Origin: Nitzschia sp. DOCU1
Lineage: Eukaryota; Bacillariophyta; Bacillariophyceae; Bacillariales; Bacillariaceae
Assembly (NCBI GenBank): GCA_951394045.1
Contig: OX595988.1
Location: forward strand, 372,001 to 436,000
Length of the DNA stretch: 64,000 nt
Direction: 5' to 3'
The translations under genes and the position numbers were made by a program. Under the pieces are notes generated by a model that was given only the letters and a program-made list of their open reading frames with translations, searched no databases and was not told the DNA's origin. This document shows positions 1-64,000 of this stretch, one piece after another (position 1 is the first letter of the stretch; each line of letters starts with the position of its first letter).

Positions 1-426
1 ACACTATTGTTAAATACTTCCCTGCATACCGGTATATTGTTTCCCAGGAAGCAACAGGATACTTGGCTTATTTCCCCGATAAAATAGCGCAGGGTGTTCT
101 TCAATTCATTGGTAGAAATCTATCTGACCTTGTGAGAGATTTCAATTCTCCCGAGCAAATGTAATGGAGATGATCAATCGGGGATGCCAAAATTGGAAGC
201 GCACAATATGCCCTTAATTCAACCGGAAGACTATCATTTCATTCCTTTGTGGATATGATGCCACCGGGCGGCTAGCAGGATCCTACAAATGGAACACATT
301 CCACTCGTAGCTTCATTGCGAGGAAGAACGATTGCGCCCCGTAAGGAGATTGGATTGATCGGTACTGTGCATGGAGGAGGATGTTGGGGTCGATGAAGAA
401 CAATCAGCGAACTTCTCGACCCCGCG

Positions 427-477
<51 letters not shown>

Positions 478-1062
478 GAGGACAAATGAGCGGCCGAAAA
501 TGAAGAAGTTTCAACACCCTTCTTATTCCTCTTGGTCTTCTCGTCCCAACCCGGATTAGTAGGAACAGGAGCCACTAGCACGGATACTGCTGTGTATTTC
601 AAGCCTTGTTTGTGTCGCATGAAGAACCAAATTGCCCCACCATCCTCCAGGCGAGGACAGCCGAAGAAGACACAAGCACCCCCTACTACCTAGCTACTAC
701 TTGCAAACGACGAGGTGCTGTAAGAACGCTGTCATTTGAAAGCGGATGCGGACCCGTAGAACTCTGCTATTAGCATAAGGACAATGACGAAGGTTTGATG
801 GCGACCGGTAGACACATAGCTGCTCCTTCTTTTACAATCTAGTAGTACTATCGTAGTAGTAGCAGCTAGTCTAGTGCTTTCACCCTGCTGCTACATGACA
901 TGCCAATCATCCTTTTGTTGGTGTAGTACTAGTACTATGACCACAGTAACACGAACAGCCAACTCGTCTAACTGCATCCCTTCAAAGTAGGCTAGGATAC
1001 AAACGCGATCAAAGAATTCATGCAGGTAGTAGTACTATCGACCCCAGTTCGTGTTATACAGT
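1..1062. other. Intergenic, no gene recognised
   Basis: About 1 kb without a convincing gene. It holds a TAC microsatellite, several TAGTA-rich stretches (around 840-860, 925-940 and 1025-1035) and one TACCGGTA palindrome near 28. A 62-residue open frame over the microsatellite is essentially poly-threonine and is not taken as a gene. The stretch lies downstream of the minus-strand CRAL-TRIO gene, so part of it is probably that gene's 3' flank. Confidence 0.6.
427..477. repeat. (TAC)17 microsatellite
   Basis: Seventeen uninterrupted TAC trinucleotides (51 bp). A simple sequence repeat in non-coding DNA, expected to vary in length between strains. Confidence 0.95.
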
Positions 1063-2127
1063 TTACTGCTGTTCAACCACCGGCCAATGATTGCTATCCG
1101 AAAAAGAAGTGGTTGAATGCTCTGAAGCTCCTCCCAGGGAATTTCGACGGCTGTTCTTAAACCATCCGCGACGTTTGGTTTCATTCAAATCCTTGGCCTT
1201 CTTGGATACATCGATACCAAGCTTGGGGAGGCCACCAAACAGGCTTCGCTTTTTGCGGAGAGGATTGGTGGCGCGCTCCAAGTGTTGATGGAATCGCACA
1301 AAGTCTTTGACAAGGGCGTCTGTGTCCACTTGACCGCCCCGAACTTCGTCTGGTAAATATTTCTCAAAATCGAGTTCCATGAAGTAAGGTAGTTCGTCCT
1401 CTTGAATAATATGGACCTTTTTTCGAAAGTTTTCCGATAGCATGGGCTTCATGATCGCCCAAACCTTTCCGAACCACGAAGGAGGGTTCAAAATTATGAA
1501 CAGATCGACCTTGGCCGGAAAGATTCGCCCTTGAAGGACATTCATGAACTTCCTGCAGTATTCGGTGCTGAAGTTGTACATGTTCCAGCCCTCCATATTC
1601 GCCAGAAAGGCGATGCCTTGCTTGGAATCCTTGGCCACCATCTTGTCCATAACGAAGATGAGGTTATCAATCACATCCGAGACAGTAGTCTCTTTTGGGA
1701 AGTATCGAGATGGACGCATGTAGAAAACATTGCTCCCGTCGCTTGTCTTGAGTCCAGGGCATGGGAAAAGTGTCTTGCTTCGAAGTTGATCCTCCATATC
1801 GATGGCAGAGAGCTCAAAGAGACGGCCCTTACTTCTTCGCATCAGGCTGATAGCACGACGTTCGTTAAACTCGCAGTAGATAGCAATGCGCATAATCTGG
1901 CTGTCAGTGAATGCCTTTCTCTTGCACTCCGTCTTGAAGTCGGTTTCCCACGTGGCCTTTATTGTGGCAAAGCCCAAAATATCTTCATCGGAAAGGCCTC
2001 GAGAAACTGCTTCAGCTTGGACTGAGCACTCCTGTTGGACTGGCCCAAATCTCATCGGCCCCGATCCGAGCTGCATGGTTAGCTCCATTTGAAGCTGCGA
2101 GTCGGACTTCTTGCTTTTGAGAAACAT
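1063..2127 (-). CDS. CRAL-TRIO (Sec14-like) lipid-binding protein
   Basis: Single-exon gene of 354 residues starting at the ATG complementary to 2125-2127. An N-terminal helical region (about residues 20-110, with a G-P-M-R-F-G-P motif) is followed by a CRAL-TRIO domain (about 115-265). It shows the family signatures L-Q-G-R, I-L-N-P-P-S-W-F and R-K-K-V-H-I-I. The family binds a small lipid or hydrophobic ligand in a gated pocket and moves or presents it at membranes; the ligand here is unknown. The tail (about 290-354) is basic and Ser-rich, including R-R-N-S-L, a possible phosphorylation or membrane-association site (inference). It is a close paralogue of the gene at 11943-12876 but lacks that gene's intron at the equivalent Lys-Thr junction. 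Gene confidence is high; function is family level only. Confidence 0.85.
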   Translation of the reverse strand: MFLKSKKSDSQLQMELTMQLGSGPMRFGPVQQECSVQAEAVSRGLSDEDILGFATIKATWETDFKTECKRKAFTDSQIMRIAIYCEFNERRAISLMRRSKGRLFELSAIDMEDQLRSKTLFPCPGLKTSDGSNVFYMRPSRYFPKETTVSDVIDNLIFVMDKMVAKDSKQGIAFLANMEGWNMYNFSTEYCRKFMNVLQGRIFPAKVDLFIILNPPSWFGKVWAIMKPMLSENFRKKVHIIQEDELPYFMELDFEKYLPDEVRGGQVDTDALVKDFVRFHQHLERATNPLRKKRSLFGGLPKLGIDVSKKAKDLNETKRRGWFKNSRRNSLGGASEHSTTSFSDSNHWPVVEQQ

Positions 2128-3161
2128 TGTTGTTAGTGTTGGGTTTTCGAATTTGTGATGATAGTTAAGAAAAAATGAAAAGAGAGGTGAGTGATGCCGG
2201 CAGGAAGTTGGAGTTTGTATTTCTGAGATGCAAGATAGTCCCTGGTGAACGGAGGAATTTTCACCCCTGCTCCGATTCTGCTTACTTAACTAACCACTGA
2301 TCGGGGCATACGGAACGGATGAAGACACCATTCTTTTTCTTATATCAGGCTCAGATCAAATTTCTTACCACGCACTTTATCTTCCCAGATCACAGACCAG
2401 TGACAGTTGTCAAGTGCATAATTAAAACTGCTGGCAGCGTCATTGTGTGGGGTGCTTCACAAACGGGGAATTTTAGAAGTGCCCTCTCGGCATACGATTT
2501 TCTCCATCGTGAACTACTGAACAGTGCAACGATGATCAAGGGCTTGTGAGATTAAGAATGGTTGTGGTGATGACACTTTTAGCAAAATGTCAAACTTGCA
2601 GCACATAGTAGTGGGCAATAGTTTCTACCAACAACCGAATTCTGGTTCTCTGGACGTCATGGCAATATCCAGACCAATTCTTAAGCCAGTCTGCCTTTAA
2701 TCAAATCGTCGTGTGTGACTGCATAGCATATTTCTCGGTCGTGACGAAACGGCAGTAATTAATGTGGGGCATTTGCCATTCATGACACGTGACTCTAGTT
2801 GGGCACGGCCCTAAATGCGCTTTCCCCAAGTATGCGCGCCTTTCTCTACCTCCGACACAGACTACCACGTACCTGTCTATTGCACCAAATTGCGAACTCA
2901 GAAGAAGAAAAAGTGGAAGGCAATAATAGAAGATGAAAGAGGGCAATTATCCACGCTATCATAAGCAGGCATGCGTGGCGCAGGCAAAGTAGGTCGCCGG
3001 CCAGACTAACCACCCCCTAAATCTTTGGGGTTTTCCTCCCCCGCCACAAAAAATTTGGATCCAAAAACGGGTGCCAACACACACCCTCCATATCTTCGTT
3101 CCGTCAGCCTTCCGACTTTGAAAGGGTAGACCTCAAGTCTCTATTACCTCACCTTGCAACC
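2128..3161. other. Intergenic, divergent promoter region
   Basis: About 1 kb between the minus-strand CRAL-TRIO gene and the plus-strand GH2 gene, so it should contain both promoters. Small open frames (2319-2549 plus, 2701-2946 minus) have no recognisable domain or coding character. No RNA gene was seen. Confidence 0.6.
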
Positions 3162-5168
3162 ATGAGACGCTTTCTTCTTCCATTGCTAGTTGTGGCGTCA
3201 GTGATGGGCGCCCTGCCTTTGGCCGAATCATCGGCTCCGCGTTACTGGCCTCGCTATTCTGGGAAACGAAGCGTCGTTTTGTTGGACGGCATGTGGAACA
3301 CATCTCGACTGGAAGATTCGACAGGCTTCGATTCGATGGATCCTCATATGGACATTGCCGCCATTGCTACGCCCGAGACGGCCCCGGTTCCGTCCACTGT
3401 CGACAATACCTTGCCAGGCTTTCTGGGATATCGAGGAGTTTCGTTCTTTCGGACGATGGTTTCTCCACCTTCCTCGGGTCCGGCGAGATTGCAATTTCAA
3501 GCGTGCAGCTTTTATTGTCGTGTCTGGGTCAATCAGGAAGAAATAGGAGACCATCTAGCCGGTGGCTACGTCGCTTTTACCTTGGACGTGCCAGCCTTGC
3601 CGTCAGCATCTCATGTCGAGATCTTTGTCTTGGTGGACAATCGATTCAATGAAACGACAGCACCCATGCATACGGGAGGAGACTTTTGGCATTATGGTGG
3701 AATATTGCGATCCGTCGAGTGGCATGTATTGCCAGATTGCGACGAACAATGGCCCTGGCGGCTCTTTGTCTTTCCACAAGATGATTTGGAGTCTGTCAAG
3801 TTGCAGCTGCGATTGGCCGACTCGCAATTTGAGGGGACCCTCCTTCAAGATGTCATTTTGGGGTTTGATCAAGACATGCTGGAAATCCAAACAAGCAAGG
3901 GAGAACTTGCTCATCAACTAGTCATTCGGGCAGGGTCACTGTCAACCACAGCCCCTGGATTGTCGGATTTAGGCACCATTCGTGTGCCGAATCCCCGCAT
4001 TTGGTCGACGACGGATCCGCAGCTGCATACAATATCAGTAGACTTGAGTGGCGCGACGGTAACAGAACGCTTTGGATTGCGGTACTGGGATATTGCCAAA
4101 GATGAGCATGGGGCGAACCGTATTCGACTCAATGGCGAAATTCTCAAATTGGTCGGTTGGAACCATCATACGCAGTGGCCCGATACTGCCGCATCGCCTA
4201 CCGACCAGCAAATGGACGACGACATCAAACTATTGGAACAAGGAAATGCCAACTTTGTACGTGGGGCACACTATCCTCAAGACCCCCGTTGGCTGGACCG
4301 ATTAGACGAAGTCGGAATGGTCATGTGGTCCGAGACCCTGGGACCCGGTGTCAAGGTTCACAATCTACAGGACGACTACTTTTTGAAATATCAAGAGCAA
4401 CAAATGAATGAAATGTTGGATAATGCCATGAACCATGCTTCGATTGCCTTTTGGGCATTTTTCAATGAGGGGCCGTCGGGCGATGCCGATGCATGCCCTG
4501 GCTACATGGAAAGTGCGGCGATTATTCAATCCCGAGATTCCACACGTTTCATTACCTACGCTTCAAACGTTTATCCGCCTCACGACTTGTGTTATGACGC
4601 GGCTACGGTGATTTCCCACAATGGGTATCCGGGATGGTACCAGGACGCGGATCCAGCTCAATGGTGGAATCGCATTGCCAATGTCATTCAACAAAACGTG
4701 TTGCCGTACACGGAAGGCAAGCCCTTTGTCATTTCCGAAACAGGAGCGGCTGGCATTTATGAATGGATCAATTCCACTACTAATGACACTCATACCAAAT
4801 GGACGATTCCTTATCAAACGAGCATTATCCAGCAAGACGTCGAGAATGCTTTGGCCAATTACAATATTTCTGGCATTTGTCTGTGGCACTTTTTTGATTT
4901 CAAGGTGAACGATGCGTTTGAGAATAACACGCATTGCGACTATCTACCAGATGTGGAACCTCCGACCTGTGGTTATATCGAGGTGAATACTAGTAGACCA
5001 TTTGGAAGACCGGGTGGGGCTAATCACAAGGGAGTCCTCGACTTCTTCCGTCGCCCCAAGCCTGCTTACGCCATAGTGGCCGAGAGGTATGCCAACGTTA
5101 CTCGCCACAAGAGTGATGTCGGTGTGCTTGACTCGACACCTTTAAACAGCAACAGTGCGGTGCGGTAG
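3162..5168 (+). CDS. Secreted glycoside hydrolase family 2 (beta-glucuronidase-like)
   Basis: Intronless gene of 668 residues. The ATG is followed by a typical signal peptide (charged start, hydrophobic core about 4-16, cleavage near A-L-P-L-A-E-S-S), so the enzyme should enter the secretory pathway. An N-terminal sugar-binding jelly-roll (about 40-190, with G-Y-R-G-V and G-G-I-L-R), an Ig-like domain and a C-terminal TIM barrel follow. In GH2 the acid/base Glu sits after Asn; here F-F-N-E places it at Glu436. The nucleophile is in I-S-E-T-G-A, Glu526, 90 residues later. W-N-H-H, G-A-H-Y-P and the late W-H-F-F-D-F fit beta-glucuronidase rather than bacterial LacZ. Several N-x-S/T sequons suit a glycoprotein. 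The exact substrate (glucuronide, galactoside or mannoside) cannot be decided by eye. Likely role: turnover of extracellular or vacuolar polysaccharide. Confidence 0.88.
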   Translation: MRRFLLPLLVVASVMGALPLAESSAPRYWPRYSGKRSVVLLDGMWNTSRLEDSTGFDSMDPHMDIAAIATPETAPVPSTVDNTLPGFLGYRGVSFFRTMVSPPSSGPARLQFQACSFYCRVWVNQEEIGDHLAGGYVAFTLDVPALPSASHVEIFVLVDNRFNETTAPMHTGGDFWHYGGILRSVEWHVLPDCDEQWPWRLFVFPQDDLESVKLQLRLADSQFEGTLLQDVILGFDQDMLEIQTSKGELAHQLVIRAGSLSTTAPGLSDLGTIRVPNPRIWSTTDPQLHTISVDLSGATVTERFGLRYWDIAKDEHGANRIRLNGEILKLVGWNHHTQWPDTAASPTDQQMDDDIKLLEQGNANFVRGAHYPQDPRWLDRLDEVGMVMWSETLGPGVKVHNLQDDYFLKYQEQQMNEMLDNAMNHASIAFWAFFNEGPSGDADACPGYMESAAIIQSRDSTRFITYASNVYPPHDLCYDAATVISHNGYPGWYQDADPAQWWNRIANVIQQNVLPYTEGKPFVISETGAAGIYEWINSTTNDTHTKWTIPYQTSIIQQDVENALANYNISGICLWHFFDFKVNDAFENNTHCDYLPDVEPPTCGYIEVNTSRPFGRPGGANHKGVLDFFRRPKPAYAIVAERYANVTRHKSDVGVLDSTPLNSNSAVR

Positions 5169-5559
5169 TTGCTTGAATACGGTGTGCCGAAAATGGAACC
5201 GTGTCTTCGCAAGTCTGCAGTGGTAGTAGTCACTGGCCCAACCGGTTACCAAGCCAACCTAGCTTCAGGTTCTACTGCTCTCTAGGAGAAAGGAGTAACG
5301 GGACTAGACGGGCAAGTGCAGCTGCGAATCGTGCTACAGTATACTCTACAACTAGCACGGTGCTTCGTGCAAAGAATTGTTGACGCATGCTATACATCTG
5401 TGAACTTCTTACAACATCCGCTATAGATCACGGATCAATCAAACTACTATCCGTACCCTTCCCCACGTTGGGCAACATTGAGTAAAAAGTATCAGGAATG
5501 TTCATGTAGAGGTACAAGAAGACTGATAAAGAGAATCGCCGCTTGTGAGAACAGTCCAT
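5169..5559. other. Intergenic between convergent genes
   Basis: About 390 bp between the ends of the GH2 gene (+) and the HSF gene (-). It should contain both 3' ends. No further gene or structured element was recognised. Confidence 0.6.
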
Positions 5560-6795
5560 TCAGCATGCTACAGTGCCCCGCGCTGCAGACGGTTGTGTTC
5601 GTTTGGCTCCCCTCTTATTGCTGGGTCTCTTTCGACGTGAGATCAAATCGATTAGAGAAGGATCGTTCCGACAAAAGTTCTTGTGGAAGCATGTTCCCTT
5701 TAGTGGTCCACGGGTTACTCTTGTAAAGCCGTACATGTTCAGTTGGCGTCTGAAGCTCTCGTATACCGTCTGATCAAAATAGAGAGGTAAAATCTGCTTG
5801 ACAAAAGCTTCCTCATTGTGGACTCGAAAGGCTGTTCCATCGTTGATCCAGCTGACTATGTGGTCCGCGTTGTTCTTTTCAACATCTTGAAGCATGCGAT
5901 ATACCATACGAGGGAAGGTACTTTCGCTGCGATGCAGATCGCCGTTACTAATGGTAACGGCCACAGGTGCAGGTGCCGGAATAGTAGGCAACGGTACAGA
6001 TAATAGCCGAGGAGCTGCTGGGCCAGGGACCGACAGTACTGGAATGGGATCAGCAGGTGCTGGGGGTGCAACAATAGGCACTGGGCCAGACGGTACAGAT
6101 GGCCCCTGAGAAGCTGGGGCAGGCGCCGAAACCACTGGAATGGGCTCAAGCTCACCCGCTGAGAGCTGTGGAGCTTCTGCAGGGTTTGCCATACACGACA
6201 TGAAGTTCAATTCCGAACTGTTAAAATCGAACTGGGGCTCAGAGTCATTCTGAGTTCGGGCGCCGGAAGGCTCGAACAAAGCAACAAAGTCATCCAGATC
6301 CCTTGGCGTTATTTCTGTTTTACTCCTGAAACTTTCCTCTCCGGAACTCGGCATCGAAGGAAGCATCGGTCTCATCGTATCCTTTACATCAAAAAAGGAT
6401 TTCTCGCCAAATGACGCTTGTCGGGGTGCCGTTTCTACCTTTACGGGTGGCGACCCTTTCGAATCAGGAATGCGCGGGATATTCTGGCACTGATCAGGCT
6501 TTCCTCTGACAAAGGCGGGGTGCGCATATCCCCCTCGATTGGTCCCAGAAGTGATTCTCTGAAAGTGGTACGTGTTAAGTTGTCGAAGAAAGCTCTTGAA
6601 TTTCGATTGCTTGAAGTGCCGAGGAAGGATGCTCGTCTCTAACTGTTTCGGCTTCCAGACTCGAAACGACTTGCCCCCTGGTTGCCACGAAATAATGTGA
6701 GAGTATCCTAACTTGTCCGACTTCTCTAGGAGTTCGTACAACTTGCAAGGGAAAGTCTTGCTCCTCCCTCCCGTCGTCGAATTCTTCAATGCCAT
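5560..6795 (-). CDS. Protein with two heat-shock-factor DNA-binding domains
   Basis: 411 residues from the first in-frame ATG (complement of 6793-6795); a longer reading would need a GTG start. Domain 1 (about 14-98) starts T-F-P-C-K-L-Y-E-L-L and contains I-I-S-W and S-F-L-R-Q-L-N-T-Y-H-F, the HSF recognition helix. A linker of about 190 residues follows, partly acidic and ending in a Pro/Ala/Val-rich tract. Domain 2 (about 292-385) starts T-F-P-R-M-V-Y-R-M-L and contains I-V-S-W, S-F-R-R-Q-L-N-M-Y-G-F and a basic tail (R-R-K-R, K-R-G-A-K-R) suited to nuclear import. No heptad-repeat trimerisation domain follows either DBD. HSF-domain proteins are greatly expanded in diatoms, but most carry one DBD. 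Binding as an intramolecular pair to inverted nGAAn units is an inference. Confidence 0.9.
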   Translation of the reverse strand: MALKNSTTGGRSKTFPCKLYELLEKSDKLGYSHIISWQPGGKSFRVWKPKQLETSILPRHFKQSKFKSFLRQLNTYHFQRITSGTNRGGYAHPAFVRGKPDQCQNIPRIPDSKGSPPVKVETAPRQASFGEKSFFDVKDTMRPMLPSMPSSGEESFRSKTEITPRDLDDFVALFEPSGARTQNDSEPQFDFNSSELNFMSCMANPAEAPQLSAGELEPIPVVSAPAPASQGPSVPSGPVPIVAPPAPADPIPVLSVPGPAAPRLLSVPLPTIPAPAPVAVTISNGDLHRSESTFPRMVYRMLQDVEKNNADHIVSWINDGTAFRVHNEEAFVKQILPLYFDQTVYESFRRQLNMYGFTRVTRGPLKGTCFHKNFCRNDPSLIDLISRRKRPSNKRGAKRTQPSAARGTVAC

Positions 6796-7902
6796 TTTTG
6801 ATCTCGTATATTGTCTCCAAAGAGGACTCACAGATGTGGTTATCTTGTTCGATTTTATGACTGCTTCAGGCTATTTGGTGCCGGAGCTGAATCTCAATTC
6901 GGGCGGTGTCGAAGGAAAAAAATGAGTTGAGATCGAGGACAATAGTGACTCGGCCAGCTCTCAAATCCTACCAGGGAGTCACGTAGATGTTTCGTTCGTA
7001 GAAATTCTAAGAGATTCAGAGTAAATAAGAGGTCTGATTTTGAAGCAAAATTACTCCGATAGAAATCGGAACTACAGAAAGCGATCTTCATATTCTTTGG
7101 GTTCTCGAAAAGATCGCCACGTAGTAGCCGTAGAGCGCAGCGGTGCAGCACGGACGGCTATATACGGTCTGTGCCTGGTACGTATCTACTCTGCCTGCTT
7201 GTGGCCAGGCTGTGCGACACGACACAGCCACCGAATGGATCGATTCATTCAGTCGCAAGTGAATCGCGGAAGTGGAACTATGGCAATGAATGCTATCGAT
7301 CCAATCTTCGCCGAGATCTCACCATGTAATTCTTTATCTTGAAATCACTGAATCATGGATAGGTGGTATTAAGCAGAAGAAGAGTTTGTTGCCCACACAT
7401 GACCAGCTTTTGCGCAAACACCTCATCGAAGCGCATCACCAGAACATCATGCATCGGCGGAAAGAATTTCAACTTGCTAGAGTTCTTCGCCTCTTGGAAG
7501 AAGATTGACGTCAAGTTTTCTGATTCAGCCGAACTTCCATTAAAAGCCTGAACTACCGGTACCTACCGGTAGGTTATGATAAACTCCTCACATAAATCAT
7601 GAGGCCGCAGCTGAGGTCCGCTACTGGGTTCTTATCGTCTCCCTGAAGCAGTACAGCTGCACCCAATCACTCCGAAAGTGTCTGGTTCCTATTATGGATC
7701 GAAGCTTGCATGTGAGTCACTTCCCGACTCATTCTCGTCCACACGAGTAACTCCGCGCTGCATGTTCTTTTTAGTCGCCGTTCTAGTCTACTAGACTACC
7801 GATGACGTGTCATAGTACCGTTGACTGCAACCATCGTTCTGTTATAAACTTTACAGCATACCGTAGCTTGCAGCCAAATTAAATCGTGATTCAGTCCATC
7901 AC
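6796..7902. other. Intergenic, no gene recognised
   Basis: About 1.1 kb between two minus-strand genes: the promoter side of the HSF gene and the 3' flank of ValRS. Overlapping short plus-strand frames (7040-7342, 7290-7508, 7363-7551) show no domain or consistent coding signal. Two TACCGGTA-type palindromes stand side by side at about 7553-7573. Confidence 0.55.
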
Positions 7903-10900
7903 CTACGATTCCGTTTTTTCGTCCAGAGACGCTAGTCGCTCAAAGTTTGCAATCATCTCTTCAATCTCCGAAACCTCTTTCTTGTAAGCAGAAAGCTTCT
8001 CAGAGTTCTGCTGCTTGAGGTCTTCAGGCACCTTCTCTTCGTACCCGTCGGCGGCCATCTTGCGCTCCAACGTCTGCAGGCCAGTTGACGTCTTCTTGAG
8101 GCCCTTGGTCAATCGCTGGATTTCTTGCTTGTAGTCAACCATGCCCTTTAGATCGACCAAAACGGTAATGGCATCGTTCACAATTTGTGCTCCAACCGAT
8201 TCGGGGATAGCGTCAGCTGCCGGGTTGACGTCGACCTTGGAAGCCCTACCTAATGTTGCGATATCATCGGATTGAGCAACGGCGACTTGCTCTCCAGTCG
8301 TCATCTTAATGTAGAAATGCGTCAACTTGTTATTGTTGATATGATACGACGCACGGAGCGATCGACAGGCCTTGATAATATCCATCGTAGTTGCCATGGC
8401 GGCCTCAATCTCCTCGTTCTTGTACGCCTCGACGCACTCGGGGTACTTCGCAATCATGATAGTCGGGGGTTCCGTCTCGCCTAGCGTCCCTCTACCAGGG
8501 AGCCGCTGCCACAATTCTTCCGTGACGAACGGCATCATCGGGTGAAGCAGCCGGAGTCCAGCTTCAATAGAAACCCATAGCGTTGCTTGTGCAGCCCATC
8601 GAGCATCCGTTTCGCCACCTTCAGAATCCTGCATAATGGGCTTGATCAACTCCAGGTAGACATCGCACAAATCGTCCAGCCACATGTGGTAGGACGCTTG
8701 CTGCGCGTCTCCAAATTTGTAGGCATCAAAGTGAGAATTGACGGCCTCGATTCCCTTCATCAAGCGGGAGATCATCCACTTGTCTCGAATGGCCATCTTG
8801 CCGCTACTCATGAGGTCGTCCAACAAGGTTGGAGTGGGCTTAAAGTCCTCAATGTACTTGAGAGCAAACCGAGTCGCATTCCAGAGCTTGTTGCAGAACT
8901 TGCGGTATCCAACGACGATCTTGACATCCAGGTTGATGTCTCTTCCTTGAGAACAATACGCCAACAATCCGAATCGGAGCGCATCCGATCCACACTCAGG
9001 AATACCGTCTGGGAATTCTTCTTCAATATTCTTCTTGGCGCGTGCAATTTCCTTTTGGGGCAAATTGCCACTATCCAAACGATCCTGAAGCGTCTTGAGT
9101 GAGCATCCATCAATAACCTCAAGGGGATCAATGACATTGCCCAACGATTTTGACATTTTTCGACCCTCCTTGTCACGGACCATGGCGTGCAAAAAGACGG
9201 TGTGGAATGGAAGCGTGTCCGTCAACTCCAAGCCCATCATGACCATGCGCGCCACCCAAAAGAAGAGAATATCCAAGCCCGTCTCCAACAACGACGTCGG
9301 ATAAAAGGCCTTGAGATCGTCCGTCTGGTCGGGCCAACCCATGACAGAAAAGGGAAACAGCCCCGACGAAAACCACGTATCCAAGACATCTTCGTCTCGT
9401 TCCAAAATCAAATCATCCTCGGAACATCCCAGTAGCTTCAATGCCTTGATCTTGGCTTCCTCTTCGCTTCGCGCAACAATCCATCGGTCGTTATGATCCA
9501 TATCATTCTTGCTAATCTTGCCGCTTTCTTCCTTGGTAGTTGCAAACCAGGCAGGGATTTGATGACCCCACCACAGCTGACGGCTAACGCACCAGTCCCG
9601 AATATTGTCAAGCCACTGGAACCAGGTCTTTTCGTGTTCGGCGGGGACAATCTTGAGCTCGCCGTTGCGGACGGCGTCGGTCGATCGCTTGGCCATACCG
9701 TCGCAGTTGACATACCACTGGGGAGTAATCATGGGTTCCAAAATATCTCCCGAACGAGAGCAGAGACCTAGTCTCATCTTGTTGGGTTCCTTTCCTTTTA
9801 GCAAGCCCTGTAGTAAACAATAAAGCAAAAATAGCAAACAAGTGAGACATGCGCAACACGTAGCATCGCTTTGCATCCATCCAAACCAATTTGGCGCCTA
9901 CATACCTTCTTGTCCAAGGCTTCTTCCATTGCGATACGAGCATCATATCGCATCATCCCTTCAAACTCTGCTCCACCATGATGATTGATACTTCCATCTT
10001 CATTCAAAACAGTAATAAATTCCAAATTGTGTCGTTTGCCACATTCGTAATCGTTGGGGTCATGCGCCGGCGTAATCTTGACGGCTCCCGTACCAAAGGT
10101 CATGTCGACCAATTCTGCATCGGTAATAATCGGGATCTTTCGTCCACTAAAGGGATGAACGACAAACTTGCCATGCAAATGCGTGTATCTAGGATCTTCG
10201 GGATGCACCGCAACGGCAGTATCTCCCAACATGGTTTCCAAACGTGTCGTTGCCACAATAACTTGTTCATCCAATCCATCGACAGGATAAGCAAAGCTCG
10301 TTAGGATACCAAATTCATATCGTCCCTTGGGATCTTTTGGATTTCCCTTGTGTGTCTTGACTTCCAAAAAGGTTCGTCCTTCCAAATCAATGTAATCCAC
10401 TTCAATATCCGAAATGGCCGATTTCAATGCACAAGACCAATTTCCCAATCGATTGGCTCGATACAACAATCCTTTTTCATGAAATCGATTAAAGGCTTCA
10501 ATAACAGCCTTACTCAACATGTCGTCCATAGTAAATCGTTCACGACTCCAATCGACCGAACTTCCCAAACGACGCAACTGATTCGTAATTTTGTTTCCAT
10601 ACTCTCCTTTCCATTCCCACACTTTATCAACAAACGCCGTTCGACCCAAATCATGACGAGTCTGATTTTGCGTCTTCATAATCATCTTTTCAACGACGGA
10701 TTGCGTCGCAATACCCGCATGATCCGTACCCGGCACATAGAGTGTGGCATGTCCCTTCATGCGATGCCATCGTGTAAGTGTATCTTCGACAGCTGCGGTC
10801 AAGGCATGACCCAAATGCAAGGATCCAGTCACATTGGGCGGTGGAATGACCATGACAAACTTTTCCTCGGGGGGACGTCCCATGGCATCGGCAGGATTGC

Positions 10901-11324
10901 CTTTGTAAAAGCCGGCTTCTTCCCACCAATCTTGCCATGCGGCTTCGACTGCCATGGGATAATACGCGTCAGCAAAGGGTAGAGCGGCCATGTCCTTTTT
11001 AGCACCCTTGGGTGTAGGATTGACAAACGGTTCGGTTTGTTTGGGAGGAAGAGAAGTAGCCGCTGCTTCCTTTTTGGTGTTGGACGAGTCGCCCCATTGC
11101 GGCTTTTCCTTCTTTTCCTTTTTGCCTTTTCCTTTGGCTAACTTTTTCAACTGGTTTTTGGATAACTTTTGTTCTCCACCTTCATCTCCAGGAGTCTATA
11201 TTGTGGATAGTATAAAATGCAAGTTGAGCGAATGAACGTGATATACGGCTGGCCATGGAGCACATGCATCACTTACGCCTGGGGCACCAGCATCAGGGGC
11301 AGGTGAAGCTTGTCCTTCACTCAT
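7903..11324 (-). CDS. VARS: Valyl-tRNA synthetase (three exons)
   Basis: Class Ia synthetase charging tRNA-Val. Exons on the minus strand: 11324-11277 (starts M-S-E-G-Q-A-S), 11195-9906 and 9807-7903. The introns (11276-11196 and 9905-9808) have GTAAGT...TAG and GTATGT...CAG borders, are phase 0, and join to an unbroken 1,080-residue protein. A Lys-rich N-terminal extension precedes the catalytic domain. The ATP-binding signature H-L-G-H lies at about 143-146 (P-P-P-N-V-T-G-S-L), T-D-H-A-G-I-A-T-Q just after it, and K-M-S-K-S at about 663-667. The editing (CP1) domain lies between, the anticodon-binding domain after, and a C-terminal coiled coil ends the protein. Length and order match eukaryotic ValRS. 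There is no obvious organelle presequence; in diatoms one gene may serve several compartments through alternative starts, which is not visible here. Confidence 0.95.
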
Positions 11325-11942
11325 CGTGTTGGATTCTTGATATGAGCAACAACCTTTGCGTCTTTTAGCCGGAGGAGGAATGGATAGTATGACACTTCAA
11401 ACCTGCCACTTTCAATTAGTCGCAAACAAACTAGCAGCAAGAATGAAACTCGCAATATCTTCCAATGCACTCGACAGGGCCTTGCTTTGATGGCCGGGGC
11501 TTGAAGCCATCGCCGCTGGTTTTTCCCGCCGGAAACGTGCGGCTGCGAAAAGCGAGGTAATAGAGCGTATCCTTCCAATAGCGAGTGAAGGACAGACAGA
11601 AAGTTGACTGGACCGACCACTGATGACATCACACAATGTCGTGGTGTTATGCGATTTTTCTTTTATCTCTGAGTGATATGATTGGTTGATCTTCTTCGTA
11701 ATATGATTGGTCGAAAGGGTGTATGTCACTCAGGTACTGGTAACAGGGTATCTTGCGCACTTTACTTTGGACGAAGCACCGCACAAATCGCCTTGTTGTT
11801 GCCCGCAGTATCAGTAGTCCGCAGAGAGCGAAACGAATCCTTTCGATAGAGTACACTTTCTCAGCTTGGCAAGCAACAAACAATCGTCGGCGTCTCCCAT
11901 ACACCACTTATAAAAATCTCTTGCAAGCATCATCATAACACC
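11325..11942. promoter_or_regulatory. Bidirectional promoter region
   Basis: About 620 bp between the divergent start codons of ValRS (-) and the CRAL-TRIO gene (+). It must contain both promoters and 5' leaders. The sequence T-GATTGG occurs twice close together (about 11680-11710; CCAAT on the minus strand), a possible CCAAT-box pair, but no element is proven. Confidence 0.5.
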
Positions 11943-12876
11943 ATGACTCTGGATATGAAAGCCATTGAAGCCGAACTGGGCCCCGGTCCCATGCGCTTTG
12001 CTCCTTCGGCCGACGAACGCTCAATCGCGGATCAAATTGCCAGTTTGACCCCGAAAGAAAAAGAATGCTTTGATGCTCTCAAAGCCAAATGGGAAAAGGC
12101 GCATCCCGACATGCCCTTTAGTGATTACATGTACTTGCGATTTGCTCGTTGCTCTCCTGGCAACAAGAAATTTCAAGAAAAAGCATCGTGGAAAGTCATG
12201 AAGAAATTTGATCACCGGTACTTGACCTTGACGGCAGAATCCTTGGAAGAGCAACTTTTGAGTAAAGTAAGCACCGATGACACTGTATGTTTGGATGGAT
12301 TCTTCGTCTGTCTCTCTTACCTCTTTCTTTACTATTACTCTATGATAGACCTTGTTCCCAGTTCCTGGCCTCAAAACAAAAGAGGGCGGTCATTCCCTCT
12401 TTTTCATGTACCCCGCTCGTTACTTTCCCGCCAAGACATCGACTCAGGAAATCATTGACAATTTGGCGTATTGCATGAATTGCATGTGCGAAACGTCCGA
12501 AAAAGACGCTTCCGAAGGTATTGGGTTCATTGCCTACATGAACGACTGGCACATGAGTAACTTTTCGGTCAATTATTGTTATCAATTCATGATGATGTTG
12601 CAGGGACGTATTCCCGTCCGTGTTCGTCTCTTTTTGATTGTCAATCCTCCGGGATGGTTTGGCAAGATTTGGAACATTATGAAACCCATGTTGGCGTCGG
12701 ATTTTCGGAAAAAAGTGCACATGATTCAGGAAGCCGACTTGAACAAGTTTCTGCAGGATGGATATGAAACCTACTTGCCCGATGATATGGCTCAGGGCAA
12801 GGCGGATACACAAGCCTTGGTGGAAGATTTTGTGGCGTATCGAAAGAAAAAGGAAGAAGCTTCTGATGAGCTTTAA
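11943..12876 (+). CDS. CRAL-TRIO (Sec14-like) lipid-binding protein, two exons
   Basis: 283-residue protein. Exon 1 is 11943-12266 and exon 2 is 12349-12876; the 82-bp phase-0 intron has GTAAGC...TAG ends and carries a stop, so it must be removed. The start ATG-ACT-CTG follows AACACC. The N-terminus shares G-P-G-P-M-R-F-A-P with the paralogue at 1063-2127. The CRAL-TRIO domain (about 110-265) has L-Q-G-R-I-P-V, V-N-P-P-G-W-F-G-K-I-W and F-R-K-K-V-H-M-I. A short Lys/Glu-rich tail replaces the long basic tail of the paralogue. Expected role: binding and transfer of a lipid between membranes; ligand unknown. The intron falls exactly where the paralogue reads straight through (L-R-S-K / T-L-F-P), so one copy has lost it or the other gained it. 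Confidence 0.88.
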
Positions 12877-13823
12877 TGTGAGAAAAAGTACAATATGCAT
12901 GTCATGACGAACTGTGTGCATGTCAATGCAGAGTAACCCCAAGCGAGAGTAATAGGGTAAACTTTGGGCGCTTATGAGGGGCCATGAACGAACTAATCAC
13001 CAACTATACTGCATATTCTGTTGGATGGTATTCATCTAGAGTAGCGACTTTTGCAGTAATTAGGTTTACGTTCTTCGGACGTCGTTTTCGTTGGATCCTG
13101 CTGTTGGTGCAACAGCAACGAAAGAGTGGCCTCCAGCCACTGACCGACACTGTCAATTAACTACTACAAGCTAGTTAACATGCGGCAGCGTTATAGTTCT
13201 TAGAATCTACTAGAACTAGAAGCAGGGGGGCGTCGGCAAGCGGCATTACTACTAGCTTTAATGCGGTCGTCTTTGTTTGTTTTCTTGCGTAGCTAGAGTG
13301 GGGAAAGTGTTGCATCGGTGAAACAACGAACCAGAGCTCTAGAGAAGACAATTAGTCGATAGAGAGAAGAGGAGCGACGATATAACCGGCCCAATCTCTT
13401 CTTCCTTTGTGCTACTCTAGAAAAGAGTACCGTAGCTACCGCGGTCCGAGCTTCTTTACATAGTCATGCTAGTCAAATGGACGTTTATAGTCGTGGGATT
13501 CCAATGCGCCCCCGCGTCATTGTTCCGTTGCAAAATTCAAGAGGGAGTCAGTCAAGCGCAAAGGAGAGCGAGCGCGGGCATGGCGGCACGCAAGAGAAAC
13601 AACGCCCATCCGTACCATAGTAGAGTTTGACCATGGCGGCGGTGGCGTAACATTGGATTCCTGCACTGTATTACTATCTGTTCCGTTATTGCGCAAACTT
13701 CTCCCCCACAAATCCTATATTAGCGATCGAACTTGCGCAAACTACAATAGACAAGAAGCCCTTGTTCTATTTACAGTCGGTGTGGTTCCCTGAATTGATT
13801 TGCCTTAACTAACGTTCAAAAGC
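12877..13823. other. Intergenic, no gene recognised
   Basis: About 950 bp between two plus-strand genes: the 3' flank of the CRAL-TRIO gene and the promoter of VPS8. It contains scattered CTAG/AGCTAG-rich stretches (around 13160-13300). No coding or RNA feature could be supported. Confidence 0.6.
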
Positions 13824-16800
13824 ATGGACATTCAAGCCATTTTGGATGCTTCCGATGAGGATTCCTCCTCTGCCGAAGAAGGTGGAAATTATTACAATAA
13901 AAGTCGTATGACCCCTAAAGAGCAACGGCAACCTGCGTCTTCTTTGGAGTATACGGCAGCTTTTACCAAGGCCATGACGCCTCTGAGTAATAGTAGTCGA
14001 GGCAAGCCATACTATCCACATGCTCCACAACAACAGCAACAATCACAACCATCGCCTTTGCCAGTGCCTTCTTCCTATCAGGATGTCATGGGAGTCGATT
14101 TGGAACAAATTTTACGAGAAGATGATGATTCCAATGATGACGTTCATTTGAATTTAGATGATGACGACGACGATGATGACTTGGATCTCCTTTCGGCTCC
14201 ATCGTCGTCGTATCATCATCATCATCAAACAAATAGCGGCGCTGGAGTTTCCTCTTGGCATCCAGCACAAGCCCCTGTTAGCAGTAACTACATTCCCGTT
14301 TCGGGTGCCACGGGCGAAGACTGGGATGTCTTGCAAGCCATTCTAGGAGAAGACGATGACGACGATGATACGGAGGATGTGGATCCTCATCCAGTCCTTG
14401 CTGGTAGCAACAGTCCTGGTAGTGGCGAGGGGGCTAGTGGGGAAAATAACAAGGCTCTCTTGATGATGATGAAAATGACATCGAGTGTATCAGGTTCGGC
14501 TGCGGCCGGATATTATGATTATAATGGAGAATGGAAGTCAGTGGCCTTGCCTCCCCTTCCAGCCGCCGAGCCAGTCCCTACAACACCACAACGGCATTAT
14601 CGTCATCATTCCTCTTCTCGCGTCGATGCTATTTTACAACAATCGGATGATGAGGATGATGACTTTTCTTCGTCGGTGGTGGCTCGACATGAAGAGCATC
14701 ATAATACTAATGACAACATGGATCACATGGGCATGATGATGATTCATGGATTGTCACCCATTCGACCCCACCAACATTGGAAGTCTGACAACAGTAGTGT
14801 GGCGTTGGAAACGACACTTACCGATTCGTTTGCTACGGCTCCACAATCTGCGGAACCCAGTACGACAACGACTCTGGAAATTGCTCCTACGTTGAGCAGC
14901 AGTGCGTCCATGGGAGGATTTGGAACAGCAGCGCCAGCAGCAGCACCGTCCCCGTCCGATTGGGATTTGGAACGTCAAAGTCAAAAGGCACTCTTGTATG
15001 CGCAAGCCTATGAACGTAAACTACTCAAGAGTGGCCATCGAGATATTGTATCTCCACTCATGGTCAAACGACGTCTCAAACCCAAAATTGAACTCGGGAC
15101 CAAACAACAGCAACAAAAACAACAATACTACGAGCAACAAGATTCGACACCCCGTTCCTTGTTTCGTAATAGCAGCAGCAATAATAATGGATTGTCCATT
15201 ACAGCAGCTTCGACGACCACGACAACGCCTCGTTTTGGCTTCTCGGGGGCAGTCGAAAACAAACACATGGAAGGTGTATCCATGACATTACTCAAACAAG
15301 CTCCGGATTTGCCAACCGCACTTTGTATCAACTCGAGATTTATTGCCATTGGTACTCAACGTGGCGCAATTCTGGTCTTTGATTTGTTTGAAACCTTTCG
15401 AAAACGACTGACGAATGGAGGAGACACGCCCTTTAATATCAAAACGGCTGGATCTGTGACGACGATTGATTTGTCCTTGATTCATGGAGAAATTTTGGCG
15501 GCAGGATATACGTCGGGTTATATTGTGCTATGGGATGCGATTCGGGGTGTCGCGCTACGAACCGTCATTGAAAGTCACAATACTCCAAGTCCCATTACAC
15601 AAGTCCGCTTTTTAAACGAACTCAAACTCGTCACAGTCGATGCGGGTGGATTGGTTCACAAATTGGCATTCAGTAAGAATATTTTGTGGAGTAGTTATAG
15701 TGTCGAATCGGAATGTTTGTTGGATGGAACGGCGGGTCAAATCTTGGCCATGAATGTGTTGGATCCCTACGTGGCGGTTCATCAACAATTGCCCATGGCG
15801 ACGCCAGCCATGAAGAAAATTGTTTTGATTGCGCTGAGTAGTGAACGAAGTTCGTTTGCCGTGGCAGTGGAACCGACGGTTCATGTCTTGCATCGATGGG
15901 CGAAACCAACCGATGAACAAATGCAAAACAGTAACAAACAACTATCTTCCGGCAAACAACAAACTTCATCATCTCCTCAAGTTTATTTGCCATGCTTGTC
16001 GTGGGGCTGGGCGTTGGTATCGGGTGGGGGCAATGTTGTTACGCCCATTTTGGCAAGAGCGTGGGGATGTTCGATCCAATTGTTACGAGCCAACTTTCCA
16101 GAAGAAGATCCTGCCGATAACACGCCCCAAGATATTATTCCATGGCCCGCGTTTGGAGTCCACGATGAATTTCAATCGTCGGCTCCCGTGGTCGCCTTGG
16201 AATGGTTGAATGAACGCAGTCTAGTCTATTTGACTGTCAACAATGAGTTTACTGTGGTGGATACGGTCATGATGACCTTGACGGAACGGCTCGATTTCTC
16301 GGGGCTGCGCCTGGTCTATGCCGAGTTTTCGCTCAGCCGCAAGGCGGAAAGCGATGATCAATCCTTTTGCACGACGTTTCAGAATTCGATTCGAAGTCGA
16401 GACAATCGACTATTACTGCTGTGCCAAGAAGAACTCAAGAGTGTCTCCATTGTGGGAGCCAAACGACGCATATCGGCTTTGGAACAAGATGGAGAGTGGC
16501 TCGAAGCTTTGGCATCGGCCTTGGATCACTATGAAAATACCGTTTCGAGTCAACAAGATCGACGTCGCGATCCTCAGGGCCGCAAAGATATTTCCAAGCA
16601 CCCCGAATATGCCAGCATTACCAAGTCGGAAGATGAAGAGTGGATTGCAAAATTGTTGATACGTTACTTGAATATTGCTGTTGAGAATGCGCCTGAAATG
16701 TCCGAATACGAACTAGCACAGTCGCACTTTCAAATGTTGGCCGGCGTCTGTGTCGAATTTTGCGTGGTGACCAAGCGATTGGATTTGCTCTTTGGTCCCA

Positions 16801-19568
16801 TCTTTCGAAGATTTCATGCAGCTGGCTTTTCGTCAGTCTTTTTGGATGTGTGTGAACCCTACATTCTCAATGACAAACTAGATTATATTGCGCCAGAAGC
16901 CATGGCGCATTTTGTGGAACATTGCCGCGCTACGAATGGCATTGCGACGGTCGAGCGATGCCTATTGCACATGGACGTGACGATCATGGACTTTGACTCT
17001 ATCTTGAGTCTACTTCGTGCCAATGAAATGTATTCGGCGCTCTTTTATGTCTTCAATCAGGGCTTGAGCGACTACGCGTCCCCGCTTGAAATTTTGGCCG
17101 AACGAATCTTTGATGCCGCCGACACTACGACTACCAACAAGTTGACTTCGGAACGACGCAAAGAAGGCAGCCCACGGAATGACTTGGAACGATATGGGTA
17201 CAAGGCCATTTTGTATCTTCAGTATTGTTTCAAAGGACGAACCTTTCCCCAAGATGTTGAAATTGAAGACGACGAGCGCAAGGCCATGATTCGATCCCAA
17301 CTGTTAGGTTTCCTACTTCAAAAGGAATTTTCGCCCACCCCGTCCATCAGGAAGCCTGCTCAAGTCATTGGCCAACGTGCTCAACTGTATCCCTACACGC
17401 ATATTCTGCTTATGGTCGACCCCAAAGCCATGTTGGATACACTTTCGTTGGCCATGGATGCACCGGATAGCGACTTTCGAGAATCCAACTTTGAGTCGAT
17501 TGGAGGCTGGGAAGTCGAAGTTGGCGCCGAACGGTCCAATGGCCGGGACTCCCACCGAAAAGCCCCCGATCGTCAAGAAATCATTGGCATGCTCCTGTCG
17601 ATCATTATGCCCGAATCTGACGACGTTGCAGCCACCCATCAAAGCACGCTACATCGCTCGCCGCAGGCTATTAACGCGCTCTTGGACTTCTTGGCGGAGT
17701 ATCTCATGAAGGGCGTGGTCCGTGCCAACAAGACAGTCACCTTCATGATATTGAGTCGAATGGCGACACGCTTTGAGTCGGCAACGGACCCACAAGATCG
17801 TTTGCAATCGCAAAAGCAAATCTTGCAACTCTTGACTGCCCTGCCGCGCAATGCGTATGAGCCCGAAGAAGTGCTGGTTCTAGTACAGAAGTCGGGCATT
17901 CATCGAGCCGCCCTATTGCTACATCAAGAAGGTGCTTCTTCGTGGGGTCACTCGGAAAGCCAGCAAGAACAAGATCGACGCGCAGTCCACTTTCGGGCGG
18001 CAATCGATTGCTATTTGGATGACGACGATCCTGACTTTCGTAAGGAAGTCTTTGCCTATGTCAAGAAGGAGTGTTCGGGTGCCTCCGAAGAAGGTGAAGG
18101 CAGCGAACCCAAGCCTAATGCGCTCCGTGATGCCCTGGCATCCAAACTGGCGGATTTGGTACAATTGGATTCTTTACTGACAGCCGAACTAGTGGCGGAG
18201 CTCTTTGTCGACGATTTGGACGGTGTCATTCGCCAATTGGACGACGAAAATGCCCAATTCCTCTTTTTCCAAGCCATCATTTCGGGCGAACTTGACGAGA
18301 AGGACCAAGTGGCAGGTGCCGTTCTCAACGCCAACCTTACCATGGAGCATCATCACACGTATTTGGCACTCATGGCCAAACTCCACCCAGACGATGTCTA
18401 TGACTATTTGCAATCCCACGACAACTATCGTCCTGAAGCTTGCCTTCCACTTTGTCAAAAGTATGACATTGCCGATGCTTCGTGTTATCTTTTGGAGCGA
18501 ATGGGCAATGTCTCAAGTGGACTCCAACTCATCCTGCAAACTCTGGAAAGTCGAATGATGGGGCTCAAGCGGACAATTCGCGGCATGGGTACGGAATTTT
18601 ACAACAAGTACACTCGGCACCCCGCACTGCCCTGGAAAAAGCGAGATACTCGTCACTCGGAATCCTTTGATATTACCGAACGCGAAATTGATGCCGTCAA
18701 ACGCATTTTGATTGTCGCTCTTGACTTGTGTGAACGCAACTCTGGCACCTTTTCTTCTCGCACCGAACATGGTTCCCAACTCTGGTTCAATGTGCTGGAC
18801 CGTCTCATCAATGCCAAAGGGTTTTTGCGTCTTTCAAAAGAACAGGCCGCCCACGCCAAGGTTATGGCTGGCGTGTTATCCGAGTTGTTGCGTTTGACCA
18901 TGCAACGCATGGTCTCTAGCGTTCCCTTGCCCGATTTGGTTCGCAAAGTCACATCGGATCATTCGGGAAGTCGTTTGGGTGAATTGCGTGAAATGGTGGA
19001 GAGCTTGTTGAGTACCTATGGCTTTGAATTGAATGTCTTTTCAGGTGCTGTCAATGTCTTTCACCACGATGCACAGGAAATGCAAAAGAAACACCGGGCA
19101 TTACGCATTCAAGGATCCAATGTACGCAAGATTATGAATGTTCCTTTGCACGAAACGACCAATCTAGTAAGCACCGAGGGGCAACAACACCCACTACAAC
19201 AAAAGGCTGCGCTTGTCGAATCGTCTGCGACACAAGGAGATATCTTGCAAGTTGGTGAAGCCGGCAATGCTAGTTTGGTAGATTCGGACGGTGCTGCCAA
19301 GACGAGTCCGGCGGGTGACGGAACCGAACAAGGACTGGGACAAGCGCTAGCAAGGTTACGATCTCGCCGCCACCATGTTGCCGCTACTACTAGTAGTACG
19401 ACGAGGGCGGCATCCCGCACGGCGTACACCATGAATTTCATGACGGATCAAGAACGCTTACATCGTCAAGGCGAATTGAACCAAGATGCGACATATTTTG
19501 AAGATCGGATCAGTGGCGCTTTGGGCGATGCGGAACATCGAGGCCGCCTCATGACCTTTATGTACTAG
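13824..19568 (+). CDS. VPS8: VPS8, CORVET tethering-complex subunit
   Basis: Intronless gene of 1,914 residues. VPS8 is the Rab5-binding subunit of CORVET, which tethers early endosomes before fusion. A long disordered N-terminus (1-490: poly-Asp, Gln, His and Ser) is followed by a WD40-like propeller. Its entry, D-L-P-T-A-L-C then F-I-A-I-G-T-Q-R-G-A and V-F-D-L, matches the human VPS8 propeller start as I remember it. An alpha-solenoid (about 900-1750) includes the conserved VPS8 core (D-F-L-A-E-Y-L-M-K-G) and a clathrin-type L-L-E-R-M-G-N stretch. A segment near 1740 (V-F-S-G-A-V-N-V-F-H-H-D) also matches the family. Animal and yeast VPS8 usually end in a RING finger, but the last 200 residues here have no cysteines, so it is absent. 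An acidic I-L-x-x-x-D motif occurs four times at the N-terminus. The gene converges with 19758-20393. Confidence 0.85.
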   Translation: MDIQAILDASDEDSSSAEEGGNYYNKSRMTPKEQRQPASSLEYTAAFTKAMTPLSNSSRGKPYYPHAPQQQQQSQPSPLPVPSSYQDVMGVDLEQILREDDDSNDDVHLNLDDDDDDDDLDLLSAPSSSYHHHHQTNSGAGVSSWHPAQAPVSSNYIPVSGATGEDWDVLQAILGEDDDDDDTEDVDPHPVLAGSNSPGSGEGASGENNKALLMMMKMTSSVSGSAAAGYYDYNGEWKSVALPPLPAAEPVPTTPQRHYRHHSSSRVDAILQQSDDEDDDFSSSVVARHEEHHNTNDNMDHMGMMMIHGLSPIRPHQHWKSDNSSVALETTLTDSFATAPQSAEPSTTTTLEIAPTLSSSASMGGFGTAAPAAAPSPSDWDLERQSQKALLYAQAYERKLLKSGHRDIVSPLMVKRRLKPKIELGTKQQQQKQQYYEQQDSTPRSLFRNSSSNNNGLSITAASTTTTTPRFGFSGAVENKHMEGVSMTLLKQAPDLPTALCINSRFIAIGTQRGAILVFDLFETFRKRLTNGGDTPFNIKTAGSVTTIDLSLIHGEILAAGYTSGYIVLWDAIRGVALRTVIESHNTPSPITQVRFLNELKLVTVDAGGLVHKLAFSKNILWSSYSVESECLLDGTAGQILAMNVLDPYVAVHQQLPMATPAMKKIVLIALSSERSSFAVAVEPTVHVLHRWAKPTDEQMQNSNKQLSSGKQQTSSSPQVYLPCLSWGWALVSGGGNVVTPILARAWGCSIQLLRANFPEEDPADNTPQDIIPWPAFGVHDEFQSSAPVVALEWLNERSLVYLTVNNEFTVVDTVMMTLTERLDFSGLRLVYAEFSLSRKAESDDQSFCTTFQNSIRSRDNRLLLLCQEELKSVSIVGAKRRISALEQDGEWLEALASALDHYENTVSSQQDRRRDPQGRKDISKHPEYASITKSEDEEWIAKLLIRYLNIAVENAPEMSEYELAQSHFQMLAGVCVEFCVVTKRLDLLFGPIFRRFHAAGFSSVFLDVCEPYILNDKLDYIAPEAMAHFVEHCRATNGIATVERCLLHMDVTIMDFDSILSLLRANEMYSALFYVFNQGLSDYASPLEILAERIFDAADTTTTNKLTSERRKEGSPRNDLERYGYKAILYLQYCFKGRTFPQDVEIEDDERKAMIRSQLLGFLLQKEFSPTPSIRKPAQVIGQRAQLYPYTHILLMVDPKAMLDTLSLAMDAPDSDFRESNFESIGGWEVEVGAERSNGRDSHRKAPDRQEIIGMLLSIIMPESDDVAATHQSTLHRSPQAINALLDFLAEYLMKGVVRANKTVTFMILSRMATRFESATDPQDRLQSQKQILQLLTALPRNAYEPEEVLVLVQKSGIHRAALLLHQEGASSWGHSESQQEQDRRAVHFRAAIDCYLDDDDPDFRKEVFAYVKKECSGASEEGEGSEPKPNALRDALASKLADLVQLDSLLTAELVAELFVDDLDGVIRQLDDENAQFLFFQAIISGELDEKDQVAGAVLNANLTMEHHHTYLALMAKLHPDDVYDYLQSHDNYRPEACLPLCQKYDIADASCYLLERMGNVSSGLQLILQTLESRMMGLKRTIRGMGTEFYNKYTRHPALPWKKRDTRHSESFDITEREIDAVKRILIVALDLCERNSGTFSSRTEHGSQLWFNVLDRLINAKGFLRLSKEQAAHAKVMAGVLSELLRLTMQRMVSSVPLPDLVRKVTSDHSGSRLGELREMVESLLSTYGFELNVFSGAVNVFHHDAQEMQKKHRALRIQGSNVRKIMNVPLHETTNLVSTEGQQHPLQQKAALVESSATQGDILQVGEAGNASLVDSDGAAKTSPAGDGTEQGLGQALARLRSRRHHVAATTSSTTRAASRTAYTMNFMTDQERLHRQGELNQDATYFEDRISGALGDAEHRGRLMTFMY

Positions 19569-19757
19569 CTAGCTGTAGCTGCAGTAGCTTCAGGAGGATC
19601 AAATACTATAAAAACTAGAAACATAAAGAATGTTATCTTCATGGTTATACCGAGAACGCTAGCTAGAAACTGATTCGACACACCGCTACTTCTAGCAGTG
19701 TACCGCTCTCAAATCTTCCTTCCACTAGCTGCTAGAGTAGTAGTCTATTCTCCAAAG

Positions 19758-20393
19758 TTAATCTAATATTCCATCCGACGGTTTAATAGCGGATGGATGT
19801 TGATTCTTGTGATATCCAGTCAAAAAGTGTTCCCACGAAATCCACTCTCTCGTCAACGTATAGTATTCTTGTGGTCGTTTGGGAATATAGGGCGTTCTGA
19901 CATTACCATTTTGTACCAAATCTTCAAATTCTTCCTTGGTATCGGCACCCAAATTATATTGTACCCATTTCCGAGCTTGTTCATATGGTAATTTGCGGGG
20001 TTTACGCTTGAGGAAAGATTGTGTATTTTGATGTTCCAATGCCGTCCGGGCTTGTTCGATTTGAATTTCTTCGGATCGTTTGGCGAGTTCTTGGTGAAAT
20101 GTTTTGTGGTGGGAATTACAGTCGTCGTCGTCGTCGTCGTCGTCGTCATCTTGTGGAAGAGGCAAGTCTTGGTCGTCATTGCGACTTGATGACGATGATA
20201 AGGAAAAGGAATAATGGCATGTTGTTGTTGTTGTTGTTAATGACAATGATGGTCGATGTGAGGATCGCCGAGGCGTCGACAAACTGCGGGCAGAGCCGCT
20301 CAAGAGCAGAGCGTGACCGCCGAGCCAACAAAAACAAAAGCTCCAAAAGGATATGATCATACTAGAATAGAAGAGGATTCTTTGTCGAAACAT
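19758..20393 (-). CDS. Signal-peptide protein with one integrase-type repeat
   Basis: 211 residues from the ATG complementary to 20391-20393; an in-frame TTG just upstream is not used. The N-terminus is a hydrophobic signal or anchor (about 5-30), then a Ser/Thr-rich low-complexity stretch and a run of ten Asp (about 83-93). The C-terminal half has Y-E-Q-A-R-K-W-V, E-E-F-E-D-L, Y-I-P-K-R-P-Q-E-Y-Y and W-I-S-W-E-H-F-L. That is the pattern I know from the 'phage-integrase repeat unit' family (INT_rpt, Pfam PF14882 from memory), found in tandem in many algal proteins; here there is a single copy. The N-terminus could be a bipartite plastid-targeting sequence, but no clear A-F cleavage motif is seen. 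Function unknown. It ends 189 bp from the VPS8 stop, convergently. Confidence 0.65.
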   Translation of the reverse strand: MFRQRILFYSSMIISFWSFCFCWLGGHALLLSGSARSLSTPRRSSHRPSLSLTTTTTTCHYSFSLSSSSSRNDDQDLPLPQDDDDDDDDDDCNSHHKTFHQELAKRSEEIQIEQARTALEHQNTQSFLKRKPRKLPYEQARKWVQYNLGADTKEEFEDLVQNGNVRTPYIPKRPQEYYTLTREWISWEHFLTGYHKNQHPSAIKPSDGILD

Positions 20394-20769
20394 GATCAAT
20401 CGGCACTAACTGCGGACTCTTTTCTCTCTACTAAAGCTGTTTAGTCCATGGGGATGAAAAATGACACAAAAGCTTTAGAGAAGAAGCTTTTCGCCAATAA
20501 TAAGACGACCATCTGGATTTCGAATGGCTTGGCTGGCCGTGTGCGTCAGCCAGCGCCTGCCGAACATTGTTCGCAAAGTCGGAAGCAAGGACAGACGGTC
20601 CGGTCGTACTAGTCGTACCAGATGAACCCGCCGGCCGCCCGCCATCCAAAAAATCCAAAGCACGGCGGAGAGTATCTTTCTCGTTTTCGGAGCTTTGTAT
20701 GCCTCATTGCATCGCCATTGCATCACCTTCACTTTCTCCAATACCCAGTACACAAACAACAACAAAACC
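20394..20769. promoter_or_regulatory. Divergent promoter region
   Basis: 376 bp between the start codons of two divergent genes (19758-20393 minus, 20770-22062 plus). Both promoters should lie here. The open frame of the plus-strand gene runs back to 20695, but only from a TTG. Confidence 0.5.
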
Positions 20770-22062
20770 ATGAATGCAGCACAGACTCGTTTGCAAGCCT
20801 TGATTCATGAAATTCGTTACCAGCAATCCCCGAAAACTTTGGCCTATTGGAGACTGTCCAATCCTCGAATGGTTCAAGCTCTAGAGGCCTTTGCTGCCAC
20901 TGATACTTCCACGACAACAAACAAGTTATCCTTATTGGAAGAGACGCAAGCCTTGTTTGATACCATCAATCCTATTTTGGCACAACAAGAAGCCGAGTCT
21001 CCCACATTTCTACGGGAGCAACGGCGACGAGCCGATGCAGCATCAGCATCACACGGCCGTATCATGGCAGTAGTGCTAGGTGGCAAATACAATGCGACTC
21101 CTCGTTCCATTTCCGAATTACTAGTAGCCAAACTCGCCAAACGTTGTGCTCGAGTCATGACTATATCTCGGACGAGTCATAGTATCAACAGCAGTGCTGC
21201 TACTAGCCTACCCGCACATCATGTGACGCACATGGCCAAGCAACATTTGGATCAAATTCCTCAAGGCGTCGACGAATGCAAGGATATTTTACGAATGGCC
21301 ACTGCCGAATGGGCCGACGACAACTACGACGAATTCATCTTGTATTTTACCTTGGGACAACACAAGGGAGATAATCCTTTTGCAAGGAATTTGCAAGCGG
21401 CTCAAAATTTAGCACAAGCACTCTTGGATCCAGCGGCCTTTGTCATTCCATCAGCATCAGCATCGTCATCGTCAAGACCCTGGAAAGTGGTCCTGACAGG
21501 TACGGATGCCACCTTGCCGAGTACACATCCCGATGGTTCCATTTCGTTGGAAATTGACGGCAATATGGTGGATTTGACGATTCCGACCTACAAGATTATG
21601 CCATACAATTACACCTACGCCATGTCCAAACTCGGTCAGTATTACATCGTGGCCAGTGCGATTGCGCAACGGATTGGTAACCTGGCGGTGGTAGCCAAAT
21701 GTCAATTCATCCTAGAAAAGATTCAACAACACGTGGCAGCGGCGGGAGAAGATGGTGACTATCATGCCGAAACGGCCATTGTGGGTATGGAGCAACTCGA
21801 CCAGATTTCGTCCCAGTTTTCGACATTACTACTACAAGAAGAAGATCATCCACAGCTTATACAGCACTTGCAAATTGCCGAGGGTATCTCCATTTGCTAT
21901 ACTCCCTTGCATGCACGGCCGTGGTCGGAACAAGCTTGCAATGGTAGTACTGCTGCAACATCATTATCAAGAGACGAACAAAAAGCCTACGTGTTGGAAC
22001 AAGTCGTACGACGATTCAAAAATGCCGTATCATTGGAACATGCCGTAGCAAGTCACTTGTAA
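20770..22062 (+). CDS. Possible Rossmann-fold (SDR-like) protein, function unknown
   Basis: 430 residues from the ATG at 20770, which follows CAAAACC and suits a eukaryotic start; the frame is open further upstream only from non-ATG codons. I do not recognise the protein as a named enzyme. Visible pieces suggest a divergent NAD(P)-binding fold: M-A-V-V-L-G-G-K-Y-N with a strand-like V-M-T-I-S-R-T (about 100-135), a later strand K-V-V-L-T-G-T-D (about 240), and Y-A-M-S-K-L-G-Q-Y-Y. The last resembles the Y-x-x-x-K catalytic motif of short-chain dehydrogenases followed by the alpha-5 helix. A long Ala/Ser insertion sits in the middle. There is no signal peptide, so it is probably soluble. The SDR assignment is inference from a few motifs; the gene itself looks real. 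Confidence 0.6.
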   Translation: MNAAQTRLQALIHEIRYQQSPKTLAYWRLSNPRMVQALEAFAATDTSTTTNKLSLLEETQALFDTINPILAQQEAESPTFLREQRRRADAASASHGRIMAVVLGGKYNATPRSISELLVAKLAKRCARVMTISRTSHSINSSAATSLPAHHVTHMAKQHLDQIPQGVDECKDILRMATAEWADDNYDEFILYFTLGQHKGDNPFARNLQAAQNLAQALLDPAAFVIPSASASSSSRPWKVVLTGTDATLPSTHPDGSISLEIDGNMVDLTIPTYKIMPYNYTYAMSKLGQYYIVASAIAQRIGNLAVVAKCQFILEKIQQHVAAAGEDGDYHAETAIVGMEQLDQISSQFSTLLLQEEDHPQLIQHLQIAEGISICYTPLHARPWSEQACNGSTAATSLSRDEQKAYVLEQVVRRFKNAVSLEHAVASHL

Positions 22063-22300
22063 GAACTAATGTGTGATCTTGGCCGGATACCAGCAACCAA
22101 CCAACCAACAACTGTCGCTGTACTATCGGAAGCTAGTAGCTAGCTAGCTGGTAACTAGCTAGTATGGTGCCCCAAGAACAACAACAAGCAAGGCGTCGTC
22201 GACGCAAATGGATGGTTTGCTGAGTGCACGATGATAGGACCACGACGACGGTGCGATTCAATTCTACGGCCATTGCCTGATGCTGCTATAGGTGTATTAA

Positions 22301-22311
22301 CGCCAATCAGA
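22301..22311 (+). repeat. Left terminal inverted repeat of the piggyBac element
   Basis: CGCCAATCAGA directly after TTAA (22297-22300). It pairs with the right end with one mismatch. Confidence 0.85.
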
Positions 22312-22555
22312 AGCCATGCCGCTATAGCGGCACGAAATAAATTTCGCGCCGCTATCGTCACGAAATTTTATCTTCGTCCAATCGTTGGCCTAACTCACTC
22401 CAACGTCGAAACAGATCCGACCGCACGAAAGAGCGTGCAATTTTACCTAGGGTCGGTCATGCCGGTGAGTTCCATGCTTTCGGTTCCCGCCCTCCTATCG
22501 GACACTAAAAGTGAGCCTGTCGGGGCGAAGTTTGCCAAAAAATTAAAACCCCACC

Positions 22556-25468
22556 ATGTCGGCACCCCCAACGGCCCCCACGGGCCACCAGGATTCCTTC
22601 CAACCGATCCGGGCGGTTCCTAGACGTGTCAGGGAGCCTGATGACTGGTCTCGGGTTAGCGACGACCATATTGATGAACTTGTCCATGCCGAATCCATTT
22701 TTGTCTCAAATTCGGACAATTCACGCGATATGGGCCCACCATCGCCGAATGAGACCAACGATGCTGCGACCGATGGCATTGGAGTCAACGAGGCTACTGC
22801 AAACGAGAAAGATGATGCTGCCAGTGATGGTTCTGCAGTGGAGGAGGCTATTGCAGGTGTGTTGGCACTTGATCCTGGTGCTGCCGGCAAAGAGCGTTCG
22901 AAAAAATTTTCATACAGGAAGAAGAAACTTCTCGGTGACGCCCAGCTCTACTCGACAACTGGCTTCCCAATTCCAGGCATTTCTGGGCGGATTGTTGGTG
23001 TAATTGTCGAGTGTCCCAACAAGAAGCGGAACAATGGCCAGTTCAGGGTCGATTGGATCACCCATTCCCCGGGCATGCCTGCGACCGTCGACCGTTCATT
23101 GCTTCGAGAATGGTTCCCGGCCGACGATTACATTCGGTCCCATTTCCAACAAGCAGCTCATGACTACGAGCATGCAGGTCCTGCTGGAATTCGGCAACAG
23201 CTCCACATGTCATTTGGTACTCAGGCACCAGGTCCAACAGCCTCACCTATTCAAGCCACGCCACCTCCACAGGCCACCATTGTACTCACGACTCCGGTGA
23301 GGTATGCAGCACGGGCGGCGATGATGACGGCAGCTGACTCTGTCTCAACGATGACAAACAGCAATTTCACGGGGCTATCAGCGCTATCAACTGCTAGGTC
23401 GACTAGAAGCAATGCTAGTGGAGGGAGCTATGTTGACTCGGATTCCCAGGATGGGGACGACTTGGACGAAGACGACAACGCCTGGCTCAACATTCCCGAC
23501 GAGATCGAAGTAGAGCTAGAGGAGCCATCTGATGATGAAGATGGTCAGAACGACAACGGCATCCCCGATGGACAGTTTGTTTTCAATTTGGTAGACGAAA
23601 CTACCGACATGAATGCGTGTCCACCACTCTACCATGGCCCAACTGGACTCAAGACGGGTGTTGCCCAATCGTTCAAGAACCCGACGGACTGCCTGCGACA
23701 GTGTGGTGGTCTCACTGTGCGTTTTGTTTCGAATCTTGCAAGGCAAACCAACCTCTATTTCAACAATAAAATTAGGCCCAACTTGAACCGGAACATGAGT
23801 TACTGTGGCAAAGAGTGGAGGAATGTTACAACGAAGGAGATGCATGTGTTCTTGGGAATTCTACTGCGGATTTCGATGCAGGAAAGAGACGGTGGAGGCT
23901 ACGTAGCTTACTTTGCGGGAGAAGACAAGAAGCTAAGCACAGGGCTGGACGCCGACTCAGAGGACAAGACGCTGGAGGGTACGAAAGGGTGGGTGCAGAA
24001 ATACATGTCGCTTACAAGGTTCAAGCAGATTCGTGGGGCCTTCCACCCCATGGACAAGGTTGCCGGATACGGTGGCGACAAGTGTTACCAGTTACGCGAG
24101 GCGTTGAATAACATAAACGCAGCCTCGAAGAGGACCTTTCATCCTGGTCCTAATTTGGCGTTCGATGAAGGTGGCGTTTCTTGCCGCAGCCGTTTGTGTC
24201 CCGTCCGCCAATATAACAAATCGAAGCCACAGCCCTACCGTGTCGATTTCTTCATCCTCGCAGACTCAGTCACTTACGCAATCCTACATATGGATGTGTA
24301 CCAAGGAAAGAATGAGTGTAACTCGTTCATCGACAAAGAGGCACAGTCGCTGCCGACAACACAAAAGGCTGTGGTAAACGCAGCACTACAGCGGGGACTC
24401 CACGATGAAGGTTTGGAACATGGCTACCGGACTCTGAGTATGGATAATCGCTACCAGTGCCCAGAACTGGCAGTCAGGCTACGAGATTGCTGCCACTTGC
24501 TCTCAACTGGGACGTGCAAGCAGTCAAGGAAGGGTTGGCCAAAGGATCTGGTGACGATGCCGGACAGAGGCGAACGAGGTGAATCCCTAATTGCCTACGA
24601 TAAAGTGAACGACATTGTCTGCATGCAATGGCGGGACAATAAAGTTGTGAACGTTTGCGCTAGTATAACGGATATCGAAGAAGAAGACGTCGGTCGACGA
24701 GAAGGAAACACCATGCGGATGCTCAGGGTTCCAAGGGCGTTGCGTCATTATCACCGGTACATGGGTGGCGTAGACAGAGGAGATCAAATGAGGATGCACC
24801 ATGGCGGCTGGGCCCGAAAAGGGCACTTCAAAAAATGGTATAAAAAAGCGTTCTTTGCAGTGCTTGACTGCATGCTCCTCAACGCCCTCATCGCATGGAA
24901 TTTGTCTGTCGACGAGCCAGGAATGAATCGTCGTCGACACTTTAGCAGGTATGATTTCTATTCTTGGATCGCGGACGATTTCTTGAACTACGAAGATGAG
25001 AACGATGGTCGGCCTTTGGATGACCATACTGCTGCGGTTACTGCACAGGTTGGACAAATGGGAGTGCAGGCACGAGCGACTACCAATGGCGATGTTGCAG
25101 GAAAATGTCACATCGAAGGCCCTACCTCGGAAAAGGAAAGGAGATGTCTAGTATGTCAGTTGGATGCACGATTGACTGGGTTGAACAAAAACACCAGAGC
25201 GAGCGTTTGTTTGTGCCGGAATTGTGGCCCCTGTCACATGCATATCCCGACAGACGTAGAGGAACGCCAGCTCCACAAGTTGTTCCCGAAGGGGATGTCA
25301 TGCCACACCATCCTCACTAGCGAACTGGGGCGACAAATTTGGAGAAATGTGAACGGGAAGATCACAGTCCAATACGGTCACCCGGCACTGACACAGCTGA
25401 AAGTACGACTGGGCAAAGCCCCACAACAGAGAAAAAGAAAGGATCCGCCTTTGTCGGTAACTGTATAA
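22556..25468 (+). CDS. PiggyBac transposase
   Basis: 970 residues from ATG 22556 (context CCACC). It cuts and reinserts the element at TTAA. The N-terminus (1-130) is disordered; residues about 140-205 (G-R-I-V-G-V-I-V ... F-R-V-D-W) look like a small beta-barrel or chromo-like reader domain. An acidic stretch (about 300-330) precedes the DDE_Tnp_1_7 core (about 340-800). Catalytic Asp are visible as F-D-E-G-G (Asp537), S-M-D-N-R-Y (Asp630) and G-G-V-D-R-G-D (Asp740); the spacing of 93 and 110 is close to that of the insect enzyme. Residues about 855-920 form a Cys/His-rich domain (C-L-V-C, C-L-C-R-N-C-G-P-C-H) equivalent to the C-terminal zinc domain that binds the ends. At 970 residues it is longer than the roughly 600-residue insect protein because of the N-terminal extension. 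No internal stop or frameshift. Confidence 0.93.
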   Translation: MSAPPTAPTGHQDSFQPIRAVPRRVREPDDWSRVSDDHIDELVHAESIFVSNSDNSRDMGPPSPNETNDAATDGIGVNEATANEKDDAASDGSAVEEAIAGVLALDPGAAGKERSKKFSYRKKKLLGDAQLYSTTGFPIPGISGRIVGVIVECPNKKRNNGQFRVDWITHSPGMPATVDRSLLREWFPADDYIRSHFQQAAHDYEHAGPAGIRQQLHMSFGTQAPGPTASPIQATPPPQATIVLTTPVRYAARAAMMTAADSVSTMTNSNFTGLSALSTARSTRSNASGGSYVDSDSQDGDDLDEDDNAWLNIPDEIEVELEEPSDDEDGQNDNGIPDGQFVFNLVDETTDMNACPPLYHGPTGLKTGVAQSFKNPTDCLRQCGGLTVRFVSNLARQTNLYFNNKIRPNLNRNMSYCGKEWRNVTTKEMHVFLGILLRISMQERDGGGYVAYFAGEDKKLSTGLDADSEDKTLEGTKGWVQKYMSLTRFKQIRGAFHPMDKVAGYGGDKCYQLREALNNINAASKRTFHPGPNLAFDEGGVSCRSRLCPVRQYNKSKPQPYRVDFFILADSVTYAILHMDVYQGKNECNSFIDKEAQSLPTTQKAVVNAALQRGLHDEGLEHGYRTLSMDNRYQCPELAVRLRDCCHLLSTGTCKQSRKGWPKDLVTMPDRGERGESLIAYDKVNDIVCMQWRDNKVVNVCASITDIEEEDVGRREGNTMRMLRVPRALRHYHRYMGGVDRGDQMRMHHGGWARKGHFKKWYKKAFFAVLDCMLLNALIAWNLSVDEPGMNRRRHFSRYDFYSWIADDFLNYEDENDGRPLDDHTAAVTAQVGQMGVQARATTNGDVAGKCHIEGPTSEKERRCLVCQLDARLTGLNKNTRASVCLCRNCGPCHMHIPTDVEERQLHKLFPKGMSCHTILTSELGRQIWRNVNGKITVQYGHPALTQLKVRLGKAPQQRKRKDPPLSVTV

Positions 25469-25513
25469 TAATTGATTAGTTAGAAAAGAGGTCACTAGAT
25501 AATTAGACTATCT

Positions 25514-26170
25514 CTATTTGCTCCCTGCATTCTTGAAGCCAGTGTAGGTACCGCCTTGTGGGGCTGGGAACGAATCCTGGATCTCTCCCACTACGCAAGC
25601 TGGAAGTGGCTTACGGTTGCCCTTTCCTAGGTAACCACTGATGAAGGTTGTTGCGTCACGGTAAAGGGCATAACGAATCTCCTTCGTGGGGATGCCCTGT
25701 TCCAACATTGCATCACCCTTGTCAACGAATAGGTGCTCATACATGGTACGCCCACCGGTGCCCTCAACCACCTGATTCAAAAAGCACGGCGACTCCCCAC
25801 ACCATTCGCACTTAGGTTCGATGGGCGGCAAAGTAGCACCAGCAGAAAATTTGCCCGAATTGCGCAAGTACTGCTGGAAAGCTTCGACGTCCTCAGCTGA
25901 AATCTCGTCCGGGAAGTCGAACGTCATGAAGCGAGGGTCCGGACCCGGTTCGCTGAACATACGAATGTTGTTCCCGATGTTCGTCACTTCGATCACATCG
26001 ATTGTCTCGTTCCTACCAGTGCGGCGGTTCTGCTCTTCGTTGGAGAGCCGAATTGCGGTTGCAACTGTGGAATCCATCGGATCTGGCTCGGTATCAGAGC
26101 CGTAATCGACCGCCCCAAGGAAGTCCATGCCGTAGGGGTTATGAGAGAGGTCTCTGGCATTCGAACCCAT
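25514..26170 (-). CDS. PiggyBac-encoded accessory protein, unknown function
   Basis: 218 residues starting at the ATG complementary to 26168-26170, inside the transposon and convergent with the transposase. I recognise no named domain. The N-terminal third is acidic and polar. The middle holds a short Cys cluster (C-E-W-C-G-E-S-P-C, about residues 122-130). After it comes a run that looks strongly conserved in character: I-P-T-K-E-I-R-Y-A-L-Y-R, G-Y-L-G-K-G-N-R-K-P-L-P-A-C-V and D-S-F-P-A-P. The intact frame within an otherwise intact element argues for a role in the transposon's life cycle (DNA binding, regulation or partner of the transposase), but that is inference. Alternatively it is a captured host gene. 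Confidence 0.7.
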   Translation of the reverse strand: MGSNARDLSHNPYGMDFLGAVDYGSDTEPDPMDSTVATAIRLSNEEQNRRTGRNETIDVIEVTNIGNNIRMFSEPGPDPRFMTFDFPDEISAEDVEAFQQYLRNSGKFSAGATLPPIEPKCEWCGESPCFLNQVVEGTGGRTMYEHLFVDKGDAMLEQGIPTKEIRYALYRDATTFISGYLGKGNRKPLPACVVGEIQDSFPAPQGGTYTGFKNAGSK

Positions 26171-26279
26171 CGTATGTGATAGTCAAAACGAGTGAAATAA
26201 ATCAATAATGTCATGGTTTGGTGTTGGATGCAGAAGGTTGATTGTCGGAGGGAGTTCGATAGCGCGTTTTTATTACGAC

Positions 26280-26323
26280 AAGGATAAGGTAAGGATAAGG
26301 TAAGGATAAGGCAAGGATAAGGC
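26280..26323. repeat. Four 11-bp tandem repeats in the transposon right end
   Basis: Four consecutive units of AAGGATAAGGT (the last two end in C). They lie between the accessory gene's start and the subterminal palindrome. They could be transposase-binding sites or promoter elements of the accessory gene (inference). Confidence 0.9.
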
Positions 26324-26338
26324 CAATGCTGAAAAAAT

Positions 26339-26364
26339 CGGCACGAAATACGTATTTCGTGCCG
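26339..26364. repeat. Perfect 26-bp subterminal palindrome
   Basis: Each arm is CGGCACGAAATAC or its reverse complement, with no mismatch and no spacer. A partial, imperfect version lies at the left end (about 22324-22348). Likely a transposase-binding or cruciform-forming site of the piggyBac element. Confidence 0.9.
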
Positions 26365-26433
26365 CTGAAATCGGCACGAAATTGGGCGGCCCGGCGCACC
26401 GCACGCCACCATAGCGGCGTGAAATTCACCTCA

Positions 26434-26444
26434 TCCGATTGGCG
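26434..26444 (-). repeat. Right terminal inverted repeat of the piggyBac element
   Basis: TCCGATTGGCG, the inverse of the left end with one difference, immediately followed by TTAA (26445-26448). Confidence 0.85.
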
Positions 26445-26448
26445 TTAA

Positions 26449-27298
26449 TGCTATAGTTGCACTTCTTTAGCGGATAGTGCATCACATGATGTCGTTAACA
26501 TGCTCTGGGGAACTGGCGTTGTGTAGTAGGAAAAGAGAAGCAAGTCGGAGCTGCTATGACTAGCAGAGTCCTTCGGGGCACTAAAGCCGCTGCCTCTGCC
26601 GGTCCGACTCAAGATACAGAGTTTATTGTGACGTCGGCCAATCTACAGAACTCCATCAAAACCTTTGAGGAATAGCAATGTGCGAGCAACGCGATTGCTC
26701 TATTGCCGCACAAACATGAGGAACTTTTACCAAAGTATGAGACTATTTTGTTCAAGAGCCTCTGACGAGTTCGATTTTCCAATGACGAAAAGGCCGATTG
26801 AGCCTGAAATGCCGAAATTTAGGGCTAACTTTCAATCGTTAAAATCCTGCGCGACCTCTATGGTATGACCCCCTTATTTAACCTTACTGGCGTTTTCGGT
26901 AGGCGCTCTGGAAAAGAGGTGCCAGTCTGCAGGTTAGTCAGTATACCGTGTGTATTCAAAGAAGGCGAAGTAAGCCTAAATGACTCTACCGGTATTCCAA
27001 GAAGACATTATTGTCGACAAGTTTCATTTAAAGGTAGTGAAGGTACAGGTCGAGTCCAGTACATGTTCAGCACCAAAACTGTGACATTTCGAGCGTGTTC
27101 CTTGAAGCTCAACTTCCGCGATTCTCGTCGGCGGCAGGAAGTCTTATCTTCTCACCTTTTCAAGTTCCGAAATGATTTGGCACGAAAATCCGATAGCGTT
27201 TGATGCAGATCAGCACCTTATTTCTTTTCGTCATAAATCGACCACTTGAAGATCTCATCTTGTTCACAGAATCTTTGGTGGTAGTAGGCACTTTCAAG
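26449..27298. other. Intergenic with a possible decayed reading frame
   Basis: 850 bp between the transposon and the cyclase gene. From ATG 26555 a 39-codon frame (starting M-T-S-R-V-L-R-G) ends in TAG. The same frame then continues with protein-like sequence (Q-C-A-S-N-A-I-A-L-L-P) before more stops, as in a decayed gene. No identity can be given. Confidence 0.4.
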
Positions 27299-30200
27299 AT
27301 GGAAGTCCAGCTAACGTCTTCCTCCGGTGTTGCCGATGGCAACGTGATCGAAGCCTCTACTAGAAGTAACGCCTCGGCTGGGGAGAGGAACAAGGGATAC
27401 TCGCAACGGTGCGTTCGACTCTAACAGTGGACGAAAGCCGCGATGATCTTGAGGATGATATCGATATCGAAGAAGCTCTTGATCCCTCGAGCAGCATTCA
27501 GAACTCTTCCACCGCCGACGAATCTGCAGGTCCGATCAAACACGTCGACCAGGTCGATATCAACGCAATGGCGAGAAGAACAAAGCTTTTTGGACTTCTG
27601 GTGCTTGTCCTTGGCCTCAGCGCAAGTACCGTGTTTCTTTACTTCGGTCTGAGTAATGCGGCCAATGAAGCTGATGCAAGTTTTGAGACCCGAGCCAAGG
27701 ATCTGGCATTGGTCGTGGAAACGACTTGGCACGAATATGAACGAATCGCCGCCTCGGCGCACGAAATCTGCAGCCGCGGTAATGGCACCACAAGAGTCGA
27801 GTTCCAAGAATTCTACGAATATATTTTGGCTGATGGTATTGAATTCCAGTCCATCCAATGTGTCCCGAATGTCACCCATGCCGATCGGGCAGCCCACGAA
27901 AAAGAAGCCAAGGAGTATTGGGAGGCCCGCGTCCCTGGTTTTGAGTATCCAGGCTTTACTGGGATTTTTTTCGACTCTGAGGAAGGAAAGGTGACCGGTG
28001 TAGAGTCCCCAGAAAGTGAAAGGCCCTTTTACTTTCCTATCAAGTACTGCGAACCACCCGAAACTAACCTCGGTGCGATTGACCTGGACGTGAGTAGGGA
28101 TGCGACGGAAGCAAGAATTCTCGGCACGCCGTCGATTTTTGACAGCAACAACTGACCTTGTACCTTCTCCCTTTCTTTTTAGGTATACTTGAATGAAGAA
28201 GTTTTCCAGCCTCTTCTTAATTATTGCATCGAAAACCAGCAGCCTGTTCTCTCTGCAAGAATCAACACCGTTCAAGAAACTGAGGAAAATGCTTACAGTG
28301 TGCTAGTGTACCACCCTGGCGTGCCCCTCTCGACGCAGCCAGGCAAGATTCCCGACATGCTGTCGAGCCTTGTCGTCCGTGTCCCTTCTCTATTGCAGCG
28401 AGTTGCAAGATTGCAGGAAGAGGACCTTGCTGTCTATCTCTACGATATCCGTCCCGATGGAAGAAAAGAATTCTTGGGGGCTGCTGCGTATAACGTAGCT
28501 GAAAGTGAGGGTATCCCAACTCAAGTTACCTTCATCCCTGAAGATAACTACAGCAACGTTGTCAAGAGCACCGAAAAAAATCGCCTTTACGAAGAAATAG
28601 TTCCGATTGCTTCAGGATCATGGAGTATTCTCGTCGTCCCAGTTGACGATTCGTATGACTCCGAGAATACGCTGGTGATTTTCGGTGGAGTCATGCTCTT
28701 TGTCGCCAGTATTGGTATCGCCATTTGGATGTACACGAACATGAAACGTGTTGTTGATATCTATAAGGCGAAAGCAGAGGCCGAGGCGGAGCGTACCATC
28801 GTCGCGAACTTGTTCCCAGAAAATGTCCGCGAGCGATTGCTCCGTGGCGCGGAGGCTCAGAATGCTAGGGCAAAGGACCACGCTAGACTGCGCCAGTTTG
28901 GCGCCAGAACCGATCGTGGACCACAAGATCCACTCTCGAGTGAGGGGCTCTTTGGAAGCAAGCCGATCGCTGACTTTCACCCCGAGGCTAGCTTGTTGTT
29001 TGCTGATCTCAAGGGTTTCACGGCATGGAGCTCCGTACGAGAGCCATCCCAGGTTTTTACTTTGTTGGAGGTTCTATTCTCGTCCTTCGACAGAATTGCA
29101 AAGAGGCGCAAAATCTTCAAGGTTGAAACGGTGGGGTACGTTTCGTCGTTTCGTCTCGTTCTTTTTATTGATTGCAATCCTGGCTCATCGGTTCCGTTGC
29201 CTATTCTTAGTGATTGTTACGTTGCCTCGGCCGGTGTTCCTATTCCTCTAAAGGACCATGCAGTTGTAATGGCGAGATTCGCGATGGATTGCTTGAAAGC
29301 TATGCCTGTCATTGTCCACAAGCTGGAAACCACGCTTGGACCTGACACAGGTGACCTCGGTACGTCAAAGGGAACATTGATTGGAAATGTGTGACATATC
29401 TTTCTCTAAGCATTTTGGACACAACACAGGGATCCGCATCGGGATTCATTCAGGTGCCGTGACTTCTGGGGTACTTCGAGGTGACAAGGGGCGCTTCCAA
29501 ATCTTTGGAGACACTATGAATACCGCAAGCCGCATGGAGTCCACGGGAATGACTGGGCGGATTCAGGTGTCGCCCGAAACAGCAGAGTATCTCCGCGCAG
29601 CCGGCAAAGGGAGCTGGTTGGAGCCGCGAGATGTTAAGGTGTTTGTGAAGGGTAAGGGCCACTTGCAAACATACTGGTTGAGCAAGAATGAAGAAGCTCG
29701 GTCGCAGGCGTCATCGAACGATTACATTGTGAGTGATCCCCTTGCTGGAACAGAGACTTGCGTGTCAAAGACAAGTCGACTAGTGAGCTGGAACACTGAG
29801 GAGATGACGAAGCTCTTAAAGCAAGTTGTCGCTCGCAGAAAGGCTCGCTCGCTAAGAGATCTTGCAAAGAAGGGCAGCAAGGGAAGAGAGCGTCGAAATT
29901 CGAATGATGAACATGAGATGTTGAGTTTTGCTCGACCATTGGACGAAGTAAAGGACGTTGTCATACTACCCGAGTTCGATGCTGAGATCCAAGCATTCCA
30001 AAAACAGGTCCCCCCTGAGTCGATTGAATTCAGCAGCAAGGTGACAAATCAGCTCACGGACTTCGTCACCAGGATTGCCAAGTTGTATCACTCCAACCCA
30101 TTCCATAATTTCGAGCATGCTAGGTACGTCGCATTTTATCAGTTTCGACTCAGCGGGATGCATCTTACGACAGCTTCACTCACCCGCCTCTCTTTGCAGT

Positions 30201-31410
30201 CATGTGGCTATGAGTGTAACCAAGCTCTTGGCCCGCATTGTAGCCTCGTCACAGCCTGCGGAACCGATTCCAACATCCAAGGACGGATTATTTGCGCTAG
30301 ATTCCCTGGATCATTCGTTTGGTATTACGTCTGATCCTCTGACGCAATTTGCGGCTTTCTTTTCTGCTTTGATTCACGATGTCGATCATCCCGGAGTGCC
30401 CAACGTAAGCCTCGCAAAAGAAAAACCAGAACTTGCAGAGATTTATCGGAATAAGTCTATTGCCGAACAGAACTCCATCGACTTGGCGTGGGCGTTGCTC
30501 ATGAGCGACGAGTTCAAGGACCTACGCCTTTGCATTTGTGCCAACGATGAAGAACTCAAGCATTTCCGGCAACTGGTTGTGCAGGTACGTTGAATGGGTT
30601 TACAATATTTTTCCAGTGAACGCCTTGTTTCTTACGCTAGTTTGCTTCCATTCGCCTTGTTCACTACGATAAAAGATGGTAATGAGCACGGATGTCATGG
30701 ACAAAGAGATCGGCGTGCTGCGAAAGGAACGCTGGAACATTGCATTTGCAGAAGATGCTGATGACAGTAATGGAGGAAATTCCGTACCCAAGAGAGTCGC
30801 CTTGGAAGTCCGCAACCGAAAGGCAACTATCGTGATTGAGCACTTGATTCAAGCTAGTGACGTCAGTCATACTATGCAGTAAGTGACGACGCCACCAAAA
30901 CAAACGAGAGTAAATATGTTGCCGACACGAGCGCAATCACTAATCTTCCTCCTTGTCCCTTCATCTTCCCCCGTAGGCATTGGCACATCTACCGCAAATG
31001 GAATGAATGCCTCTTCATGGAAATGTACCACGCGTACAAACTTGGACGTTTGGCGTCGGATCCCTCGGAAGGATGGTACGAAGGCGAGCTGGGTTTCTTG
31101 GACTACTACGTCCTACCTTTGGCAAAGAAGCTAGATACTTGCGGCGTGTTTGGCGTATCGAGCGATGAGTTCCGGATTTATGCTACCGAAAACAGACGAG
31201 AATTCGAACTCAAGGTGAGTAATGCGGAATAGTGTTGTTGATTCTCATGAGGATCCGTGTGCTGACATAAGCCTCTGTCTTTGAAACGCCCTGATCTAAT
31301 AGGGGAAAAGCTTGGTCCAGGAATACTTGGCAAAGTACAACGAAACGATGGACGAATCAACGCGTTACAACGTTCGGCCAGGTGCTAAACGGCGAGGAAG
31401 CATGGGGTAA
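27299..31410 (+). CDS. Transmembrane guanylate cyclase fused to a cyclic-nucleotide phosphodiesterase
   Basis: Nine-exon model: 27299-27365 (tentative), 27428-28089, 28183-29135, 29211-29359, 29430-30123, 30200-30584, 30676-30878, 30977-31214, 31303-31410; 1,152 residues. Introns 2-8 are well supported because each restores a family motif. Layout: TM1 (about 76-98), a roughly 300-residue outer domain resembling CHASE-type sensors (G-A-I-D-L-D), TM2 (about 406-428), then a class III cyclase domain. The cyclase has metal-binding Asp518 (F-A-D-L-K-G-F) and Asp562 (V-E-T-V-G-D), with N-T-A-S-R later. The Glu of K-V-E-T favours GTP over ATP. A linker leads to a PDE domain with H-N-F-E-H (836-840), I-H-D-V-D-H (His901/Asp902) and Asp1032. 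One membrane protein could therefore make and destroy cGMP in response to an outside signal. Exon 1 is uncertain; translation could also begin at ATG 27568. Confidence 0.85.
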
Positions 31411-31636
31411 ATGGTTCCTACAACGGACCATAGCGGGGTGGCAAAACTATGTCTTTGTACTTTACCCCCGCCTATTTTGTAACTGCAACAATAGTTTGAA
31501 CTATTGCAACTATCCTCGTAGTTTCTTTGTCTCGCCGATAGCTAGTAACATTTCAACCACTACTACCAATTAGCTCGTGTTGGTGAACGTACAAACGACT
31601 GGTAGATCCGCCAGCCAAGGCGAGGGAGCTACATTC

Positions 31637-33122
31637 TCAATCTGAGGAATGAACATTCCGCAACATGTGAGAGATCCGCGAGCAAACCTCGGTACGCTCC
31701 ATAAGAATCCAATCATCCTTGGAATCTTTCGAAAGAATCAGGAATCGCGATCCCGAATTAAGAATCTCCTCATAAATCATATTCGATATAGCGACCTTTT
31801 CCGCTTTCCTTCCCTTTCTGTAAGCGTCCCTGTTGGCCTCCAGCATTTTTCGGAGCTTTCGGTTTCCAAGCCATTTGTTGCCATGCTTTCCTCGTCCCAT
31901 CAAAATATCGTGGGGCTGCGGCAGACCCATCGCTTCAGAAATCACCGTGTCGTTCTCACCAAGAAATGACGAGACCTCGAATTCCATTGCGGTTGACATC
32001 TCATTTTCGGCGGCCAATACAGAGGCTAACATTCTCGAGTGATCCGCAGTATAAATTGTCCCATCCGTACCTACTGGAAGCGTATTTGGAAGAATGCCAA
32101 ATGCCATCAGGCTATACAAGCACTCGACGTCGCTTCCGAAATGGCTAAGCAAACGACACAGATAACTGGCTTTCATCATCGACGCCAAAAATGAAATGAG
32201 CGGTTTCATTTTCACTTCGTCGAAGCAAACGTGAAGGGCATTGAATCGAACCGGCTGGGCAGCAAACGCCTCCAAGAACAAAGGCACCCTGGAACGCTTC
32301 TGGATGTTAAGCAGGAACTCCATTCTCATGGCAACCAAATACTCCACGATTACGACTCCTTTCTTCTGAGTAAGCTCTTGATTAGAGGCCAAAGTCACCA
32401 GCCAAAAGAATATTCGGATCTGGTACAGGATAGCACAAGTTAGCCTTTATATTGCACGACGGGGCACACACGGAGGGCACACTACTTACCGCCGTCTCTG
32501 GAGGCGGCTCCCGGCCAATCTTCCTCATCATTTGCACAATGATTGCTCGCCCTCCTCGGTCACGTTCGGCACATAGCTGAAAAAATCCAGTCTCAAACAG
32601 CTGCCTGTCGTGATCTGACAGGTCTGATAATCGCAAGTCCCTTTCTAGTGTTTCGTTTCCAAAGTATTTTTGCCGGAACGCAAAGTGTAGCGCCATCCGA
32701 GAAGCAGCTTTGGCCACTTGATAGTTTTCAGATCGCAAAAACCGTAATCGCAAGCTTTGTACGTACTCGGGGCTCCTTTCCATCGCTAATTCAAACGCTC
32801 CTCGTTCTTCGACGTGGAACATTGCAGAGTCCAGTTCTTCCAGTTTCTCTGAAATTAACTCTGGCGTTTCCTCTACAGGAGAACAGGAAACTCCGTGCAC
32901 ATCATAGAACCCTTCACTTCTTTCTTGAGCAGTTAGTTGATTCAGCTTCTGGCCGGGAATGTCGTGAAGGTTTTGCTGAGCAAATAAGCGGACTTCCCCC
33001 CGCGATGAATTATTGTTGCGGGGAAGACGGGCGGATAAGTCACTTGCAGGCTTTTCTTCTTCAACGCTGCTCCCCGAAGAATCATGGACACCAGCACCGC
33101 AGTATTGGAAGCTAAATGACAT
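31637..33122 (-). CDS. CRAL-TRIO + DUF6824 fusion protein, two exons
   Basis: 471 residues: exon 1 33122-32490, exon 2 32419-31637. The 70-bp phase-0 intron has GTAAGT...CAG borders and joins P-P-E-T-A to I-R-I-F-F-W. The N-terminal part has F-A-Q-Q-N-L-H-D-I-P and E-R-S-E-G-F-Y-D (about 45-75) and a helical CRAL-TRIO_N-like L-R-L-R-F-L-R-S-E-N-Y. A CRAL-TRIO-like fold follows (R-D-R-G-G-R-A, V-R-F-N-A-L-H-V-C-F-D, F-G-S-D-V-E-C). The C-terminus (about 375-465) is a DUF6824 domain (D-I-L-M-G-R-G-K-H-G-N-K-W-L-G-N-R). DUF6824 is a stramenopile-enriched domain of unknown role, possibly DNA- or protein-binding. It is an inverted paralogue of the gene at 38073-39473, which lacks this intron. Possible role: coupling lipid sensing to regulation (inference). 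Confidence 0.8.
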
Positions 33123-34058
33123 TGCAAATGGTGGATAGAATAAAGTACAGGAGCTATTATGGAAGCGTCCAACAAGTAAAGGGTGTTTGATGCAGGAATT
33201 AAACCTCGTCGACCGGTAGAGGCCTCACCATTGTGGTCAATTTTTTGCCACGGCCTTTTGGTCCCTGGCTTCTCGGTGCACTACAGCCGTCGCACTGACG
33301 GACAGACGTCCACGTATGTTTGAGCAAGATGCAGGTATTCTTATATGTATATCAGCCTCATATTATCATCAGGTACCAGCAGTTTCCATGCGATCAGATC
33401 AATCCGCCCGCCTCCGGACGATTTTCAGAGTGCCGAATTGCACTGGTAGAGGATTGTTAAATGAATGTGTCGTCAGCGAAGATGGCCCTTCCATCCCAGA
33501 ATCTTCCCAATGGGACCATAACGACAGAATAGTTAAGGCGAAAATCTGTTGGATCCATTTCGTTTCCACATAGTTCTGAGTATCAAAATCTTCCGCAGAT
33601 TTACACAGAATCTATGGTGGACCGTTGCATTATTCGTGACTTTTCAAACCCTCATTTCCACTTCACCGCGGAGGTTCTGACGTAGTCGACGGAACTTTCC
33701 GGTTTTCCACTTCCTTTATAATATGTTGACATTCAACCTATTATTTAATGGTTCATCATCGTATTATGCTCTTTTCTGGACTGCATTGGTACGTACGGAG
33801 GCCTGGAGACTTTCTTTTGAATAATATTTTACTGGCAGTTTTGTGAGAGAACTACCGGTAGCACAGCGCGGACTGAACGGGGGTGGGCGCGAGGTTGTCC
33901 ATTGAACTGTGCATTCGAATCACATTCGAATCTCGTCAACCCCAACTCTAAAATAACCACTTCATCGCTGAAGAAAGACGCTCCTCTCATTGGCATTAGT
34001 GCTATCATAGCATCAAGCCATTAGCCACCAATCGATCCGCCTGGGGTGGCAACAAGAT
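33123..34058. promoter_or_regulatory. Divergent intergenic region
   Basis: About 935 bp between the start of the minus-strand CRAL-TRIO/DUF6824 gene and the start of the plus-strand Myb-like gene; both promoters must be here. A CTACCGGTAG palindrome lies near 33852. The open frame 33316-33573 has no recognisable content. Confidence 0.5.
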
Positions 34059-37000
34059 ATGACACCGTTGGACGACTTGTTAACTATAAAAATATCCCAT
34101 CCATACGAGGCCGAGAAGCCTCCGACGAGAATAGCAGCAACGGCATCAATGGATATAGAGAGTGCTTCTTGGTCCATATCCAAGAAGCGTACCGATGTTT
34201 CAGCCACATCGGAAACCGAATTTGCAGAACCTGCGAAATCTTCGACCCCCGCCATTCAGGAGCCTCAGGGACGAGGAGAGGTTGTTACAAGCCCTCGAGT
34301 AAAAAATCTCGATGAGCATGATACAACATCCCAAAACGATGAGCTCGGAGGGCAAACGATTATCGGCCACGAAATCGATAATTCATCCGCTGACAGTACC
34401 CCTGCGGCGACGCCACCAAATAAGAAACAGCAAGAAGAACCGACGACGGCTCTTCCAATTGGTGCTAGTCAGGGCGCTGGGCGGGGGGACGACAATAACA
34501 ACGTCGCAACGTTCACCGGGGAACCATATAATCTGTCGAAGATAAAGACGGACTTGGCAAGAAACTCAGAATCTGAGCCAAGGAACAAAGATTCTTCTGA
34601 CTTCGCTACAGAAAATGATGTATCCGCTCCACTGCCAATGACGGGCCCCTTACACATAGATCGAGAAAATCCTTCAGTATCCGATGCCACATCCGGACCC
34701 CCAAACAACACCAACGATTCAGGAGTTGCCCCGCCGCTTCTTTCTAGAGCATCAGGGAAGTCAAGCACCGATACTCCGGGCTCGTCTTTTGTGAGCGGCT
34801 CGGATGATGGGCACGCTGAGGAGACACCAGCGAAGACTGCCGCACCGCAAGACGCGATAAATGATTCGGGGAATTGTGGCCGGCACGGGCATCGGGGGGT
34901 AGAGCCTGGGGTCCTTGCAGAGGGAGAGCGGCAAGGGGAAACTCACGAGCCTTCATCCAAGAGTTTGAAGATAATCGCACTCAAACCACCGTCAAAAGAA
35001 GAGGAAAAGGAGGATGTGGTGAAGATAAAATCCACTCTCCTGCCCACTTCTGGCAGTAATGCGGCGGCTGCTGACCCCTCCCCAGCAACTTCAGTAGACA
35101 ACTCAAACAGTTGTTCCGAGCCGGTCGTACCAAGCTCCGCGGCGTCAGTGGTTGCGATACCTTCCATTGATGAAATGGGGTGGTCAATGGAACATCATCG
35201 TTCGTTCGTGGCTGCAGTCTTCGAGATTGGCCTCAAGCACTGTTCGCCTTCGGTTATCATGGATTCCATGAAAAATTTGCCCAGCAACATCACTCGGGAG
35301 AAAACCAAGAGTCACCTCCAAAAGTTTCGCAAAATATCAGATCGAAGTCAAGCAGAGTTCATGGCAGAGTACGACAGTTTCTTGAGGCACGTGGAGGCGA
35401 CAGCAGCCGCACAAGCCAGCGACAAGAAAGACCGCGATGACGACGGTAAAGCCGTGGCGCGAAGCAACGAGGATTCGGCAGAGCCAAAGGTGGGGGATAT
35501 TAATGCCGAAGAAGCAGCTGCCGTGTTGAAAGCTGCTATTGGCGATACTGCGCCAGATCAGTTGATTGGGGGGAAGGCTGTGGCTTACACATCATATTCG
35601 ATTGCAAATGATTGTCCGATTCCCGAGAGTTCAAACAAGATTTCGTATGAATCTAAACCTGAAGACTTTCCGGTCTTGACTGATGAAGAAACGGCCTCCT
35701 CCCTCGGCCAGTCACTCTTGAAAGTGAAAGGCGCCTTTGAGTTCGTGACTGAATTTATCCTCAAGGCGCGCCATGGTATCCCTATGAAGCTTAACAAGAG
35801 AATCCCTCCTTTCTTGAAGGAAGAAGATCTTGCAACAGTAGTGCCCTGTTTCCCTTCTTCGAATAACGACGCCCAAAACACAGGCGGGACGCACGGAAGA
35901 ACTCAAGAACATCAAACGGATCCCGTGACGCAGTCTGCTGCTGGCAATATGATGGTGCAAGCTCCGTTTCAGGGCTTTCCACTTCCGACCTCTATGGTAC
36001 CAGGATATCCCCCATTTCCTCTGGTCGGATACGATCAAGGCTTCCCTGCTGGTGCACCACCAATGTTTCCTGGTGGGTATGTCGGCGCAGGTTCAATGCC
36101 ACCGTCGTTTGTTGCTGGGACTGAACCTTTCGCTGGACATAATGCTATGGTAGCTGGATACGCAATGTTTCCGCCTCCACTATCAGCGAATCCCACGATG
36201 TATGCTCCAACATTTTTACCACCGGTGCAGTTCTCGCCGTACCCCCACTATCCCCCGCCAGTGCCGGTTGGTCCCGAGGGACCCTACCCACAGCAGATTC
36301 ATGGTCATGGTCCATACTTCATGCCTTTCCAGCCCCTACCACCGCATGCGCAAGAGAGCGAGGGTATCCCATATCAGAGCGGACAAGTTCCTGATTATCA
36401 TGGTGGGGTTGCTGGACCACACTCGCAGTATGGCTACGGTCACCATCCTCCTCCTCCTCCGTTTGGTGATCCGCAACAACATGAAGGCATGCAACATGCA
36501 GGCCCATCTCATCACCCTTCGTACCCCCCTCCTGAGGTGCCCTCGGCCAAGTCAAAGGCGCCGAATGTCCCGCAAAGTCGCTCCCCAAAGCGTCAGGAAT
36601 CTACTTCTTCTCAACAAAAGAGAGAATTGATGCGGAACGATTCGGAAGAATCTCCACCCCATGGATTGCATTTACGAAACATTTTTGATAGCCCTTCCAA
36701 CAACAAAGAAGGTGCCGTCTCGTCGAAAAAGGCGAGCAAGGATGAAGCGCCATCTGGTCATCCATCCAGAATGTGGAAGCAGCAACGCAAAATGCCACAA
36801 GATCTCAACATTTTTGCTTCTGCGTCCCCTATCAGTCGTCGAAGAACAACTTCGGCATCCGGGCAAAAGCGATCATGGTCACCTCCTCCTCCTACGTCTC
36901 CGGCAGAAAATCGACATGGCAAGTCTTCAAAACGACCTCGAGGAGGAGAGATGACGTTGAGTCGACCGGCCGGTAGAGCTAGTGGCGGTGAACATCAGCA

Positions 37001-37271
37001 GCAAGACTCTACGGATCGTCCAGGTTCGTCACTCTCGTTCAACATGTCCGATCTGGGTCTCCATTCCAATGACGCTACGCCGACTAGTGAGAACGGCGTT
37101 TCCCCCGTAAGTTTGGTGCTTCGGGATATCGTTTGGGCCCCACTCGCCATTGATTCCAAGGATCATGATCAGCATAGGCCAAGCAGCAGATCCCCTCGCC
37201 GGCTTCGTCTTGCTTCTTCACCACCAAGACCACCACGGTCGGAAGAAGACAATGGCAGGAGACAAGGATAG
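34059..37271 (+). CDS. Single-repeat Myb-like (SHLQKFR/GARP type) transcription factor
   Basis: 1,070 residues from ATG 34059; a second ATG (M-D-I-E-S-A-S) lies 30 codons on. The only clear fold is at about 368-430: W-S-M-E-H-H-R-S-F-V, I-M-D-S-M-K-N-L and T-R-E-K-T-K-S-H-L-Q-K-F-R. This is the single Myb repeat whose third helix carries S-H-L-Q-K-[YF]-R, as in plant GARP/response-regulator-type and CCA1-like proteins. Such factors bind short DNA sites as monomers or dimers. No receiver domain is present. The N-terminus is disordered, rich in Ser, Thr, Pro and Asp. Residues about 650-830 are Pro/Gly/Tyr/Met-rich, possibly an activation or condensate-forming region. Several basic clusters near the end could be nuclear localisation signals. 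A GTAAGT at 37106 suggests possible 3' splicing; the C-terminus is therefore uncertain. Confidence 0.75.
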   Translation: MTPLDDLLTIKISHPYEAEKPPTRIAATASMDIESASWSISKKRTDVSATSETEFAEPAKSSTPAIQEPQGRGEVVTSPRVKNLDEHDTTSQNDELGGQTIIGHEIDNSSADSTPAATPPNKKQQEEPTTALPIGASQGAGRGDDNNNVATFTGEPYNLSKIKTDLARNSESEPRNKDSSDFATENDVSAPLPMTGPLHIDRENPSVSDATSGPPNNTNDSGVAPPLLSRASGKSSTDTPGSSFVSGSDDGHAEETPAKTAAPQDAINDSGNCGRHGHRGVEPGVLAEGERQGETHEPSSKSLKIIALKPPSKEEEKEDVVKIKSTLLPTSGSNAAAADPSPATSVDNSNSCSEPVVPSSAASVVAIPSIDEMGWSMEHHRSFVAAVFEIGLKHCSPSVIMDSMKNLPSNITREKTKSHLQKFRKISDRSQAEFMAEYDSFLRHVEATAAAQASDKKDRDDDGKAVARSNEDSAEPKVGDINAEEAAAVLKAAIGDTAPDQLIGGKAVAYTSYSIANDCPIPESSNKISYESKPEDFPVLTDEETASSLGQSLLKVKGAFEFVTEFILKARHGIPMKLNKRIPPFLKEEDLATVVPCFPSSNNDAQNTGGTHGRTQEHQTDPVTQSAAGNMMVQAPFQGFPLPTSMVPGYPPFPLVGYDQGFPAGAPPMFPGGYVGAGSMPPSFVAGTEPFAGHNAMVAGYAMFPPPLSANPTMYAPTFLPPVQFSPYPHYPPPVPVGPEGPYPQQIHGHGPYFMPFQPLPPHAQESEGIPYQSGQVPDYHGGVAGPHSQYGYGHHPPPPPFGDPQQHEGMQHAGPSHHPSYPPPEVPSAKSKAPNVPQSRSPKRQESTSSQQKRELMRNDSEESPPHGLHLRNIFDSPSNNKEGAVSSKKASKDEAPSGHPSRMWKQQRKMPQDLNIFASASPISRRRTTSASGQKRSWSPPPPTSPAENRHGKSSKRPRGGEMTLSRPAGRASGGEHQQQDSTDRPGSSLSFNMSDLGLHSNDATPTSENGVSPVSLVLRDIVWAPLAIDSKDHDQHRPSSRSPRRLRLASSPPRPPRSEEDNGRRQG

Positions 37272-38072
37272 CGTCATCGTGCCCATGATGAATCGTTGTC
37301 AGCCGTCGATCACGTGGTCCATGATTTTGGGAAGGACGTTGCGGCACTGGCAGTGGGAGAATCACAAGAACCGAGAAGCCTTTGCGTTCATCGTTCTTTG
37401 GGTGGTGGTTCCAAGGATTGTGGACCAAAGAAGCTGGTGCAACAGCACCATTGGATCTGTCAGTGGCAAGGGAGCTCTCATCGCCTTGGTAGATATAAAA
37501 TATAGGATATGAGTACCACGTTCCCACCCTATCTCGGTAGAGCGACCAATGTTTAACAGCTCGTAGTTGCAAGCATGCGTCCGAAGTTGTGAAAATGGGT
37601 TTCGCTTCAAGGTAGATAATGCGACATGCTCGCACGTCATCGGTCGGCTCGGTGGGTATACGGAAAAGTAACAGTAATTTTGTACCAAATTGAAAATGCC
37701 GATCGGCGCGTGCCTGCCAAACCCACGATTCATTCGGGAACCATGTGACAGCTAAATCGACTGATAGGACTGAATTTGGAAACGTCATACAGCATTCGTA
37801 AGCGAATTGTCCCGCCCTTTTCCTTTCCTCTCGTTTCCCGCACAGCACTGTTGTCTGTCTGTGGCATCCCCACATCCGTGCTGTCTTCGTGCTTTGTTGC
37901 TCGTTGATTTCCCATCACGAACGTCTTCAACTCTGCGGCACATGATCCAATTGACGAACACTTCTAAACGCACATCATCCCTTTCTTAGGACTGGGCCAT
38001 TGGTTAACATCCATCATTCTCCACAGTCCATCACATCTTCTTCGTTGTCAATACACTTGCAACACTGCCATT
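37272..38072. other. Intergenic, promoter side of CRAL-TRIO/DUF6824 gene
   Basis: About 800 bp. Part may be an alternative 3' exon of the Myb-like gene, because open plus-strand frames (37150-37512, 37296-37505) run past its stop; no splice acceptor could be chosen with confidence. The last 200 bp is the leader/promoter of the gene at 38073. Confidence 0.45.
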
Positions 38073-39473
38073 ATGGGCTTTGTGTTTCAACACTGCGCAT
38101 CCTTTTGCAACCCCGCCGCCGATCAGGATAATCGCGAAAGTACGGCGGGCAGTGAAATGTCAGCCGACCTTCCTACCAGCAATCTCTCGCGAATGTTTGC
38201 CCAACAGAACCTTCATGATATCCCGAGCTACAAAATGAATGAATTGACAGCCAAGGAACGAAGTGAGGGCTTTTACGATTTACACGGCGTGTCAGTTCCA
38301 CTGGTGGAAGAAACCCCTGAACTCGTGGCGGACAAACTCGATGAGATGGATTTGGAAATGTTTCTGGTGGAAGAAAAGACTGCCTATGATTTCGCGGTAC
38401 AAACGAATTTTGATTATGTGCAAAGTCTACGGTTGCGTTTCCTTCGAGCCGAGAATTTTGATGCCGCAAGAGCCGCTCATCGAATGGCCTTGCATTTTGA
38501 TTTTAGGCTCAAAATGTTTGGTCAAACGGTTCTGGGGAGAGATATTTTATTGTCCGACTTGCCGGATTTGGATCGATCGTTATTAGAAAAGGGTTTTATG
38601 CAAGTGTGTTCTGAGCGGGATCGGGCGGGCCGAGCCGTCGAAATTCAAATGATGAGAAAGCTGGGGAAAGAGCCACCTGCCGAATCTGCGGCTCGACTCT
38701 TCTTCTTTTGGATGCAATATATTGGTAATCAGGAACTATCTCAAAAAAAGGGCGTAATCTTGATCGAGTACATGGTCGGAATCCGAATAGAGCAGCTCCT
38801 CAACACCAAACGGCGTGCCCGAAATCCATTATTTCTAAAAGTGATTGCCTCAATGCCCGTTCGACTGACTGCGTTGCACGTTTGTTTCGACGATCCACGG
38901 ATAAAGGCTCTGTTTTCGCTACTTACGTCGGTGATTGAAGGAAAACTTTTGTGTCGACTACAAAGTCATTTTGGAACGGATGTGGAGTGCATGTATAGTC
39001 TCATGGCCTACGGAATTTCACCAGTGGTTCTACCAGTACGTCCCGATGGAACAATAAGCACGGCGGAACACGATAGAAGATTACGCGAGCTCGCTGCCTT
39101 GGAAGCTGGATCCACACTGGCGGATAAGGTGTCCTCTCGGGGAATGGAAGACGAAACCCAACCAATACAGCCAACCCCTGAGGATGTGCTTCTTGGACGG
39201 GGGAAACACGGAAAGAGGTGGCCTGGAAATCTACATCTACGAAAGCTCGTGGACGATTACAATGATGCTTACAGGGCTACGGACCGGGATGGAAAGATCG
39301 AAATATCCCACAAGATCTACGAAGAAATGTCCGACGCAGGGACTCGTTTTTTGGTCCCGTCGAAAAATAGCTCGTCGGAGAGCTGGGAGAAAATGCCTCG
39401 CAGGGAAGTGTGCATTCGGATTGCACACTTGTTCCGCAACTTGCGAGCTGCAGAGAGATCAGTTACGTCGTAG
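38073..39473 (+). CDS. CRAL-TRIO + DUF6824 fusion protein, intronless
   Basis: 466 residues, ATG 38073, one exon. Same architecture as the inverted paralogue at 31637-33122: F-A-Q-Q-N-L-H-D-I-P and E-R-S-E-G-F-Y-D-L-H-G-V-S near the N-terminus, then L-R-L-R-F-L-R-A-E-N-F. A CRAL-TRIO-like core (about 190-320) has R-D-R-A-G-R-A, V-R-L-T-A-L-H-V-C-F-D and H-F-G-T-D-V-E-C-M-Y-S-L. A DUF6824 domain at about 370-462 has D-V-L-L-G-R-G-K-H-G-K-R-W-P-G-N, then I-Y-E-E-M, and ends with R-R-E-V-C-I-R-I-A-H-L-F-R-N. Its second half is duplicated as a broken copy at 48340-49064. Ligand and target are unknown; a lipid-responsive regulator is a guess from the domain pairing. Confidence 0.85.
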   Translation: MGFVFQHCASFCNPAADQDNRESTAGSEMSADLPTSNLSRMFAQQNLHDIPSYKMNELTAKERSEGFYDLHGVSVPLVEETPELVADKLDEMDLEMFLVEEKTAYDFAVQTNFDYVQSLRLRFLRAENFDAARAAHRMALHFDFRLKMFGQTVLGRDILLSDLPDLDRSLLEKGFMQVCSERDRAGRAVEIQMMRKLGKEPPAESAARLFFFWMQYIGNQELSQKKGVILIEYMVGIRIEQLLNTKRRARNPLFLKVIASMPVRLTALHVCFDDPRIKALFSLLTSVIEGKLLCRLQSHFGTDVECMYSLMAYGISPVVLPVRPDGTISTAEHDRRLRELAALEAGSTLADKVSSRGMEDETQPIQPTPEDVLLGRGKHGKRWPGNLHLRKLVDDYNDAYRATDRDGKIEISHKIYEEMSDAGTRFLVPSKNSSSESWEKMPRREVCIRIAHLFRNLRAAERSVTS

Positions 39474-39856
39474 CTGGACTTGCAATTTGAACCTATTTCT
39501 TTTTCGAGGGCATGCTGCCTTTCCGGCACCTAACACAGTACTGAACCGCCGCGAACGCAAACTAATGGCCGTGTACGTTGTTTGCAAGAAGCACGTCCAT
39601 TAATTAGTATTGCTACGATAGCCCGCATTCTTCACTGCTTTTATAGTACTAGGCAATCTATAGATGAGGCACTTCTTGGTTGTGTTGTCATACTGGTTGG
39701 TGGCATCTCCCCCGTACATAGCTGCCCTACTCGCCAAGAAGGGCAGGCCAACACATTTCCACCGTGCATAGTATGGGAAGACATGAACGGTAGTTGAAAA
39801 TTGTACATGGTTATATTACAACAAAAGCTTACAAAGTGCCCCAAAATCCTGTGATC
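39474..39856. other. Intergenic between convergent genes, left unit
   Basis: 383 bp matching 49065-49447 in the right unit. Similarity is patchy near the CRAL-TRIO stop and nearly complete over the last 50 bp (about 39805-39856). No gene here. Confidence 0.6.
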
Positions 39857-40073
39857 TTAGACCGCTGATGATGACGAGACTTTTCGTGCAAAATTCTTGA
39901 GTGATGTGCTAAATGCCTTCATCTTCTCACCACTTGATCTTCGTCGCTTAATGCGGGCGAGGGGCTGGGAGATCTTCTGTTCGACTTCTGAGGATGCCGG
40001 GCTGGTCTCGTCATCCTCTTGAACGAATTCGTCGACGCGATGCCAAAGTAGTGCCTCTTCATCTTGAACCCCT

Positions 40074-40296
40074 TGTTGTGATCCTTTCCTATCTCCGGAG
40101 GTGCAATGCAACAATCCACAGACAAAAAGAATGACTACTTTATTGAATTGCTTTTTGGACGAGGCGGTTGCTCAAACAATGCCGGGGAGAAGCAGTTATG
40201 TTCCTGCTTCGATCTGATTGGGCAAGAGGAGCAACGGCAGGTCACAATCGCACTTTCGGGTCGACTCACTCGAACAGGATTCCGGGTCGGACAACA
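40074..40296 (-). repeat. 3' LTR of the copia element
   Basis: 223 bp, matching 47125-47347 base for base as read. In transcript sense it carries a CCAATC stretch and an AATAAA polyadenylation signal (complement near 40142). It ends in the 6-bp inverted repeats TGTTGT/ACAACA. Confidence 0.95.
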
Positions 40297-40305
40297 CTCT
40301 CCCCT
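40297..40305 (-). other. Polypurine tract
   Basis: AGGGGAGAG in transcript sense, immediately upstream of the 3' LTR, the position and composition of a plus-strand primer. Confidence 0.8.
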
Positions 40306-40372
40306 GATTGTAGCATACACAAGCTAGAATCATAGTATGTACCGACATGGAAAGAAAAGAAAGGGTGGGAGT

Positions 40373-43300
40373 TTAGGGCGGGATGTGTCCCATCAGACGT
40401 TGGCAATGGCGCGAATGGAGCACCCAACCGAGTGGTTTCGTTAGATCGTCTGACGGGTTCAAAATCCCAGGAATATGGCGCATGACAATGTCTCCCGATT
40501 CCTTCCAGTCTTGAATAGCGAAAAACTGTATGAGAATGTGGCGTGAACGTTCAGTGGGTATACGAGCATTGACCATGTTGATCGCTGACTCGTTATCGCA
40601 GTATAAGGGCGTAGGATGCGACTGTGGGAATCCCAATTCCGTAAGAATAGCACGCAAGTATCGGGCATGCTTGGCGGTCGTAACAGCTGCGTAGAATTCA
40701 GCTTCAGTAGAACTTGTCGCGGTCAGGGGCTGCGTCTTGCACTTGTACGAAATGCTACCTCCAGCCATCATGAAGACGTAGCCTGTAGTGGATCGACGTT
40801 TGCGCAACTCGTTGGCGTGGGCAGCATCGAGGAAACCAGTGAGCCGAATTCCGGATTCGTAAGAAGGGAAGGCAGGCAAGGAAGGATCCACAGAAGCAGC
40901 TGCAAGAGGACAAGGTGGCAGGGTCGGATCGACGACAGAACGGTAATAGTGGAGTCCCCAGTCACGAGTGCTGCGCAGATACTTAGCAACTTTCTTGAGC
41001 ATGGCAAAATGATACGCCGAGGGAGCAGTAGCGAATTTGCTCAGGGTGATGACTGCATAACCGATGTCAGGGCGGCAAGTAACGTAAGCATACAACAGTT
41101 CCCCAAGAAGTGTTCGATAACCGAACCCAAATGACGCCACAAGCTTGTGATAGTCCTCGGAACCTTCTTCTGATCCTTTGGAAGCATACATGGTCGAAAT
41201 GCTATCCGGTGGAAGAGGCGACGTAGGCCGAGAGCTGGAGTGATCGCTCGGCGAAGCTTGGTCCCAACCGTGTGAGCGGAGAACGCGATCGATGTAGCTT
41301 CCGCAACTGAGAACTATTCGGTCAGAATACTGTTTGACATCAACACCATTGAAGTCGTGGAGAAGCCCCAAATAGCTGAAGGGGACGGACGACTCGGATG
41401 GCAGCTTCAACAAATCACCAATACGCTTGTAGATAGCCTGAGCAATGGCTTCATCGGGGACAGCAAGAGCAAAATCGTCCACCTGGCGAAGAAGGAATAT
41501 AGGAGTGCCTTCATAGTCTCCTCGATAGATCGACTTATCATGGGTGGTGGAGCGAAAATTGAGATCTGGGGACCGAAGAATCTTTGAAATATGTTGCTCC
41601 CAGAGGCGTCCCGATTCAGGATGGCCTTGTAATGCATGGAGCACCGGCAGAACCTTGGATCGATCGACCGGTCGCCCGAACTTCCATTTGTACCAGTCGG
41701 CATACGCGTCGTCAATTTCAACGTACGTGGGTCGATCCGGTGGTGGCGAATGAGCGTATGCGTCTTTGGCATCGCCGCCGAAAACTTTGTAATTCATCTC
41801 AGCCGACAGTGCAAAGAATAAGCGCTGCACAGGCTGCTCAACGCATGACGAGTATGTTTGCACAAAACGATGCAACGAAGGGGCAGCGCGCGGAGAACCA
41901 TCGCAACAGTTTCGAGCACGGCGAGTACCATCACGTTTGATGTGATATTGCCAGTGTTGGCGGAGCACGATAGAATCCTTGACTCGATCGACGGGGAGCC
42001 CATACATACCGAGATCGTGGAACTGGTCGAGCTGCTTACGCTCACCGGCTTCCCAAAGGGACCATGTATCCAATTTCTTCAGCTTCTTTCGAGTGAAATG
42101 ACCGATGGCTTGCTCGTCATTTGTAGTAGCACTCGAGCGAATAGCTGAGATAGCAGCAGCAGCCTGCTCAGTCGGAAGTGGGGACTCTGAAAAGTCGTCC
42201 TCCGGATACCGAATTGACGCGATAGAGCGAACATCCTGAACAGATAAAGTGTGAACATGTACCCCATCTGCTGGAAGATCCGGGGCGAATATATCCAGTT
42301 CCTTCATGGCATTTCGAAGCTGTTTTGCTGCCAAGTATCGCTCAGGAGCAAACTCGATAGCGAACGAATTCAACTTTGATTGACGGGCGGACCGCAGCGC
42401 TTCGAGAACTTCGTCCTTCGTAAAGACAGGAGTACCGTTTATGCGAATAATATACGCACCACGGATTTTGTTCCTGGTTGCCTTGTGAGACGAGAAGAGC
42501 CTTGAGGCACTGCTATCCTTTCGGATGTCAGACACAAAAGCTCGGTTGCTTAATTGATCGTTCTCCACAGAAAGGCCAAAGTTGTTGCACTGACACGCAA
42601 CCCGCATGCGCCGTGGGAGGGTCGCAAAGAAAGGGCTGGACCCAACATCGAATTCCCGGACCAAAACTTCTTGCATTTCCATTGGCATCTCTTCGCCAAG
42701 TTGTGTGCGTTGTAGATGAACGACGTTCGGCGGTGTCTCGTTCAACGGTAGATCGTTCATGCCCTCGTCGAATCGGGCGTGTTTAGCAATCTTAACATGA
42801 GACGTCTCAGGGTCATACCAAAGAATGTTCGTAGTTGTGTTGGGAATAAAACCAAGGAATATCCCACGTCTCGAAACAACACGAAACTTGGCAGGTCTTC
42901 GCCCTGGCGGTCGGACCCATACACGACAACCAAACGTGCGGAAGTCGGCAAAGTTATCCACCTTTCCCTGAGCGATCTGTAGTGGACTTGCATCCTGATC
43001 GCGGGACGGTAACGAGTTATCGATCCTGAGCCAGTGATGGAATGCATATGGCCAAAACCGGATGTCTAGGTTGGCACCAGTAAGCATGGCCCGAATCGCA
43101 TTGGCAACCGTACGATGGGCTCGTTCGACTGGTCCATTTTGATTGGACGCGTCGGCACCAGTAGGTCGGACATCATATCCGAAATCCTTGAACAATTTTA
43201 CCACTTCGGGGTTTGCATAAAGTTCCCCACCTTGGTCAAGCATTACGTACTTTCCGTCGCATTGTGGTGAATGCTTGCGCAAGAAATCACGTAGCCAATT

Positions 43301-44875
43301 GATTGGGGACGCCTTAGAAACACGAGTGTCGCCGTGTTTCATACGCGAAAAATGGTCCGTAACGAGGATCCAACACGTCTCCCCATTAAACCCAACAAAG
43401 TCCTTGGCACGATTCCCATCTTTGGAACGCTGACCTGCAAATGAAAAATCGATAGACAAGCCTTGGTAGGGTTGAGTTGCGACGCGAGTAGTACTGTCAC
43501 CAGCGGGCTCCTTGGTTTGTTTTGCTCGGATGCACGTGGGACAAGCGTCCAGGATCGGGTCCATGTGCTTAAATTCCGGTACTCCCTCCACATGCTTGTG
43601 AGCATTGTAGAGGTAGTAGTCGCTCGGATGTCCAAGTCTCTGGTGCCATAGTAGGCGCTCAGCTTCCTTGCGAATTGCATGCACAGGAGTATTTCGCTGA
43701 ATAAATTCGTGAAATGGCAGACCATGGTACATTCGAGGCAGGTTCTTGAACTCTTCTCGGAGCTTCGCGTATTCCTTCTCTTGATGGGCGTAAACAGCGT
43801 ATAATGTTGCACGTTCACATGCCTCTGTAAATTCAGCATCTTCAACCTTGATTGCTTGAATCGCTTCATCCGAACATGGCTCGAACAGTACTCCAGAGTA
43901 ACATTTTCCCGAACGTAGTACTCCATGAATCGTCACATCCTGAGATCGACGGAACTTGTGCGATGCAGTCCAGGTACACGTGCCAGCATCGTAGTACTTC
44001 GTAAGCTTTTCTCCTTCGATGTCACGCCTCTTGAGACCAGCAGCGCGAATTAGGTCCAGTTCATTTATGACCGTGGTGCGTAGCGCTGGAGTATAAAAGG
44101 TTAGCACAGGTAGATAACCAGACACAGCGGTAACGCACGGAACATGCAGGAAACCAAATCCTTCAGGGCTTGCATCGGATCCATGAGTTGCCGGCATAAG
44201 CTTGAGTGGGCTCGGGAATTTCTTGGTGAAACGCCGATATCCAAAGAGGAGACGCTTTTGGTCCGTACAAGTTGCATGGGCGCCCGTGTCGATTTGTGCA
44301 CGCATGCCATCAACATCTTGAGAGTCCGGAATAGGATCTGAGGTGACCGGTGAATCGCATGATAGGGCATGTACGGCGACATTTATCACGTTCGTCTCAG
44401 GATCATCGATATCGCTGTCGGAGTCGGTCGCATCACCATCATCTGGCCCATACGGGATTAGTGCAGGTGCATCATCGTTATTGGGGTTTGCATCGAGAAC
44501 GTTGGGATCAGGAGGCTTGCGTGGGACTGGCATCACAACGTCAATTCCTTGGTCTCTCCCCTCATTCGGATCGGGAGACGTAGAAGGGACAGTCGCAGGA
44601 TCTCGCCGTGCTCTCCCCCCTTTGGAGGCTGGGCGTTTCTGTGCAATTTTCTTGCGGCCAAATCTGGAGCTCGCTCTCCCCTCATCCTGTGTTTCTGAGC
44701 CCCGAAACAAAGGATGAATATGACGAGACAGATTTGACAGATTTGACGCTTGGACTGTACCATCGTCCGCAAGGTCGGAGATAGAAGCGACGGACTTGCT
44801 GCTATCCGGCAGCTCCGACAAAGTCCCGCTCGTAGAATACTTGGATTTGTTGGAAGGAGGGCGGCGCGAAACCAA
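40373..44875 (-). CDS. Copia Pol polyprotein with an internal PDZ-like segment
   Basis: About 1,500 residues, open from just inside the gag end; no ATG opens it (first start-like codon TTG), so it is probably made by frameshifting. In order: an Asp/Pro-rich linker; protease with I-D-T-G-A-H (about 195); the integrase zinc region (W-H-Q-R-L-G-H-P ... C-P-T-C); the integrase core with Asp in L-S-I-D-F, Asp in M-L-D-Q-G-G and Glu in G-P-V-E-R-A-H-R (about 470-640). A PDZ-like segment (about 758-845: F-G-L-S-V-E, I-R-G-A-Y-I-I-R-I-N-G-T-P-V) follows. Then come reverse transcriptase (about 940-1180) with the catalytic box Q-V-D-D-F and RNase H (about 1330-1470: F-L-D-A-A-H, S-S-T-E-A-E, C-D-N-E-S-A). 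No disabling change seen. Confidence 0.92.
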   Translation of the reverse strand: MVSRRPPSNKSKYSTSGTLSELPDSSKSVASISDLADDGTVQASNLSNLSRHIHPLFRGSETQDEGRASSRFGRKKIAQKRPASKGGRARRDPATVPSTSPDPNEGRDQGIDVVMPVPRKPPDPNVLDANPNNDDAPALIPYGPDDGDATDSDSDIDDPETNVINVAVHALSCDSPVTSDPIPDSQDVDGMRAQIDTGAHATCTDQKRLLFGYRRFTKKFPSPLKLMPATHGSDASPEGFGFLHVPCVTAVSGYLPVLTFYTPALRTTVINELDLIRAAGLKRRDIEGEKLTKYYDAGTCTWTASHKFRRSQDVTIHGVLRSGKCYSGVLFEPCSDEAIQAIKVEDAEFTEACERATLYAVYAHQEKEYAKLREEFKNLPRMYHGLPFHEFIQRNTPVHAIRKEAERLLWHQRLGHPSDYYLYNAHKHVEGVPEFKHMDPILDACPTCIRAKQTKEPAGDSTTRVATQPYQGLSIDFSFAGQRSKDGNRAKDFVGFNGETCWILVTDHFSRMKHGDTRVSKASPINWLRDFLRKHSPQCDGKYVMLDQGGELYANPEVVKLFKDFGYDVRPTGADASNQNGPVERAHRTVANAIRAMLTGANLDIRFWPYAFHHWLRIDNSLPSRDQDASPLQIAQGKVDNFADFRTFGCRVWVRPPGRRPAKFRVVSRRGIFLGFIPNTTTNILWYDPETSHVKIAKHARFDEGMNDLPLNETPPNVVHLQRTQLGEEMPMEMQEVLVREFDVGSSPFFATLPRRMRVACQCNNFGLSVENDQLSNRAFVSDIRKDSSASRLFSSHKATRNKIRGAYIIRINGTPVFTKDEVLEALRSARQSKLNSFAIEFAPERYLAAKQLRNAMKELDIFAPDLPADGVHVHTLSVQDVRSIASIRYPEDDFSESPLPTEQAAAAISAIRSSATTNDEQAIGHFTRKKLKKLDTWSLWEAGERKQLDQFHDLGMYGLPVDRVKDSIVLRQHWQYHIKRDGTRRARNCCDGSPRAAPSLHRFVQTYSSCVEQPVQRLFFALSAEMNYKVFGGDAKDAYAHSPPPDRPTYVEIDDAYADWYKWKFGRPVDRSKVLPVLHALQGHPESGRLWEQHISKILRSPDLNFRSTTHDKSIYRGDYEGTPIFLLRQVDDFALAVPDEAIAQAIYKRIGDLLKLPSESSVPFSYLGLLHDFNGVDVKQYSDRIVLSCGSYIDRVLRSHGWDQASPSDHSSSRPTSPLPPDSISTMYASKGSEEGSEDYHKLVASFGFGYRTLLGELLYAYVTCRPDIGYAVITLSKFATAPSAYHFAMLKKVAKYLRSTRDWGLHYYRSVVDPTLPPCPLAAASVDPSLPAFPSYESGIRLTGFLDAAHANELRKRRSTTGYVFMMAGGSISYKCKTQPLTATSSTEAEFYAAVTTAKHARYLRAILTELGFPQSHPTPLYCDNESAINMVNARIPTERSRHILIQFFAIQDWKESGDIVMRHIPGILNPSDDLTKPLGWVLHSRHCQRLMGHIPP

Positions 44876-44877
44876 GT

Positions 44878-46986
44878 TTATCCGCGGCCGCGCTGAAAAT
44901 CCTCACCATCAGTGTCCGTGTCGCTACCACCTTCATAATGATCGTCTTTGGCATCAATGAAGTTCAACGATTTGACAGGTGGGGTATTGGTACCGCGGGG
45001 AGGCGAGCTTCCGTTCTTCCCGGAAAGGAGGGCAGCCTTAGCAGTAGAATCTCGGCGGAGCTGCTGGCAGTACCGAACATAATGCCCACGTAGGAAGTCG
45101 GCGTTGCCAAGAACAGGGCACTTATCAAAGCGGTGTTTCCCATCACACACAATACAAGTGGTGTCTCGGGCAATATCAGGTTCCATTTGGATCCGATGCA
45201 CCGAGGCACAATAAACATGGTAGAGAGCGCGAGACCCTTTCTTCTTCGGGACCTTGATCGACATTAGCGCAGCACTGATAGGATCATCATCATCGGTGGC
45301 ATCATCATCGTCATCAGAGCCTTCTTTGGTGGAATCAGCATCGGCATCATCATCCGAGACGGCGGCGACTGCATTGACGATCGCACTAAAAGGCTTGCGA
45401 TACGGTTTGCGGGAACCGTAATCAGTCTTCCCAGTCCTCCCCGATATATCTTTCTTCGAATAGCGGGAGGAGGTAACTTCCTTCCATTCGGGGCTATCAG
45501 CTTCAAGTAGGAACTTAGACAATGTTTCAATAAGCTGAGTACCACGATACTTCTTGATGGCAATCGATGGGGTGCGGCGTTCCTCTCGAGTGACCTGGTT
45601 GAGGTAGACATTGTGCTTGGTGTTCCGAATAAAAATGTCAAGCTCGCTCAAGTCGTCAAGAGTCAAGGTGATATCAGCAATCCAGGCTCTCAATTGAAGA
45701 TAATCGTTGAATATCCGATAGTACGCAGTCATCGAGAGTTCCTTCTGTTTCGGGTACTCACGAATCAACGTTGAAGGATGAGCATAGAACGCTGGATGAC
45801 TTTTGAACAGCACTGATTTGAGAGCACTGTATCCGTCTCCAGGGCACGATTGAACGATTTCGATGAGACGGCTTCCCTTCGGAAACATCTCTTTCTTGCA
45901 GAGCACTCGGTAGATGACATTCGTCATCTTTGCAATCTGGATTTCCATCCGCTTCGGAAGATCGTCGTTCGGTCCATCCCCAACGGTGAAACCCTCAGGC
46001 CCTCCATGATCCGGAAGGTAGCACCACAATGGATGTGCGTAGTAACCATAGTCCAAACATGCCTGGCTGAAGTTCTGGTACCATTGGCGTATCCCAGCAT
46101 GCGTATCATCTTCGCAATAGACCGTAGCCTTCAAGAACTCCTTCTCATTCGGAACTTGGATCTGAAAAAAGGTACCATCCGGAAGGATCAGCTTGTCTAC
46201 ACCTTCAAGATGATAGCGAAACCCGGTAGAGTACGGCATGCGGACCATAGATCCAGTGATCAACCCTTTGGTCTTGTACTTGTTCTCGTAGCGAGTGCAA
46301 ACATCCGGGGGCAGTGCACCAGAGTTGAAGTTGAACAGAATTCCAGCAGTCGAAGCAGAGGTGGGGACGCTAGGCGTCACAACGGTGGCAGAGGTAGTAA
46401 CGGTAGGCTGTGGGTACGCGCTAGCGAACGCACTAGCAAGTTCAGCAGCAGTCGGGGGCGTCGGAATGGCTCCAACAACCGCAGCAGCAATTTCAGCAGC
46501 AGTCATTGGTGGGGGCGGAGCTGGGACTCTAATCGAAGTCAGCGAAAACTGGGACCAGTCAGTGAAGTCAATCGGTCCGTTTGTCGAGTCAAAGTAGATC
46601 TGAGACGTTCCCACTCGGATCTCAACCGAATCCTTTCCGTTTGTGATGGCGATTTCCAGGGCTCTTTGCAGACTATCTCGAGACAGCCGTCGTTGGCTTC
46701 CGTTCACTTCCACGTAGAGAGGCAAAGAGTTGATGATCCTGGTGATGTCGTTGATATCCGAAGTCTGAGTTGCCATCGGAGCAATGACTTCTCGCGCAAT
46801 GATTTGTCTGAGAAGGTCGATGACTTCTCGTTCCGTCTTCAGGTCATCCATGGTGACTGGATCAACGAACAAACGACTGGGTTCCGGAATCGCATCCTGA
46901 TAGATCAAGTTCATGAATCGGTGAGCGTCGGGATCACGATTCTGGGCGAGGAACTTGACAACGTAGTCGGTAACCGTAGTAAACAT
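44878..46986 (-). CDS. Copia Gag protein
   Basis: 702 residues, ATG complementary to 46984-46986, 138 bases inside the 5' LTR. It forms the virus-like particle that packages element RNA. A helical N-terminal part is followed by an Ala/Pro/Thr-rich spacer (about 155-215) and a Gag core (about 220-500). A highly acidic tract (about 545-590) precedes a zinc-knuckle-like C-I-V-C-D-G-K-H-R-F-D-K-C (about 640). The knuckle spacing is C-x2-C-x3-H-x4-C, one residue shorter than the classical C-x2-C-x4-H-x4-C. It ends in TAA three bases before the first start-like codon of pol, which is in the -1 frame relative to gag. Confidence 0.88.
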   Translation of the reverse strand: MFTTVTDYVVKFLAQNRDPDAHRFMNLIYQDAIPEPSRLFVDPVTMDDLKTEREVIDLLRQIIAREVIAPMATQTSDINDITRIINSLPLYVEVNGSQRRLSRDSLQRALEIAITNGKDSVEIRVGTSQIYFDSTNGPIDFTDWSQFSLTSIRVPAPPPPMTAAEIAAAVVGAIPTPPTAAELASAFASAYPQPTVTTSATVVTPSVPTSASTAGILFNFNSGALPPDVCTRYENKYKTKGLITGSMVRMPYSTGFRYHLEGVDKLILPDGTFFQIQVPNEKEFLKATVYCEDDTHAGIRQWYQNFSQACLDYGYYAHPLWCYLPDHGGPEGFTVGDGPNDDLPKRMEIQIAKMTNVIYRVLCKKEMFPKGSRLIEIVQSCPGDGYSALKSVLFKSHPAFYAHPSTLIREYPKQKELSMTAYYRIFNDYLQLRAWIADITLTLDDLSELDIFIRNTKHNVYLNQVTREERRTPSIAIKKYRGTQLIETLSKFLLEADSPEWKEVTSSRYSKKDISGRTGKTDYGSRKPYRKPFSAIVNAVAAVSDDDADADSTKEGSDDDDDATDDDDPISAALMSIKVPKKKGSRALYHVYCASVHRIQMEPDIARDTTCIVCDGKHRFDKCPVLGNADFLRGHYVRYCQQLRRDSTAKAALLSGKNGSSPPRGTNTPPVKSLNFIDAKDDHYEGGSDTDTDGEDFQRGRG

Positions 46987-47109
46987 GATGTTTGAGTGAG
47001 AAGCTTCTGTTTCGCGGGGGGATTATCCGTTTCCTTCGTACAATCCTCTTCCGATTTCAGCCACCCAACCGCGATAGCAGTCAGATTCCGATAACGCAAG
47101 CGAAGTGTA

Positions 47110-47124
47110 TTTGGGCTCATAACC
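47110..47124 (-). other. Primer binding site (initiator tRNA-Met anticodon arm)
   Basis: Directly next to the 5' LTR, transcript sense GGTTATGAGCCCAAA. It is complementary to the GGGCTCATAACC anticodon arm of initiator-type tRNA-Met, not to a tRNA 3' CCA end. Drosophila copia likewise primes from an internal cut of initiator tRNA-Met. Confidence 0.75.
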
Positions 47125-47347
47125 TGTTGTGATCCTTTCCTATCTCCGGAGGTGCAATGCAACAATCCACAGACAAAAAGAATGACTACTTTATTGAATT
47201 GCTTTTTGGACGAGGCGGTTGCTCAAACAATGCCGGGGAGAAGCAGTTATGTTCCTGCTTCGATCTGATTGGGCAAGAGGAGCAACGGCAGGTCACAATC
47301 GCACTTTCGGGTCGACTCACTCGAACAGGATTCCGGGTCGGACAACA
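47125..47347 (-). repeat. 5' LTR of the copia element
   Basis: 223 bp, identical as read to the LTR at 40074-40296. It holds the promoter for the element; transcription runs toward lower coordinates. Confidence 0.95.
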
Positions 47348-47765
47348 CCCCTCGAACATGTGCTTGAATGCGCATGTCGGCACAATGCTGTTGATACATC
47401 TCGGCACAAGCAAAGCCGTCGACGATACCCTCGTCGAATAGTTCCCTTTGGCCATCAATTACCAGCCAAACAGCCTTCTTAATACGCGCTCTTCGTTCCC
47501 TGCACTCCTTGCCTCCCCAGTTTTCAAGCCCCCGCATGCAGTAGAAGTCTTCTTTGTCTTGCTCTTCTGAGCATTCTTGTTCACCATCATCCGTTCGAAG
47601 AGCTTTGACAGTCTTATCGCAGTGTGATCGGAATCGAGCAAAGTCGGAAAAACTCCACCATATCAGGGGTCGTTCAAACTCGTCGACCTTGTCGAATTCT
47701 TGAACTTTGTTCAGAGATTCATCACAGAAAGTAACAGCAGATGTGTAAGAAGACGACATGGACAT

Positions 47766-48339
47766 TTTGAGGATGTTGTTCTTGTGGTTGCGTTGTAAAA
47801 GGAATTGAAGGCTTGGAGGCTTGTTTTTATGCTCCTTGGGTTAGAATCGATGAAATTATGAGCAGACGGAAAGATGAACGCGAACCAACATCATCGAAAA
47901 GGTGTGTGCTAAAAAAAGATTTTTGAGATGTCGACGCAGGATTCTCGGGATTGGTGGCTTGCACGATAAAATGCACAAGATATCCAGTTCCGCCTCCAGC
48001 CATTCCGTCCCCAGGATTCCGGACGAGGCTTATCATATGGAGAGAGGCCTTGCAACGAATTTGTTCGGTATTATTGCCCAAGTCGAATCTTCAAGCTTCA
48101 CTTTGTTCTAGCGTCCGAATCATTTTTTGTTTCGAGAAAATTCATGGTTTCATCAGTGTTGCTCTACATAATTTCTACGTACATTTCGTTACTCAGGAGG
48201 CCTCGAACTCCAGTGTGAACAACGAGATAATAAGCCTCAACAGAATTCCATCCGCACTGCAAATGCAGGTGAGATTTCCATCGATGACTTTGATATTTCT
48301 CACGACACGTCGTCAATCACAATCAGCAAAAGCTGCTCG
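47766..48339. other. Promoter of the split gene and duplication junction
   Basis: 574 bp. Its first part resembles 50081-50220 (upstream of the intact paralogue). The block near 48230-48300 matches one near 50570-50640. The head-to-tail junction of the two duplication units lies at about 48325-48340. No gene recognised. Confidence 0.55.
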
Positions 48340-49064
48340 TGATACATAGAATTGAAATGTTGTTTTTAGTCATCAGAATCCCAATAGAGCGTGGTGGTCC
48401 TCAATCGCAAACGGAGGGCCCGGAATCCAGCATTGCTAAAGTGATTGCCCCCATGCCCGTCCGACTGATGACTGCCTTGCACGTTTGTTCCGATGATCCT
48501 CGGATAAAGGCTCTGTTTTCACTCTTTTAAAGTCGGTGATTGAAGGAAAACGTTTTTGTCGACTATAGTCATTTTGGAACGGATGTGGAGTCCATGAGCA
48601 GAACCATGGCCTAGCCAATTTCACCTGTGGTTTTGCCACTACGTCCAGATGGAACCATCAGCACCACGGAACACGATAGAAGATTACGCGAGCTCGCTGC
48701 CTTGGACGCTGGATCTACGCTGAGGGATCAGATTTCGTCTCGTGGAGGGATGACGAAACCCGGCCAACGCCACAAGATGTGCTTCTCGGACGGGGAAAAA
48801 CACGGAAAGAGGTGGCCTGGAAACCAACATCTACGAAGCTTGTTGACGATTACAATGATGCCTGCAGGGCTACGGACAGAGATGGAAAAATTGAAATATC
48901 CCACAAGATCTCCGAAGAAATGTCCGACGAAGGAGCTCGATTTTTGGTCCATCAAAAATAACGCGTCGCAGACCTGGGAGAGAATGCCTCGCAGGGAGGT
49001 GTGCATTAGGATTGCACGCATGTTCCGCAACTTGCGAGCTACTGAGAGATCAGTTAGTACGTAG
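48340..49064 (+). pseudogene. 5'-truncated CRAL-TRIO/DUF6824 pseudogene
   Basis: Corresponds to the last 240 or so codons of the gene at 38073-39473. It begins abruptly in the region encoding M-V-G-I-R-I-E-Q, with no promoter or N-terminus. It is broken by a stop after K-A-L-F-S-L (48528-48530), an in-frame TAG in the L-M-A-Y equivalent (near 48611) and frameshifts inside the DUF6824 region. There D-V-L-L-G-R-G-K reads in one frame and H-G-K-R-W-P-G-N in another. The final R-R-E-V-C-I-R-I-A-R-M-F-R-N is intact in frame. It arose with the tandem duplication, whose left breakpoint lay inside the parent gene. Confidence 0.9.
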
Positions 49065-49447
49065 CTGGACTTGAAATTTCGACCTTTCGCGTTTTCGCGG
49101 GCTTGTTGTTGCTGTCGTTCCGGCACCTAAAATAGAACTGAAGCGGCCCGAACTCTTTCTCAGATGGCCGTTGATGTTGTTTGCAATGAGCACGACCATC
49201 AATTGGTAGGGCTACTACTACCGGCAGAATGGAAATGGGGCACTTCTTGGTTGTACTATGCATATCTGACGTGTTGGTGGCATTTCCAGTGCTACTACTT
49301 GTTGCCCTACTCGCAAAAGCGGGCAGGGCAACACATTATAACTAGTAAAGTATGGGAAGACAGGCAAGCTAGATCAAAATAATTGTACATGGTTATATTA
49401 CAACAAAAGCTTACAAAGTGCCCTAAAATCCTATCCTCTGTGATCTT
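49065..49447. other. Intergenic between convergent genes, right unit
   Basis: 383 bp, the counterpart of 39474-39856. No gene. The part next to the small gene's stop is nearly identical to the left unit. Confidence 0.6.
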
Positions 49448-50080
49448 TTAGGCCGCTGATGATGACGAGACTTTTCGTGCAAAATTCTTGAGTGATGTGC
49501 TAAATGCCTTCATCTTCTCACCACTTGATCTTCGTCGCTTAATGCGGGCGAGGGGCTGGGAGATCTTCTGTTCGACTTCTGAGGATGCCGGGCTGGTCTC
49601 GTCATCCTCTTGCACGAATTCGTCGACGCGATGCCAAAGTAGTGCCTCTTCATCTTGAACCCCTCGAACATGTGCTTGAATGCGCATGTCGGCACAATGC
49701 TGTTGATACATCTCGGCACAAGCAAAGCCGTCGACGATACCCTCGTCGAATAGTTCCCTTTGGCCATCAATTACCAGCCAAACAGCCTTCTTAATACGCG
49801 CCCTTCGTTCCCTGCACTCCTTGCCTCCCCAGTTTTCAAGCCCCCGCATGCAGTAAAAGTTTTCTTTGTCTTGTTCTTCTGCGCATTCTTGTTCTCCGTC
49901 ATCGCTTCGAAGAGCTCTAACAGTCGTGTTACAGAGTGATCGGAATCGAGCAAAGTCGGAAAAACTCCACCATATTAGGGGTCGCTCAAATTCTTCGACC
50001 TTGTCGAACTCGTGAACTTTGTTCAAAGATCCATCACAGAACGTGACAGTAGCAGTGGAAGAAGACGACGACATGGACAT
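49448..50080 (-). CDS. Small diatom-type protein of unknown function
   Basis: 210 residues. The frame is open further upstream, but the first ATG is the complement of 50078-50080 (M-S-M-S-S-S-S-S); the disrupted paralogue starts at the same point. No named domain is recognised. Visible pattern: V-T-F-C-D-G-S-L-N-K-V near the N-terminus; R-P-L-I-W-W-S-F-S-D-F; C-M-R-G-L-E-N-W; then a helical basic stretch R-E-R-R-A-R-I-K-K-A-V-W-L-V-I-D-G-Q, C-A-E-M-Y, and a Ser/Lys-rich basic tail (K-R-R-R-S-S). I have the impression that this W-Y/W-W ... R-G-L-E ... Q pattern is a widespread diatom family with no assigned role. This is the only working copy left in the tandem duplication. Confidence 0.8.
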   Translation of the reverse strand: MSMSSSSSTATVTFCDGSLNKVHEFDKVEEFERPLIWWSFSDFARFRSLCNTTVRALRSDDGEQECAEEQDKENFYCMRGLENWGGKECRERRARIKKAVWLVIDGQRELFDEGIVDGFACAEMYQQHCADMRIQAHVRGVQDEEALLWHRVDEFVQEDDETSPASSEVEQKISQPLARIKRRRSSGEKMKAFSTSLKNFARKVSSSSAA

Positions 50081-51349
50081 TTCGAAGATGTTGTTCTTGT
50101 GGCTGCGTCGTGAAAAGCTTTGGATGGTTGGTGCTTTGCTTTTTATGCTTCTTGCGTTACCAAGAAACTCATGCAGAAAATATGAGCAGAGAAGGAAAGT
50201 ATGATGGAACAACAGCAAAGAATATGGGCAAAAGATATTTTACGTGGCTAGTTGATTTTCGTCATCGCACGATCAGGCAAGGTGACCCGCAAGTTCCGCG
50301 CTAATAGAGAGAAGTATGGTAGATTCTAGGACATTTTGTGCCAAGACTTCGGAGACGTAGCCATATTGCATCAAAACACTTAAGAGAATTTTCGCAATGT
50401 TATTGCCCCAGCCAAATCGTCGAAGCTTCATTTTTGTTCGGTGGAGGGCTCGACTTCTCATTTTTTCAAAGGAAAGTGATGCTCTACTCATGTCCTACGT
50501 AAGTTTTGTTACACTTCGGTAACAAACGCTCATGGAATGGAGAACTGTGGAATACCTACTGATAAGCCTATAGAGAAATGCTGCTTAATGCAAATGCAGG
50601 TGAGATTTAATCGATGCCTTTGATATTTCTCAATATAATCATCTTCAATGACACAACCAGTGCCCTCCTCCGGCCGGTAGTCGGAATTCTAGCGCTACTT
50701 CTACACAATCACAAGAGTTTCTTGTGCGAAGACGAAGCTATATGCCACGCCATTCTTTTATTAGTGCCCTTTAGTCGTCGGTCTTCCGCGGGTCGACCTC
50801 TTATGGCATAATAGTTTTGCTCGTCGAAACCGGAAACGAGCTTCACTGCAACGCGCAACTACCTCAGATAACTTCGGAATCTATGTTCGCACCAAGGGCT
50901 TATCTGTTCCACGGATGAGGATTCTCACTTCCAACCCCCCATTCTCATCAATCAATTTCGCCGTTCGCTCCATTTACGTTTCCATGCAATAGCATCGAAT
51001 CATCATAAATACCTGCCACTTGCTATTAGTTTTCGTCGATCTTTGAATTCGCAATAGAGAGGCAGCTATGAAACTGCCTGTTGCCTCGAGTCGAGTCTAC
51101 CGTAGTATCTGGTGCTAATTGTTTTGTTGCTGGTAGTCTGGCTAGAAGGCGAAGCGTGGTAATGAAGTGTGATTTTCCAATTTGGCGCATCTTGTTGTTG
51201 TAGTACTAGGTAACCTCCGGTTACGATAGTTCTCAGCGGTATGCTACTATTCTTATATTCGTAACCTAGTAGTAGGAAAAGGGAACAGTCAGTACAGTAG
51301 CTATCGTAGTAGCAGCAGCAAGATGTTACTTTGCGGCAGTGTCGTCCGG

Positions 51350-51380
<31 letters not shown>

Positions 51381-51944
51381 CTTCTTCTTCTTGGGAGTCG
51401 CTAGGTACAGTGAAAACCACCGCTGTCGCTGCATCGCGCAACCCTCATTTCATCAGCACAGCAGCAGAACGAGGCCATCTCGTTTCGATTGCGGCGACAA
51501 CTTCTGGTGGCTGGCGGTGCTGGTGTCGTGCTGGTGGGTGGTGGTCCACTATTCTTCTTGCTGCTAGGATAACAAGAACATGTTCCTGCTTCTTGTCGTC
51601 GCTCTCAGCATGGTACGATACTTCTTCCTCCTTCTTTTCTTGTTCTTTGGACAACCCCATCACCTTTCTTGCATTGCTAGGATCTCGTTGTTGCTGGTTT
51701 TCGGAATGCCCGTCGTCACGTCGTTGTTTCGCGCCAAGAAGAGCCGCGCGCCGGTCATCCCAAGCACCGGACCGTTAATCCCACGTCATCGTACGTTAGT
51801 CGGGATCTCGGAAAAAAGACACGAATCAAAAAATGACGCGTTGTCCATCTCATCTCGTCGTCGACAATTTTCACTAGCAGCAACCACAATGGGAAACCGC
51901 TTCCATTTCGCCACCAGAGTGATCACAAATAGTAATTTGCAATC
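50081..51944. other. Intergenic, no gene recognised
   Basis: About 1.9 kb: the rest of the right duplication unit (to about 50665), then unique sequence and a CTT microsatellite. A hydrophobic open frame (51580-51948) overlaps the next gene's start by ATGA in another frame. It could be part of an upstream exon but no splice pair was convincing. Confidence 0.5.
51351..51392. repeat. (CTT)14 microsatellite
   Basis: Fourteen uninterrupted CTT units upstream of the membrane-protein gene. A simple sequence repeat, probably variable. Confidence 0.95.
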
Positions 51945-53285
51945 ATGATGAAGTCTACGGGAAATTACAGCAGTGGTGACGATCTGGATCTGGGGTTTTC
52001 TGCCGCTGTTACCATCGAAGGTGATCGAGAAAAGGAGTTGGCGTTGCAACAGCAACAATACGATGCCGCAGCGGACGTGTTGAAAGCCATTGGAGGGTTG
52101 TTGCAAGGAGCAGATTCTACCTTACAAAACCTGGAAGATAATGTGGACATTTTGCCGTCCGCGATTCTGCGTCGATGCCAAGAGCTGGCCGACGGAATCG
52201 GTGCTTTGGCAGGACGCCTGGAAGAACATTCACCCGAAGAGCAGAGGGCGCTGGCACAAGCATGTGCTCAAGACTTCCAGCAACTGGATGCGGGCCTGGC
52301 ACGGGCTAGACAAGAGCACGAACTGGCGCTTCAAGCAAATATGGGCAGGGAGGACGACCAGGAAACCGAGACGTTGATTCCAACGCGAAGCAGTACGTCT
52401 TCGCGTCTGTCAGTAAGTCCCCCGACAGAAGACGACTTTTTGCGGGCGATTCAGGGTGCGGCAACGCTGTTGCGTGATGTAGAAGCTGCCTTTCGAGACA
52501 TTTCCGAAACGGATGCAGAAGATATTGCAGATGCAGCATTGACCCTGGCGAGGCTCTTCTTGATGTCGCTCCAGAATGTTCATGAAACGTTGACGCCAGA
52601 CGACTTTTTCATCGAGCAACAAAACGGGGCTTTAAGAAACTCCGCCGAGAGCGGGGTGATTATCGAAGAACTTGACGAGAACGGAGAAGAAGTGCAGGAT
52701 GAAAATGAGACTTCCAATAAAACTGAGCAAAATCAGAGGTCGTCGGAAAAGCGCAAGAAGCAGCCACGTCGAGTTCGGGTACTGTGGCCTCGATTAGGAC
52801 CGGAAGTCGCGCGAGTGCTGGGCTGGGCGAAGGAGGCCGCAGCGGAGCAGCCCCTCTTGGCGGTCGCCCTGGGGTTGACGCTGTGGCCAGCGGCCATCAT
52901 TACGACAGTTATTGGCGGCTCTGTGGTTTTGGCTGACAATGTCGTTCAAGATATCTACCAGCATTTTCAGGACGGCCCGATTGTATCGAATCTGGAGCAG
53001 GGAGCCGCACAAGTACTACAAGCTGGAAAGTTGGGACTCGTTCTGACGTCTGTCGTTGGGAAACAAACGTGGCGTGTCGTTCAGCGTCAGGTGAAAAGGC
53101 ATGGCGGTGTGGAAAAGATCGCAAATTCTGTCAAAGACGCTGCCGTAGAGCGCTTCACTCATCCAGTGGAGACGGTGAGCATGGCTTGGAACGGACTGGT
53201 ATGGGGTGTCTTCGCTGTCACGGATACCGTGCAGCAGATTCTTCAGCAACGAGAAGAACTCTTGACAGTGCAAGATCTACAATGA
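51945..53285 (+). CDS. Putative membrane protein, unknown function
   Basis: 446 residues from ATG 51945. I recognise no family. Residues 1-220 are mainly amphipathic helix, rich in Gln, Glu, Ala and Leu (L-Q-G-A-D-S-T-L-Q-N-L, R-C-Q-E-L-A-D-G-I-G-A-L-A), with a Ser-rich break near 145. An acidic then basic linker (about 235-275, K-R-K-K-Q-P-R-R) follows. Next come two adjacent hydrophobic segments (about 300-335: A-V-A-L-G-L-T-L-W-P-A-A-I-I-T-T and V-I-G-G-S-V-V-L). The C-terminal 110 residues are again helical. Possibly a membrane-shaping or coiled-coil organelle protein, but that is guesswork. A signal-bearing upstream exon cannot be excluded. Confidence 0.65.
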   Translation: MMKSTGNYSSGDDLDLGFSAAVTIEGDREKELALQQQQYDAAADVLKAIGGLLQGADSTLQNLEDNVDILPSAILRRCQELADGIGALAGRLEEHSPEEQRALAQACAQDFQQLDAGLARARQEHELALQANMGREDDQETETLIPTRSSTSSRLSVSPPTEDDFLRAIQGAATLLRDVEAAFRDISETDAEDIADAALTLARLFLMSLQNVHETLTPDDFFIEQQNGALRNSAESGVIIEELDENGEEVQDENETSNKTEQNQRSSEKRKKQPRRVRVLWPRLGPEVARVLGWAKEAAAEQPLLAVALGLTLWPAAIITTVIGGSVVLADNVVQDIYQHFQDGPIVSNLEQGAAQVLQAGKLGLVLTSVVGKQTWRVVQRQVKRHGGVEKIANSVKDAAVERFTHPVETVSMAWNGLVWGVFAVTDTVQQILQQREELLTVQDLQ

Positions 53286-54717
53286 TCATCGCAAGCGGGA
53301 ATTGACAGTGTGCTAGTGGTCAAGAATCTTATGATGAGTGGGGCTCGTCGGAGCGCTGCTGCCTGATACTCTACTTGAAACGCGGGACAATGAGAGAGCG
53401 GTTGGAGCAACAACGGACAATTTGTCAAGCGCCGATCGTCCTGCTTAACGGCCACAAGCGCCATTCTCAACGGCGCAATTCGACAAGCAAAGACACCAAG
53501 AATGCACTGTTTTGCAGTTCACTCTCTTCTTCCTGTTGTTTGGACGGTTTGGAATACTATTGGCATGTTCCGATTTCAATTTCTTGGTTTCTGAATGCTG
53601 CTGCATCGATCTCTTGGACTGGGTTCATCTTTTCCCCCGTGATTAACGGCATGGTAAACACACCCACTACGATACTAGACCCCCCGGTGGTGGTTTTACT
53701 ACTCTAGAGCCACCGATTTGTGGAGCTGCGGCGGCCTGGTATCATTTAGTTTAGTATATCATCAAAGCTATAATATCAACAAGGAATACTACTGCTAGCT
53801 AGCTATATTTAGAGGAACTACCAATATCATACGCACTATGGGTAGGAACTAGCTAGTATAGAGTTTACCTTGACCGAGGCTTGATCTCCAATGGCTCGTC
53901 GCTGCACCGAAGTATCTACTACAACAAGATTTTCGACTCGTCTGACTTTGTTGCCTACCTAGTAGAAAATAGCCCTTTTAACCATATGTTGTAGTGTTCT
54001 GCTCCAGACATCAGTTTTTATCAACCTGTTAACCAAAGTGCGTTTGTGAGAACCGGAACGAACGCAGGTCTAATCCACTTTTGACATATGGGGAGCATGC
54101 AGATGGACGGAGAACTGTCCGATATGTCGGAGTAACTCATATGCCAAAGACATCATCGCAGATGGTGCCAAAAATGAGTCGTATTGCGCGCACGTTCTAG
54201 CAGCCAAAAGGCGATGTCATCAATTTTTTCTACGGAAAGCGGTCTTAAAAATTGTACGTGTGAGGAATGTTCGGCAGGGTTGGCCAATCAAAAAGCGTTC
54301 TCGGGAGGGTTCGGGGGGCCCCAATTATTCCACGCCGCCTGTTCTTGCCTCCAGGGCAGATGTGGCGCCAACACGACAAGGTCCACACCTGGGAATTGCG
54401 AAGCTGTCGGGTTGTTAGGCAGGTGGTGTGCAACGATGCTATCCAACCACAGACCTCGCTTTCGCCACTGGATGAAAGACTTGTCCATCTTCTGGACGGA
54501 GAATAGAGGTCTTTTGTCGGTCTACACGACACGGGCTTTTTATCTTTTGGCCATAGCCAAGTTTGTTGTTGTCCAACCGACATCCTTTTCATCTTCGTCT
54601 CACAACTTCGGTCCGCAAAAGGCGCAAAGTCTCACCTTTTGACAATCCTAGCTGGTATCTCATCGCTTGGATTGTTTGCTTCAGGAACCCTTGTATTTCG
54701 ATTATAATTTCATCACG
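53286..54717. other. Intergenic, no gene recognised
   Basis: About 1.4 kb between two plus-strand genes. It has AGCTAG-rich runs near 53795-53860, as in other 3' flanks of this window. Overlapping open frames on both strands at 54184-54642 are compositionally odd and carry no domain. Confidence 0.55.
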
Positions 54718-55476
54718 ATGCTGCCACCTTACGTCTCAACTGAAGGCGTCTTTGACCTGTCTTTAATCCAACAACAGCAAAACCAGCGGCCGTCCAATGG
54801 ACGCCAGCGGGAAGAGCTCGCAGCACAAGATCAGGGCTCGACGAGAGCAACTGTTAACGACGCTGCAAAAGGCTGCCTTTCTCGTTCTGCGTCAGAGGAG
54901 AGCTTGCCTGCGCTAGACAGTCTAACAATGTCATCTCAGGCTGCTGATGACGATTCTTCTGTATCGACCATGGGTAGCACCATGAGTTCGTCAAGGAGAT
55001 CCGTGTTTTCCAAATACTGGAGTGCTACTGGCCAGGCGCCCCCAACAACAATAGGGAAGCGGCCTGACGCCTGTTCTCCTGCCGCAGTTGTTCAACCCAG
55101 CCGCCGCTTCATCTTTTTCCCATCGAATGGGTCTCACAATTCTCTTCCGGGAATTGTGGAGACCCAGCCGCTCTCCAAGGAACGTAAATCGGTTTCTGTC
55201 GGCGATCTTTCAGCGTCTGGTAGCCTTCATAGATCTCGAGGGCCACTCCAGAGTTGCCTCCGCCGGGATCCTATCTATTCTGGCGAACGCAGTTCCCTGA
55301 ACGATTTGCGTCGTCTTATCAGCACCAGCATTCACGAAGAGGACGATCTCGGTGCCGATGACTCGGCGTCGATTTGTTCATCCGTTCGCTTTGATTTGGA
55401 CGCCACTGACGTACGGCATTTTACTCTGCCTGCTGAAGTGCACGCCGAGGATGGATGGGTCGGGTACTTCCATTAG
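54718..55476 (+). CDS. Ser-rich hypothetical protein
   Basis: 252 residues from ATG 54718; the frame is open upstream only from a TTG. No domain is recognised. The protein is mostly disordered, rich in Ser, Gln and Arg, with S-R-R-S-V-F-S-K-Y-W (about 98-107), a basic-hydrophobic motif often followed in such proteins by phosphosites. The more ordered, acidic C-terminus has S-V-R-F-D-L-D-A-T-D-V-R-H-F and ends D-G-W-V-G-Y-F-H. The R-F-type motif near residue 225 could be a protein phosphatase 1 docking site, but this is speculative. No signal peptide. Coding status is supported by length, ATG position and composition only. Confidence 0.55.
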   Translation: MLPPYVSTEGVFDLSLIQQQQNQRPSNGRQREELAAQDQGSTRATVNDAAKGCLSRSASEESLPALDSLTMSSQAADDDSSVSTMGSTMSSSRRSVFSKYWSATGQAPPTTIGKRPDACSPAAVVQPSRRFIFFPSNGSHNSLPGIVETQPLSKERKSVSVGDLSASGSLHRSRGPLQSCLRRDPIYSGERSSLNDLRRLISTSIHEEDDLGADDSASICSSVRFDLDATDVRHFTLPAEVHAEDGWVGYFH

Positions 55477-55887
55477 ATAAGGCGGGTGCCTCATTCTTCT
55501 AACTGATTGGGGGTCGTTCAGGCACGACGCTCGCCGATGATATCCCATCACTGCCCAGTTAAGCTACTTAGGGCGGGCAAAGTTGCCATCTCTTGCCGAT
55601 GCTATTCCTTGCCTTCAACGGCTGTTCATGGACTCATGTTTCACACCATCTGCTGAATTACATGTTTCTTCACGCAGTTCCACTTTCTTCTCCTCCTCTC
55701 CTTCACGCATACCCTCATCTTTAGCAGCCGTGGGAAGCTATCCCGCGGCAGCTGGAATTGCTGTCTTTAACCGATAAAGATAAATCCTTCTTGTGCAGTT
55801 CCATTTATATAGCTGTTCACCATGTCAACGATATGCAACTTCTATCATAGCAAGAACTCATGCAAGCAAATAACATGTTAAGTTAAG
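55477..55887. other. Intergenic between convergent genes
   Basis: About 410 bp between the Ser-rich gene (+) and the end of the ABC1 kinase gene (-). No feature recognised. Confidence 0.6.
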
Positions 55888-57761
55888 CTACGCGAATTTA
55901 TACCGCTGCATGTTCAACTCGGGCTTGTACTCTATCATCTGCTCCACTGTCCAAGTATCGTACGGCAGACCTTCCTCCTCCAAAATTCGTTCCGCTTGAG
56001 GACCCCACCACTCAGAGCACTTAACTGGATGGTTCATCCCCAAAGCTAGAGATCGCAAGCGAATGCTCATAAACTACACCCCAATGATTTGAATCGTCAA
56101 AACACCATGATGCAGCAGAGACAGAAAAGTGATGAAAAGATACCGGACGAGTTATGCATAGTGTTAGTGCTGTGACCAGAAATTTCAGTCAAGTCATGGA
56201 ATGTCCCAATTTCAGACATTAACTTGTCCCAAATCGCGACACTTACCTGAGCCATTACAAAATTATCGGGGACTTCTTCCCAAGGATCCTTTTCCTTGAG
56301 CTCGTCCAAAAATTGTTGGATATTCTTGCCTCCCGTCACATCCTTCCCGTAGGAATCGTATCCGAATTGAAGCAGCTTGAGCAGAACATCACGGCGGCCA
56401 TACTTGCTCTTGTAGCCGCCCACATCGGCCATTTGAAATAGTTTTTCTTCATCTTGACGATAGAGCGCGGCAAATAGGAGACAAGCCGACAATCGCTCAT
56501 TACGTGTAAGGCGTTTCGTTGCTCCGTAGTCAATCATTCCGATGCGAGAGTCCGGCATGAGTACAAAGTTGCCACCGTGCGGATCCGCATTGAATACACC
56601 GTGCTTTAGCAGCTGAATACCATGGACTCGCATCAAAGTATCAATAATCCGAGGAATGTTTGGCGGTAATACAGAATGAAAATACTCGACGGGCCTTCCA
56701 CGAAGTTTCCCAACTGTCATATTGTACGTTCCAATGCCGACATTGCAGACAAAGTCTTTAGTGCGCAACCATCTGCGATAGCTCGCCATTCTCCACGCCG
56801 ACGGACCATCATACTTGGCAGGTATTCCCTCTCGTTCGATTCGATCACGCGCTTCTTGTTCTAGATCATGTAACGTAGTTCCATTGTCCCGCGCCCAAAT
56901 CTCAAAGTAACTTCGAATGCCGTCAATCAGCTTGGGCCCAGGCAAAAGTTCCATAACCAGCAATCGTTTCGTGGAATACTCGGGGATTGGCGACGGAACT
57001 AGAACTTCAGATGGTTGAAAGCCGTGTCGAATCATATTCTCCCGTACTTCCTCAAGATTCTTAGCTTCGTTCCTATAATCAAGCTCGGCGGCATTTTGTT
57101 TTTCTAGGGCATTCATAATGACAATATGTTCCGGTGCAAACACCTCACAAAAATTTCGTATCGTCGCAATATCTTCATGAAATAATTCTTGGGCTTCGGG
57201 ATATTGCACCTTGATGGCTACCTCGCGGCCATCTAGAAGAGTTGCTCGGTGCACTTGACCGATACTCGCACTTCCCAGGGGCTCTTCTTCCAAATACGAA
57301 AAGGTTTCCTCGACTGCCTTGCCCGTTTCCTCTTCAATCGTTTTGAGGACACTCTCAATAGACCTGGGAGGAACTTCATTTTCGAGTTTTCTAAATTCTC
57401 GAATCCAAACATCGCTGAACGTATTTGTAAATCCAGCCGCCGTCTGACCATATTTCGTGTACATTCCCTGAAGCCGCCCTAACGTTGTGACAGTCGGAAC
57501 GGCATACAGCTCATCCATGATGGCCCACTCGGCATCTGAAAGAGCGCCGAAATGTTTGTGACAGAATTCGGCAAAGCGATAATGCATCACCACTGGCACA
57601 AAGGTCGAATACGCTTGGATCATGCGGTGAAATCCTTCATCGTATTTGTACAAGTACGTGGTGTAGCCAATGCCGCCACCCAATACCGTCGCCCCCGTGG
57701 CTTGTAACGCACGCTTTATCGTAGTAATAGAAGGCGAAAGACGTGCCGTAGAGGACGCCAT
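55888..57761 (-). CDS. ABC1/ADCK1-like atypical kinase, two exons
   Basis: 566 residues: exon 1 57761-56247, exon 2 56073-55888. The 173-bp phase-0 intron (GTAAGT...TAG) joins D-N-F-V-M-A-Q to F-M-S-I-R-L-R-S-L-A-L-G. UbiB/ABC1 kinases act in mitochondria or plastids, often in coenzyme Q or prenyl-lipid metabolism. A short membrane segment lies at about 20-40. Family marks: the K-x-G-Q motif (Y-T-K-Y-G-Q, about 105), the Ala-containing nucleotide loop G-S-A-S-I-G-Q-V-H, V-A-I-K-V-Q-Y-P, N-E-A-K-N, the catalytic D-P-H-G-G-N and D-Y-G in place of DFG. These, plus the position of the TM segment, fit the ADCK1/ADCK5 branch rather than ADCK3/COQ8. The atypical loop favours ATP binding with little protein-kinase activity (family knowledge). 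Confidence 0.92.
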
Positions 57762-59060
57762 TGTCGCCCCTCAAGTCTCAACAGTATTAAGAATGACACT
57801 TCACAGCGAGACTCGCTTTTACCATCGTCAAATTCGAAAATCGTTTGTGCTCCGCCACCGACACCGTTCGACGAGAGTCGAATCAGTCTGTCTGTGCACC
57901 AGTTTAGGTCCTATTTGTCCATTACCGTCGTCGTCGTCCAGCTCCCGATAGCAAGAACAAGATTTACACTCATTCCGTCTTTCTTTCGTGATCGTCTTTC
58001 GAACGATGGTGTAAATGATTTCGGCAAATGTCAACAAGAGGTAGCTTGCATGAGATTAATGAAAGCTACCTTGACAGCCCGGTTCCTCCTGGCTCTTCGT
58101 CACAACGCTGCTTGACTCCTCTGACTCGTCCACTGCACAATTAGCGCGGCTGCCACGGCGAAGCGCATCCTCGCAACAGCTGCTGCTAATCAATTGTCCG
58201 TTTTACTGGAGAGTCATGTATAACTATCGTACGACATTCGACCAGCGAATTCGGGACTATTGCTGCAAAGCGTACCAACTTTTGTACCAGATATTTGTAG
58301 TGGAGCGGTTCTATAATAAGGAGTTCTCAATAAAGGGGACTTCGAGTTCGTTTCTAATGAGCTTATGTAAACCTTTGTATTCAGTATATCTTTAATTGCG
58401 AAGTTCCAACTTCAGCTTGAAGATACAATATGGTATCGCGAACATTAGTCGTTTATAATCAATCACTGCTGTTGTAGAAGTTGTGGAAAGGCCCTACATT
58501 CCGAATCTTTGGGATACTTATGTGGACTTTGGCTATAATGTATGGGTTCGCCCTTCTTCGTTTCCGCGTAGAAAGTGTCTTGGTCTCGAGCACAAAAGTC
58601 AGTTGGGCTCCACCCATAATAGAAGTGTTGCCGTTTGCACCCGAAGAAGACGAAGGCGCGCTTCAGACTCCGTCTGCATCCGAAGGGATGCGCCAGCAAA
58701 ACATATGTTGGTTGGAGAAGGCCTCGTAATAATTCAGAACTCCCGGTGCCGAGTTACATATTATGCAGCAACTGTACTGTGTTAAACAACCATGGAATTG
58801 CGAAGATTGGTGGAATGATTAGGGACCCATTTGAACATGCTTCCGTCGAGCGCGTTCCGGTGCGACGACCACTAACCTGGTCTCCAGCTTCGTGAAGCAC
58901 AAACTAATGCGAGTACCAGGTATCGTAGTTGGGGTTGAACAAACTAATTGCAACTACCCTCAATAGAACTTGCTATCAGAGACAAAGATTTGTGTCGGCC
59001 TTCCTTTTGGAGGTAGTCACAAAACAAAAAACTGAAACATCCAAGAAAAGCATCACGAAA
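57762..59060. promoter_or_regulatory. Divergent intergenic region
   Basis: About 1.3 kb between the ABC1 kinase start (-) and the DUF6824 gene (+); both promoters lie here. Short frames at 58463-58895 overlap each other on both strands and carry no domain. The DUF6824 reading frame is open upstream to 58929 without an ATG. Confidence 0.5.
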
Positions 59061-60419
59061 ATGGACTACCCTTTCAATAAAACTGGGGCGGATCGTCAAC
59101 TGCCGCTATCATTTATCGAGGACCGCGATAACGCAGCATCGTCCTCGGCCAACAGTGCGGCAGCGAACTTTCCCTCTCCGCCTTCGTCCAACAAGAAACG
59201 TCCTCTGGGCACAAGCTTCGTTCCAGGGGAGTATACTGTTCTGTGCGGGAGAGGTAGCATATGCGCTGCTTCTTCCGGAAACTCTCATCTCAAGAGAATA
59301 GTTGAGAGCGTAGTAACGCGCTACTCCAACGCCAAATCCAAAACCGAAAAGTCCGCAATTGTTTCGTCCATTATTATTGCCGTCAAAAATGCATCACCGC
59401 AAGCAGGTTTCATCAAATTTGAAGAAGGTCAATGGTGGGAAGTCGAAGATGCATTCGCCCGAGAAAAGATTGGTTGCTTGTTTCGTGATTGCCTCCACAG
59501 CAAGTACCGTTCCAGCACCAAATCGAAACTTGCCGCACGACGCCTTCATGGGGCTCCGGCGAAAGAGACAAAAACAAGGCAAGACGATGATGGAGTACCC
59601 CCAGCCTCCAGCATAGCCTCCTCAAGCTTGAAAAGCAACGAGCAAGAACAAGAGGAGGGATATCAAATAGAACAGGGGATCGAAACGACGGAGAGCCGAG
59701 ACAGCAGTAAGAAGAGACCACACTCTGCGGACTATAGCAAAGCAACTGTTGAAAGCGACTCTCACCCGACTGGCTCTCCATCAAAGCGACCACTTCTCAG
59801 TGATACGACCAGCAAACAGGTTAAAGAACCAAATGCTAAGAAAAAGAAAGCGGATCACCCCTCATCGATGAAGGATAACCATCCCGGGTTACTCAGATCA
59901 TCATCTGGGTCACCAAAGATTCCGTCGCCAATGTATGGAGAGGAAATCTTCCCCATAGACGTCCTTCGAGAAGACGAGAAGGTGCGAATCGCCACAATGT
60001 TTCCTTTCTTCTTTCGGCCCCAAGGAAGCGATATTCCAGCGGCCGAAACTCTGGTTCAAGCGGACTTGTTTGGGGGGTCATCAACTTCATCAGCGGTATC
60101 AGATCATGACCACGGGGGTGGTGGGAGTGGCTTCGGCAGCAACAACAAGCTAGTTGTCGATGTGATTGGAACTATCCAAGCCTTGAACACTCTTTCAACA
60201 CCGTTCGGGGGTGGTTCATCGATTGCTTTGGAAAATACGATTGCCAGCATTGTTCGAGACATTGCTCCGATTCGAAGCGACCCCAAAGATGTTGATACCA
60301 TGGCTTCGGTGAACACAATTGCCAGCATTGTGCGAGAAACCGTTCCCGTCCGTGCGGACCCCAAAGACGTTGATTCCAAGGCTGATACCATGCAAGGAAT
60401 CTTGTTCACCAGCATTTGA
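59061..60419 (+). CDS. DUF6824 domain protein
   Basis: 452 residues from ATG 59061 (context ACGAAA), chosen over the longer frame, which has no ATG. After a Ser/Ala-rich N-terminus the DUF6824 domain occupies about 55-155: Y-T-V-L-C-G-R-G-S, then S-G-N-S-H-L-K-R, a helical K-S-A-I-V-S-S-I-I, F-I-K-F-E-E-G-Q-W-W-E-V and F-R-D-C-L-H-S-K-Y-R. G-R-G and G-N are the hallmarks shared with the CRAL-TRIO/DUF6824 proteins in this window; here there is no lipid domain. The rest is low complexity with basic NLS-like clusters (K-K-R-P, K-K-K-K). Near the C-terminus the unit N-T-I-A-S-I-V-R followed by D-P-K-D-V-D occurs twice. A regulatory, nuclear role is plausible but unproven. The 3' end merges into a decayed tandem repeat array. 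Confidence 0.8.
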   Translation: MDYPFNKTGADRQLPLSFIEDRDNAASSSANSAAANFPSPPSSNKKRPLGTSFVPGEYTVLCGRGSICAASSGNSHLKRIVESVVTRYSNAKSKTEKSAIVSSIIIAVKNASPQAGFIKFEEGQWWEVEDAFAREKIGCLFRDCLHSKYRSSTKSKLAARRLHGAPAKETKTRQDDDGVPPASSIASSSLKSNEQEQEEGYQIEQGIETTESRDSSKKRPHSADYSKATVESDSHPTGSPSKRPLLSDTTSKQVKEPNAKKKKADHPSSMKDNHPGLLRSSSGSPKIPSPMYGEEIFPIDVLREDEKVRIATMFPFFFRPQGSDIPAAETLVQADLFGGSSTSSAVSDHDHGGGGSGFGSNNKLVVDVIGTIQALNTLSTPFGGGSSIALENTIASIVRDIAPIRSDPKDVDTMASVNTIASIVRETVPVRADPKDVDSKADTMQGILFTSI

Positions 60420-61600
60420 TCATGATTGCTTCATTGATAGCGCGCGCTAGTAGATATTTGAAATCAAGCAAAGGATTCAAAGTCTTCTTTTGGTTCGTAG
60501 AGCTGTCCTTGTTGCACGTAGCCGCTCAACAACCGGCGGAAGCAGTTGCCGGTAGGTCAGTAGAAATGTCCAATTAGTAGCCATATTGCCGGTGGTTTCT
60601 TCCCCGTCCGTACTGACCCCAACGACGTTGATGTCAAGGCTGATACGGTGAAGGGAATCTTCTTTCACCATCAGTTGACGGCACCTTGATTGCTTCGTTG
60701 CTTGCCGTGTTGATTTTTTATTGATCCAACACTAAGGATTGAAAGTCTTCTTTTTGTTCCTAACACGTAGCAATACCCGCGGCGGCAGCAGTTGCCAGGA
60801 CTACGGTAGAAACGGCCAATGGGTAGCCATATTCCACATTGATGGGGACCAAAAAAGGCTCAACGTTTACTCCGCCAACAAACTGCAAATGTCACTGCGG
60901 TAGAGACGCCGCTACCCCTCAGCGTCCACCAAAAAGTAGTAGTAATGCCGCGTAATAGCATAGACCACCTTTTGTCTGTTGGATGCCACCGCCATCATGG
61001 TGGAGTTTGTGGCTCCTCCCAGAGACACTTGTCGGCACGCAGCAGTTGCCAGGGCTATACGCCGGTTGAAGTGCCAAAAGAGTACCCATATGAAGTGGAG
61101 CGTTTGTCTTTGGCCGAGAAAGTTCAATGTTCATTCTGCCATTAATCGGCCGATTTGATTGCATCAGAGACGCCGAGAATCGAATTTTTCACCAAAAAGT
61201 ACAAGTGCTACGCATGATGGTGGTGGTGGTGGTCGTCGTCGTCGTCGTGGCATTTCTCTAACACGCCGTGAACGTTCGAGGTGGAGGCTCCCATCTTTCT
61301 TGCAGACAAGTCCCCGCCAGAAGTACGGTAGAAACGTTACATACATACATACATTGATGCTGCCCAGTGGTTTACCTTGTCGTCGTCGGCCGAAAAGGCT
61401 CAATGTTGATGATGCCATTACGCTCCCAATCTAACAACGGCAGAGACTTTCTTGTATCGTCCAAGCAATGATGGTCGTCGTCGTGGCATTATGTGACGCC
61501 GTGAACGTTTGAGGATGCATGTAGAGGCTCCCGCAGTCGTTTTCTTCTTGCTGAGGTGTTGCAGAAATGTGCGTCAGTGTCATGTTCAACAATATTCTCT
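60330..61600. repeat. Decayed tandem array of about 255-bp units
   Basis: Several diverged copies of a unit of about 250-265 bp. Landmarks: CCCGTCCGTRCKGACCCCAA at about 60345 and 60604; AAGTCTTCTTTTKGTTC at about 60480 and 60740; AGCAGTTGCC followed by TAGAAA- and CCATAT-like words at about 60541, 60790 and 61042. The first copy is the coding 3' end of the DUF6824 gene; later copies are non-coding. Copies beyond 61300 are weak (GAGGCTCCC, CACCAAAAAGTA words only). Boundaries are approximate. Confidence 0.7.
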
Positions 61601-62087
61601 CTACCAGGAAGTGAGAGTCTTACGTCCGAGAAGAGAAAAAAGACGGCCCACGGCGATGTTGGTGGTGGTGGCAAAGAATGCGCCGCCAATTGACCGGTAC
61701 AGGATGACAGTAATTCTCTCTTTCTGGTAGCAAGCGAATTTAGTGTGGCCTAACCTATTTCAAGTTGATGCTCGCGGTGATGGGTTCGTCTTGCTTGCGT
61801 CATCGATGCTGGGAGGCTGGAATATCCGGAAGAGCTCGCGCATTTCGACGAGCTCTAAGTGGTCGAATGAGTCAGGGAGTCATCGCGTGTCGCTGGTACG
61901 AAGAGAGGACGGACGGACGGCGCTCTCGAGAGAGTTTTTGAATGTCGAAATGACCGCCCGCGCCGCATTTGAATTGTTGCTGGTCTGTCGCGTCCATGAT
62001 GGCACTGATCGATATACTACCTCATCATCGGCGTCTACAATAGCATCACCAAGATTACGTACTCTTTCAAACAAGATATCGTCTACC
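61601..62087. other. Intergenic, upstream of ZW10
   Basis: About 490 bp between the repeat array and the ZW10 start codon, presumably containing its promoter. Nothing else recognised. Confidence 0.6.
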
Positions 62088-64000
62088 ATGATGTTGGACG
62101 ACAACGACGACAATAATAATAATGACAAGAGTCACATTTTGCAAAGTCGCCTCCGCAACGTCCAAACCACGATCCACAAGGCGACTCGCGATGCGTGGAA
62201 ACAACAACAGGCTGCTGTTTCCCTACTAGAGGAAGAAGACAATGCGTCTTTCTTGTTGGGCATGGATTTGTTTGGACAAGCGCCTGACATTTTAGAGCAA
62301 GGAATTCGTGATAAATTGGAGCAAGTTGAATCGGAATTACAGCGTGTATTGTTGTTGTCGACGGCATCGAGTGAGCAGCAGCAGCAGCAGCAGCAAGATG
62401 AAAACACGCCAACAGCAACACAAGACATGGAAGCACGAGTACAAGCCTATCAAAATCAAGTGGCTTTTTTAAAACAAGCTAGTTTGACTCGTTCCGCTTT
62501 GGAGACATCAGCCACCTTGGCATCTGCCGCGTTGACGGCCGAACCGAACGTGACCGAATCCAGTCAACACTTGATGCTGGCCAAGGATCACTTGGAGGAT
62601 GCCGAACGCTTATTATTGACAATGTCCAAACAACAAGAACAAGCCGTGGGGAGACAAATTCTACAAGGCTTGCAACATGCGATTCGTAGACAACGAGTCG
62701 AACTCCTGCACCAGGCGAGCAGTGTCTTGGACACGTCCATTCAGATTGGTGCACAAGAACTATCCGTCAAGTCGTCTAGTCACTTACAAGAAGCCTTTCA
62801 AGTACTCGAAACTTTGCAGGGAGGACCTCGCGTCTTGGACGAAACTATGCGTCGTTTGACGCGTCGTCTATTTGATACTGCGCTAAGTCCCTTGTTGCAA
62901 GTCTTTCGTACTACTACTTCTACTACTACCACTACTACTAACAACAAGACATTATCGGCATGGAAGGTGGTGGAAACGGAAAATCAACCCACCAAACGCA
63001 TGATTGGTGTATCGACAACGACTTCGAGCACCACCAAACGGGGAGTGGTGCACAAATTAGAGTGGCGACGTTGCGATCAAGTCGAAGATTCGACAACTAC
63101 AGCAGCAACAGCAACAGCAACACTCGACTGGCCCGTCGGGGCTTGGAAGGATACACTCCAAGTTTTGCAAACGATTCTAGTCTTTGTACAAACCAAACTC
63201 TTGTTGGAACGGGACCGTCTTTGTGAGTTGGTGGGAACCAAACTGTTTGGCAAACCGGCGGCCTTACCTTCGCAATTGCACTTGACTGCGTTAGGCTTGG
63301 AGTCAACCTTGTTGGGGGATGACAAGGGACTACTAATGGAAGAACTAGTAGATCTCATGGCAAAGACGTGTTTGCCAGATCAATTGGATGCAGAGCATGT
63401 TACTACCTTGCTCCCTGCTCGTGGAAATGAATTACTCAAGGCTTGCGCCCCCTTTTGCAAAGAACTGGTCGATCGCAAATTGTTGCTACGCGAACCCACT
63501 CCCAAGCTCATTGCATTCTGCACCAACTTTGCCGAAAAATACGTCGAACATCGCCGATGTGTCCTCTTGAATCAAGCAAGAGATATTTTGAGAAATCATG
63601 ACTATCACAACACTGTACTAGTGGGAGTCGACGAAGATGACGTGAAACAAGATGCAGGATTGTCCATCTTTGTATTGCACAAGTCGAGCATTTCGGAAAT
63701 TGCCTCTCAAATCATGGCTTTATTGCGTCAAACGATGCAAGAATCCGTGCAAATGCCCACCGAGCCTGCAACGCTACGTCCAGCCCTCTACAAGACGGCC
63801 CGAGAAATGCTGAGTTTGTTTCGTGCCATTATTCCGGCGTCCCATGGCCACGAAGTAGCCACTGTGCCCCGCACCGCTGCCGTTTTACACAATGACTGTA
63901 TTTACTTGGCTCATCATTGTCTGACTCTGGGATTGGAGTTCAAGGAGCAGTACAATGAGGAGGATGCACGGGGTAAACTATTGCATCAAAGTTGTATCTT
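62088..64000 (+). CDS. ZW10: ZW10, Dsl1/NRZ and kinetochore protein (5' part, runs off window)
   Basis: 637 complete codons without a stop from ATG 62088 (a second ATG follows at once); the gene continues beyond the window. ZW10 is a subunit of the NRZ/Dsl1 complex, which tethers Golgi-derived vesicles at the ER, and in animals also of the kinetochore RZZ complex. The N-terminal half is long coiled coil (repeated L-E-x-A, Q and L), interrupted by a Gln run from CAG repeats (about 62372-62395) and Thr runs from ACT repeats (about 62911-62940). The best family match is at the end: F-R-A-I-I-P, then A-A-V-L-H-N-D-C-I-Y-L-A-H-H-C-L-T-L-G, corresponding to the H-N-N-C-M-Y-I-A-H-H-L-L-T-L-G stretch I recall from animal ZW10. 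No introns in the part seen. Confidence 0.85.
   Translation, partial: MMLDDNDDNNNNDKSHILQSRLRNVQTTIHKATRDAWKQQQAAVSLLEEEDNASFLLGMDLFGQAPDILEQGIRDKLEQVESELQRVLLLSTASSEQQQQQQQDENTPTATQDMEARVQAYQNQVAFLKQASLTRSALETSATLASAALTAEPNVTESSQHLMLAKDHLEDAERLLLTMSKQQEQAVGRQILQGLQHAIRRQRVELLHQASSVLDTSIQIGAQELSVKSSSHLQEAFQVLETLQGGPRVLDETMRRLTRRLFDTALSPLLQVFRTTTSTTTTTTNNKTLSAWKVVETENQPTKRMIGVSTTTSSTTKRGVVHKLEWRRCDQVEDSTTTAATATATLDWPVGAWKDTLQVLQTILVFVQTKLLLERDRLCELVGTKLFGKPAALPSQLHLTALGLESTLLGDDKGLLMEELVDLMAKTCLPDQLDAEHVTTLLPARGNELLKACAPFCKELVDRKLLLREPTPKLIAFCTNFAEKYVEHRRCVLLNQARDILRNHDYHNTVLVGVDEDDVKQDAGLSIFVLHKSSISEIASQIMALLRQTMQESVQMPTEPATLRPALYKTAREMLSLFRAIIPASHGHEVATVPRTAAVLHNDCIYLAHHCLTLGLEFKEQYNEEDARGKLLHQSCI

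What the first reader, a model, noticed from the sequence alone, without database searches (positions are those of the whole stretch)
38755..50665. Tandem duplication with reciprocal decay of two convergent genes
Seen: a head-to-tail repeat of about 2.3 kb whose left end falls inside the CRAL-TRIO/DUF6824 gene. The left unit keeps that gene intact while its small neighbour is split by copia. The right unit has a 5'-truncated, frameshifted CRAL-TRIO/DUF6824 copy but an intact small gene. After removing the element, the units are about the same length (2.3 kb). So the locus still has exactly one working copy of each gene, but in different units.
Basis: partly seen in the sequence, partly recalled or inferred. 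Interest (0 to 1): 0.75.

Follow-up and report, generated by a model that had tools for sequence, protein, structure and literature searches.

The report
Old tandem duplication, recently hit retrotransposon
A 2.3-kb stretch was duplicated side by side long ago; one gene was copied without its front half and decayed, while the other was copied whole, partly re-homogenised between the copies, and only recently broken in one copy by a jumping element, so the tidy split is most likely a coincidence.

Summary
Unit A (38776-48326, interrupted by a copia element at 40074-47347) and unit B (48373-50660) are collinear head-to-tail copies of 2272 and 2288 bases. "Reciprocal decay" is not the best account. 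Unit B starts inside the CRAL-TRIO-like/DUF6824 gene (about codon 235), so that copy lacks its start and was probably dead at birth. It has 8 frame-breaking indels and took 24 of the 27 amino-acid changes that homologue P0006 polarises. The small gene was copied whole and stayed under constraint (N-part dN 0.08, dS 0.53). Gene conversion then made its 3' two-thirds nearly identical (dS 0.02). Last, a copia element with identical LTRs (0 of 223) and a CCCCT target duplication landed inside the converted tract. So: old partial duplication, decay, conversion, recent insertion. "One working copy of each" holds only for the closest copies in this assembly: a homologue of the first gene matches this genome at 108 places (exon by exon), including a paralogue 5 kb upstream. 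The split small gene keeps a 172-aa frame, and the insertion may be heterozygous. This is ordinary genome evolution, well ordered by its internal clocks.

The parts
38073..39473 (+). intact CRAL-TRIO-like/DUF6824 gene, one open frame of 466 aa
   Evidence: ORF; DUF6824 E 3e-15, CRAL_TRIO_N sub-threshold; 75% identical to P0006 over its residues 1-441
38776..48326 (+). duplication unit A (2272 bases without the element and one target copy)
   Evidence: alignment to unit B
40074..47347 (-). copia-type LTR retrotransposon inserted in the left small gene; LTRs 40074-40296 and 47125-47347 identical; domain order GAG-pre-integrase, SH3-like, RVT_2 (that this order is typical of copia is recalled)
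40069..40073 (+). target-site duplication CCCCT, first copy
47348..47352 (+). target-site duplication CCCCT, second copy
47353..47765 (-). left small gene, 5' part (413 nt from the ATG); the frame runs on through the target copy into the LTR to 47247 (172 aa in all)
39857..40073 (-). left small gene, 3' part (217 nt, ending in its stop codon)
48327..48372 (.). junction between the units: 46 bases without a convincing partner; 48290-48420 is found once in the genome
48373..50660 (+). duplication unit B (2288 bases)
48373..49064 (+). truncated CRAL-TRIO-like/DUF6824 pseudogene copy; starts at the equivalent of codon 235, 8 frame-breaking indels, in-register stop at codon 313
   Evidence: found with 3 internal stops
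49448..50080 (-). right small gene, intact (210 aa, function unknown)
49376..49855 (.). gene-conversion tract in unit B (counterpart in A: 39797-40073 plus 47353-47543)
   Evidence: maximal-scoring segment and 0 of 2000 permutations; dS contrast

Best explanation
A partial tandem duplication of about 2.3 kb, whose left breakpoint lay inside the CRAL-TRIO-like/DUF6824 gene, created a second complete copy of the small convergent gene and a headless copy of the first gene. The headless copy decayed. Both small-gene copies stayed under purifying selection. Much later a gene-conversion event made the 3' two-thirds of the small gene nearly identical in both units. Most recently a copia retrotransposon inserted into the converted part of the left copy. 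Shown: the anatomy, the divergence contrasts, the polarised changes and the target duplication. Inferred: non-function from birth, a single conversion before the insertion, and loss of function of the split copy.
For: One collinear match of 2359 columns. Divergence by segment: headless gene 576 of 674 identical (85.5%), intergenic 219 of 296 (74.0%), tract 398 of 400, first 75 codons of the small gene dS 0.53 and dN 0.08, codons from 76 on dS 0.023 and dN 0.003. Synonymous contrast between the two parts, Fisher p 1.1e-7 on rounded counts. Longest run with at most 2 mismatches is 403 columns; 0 of 2000 permutations reach it, the largest being 90. Where the two CRAL-TRIO-like/DUF6824 copies differ in amino acid, P0006 agrees with the intact copy at 24 positions, with the truncated one at 3, with neither at 14; the other seven homologues used give 20-26 against 0-5. 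For the small gene a mean dN/dS of about 0.15 in the unconverted part is too low for either copy to have been long neutral. LTRs 0 of 223 different (95% upper bound 0.013) with an intact 5-bp target duplication. High identity continues on both sides of the element, so conversion most simply came first.
Against: dN/dS of the truncated pair is 0.37 (pN/pS bootstrap 0.29-0.65). A copy neutral since birth facing a well-constrained partner would give about 0.55 (my assumption: partner at about 0.1). That is inside the interval but above the point estimate, so an initial functional period of a longer copy is not excluded. Synonymous divergence of the small-gene N part (0.53) exceeds that of the truncated gene (0.31), not significantly (p 0.14). 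The 5' flank of the small gene is far more diverged (61%) than the intergenic part (74%), which one duplication at one rate does not explain well. The permutation test spreads mismatches evenly and so ignores such rate differences; the synonymous contrast is the better test. The closest small-gene homologue, P0001, sides with the right copy 7 to 2, a hint, not significant by my arithmetic, that the left copy had changed more.
Confidence: 0.85

Rival explanations
1. Reciprocal (complementary) loss: a complete duplication of both genes, after which one copy of each gene degenerated in different units, perhaps under selection to keep one of each.
For: The end state fits, and dN/dS 0.37 for the truncated pair leaves room for an initial constrained period.
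Against: Unit B similarity begins inside the gene, and 37300-38783 shows no similarity above shuffles to 47766-48372 (67 of 300 reach the score) or to 50600-52000 (47 of 300). The two losses have very different ages and the second is a single insertion.
Confidence: 0.1
2. High identity in the small gene reflects only strong purifying selection, with no conversion.
For: The C-terminal tail is conserved in the five homologues (alignment).
Against: Synonymous sites are nearly identical too: 2 differences in 88.7 sites, against 17.5 in 46.2 in the first 75 codons of the same gene. The maximal-scoring segment starts at 39797, about 60 bases outside the frame, where identity is still 92% (61 of 66 for 39799-39864).
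Confidence: 0.04
3. The insertion is heterozygous or strain-specific and both small genes still work on the other haplotype; the finding is then a presence/absence polymorphism. This is compatible with the main explanation.
For: LTRs are identical. In Phaeodactylum tricornutum many transposable-element insertions examined were on one haplotype only (passages of PMC2806351).
Against: No second haplotype of the locus was found in the assembly: own-genome searches return this locus, plus a 74-base distant hit on C5. A collapsed assembly would look the same.
Confidence: 0.4

Closest known systems
Partial tandem gene duplication giving a headless duplicated pseudogene (general process, recalled)
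   Same: Breakpoint inside a gene, one complete and one truncated copy, asymmetric decay
   Different: Nothing essential; a complete convergent neighbour was carried along
Ectopic gene conversion between tandem paralogues (general process, recalled)
   Same: Sharp tract of about 0.5 kb with near-zero synonymous divergence amid about 0.3-0.5
   Different: Direction and number of events not resolved for want of outgroup DNA
Ty1/copia LTR retrotransposons of diatoms (CoDi elements; PMC2806351, passages seen)
   Same: LTR pair, polyprotein ORF, target duplication; insertions polymorphic between accessions are reported there
   Different: This one lies inside a gene; the insertion sites that those authors cloned from other accessions were not inside genes. 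Membership of a CoDi clade was not tested

Membership tests
Tandem segmental duplication | Collinear direct copies, adjacent, same orientation | tested here: met
Tandem segmental duplication | Second unit bounded by the same breakpoints | tested here: inconclusive
   ends 38776/48373 and 48326/50660 by blastn, but 46 junction bases have no convincing partner
Gene conversion between paralogues | Tract with significant excess identity that includes synonymous and non-coding sites | tested here: met
Gene conversion between paralogues | Copies group by genome, not by unit, in a tree of the tract | not tested
   no orthologous pair of units from another species was at hand
Reciprocal loss after complete duplication | Both genes complete in both units at birth | tested here: inconclusive
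   no trace of the 5' half or upstream region in unit B, but a later deletion would look alike; the dN/dS interval includes truncation at birth
Copia LTR retrotransposon | LTR pair TG...CA, 5-bp target duplication | tested here: met
Copia LTR retrotransposon | RVT_2 downstream of integrase-region domains in one polyprotein | tested here: met
   gag_pre-integrs 401-453 (28.2 bits, just under its cut-off of 28.4), SH3_retrovirus 637-705, RVT_2 963-1204; the integrase core itself not matched at E 0.001
CRAL-TRIO protein | CRAL-TRIO domain above curated cut-off | tested here: not met
   only CRAL_TRIO_N at 16 bits, cut-off 23

The most novel reading that the evidence does not exclude
The split left copy is still useful: it makes a 172-aa protein of about 139 native residues plus about 33 encoded by the LTR, without the conserved basic C-terminal segment, so that the recent insertion has turned a homogenised duplicate into a new variant while the right copy keeps the old role.
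Probability: 0.05. Interest if true: 0.4.

Novelty: new member of a known kind. Interest (0 to 1): 0.18.

Why it matters
It is a compact example in which partial duplication, decay, conversion and transposition can be ordered by their own internal clocks. It also warns that a neat "one good copy each, in different units" pattern can arise without any complementary selection. It opens no new question by itself.

Tried and rejected
A repeat at the duplication breakpoint: 48290-48420 is found once in the genome and the junction bases match neither outer flank convincingly (11 of 300 shuffles reach the score against 50655-50900; 276 of 300 against 37000-38100). Naming the organism: not possible from the calls. 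A diatom is likely from DUF6824 and the protein make-up (recalled), and a paper search for DUF6824 returned 0 papers. A source copy of the element: two other places with LTRs were found, C1 (about 90% LTR identity) and C17 (92% over 170 bases), neither close to this copy; the search gives lower bounds. Direction of conversion: needs outgroup DNA, and only outgroup proteins were at hand.

Papers: searches on tandem duplication with gene conversion in diatoms, DUF6824, CoDi/copia elements of diatoms, partial duplication and dead-on-arrival pseudogenes and mitotic recombination in diatoms. Listings only were seen, except for passages of PMC2806351. None of the listed titles and abstract starts describes this locus; one search listed 8 of 69 papers, 10 of 13 and 6 of 8.

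In one search one base was lost at the joined site because I resumed at 47354; this was corrected to 47353. Segment numbers come from then on; the unit ends and the overall 78.5% come. Of the 9 homologues, P0014 (31% identity) was left out of the polarisation; the eight used largely repeat one another and are not independent tests.

Full report
Observation. The window is G000:C4:372001-436000 of a 52-Mb assembly of 63 contigs without a name. Leaving out the element, the two units align in one collinear block of 2359 columns at 78.5% identity, from 38776/48373 to 48326/50660 (coordinates checked). Unit lengths are 2272 and 2288 bases. Between the units lie 46 bases (48327-48372) with no convincing partner. 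Searches of the assembly with three stretches of the locus return this locus only, apart from a 74-base distant hit on C5.

The element. LTRs 40074-40296 and 47125-47347 are identical over 223 bases, begin TG and end CA, and are flanked by CCCCT on both sides; unit B has the uninterrupted site at the same place. Two ORFs on the minus strand, 702 and 1500 aa, the second with GAG-pre-integrase, SH3-like and RVT_2 matches, mark it as copia-like. It lies in the same orientation as the small gene. Two relatives with LTRs were found in the assembly: on C1 (about 90% LTR identity, its own LTRs differing at 2 of 225) and on C17 (92% over 170 bases, its own LTRs identical within a 232-base match). Counts from this search are lower bounds.

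The truncated gene. Unit B begins at the equivalent of codon 235 of the 466-codon gene. Ten indels separate the copies in the coding part, eight of them not multiples of three, and there is a stop in register at codon 313. Over 217 comparable codons dS is 0.31 and dN 0.115. Differences by codon position are 26 of 226, 25 of 223 and 47 of 222. Where the copies differ in amino acid, homologue P0006 agrees with the intact copy at 24 positions, with the truncated copy at 3 and with neither at 14. The other seven homologues used give 20-26 against 0-5 (8 of the 9 homologues, P0014 left out as most distant). So nearly all polarisable changes fell on the truncated copy. The dN/dS of 0.37 (pN/pS interval 0.29-0.65) does not distinguish neutrality from birth from a constrained start.

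The small gene. The right copy has 210 aa; the left copy has 209 codons open across the empty site. The insertion falls after 413 nt, within codon 138. dS is 0.53 and dN 0.08 in the first 75 codons, so both copies were under constraint. From codon 76 on dS is 0.023 and dN 0.003. The near-identical stretch is 398 of 400 bases in 39865-47543; by maximal-scoring segment it runs from 39797 to 47543 (B 49376-49855). Its length with up to two mismatches exceeds all 2000 permutations, a test that ignores rate differences along the alignment. With the synonymous contrast (p 1.1e-7) this is the mark of gene conversion. The element sits inside this tract and the identity continues on both sides, so conversion most simply preceded insertion. 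The five homologues polarise the amino-acid differences of the two copies A/B as 2/7, 4/3, 5/4, 1/4 and 3/4: no clear decay of either, with the closest homologue leaning to the right copy.

Is there one working copy of each? In this assembly the small gene's next relatives are 20 places at no more than 35% identity to the query P0001 (23 matches, of which 3 belong to the locus). The first gene has many relatives: P0006 matches 108 places from 95 scored of 326 candidates. These are counted exon by exon, include this locus, and are a lower bound. A close paralogue lies inside the window at 31640-32999 on the minus strand (60% and 47% identity to P0006 in two blocks). The left small gene keeps its ATG and 172 codons, ending in the LTR, but without the C-terminal segment that the five homologues share. 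In P. tricornutum many element insertions were on one haplotype only (PMC2806351, passages), so here too the other haplotype may have the empty site; the assembly cannot tell.

Conclusion. The pattern is real, but it is best read as a chain of ordinary events of very different age rather than reciprocal decay.

Noticed in passing
window 31640-32999 (-): A second CRAL-TRIO-like/DUF6824-type gene in two open blocks separated by 70 bases that contain a GT...AG stretch; the gene at 38073-39473 is open through that point. Homologue P0007 carries extra residues there, and P0008 starts near there, as if an intron were common in the family.
   Followed up: partly
whole assembly: P0006 (CRAL-TRIO-like plus DUF6824) matches at least 108 places, counted exon by exon, many of them in clusters on C3, C4, C5, C6 and C8: a large, locally duplicated gene family; a paper search for DUF6824 found none.
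   Followed up: no
L024 (G000:C13:897000-906999) and C13:911102: A perfect head-to-tail repeat of period 5362 (4638 of 4638 bases identical in the part held); one search finds three matches at that spacing, each in a 297-aa frame distantly related to the small gene (25%). Very recent amplification or an assembly artefact.
   Followed up: partly
G000:C29:3149-4501 and G000:C53:3399-4751: Two contigs give the same two family matches with the same scores and spacing, which suggests duplicate or haplotype contigs in the assembly.
   Followed up: no
window 47766-48325 against 50081-50660: The 5' flank of the small gene is much more diverged between units (61%) than the intergenic part on the other side (74%) and the truncated gene (85.5%); one rate and one duplication do not explain this, and older conversion on one side is possible.
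   Followed up: partly
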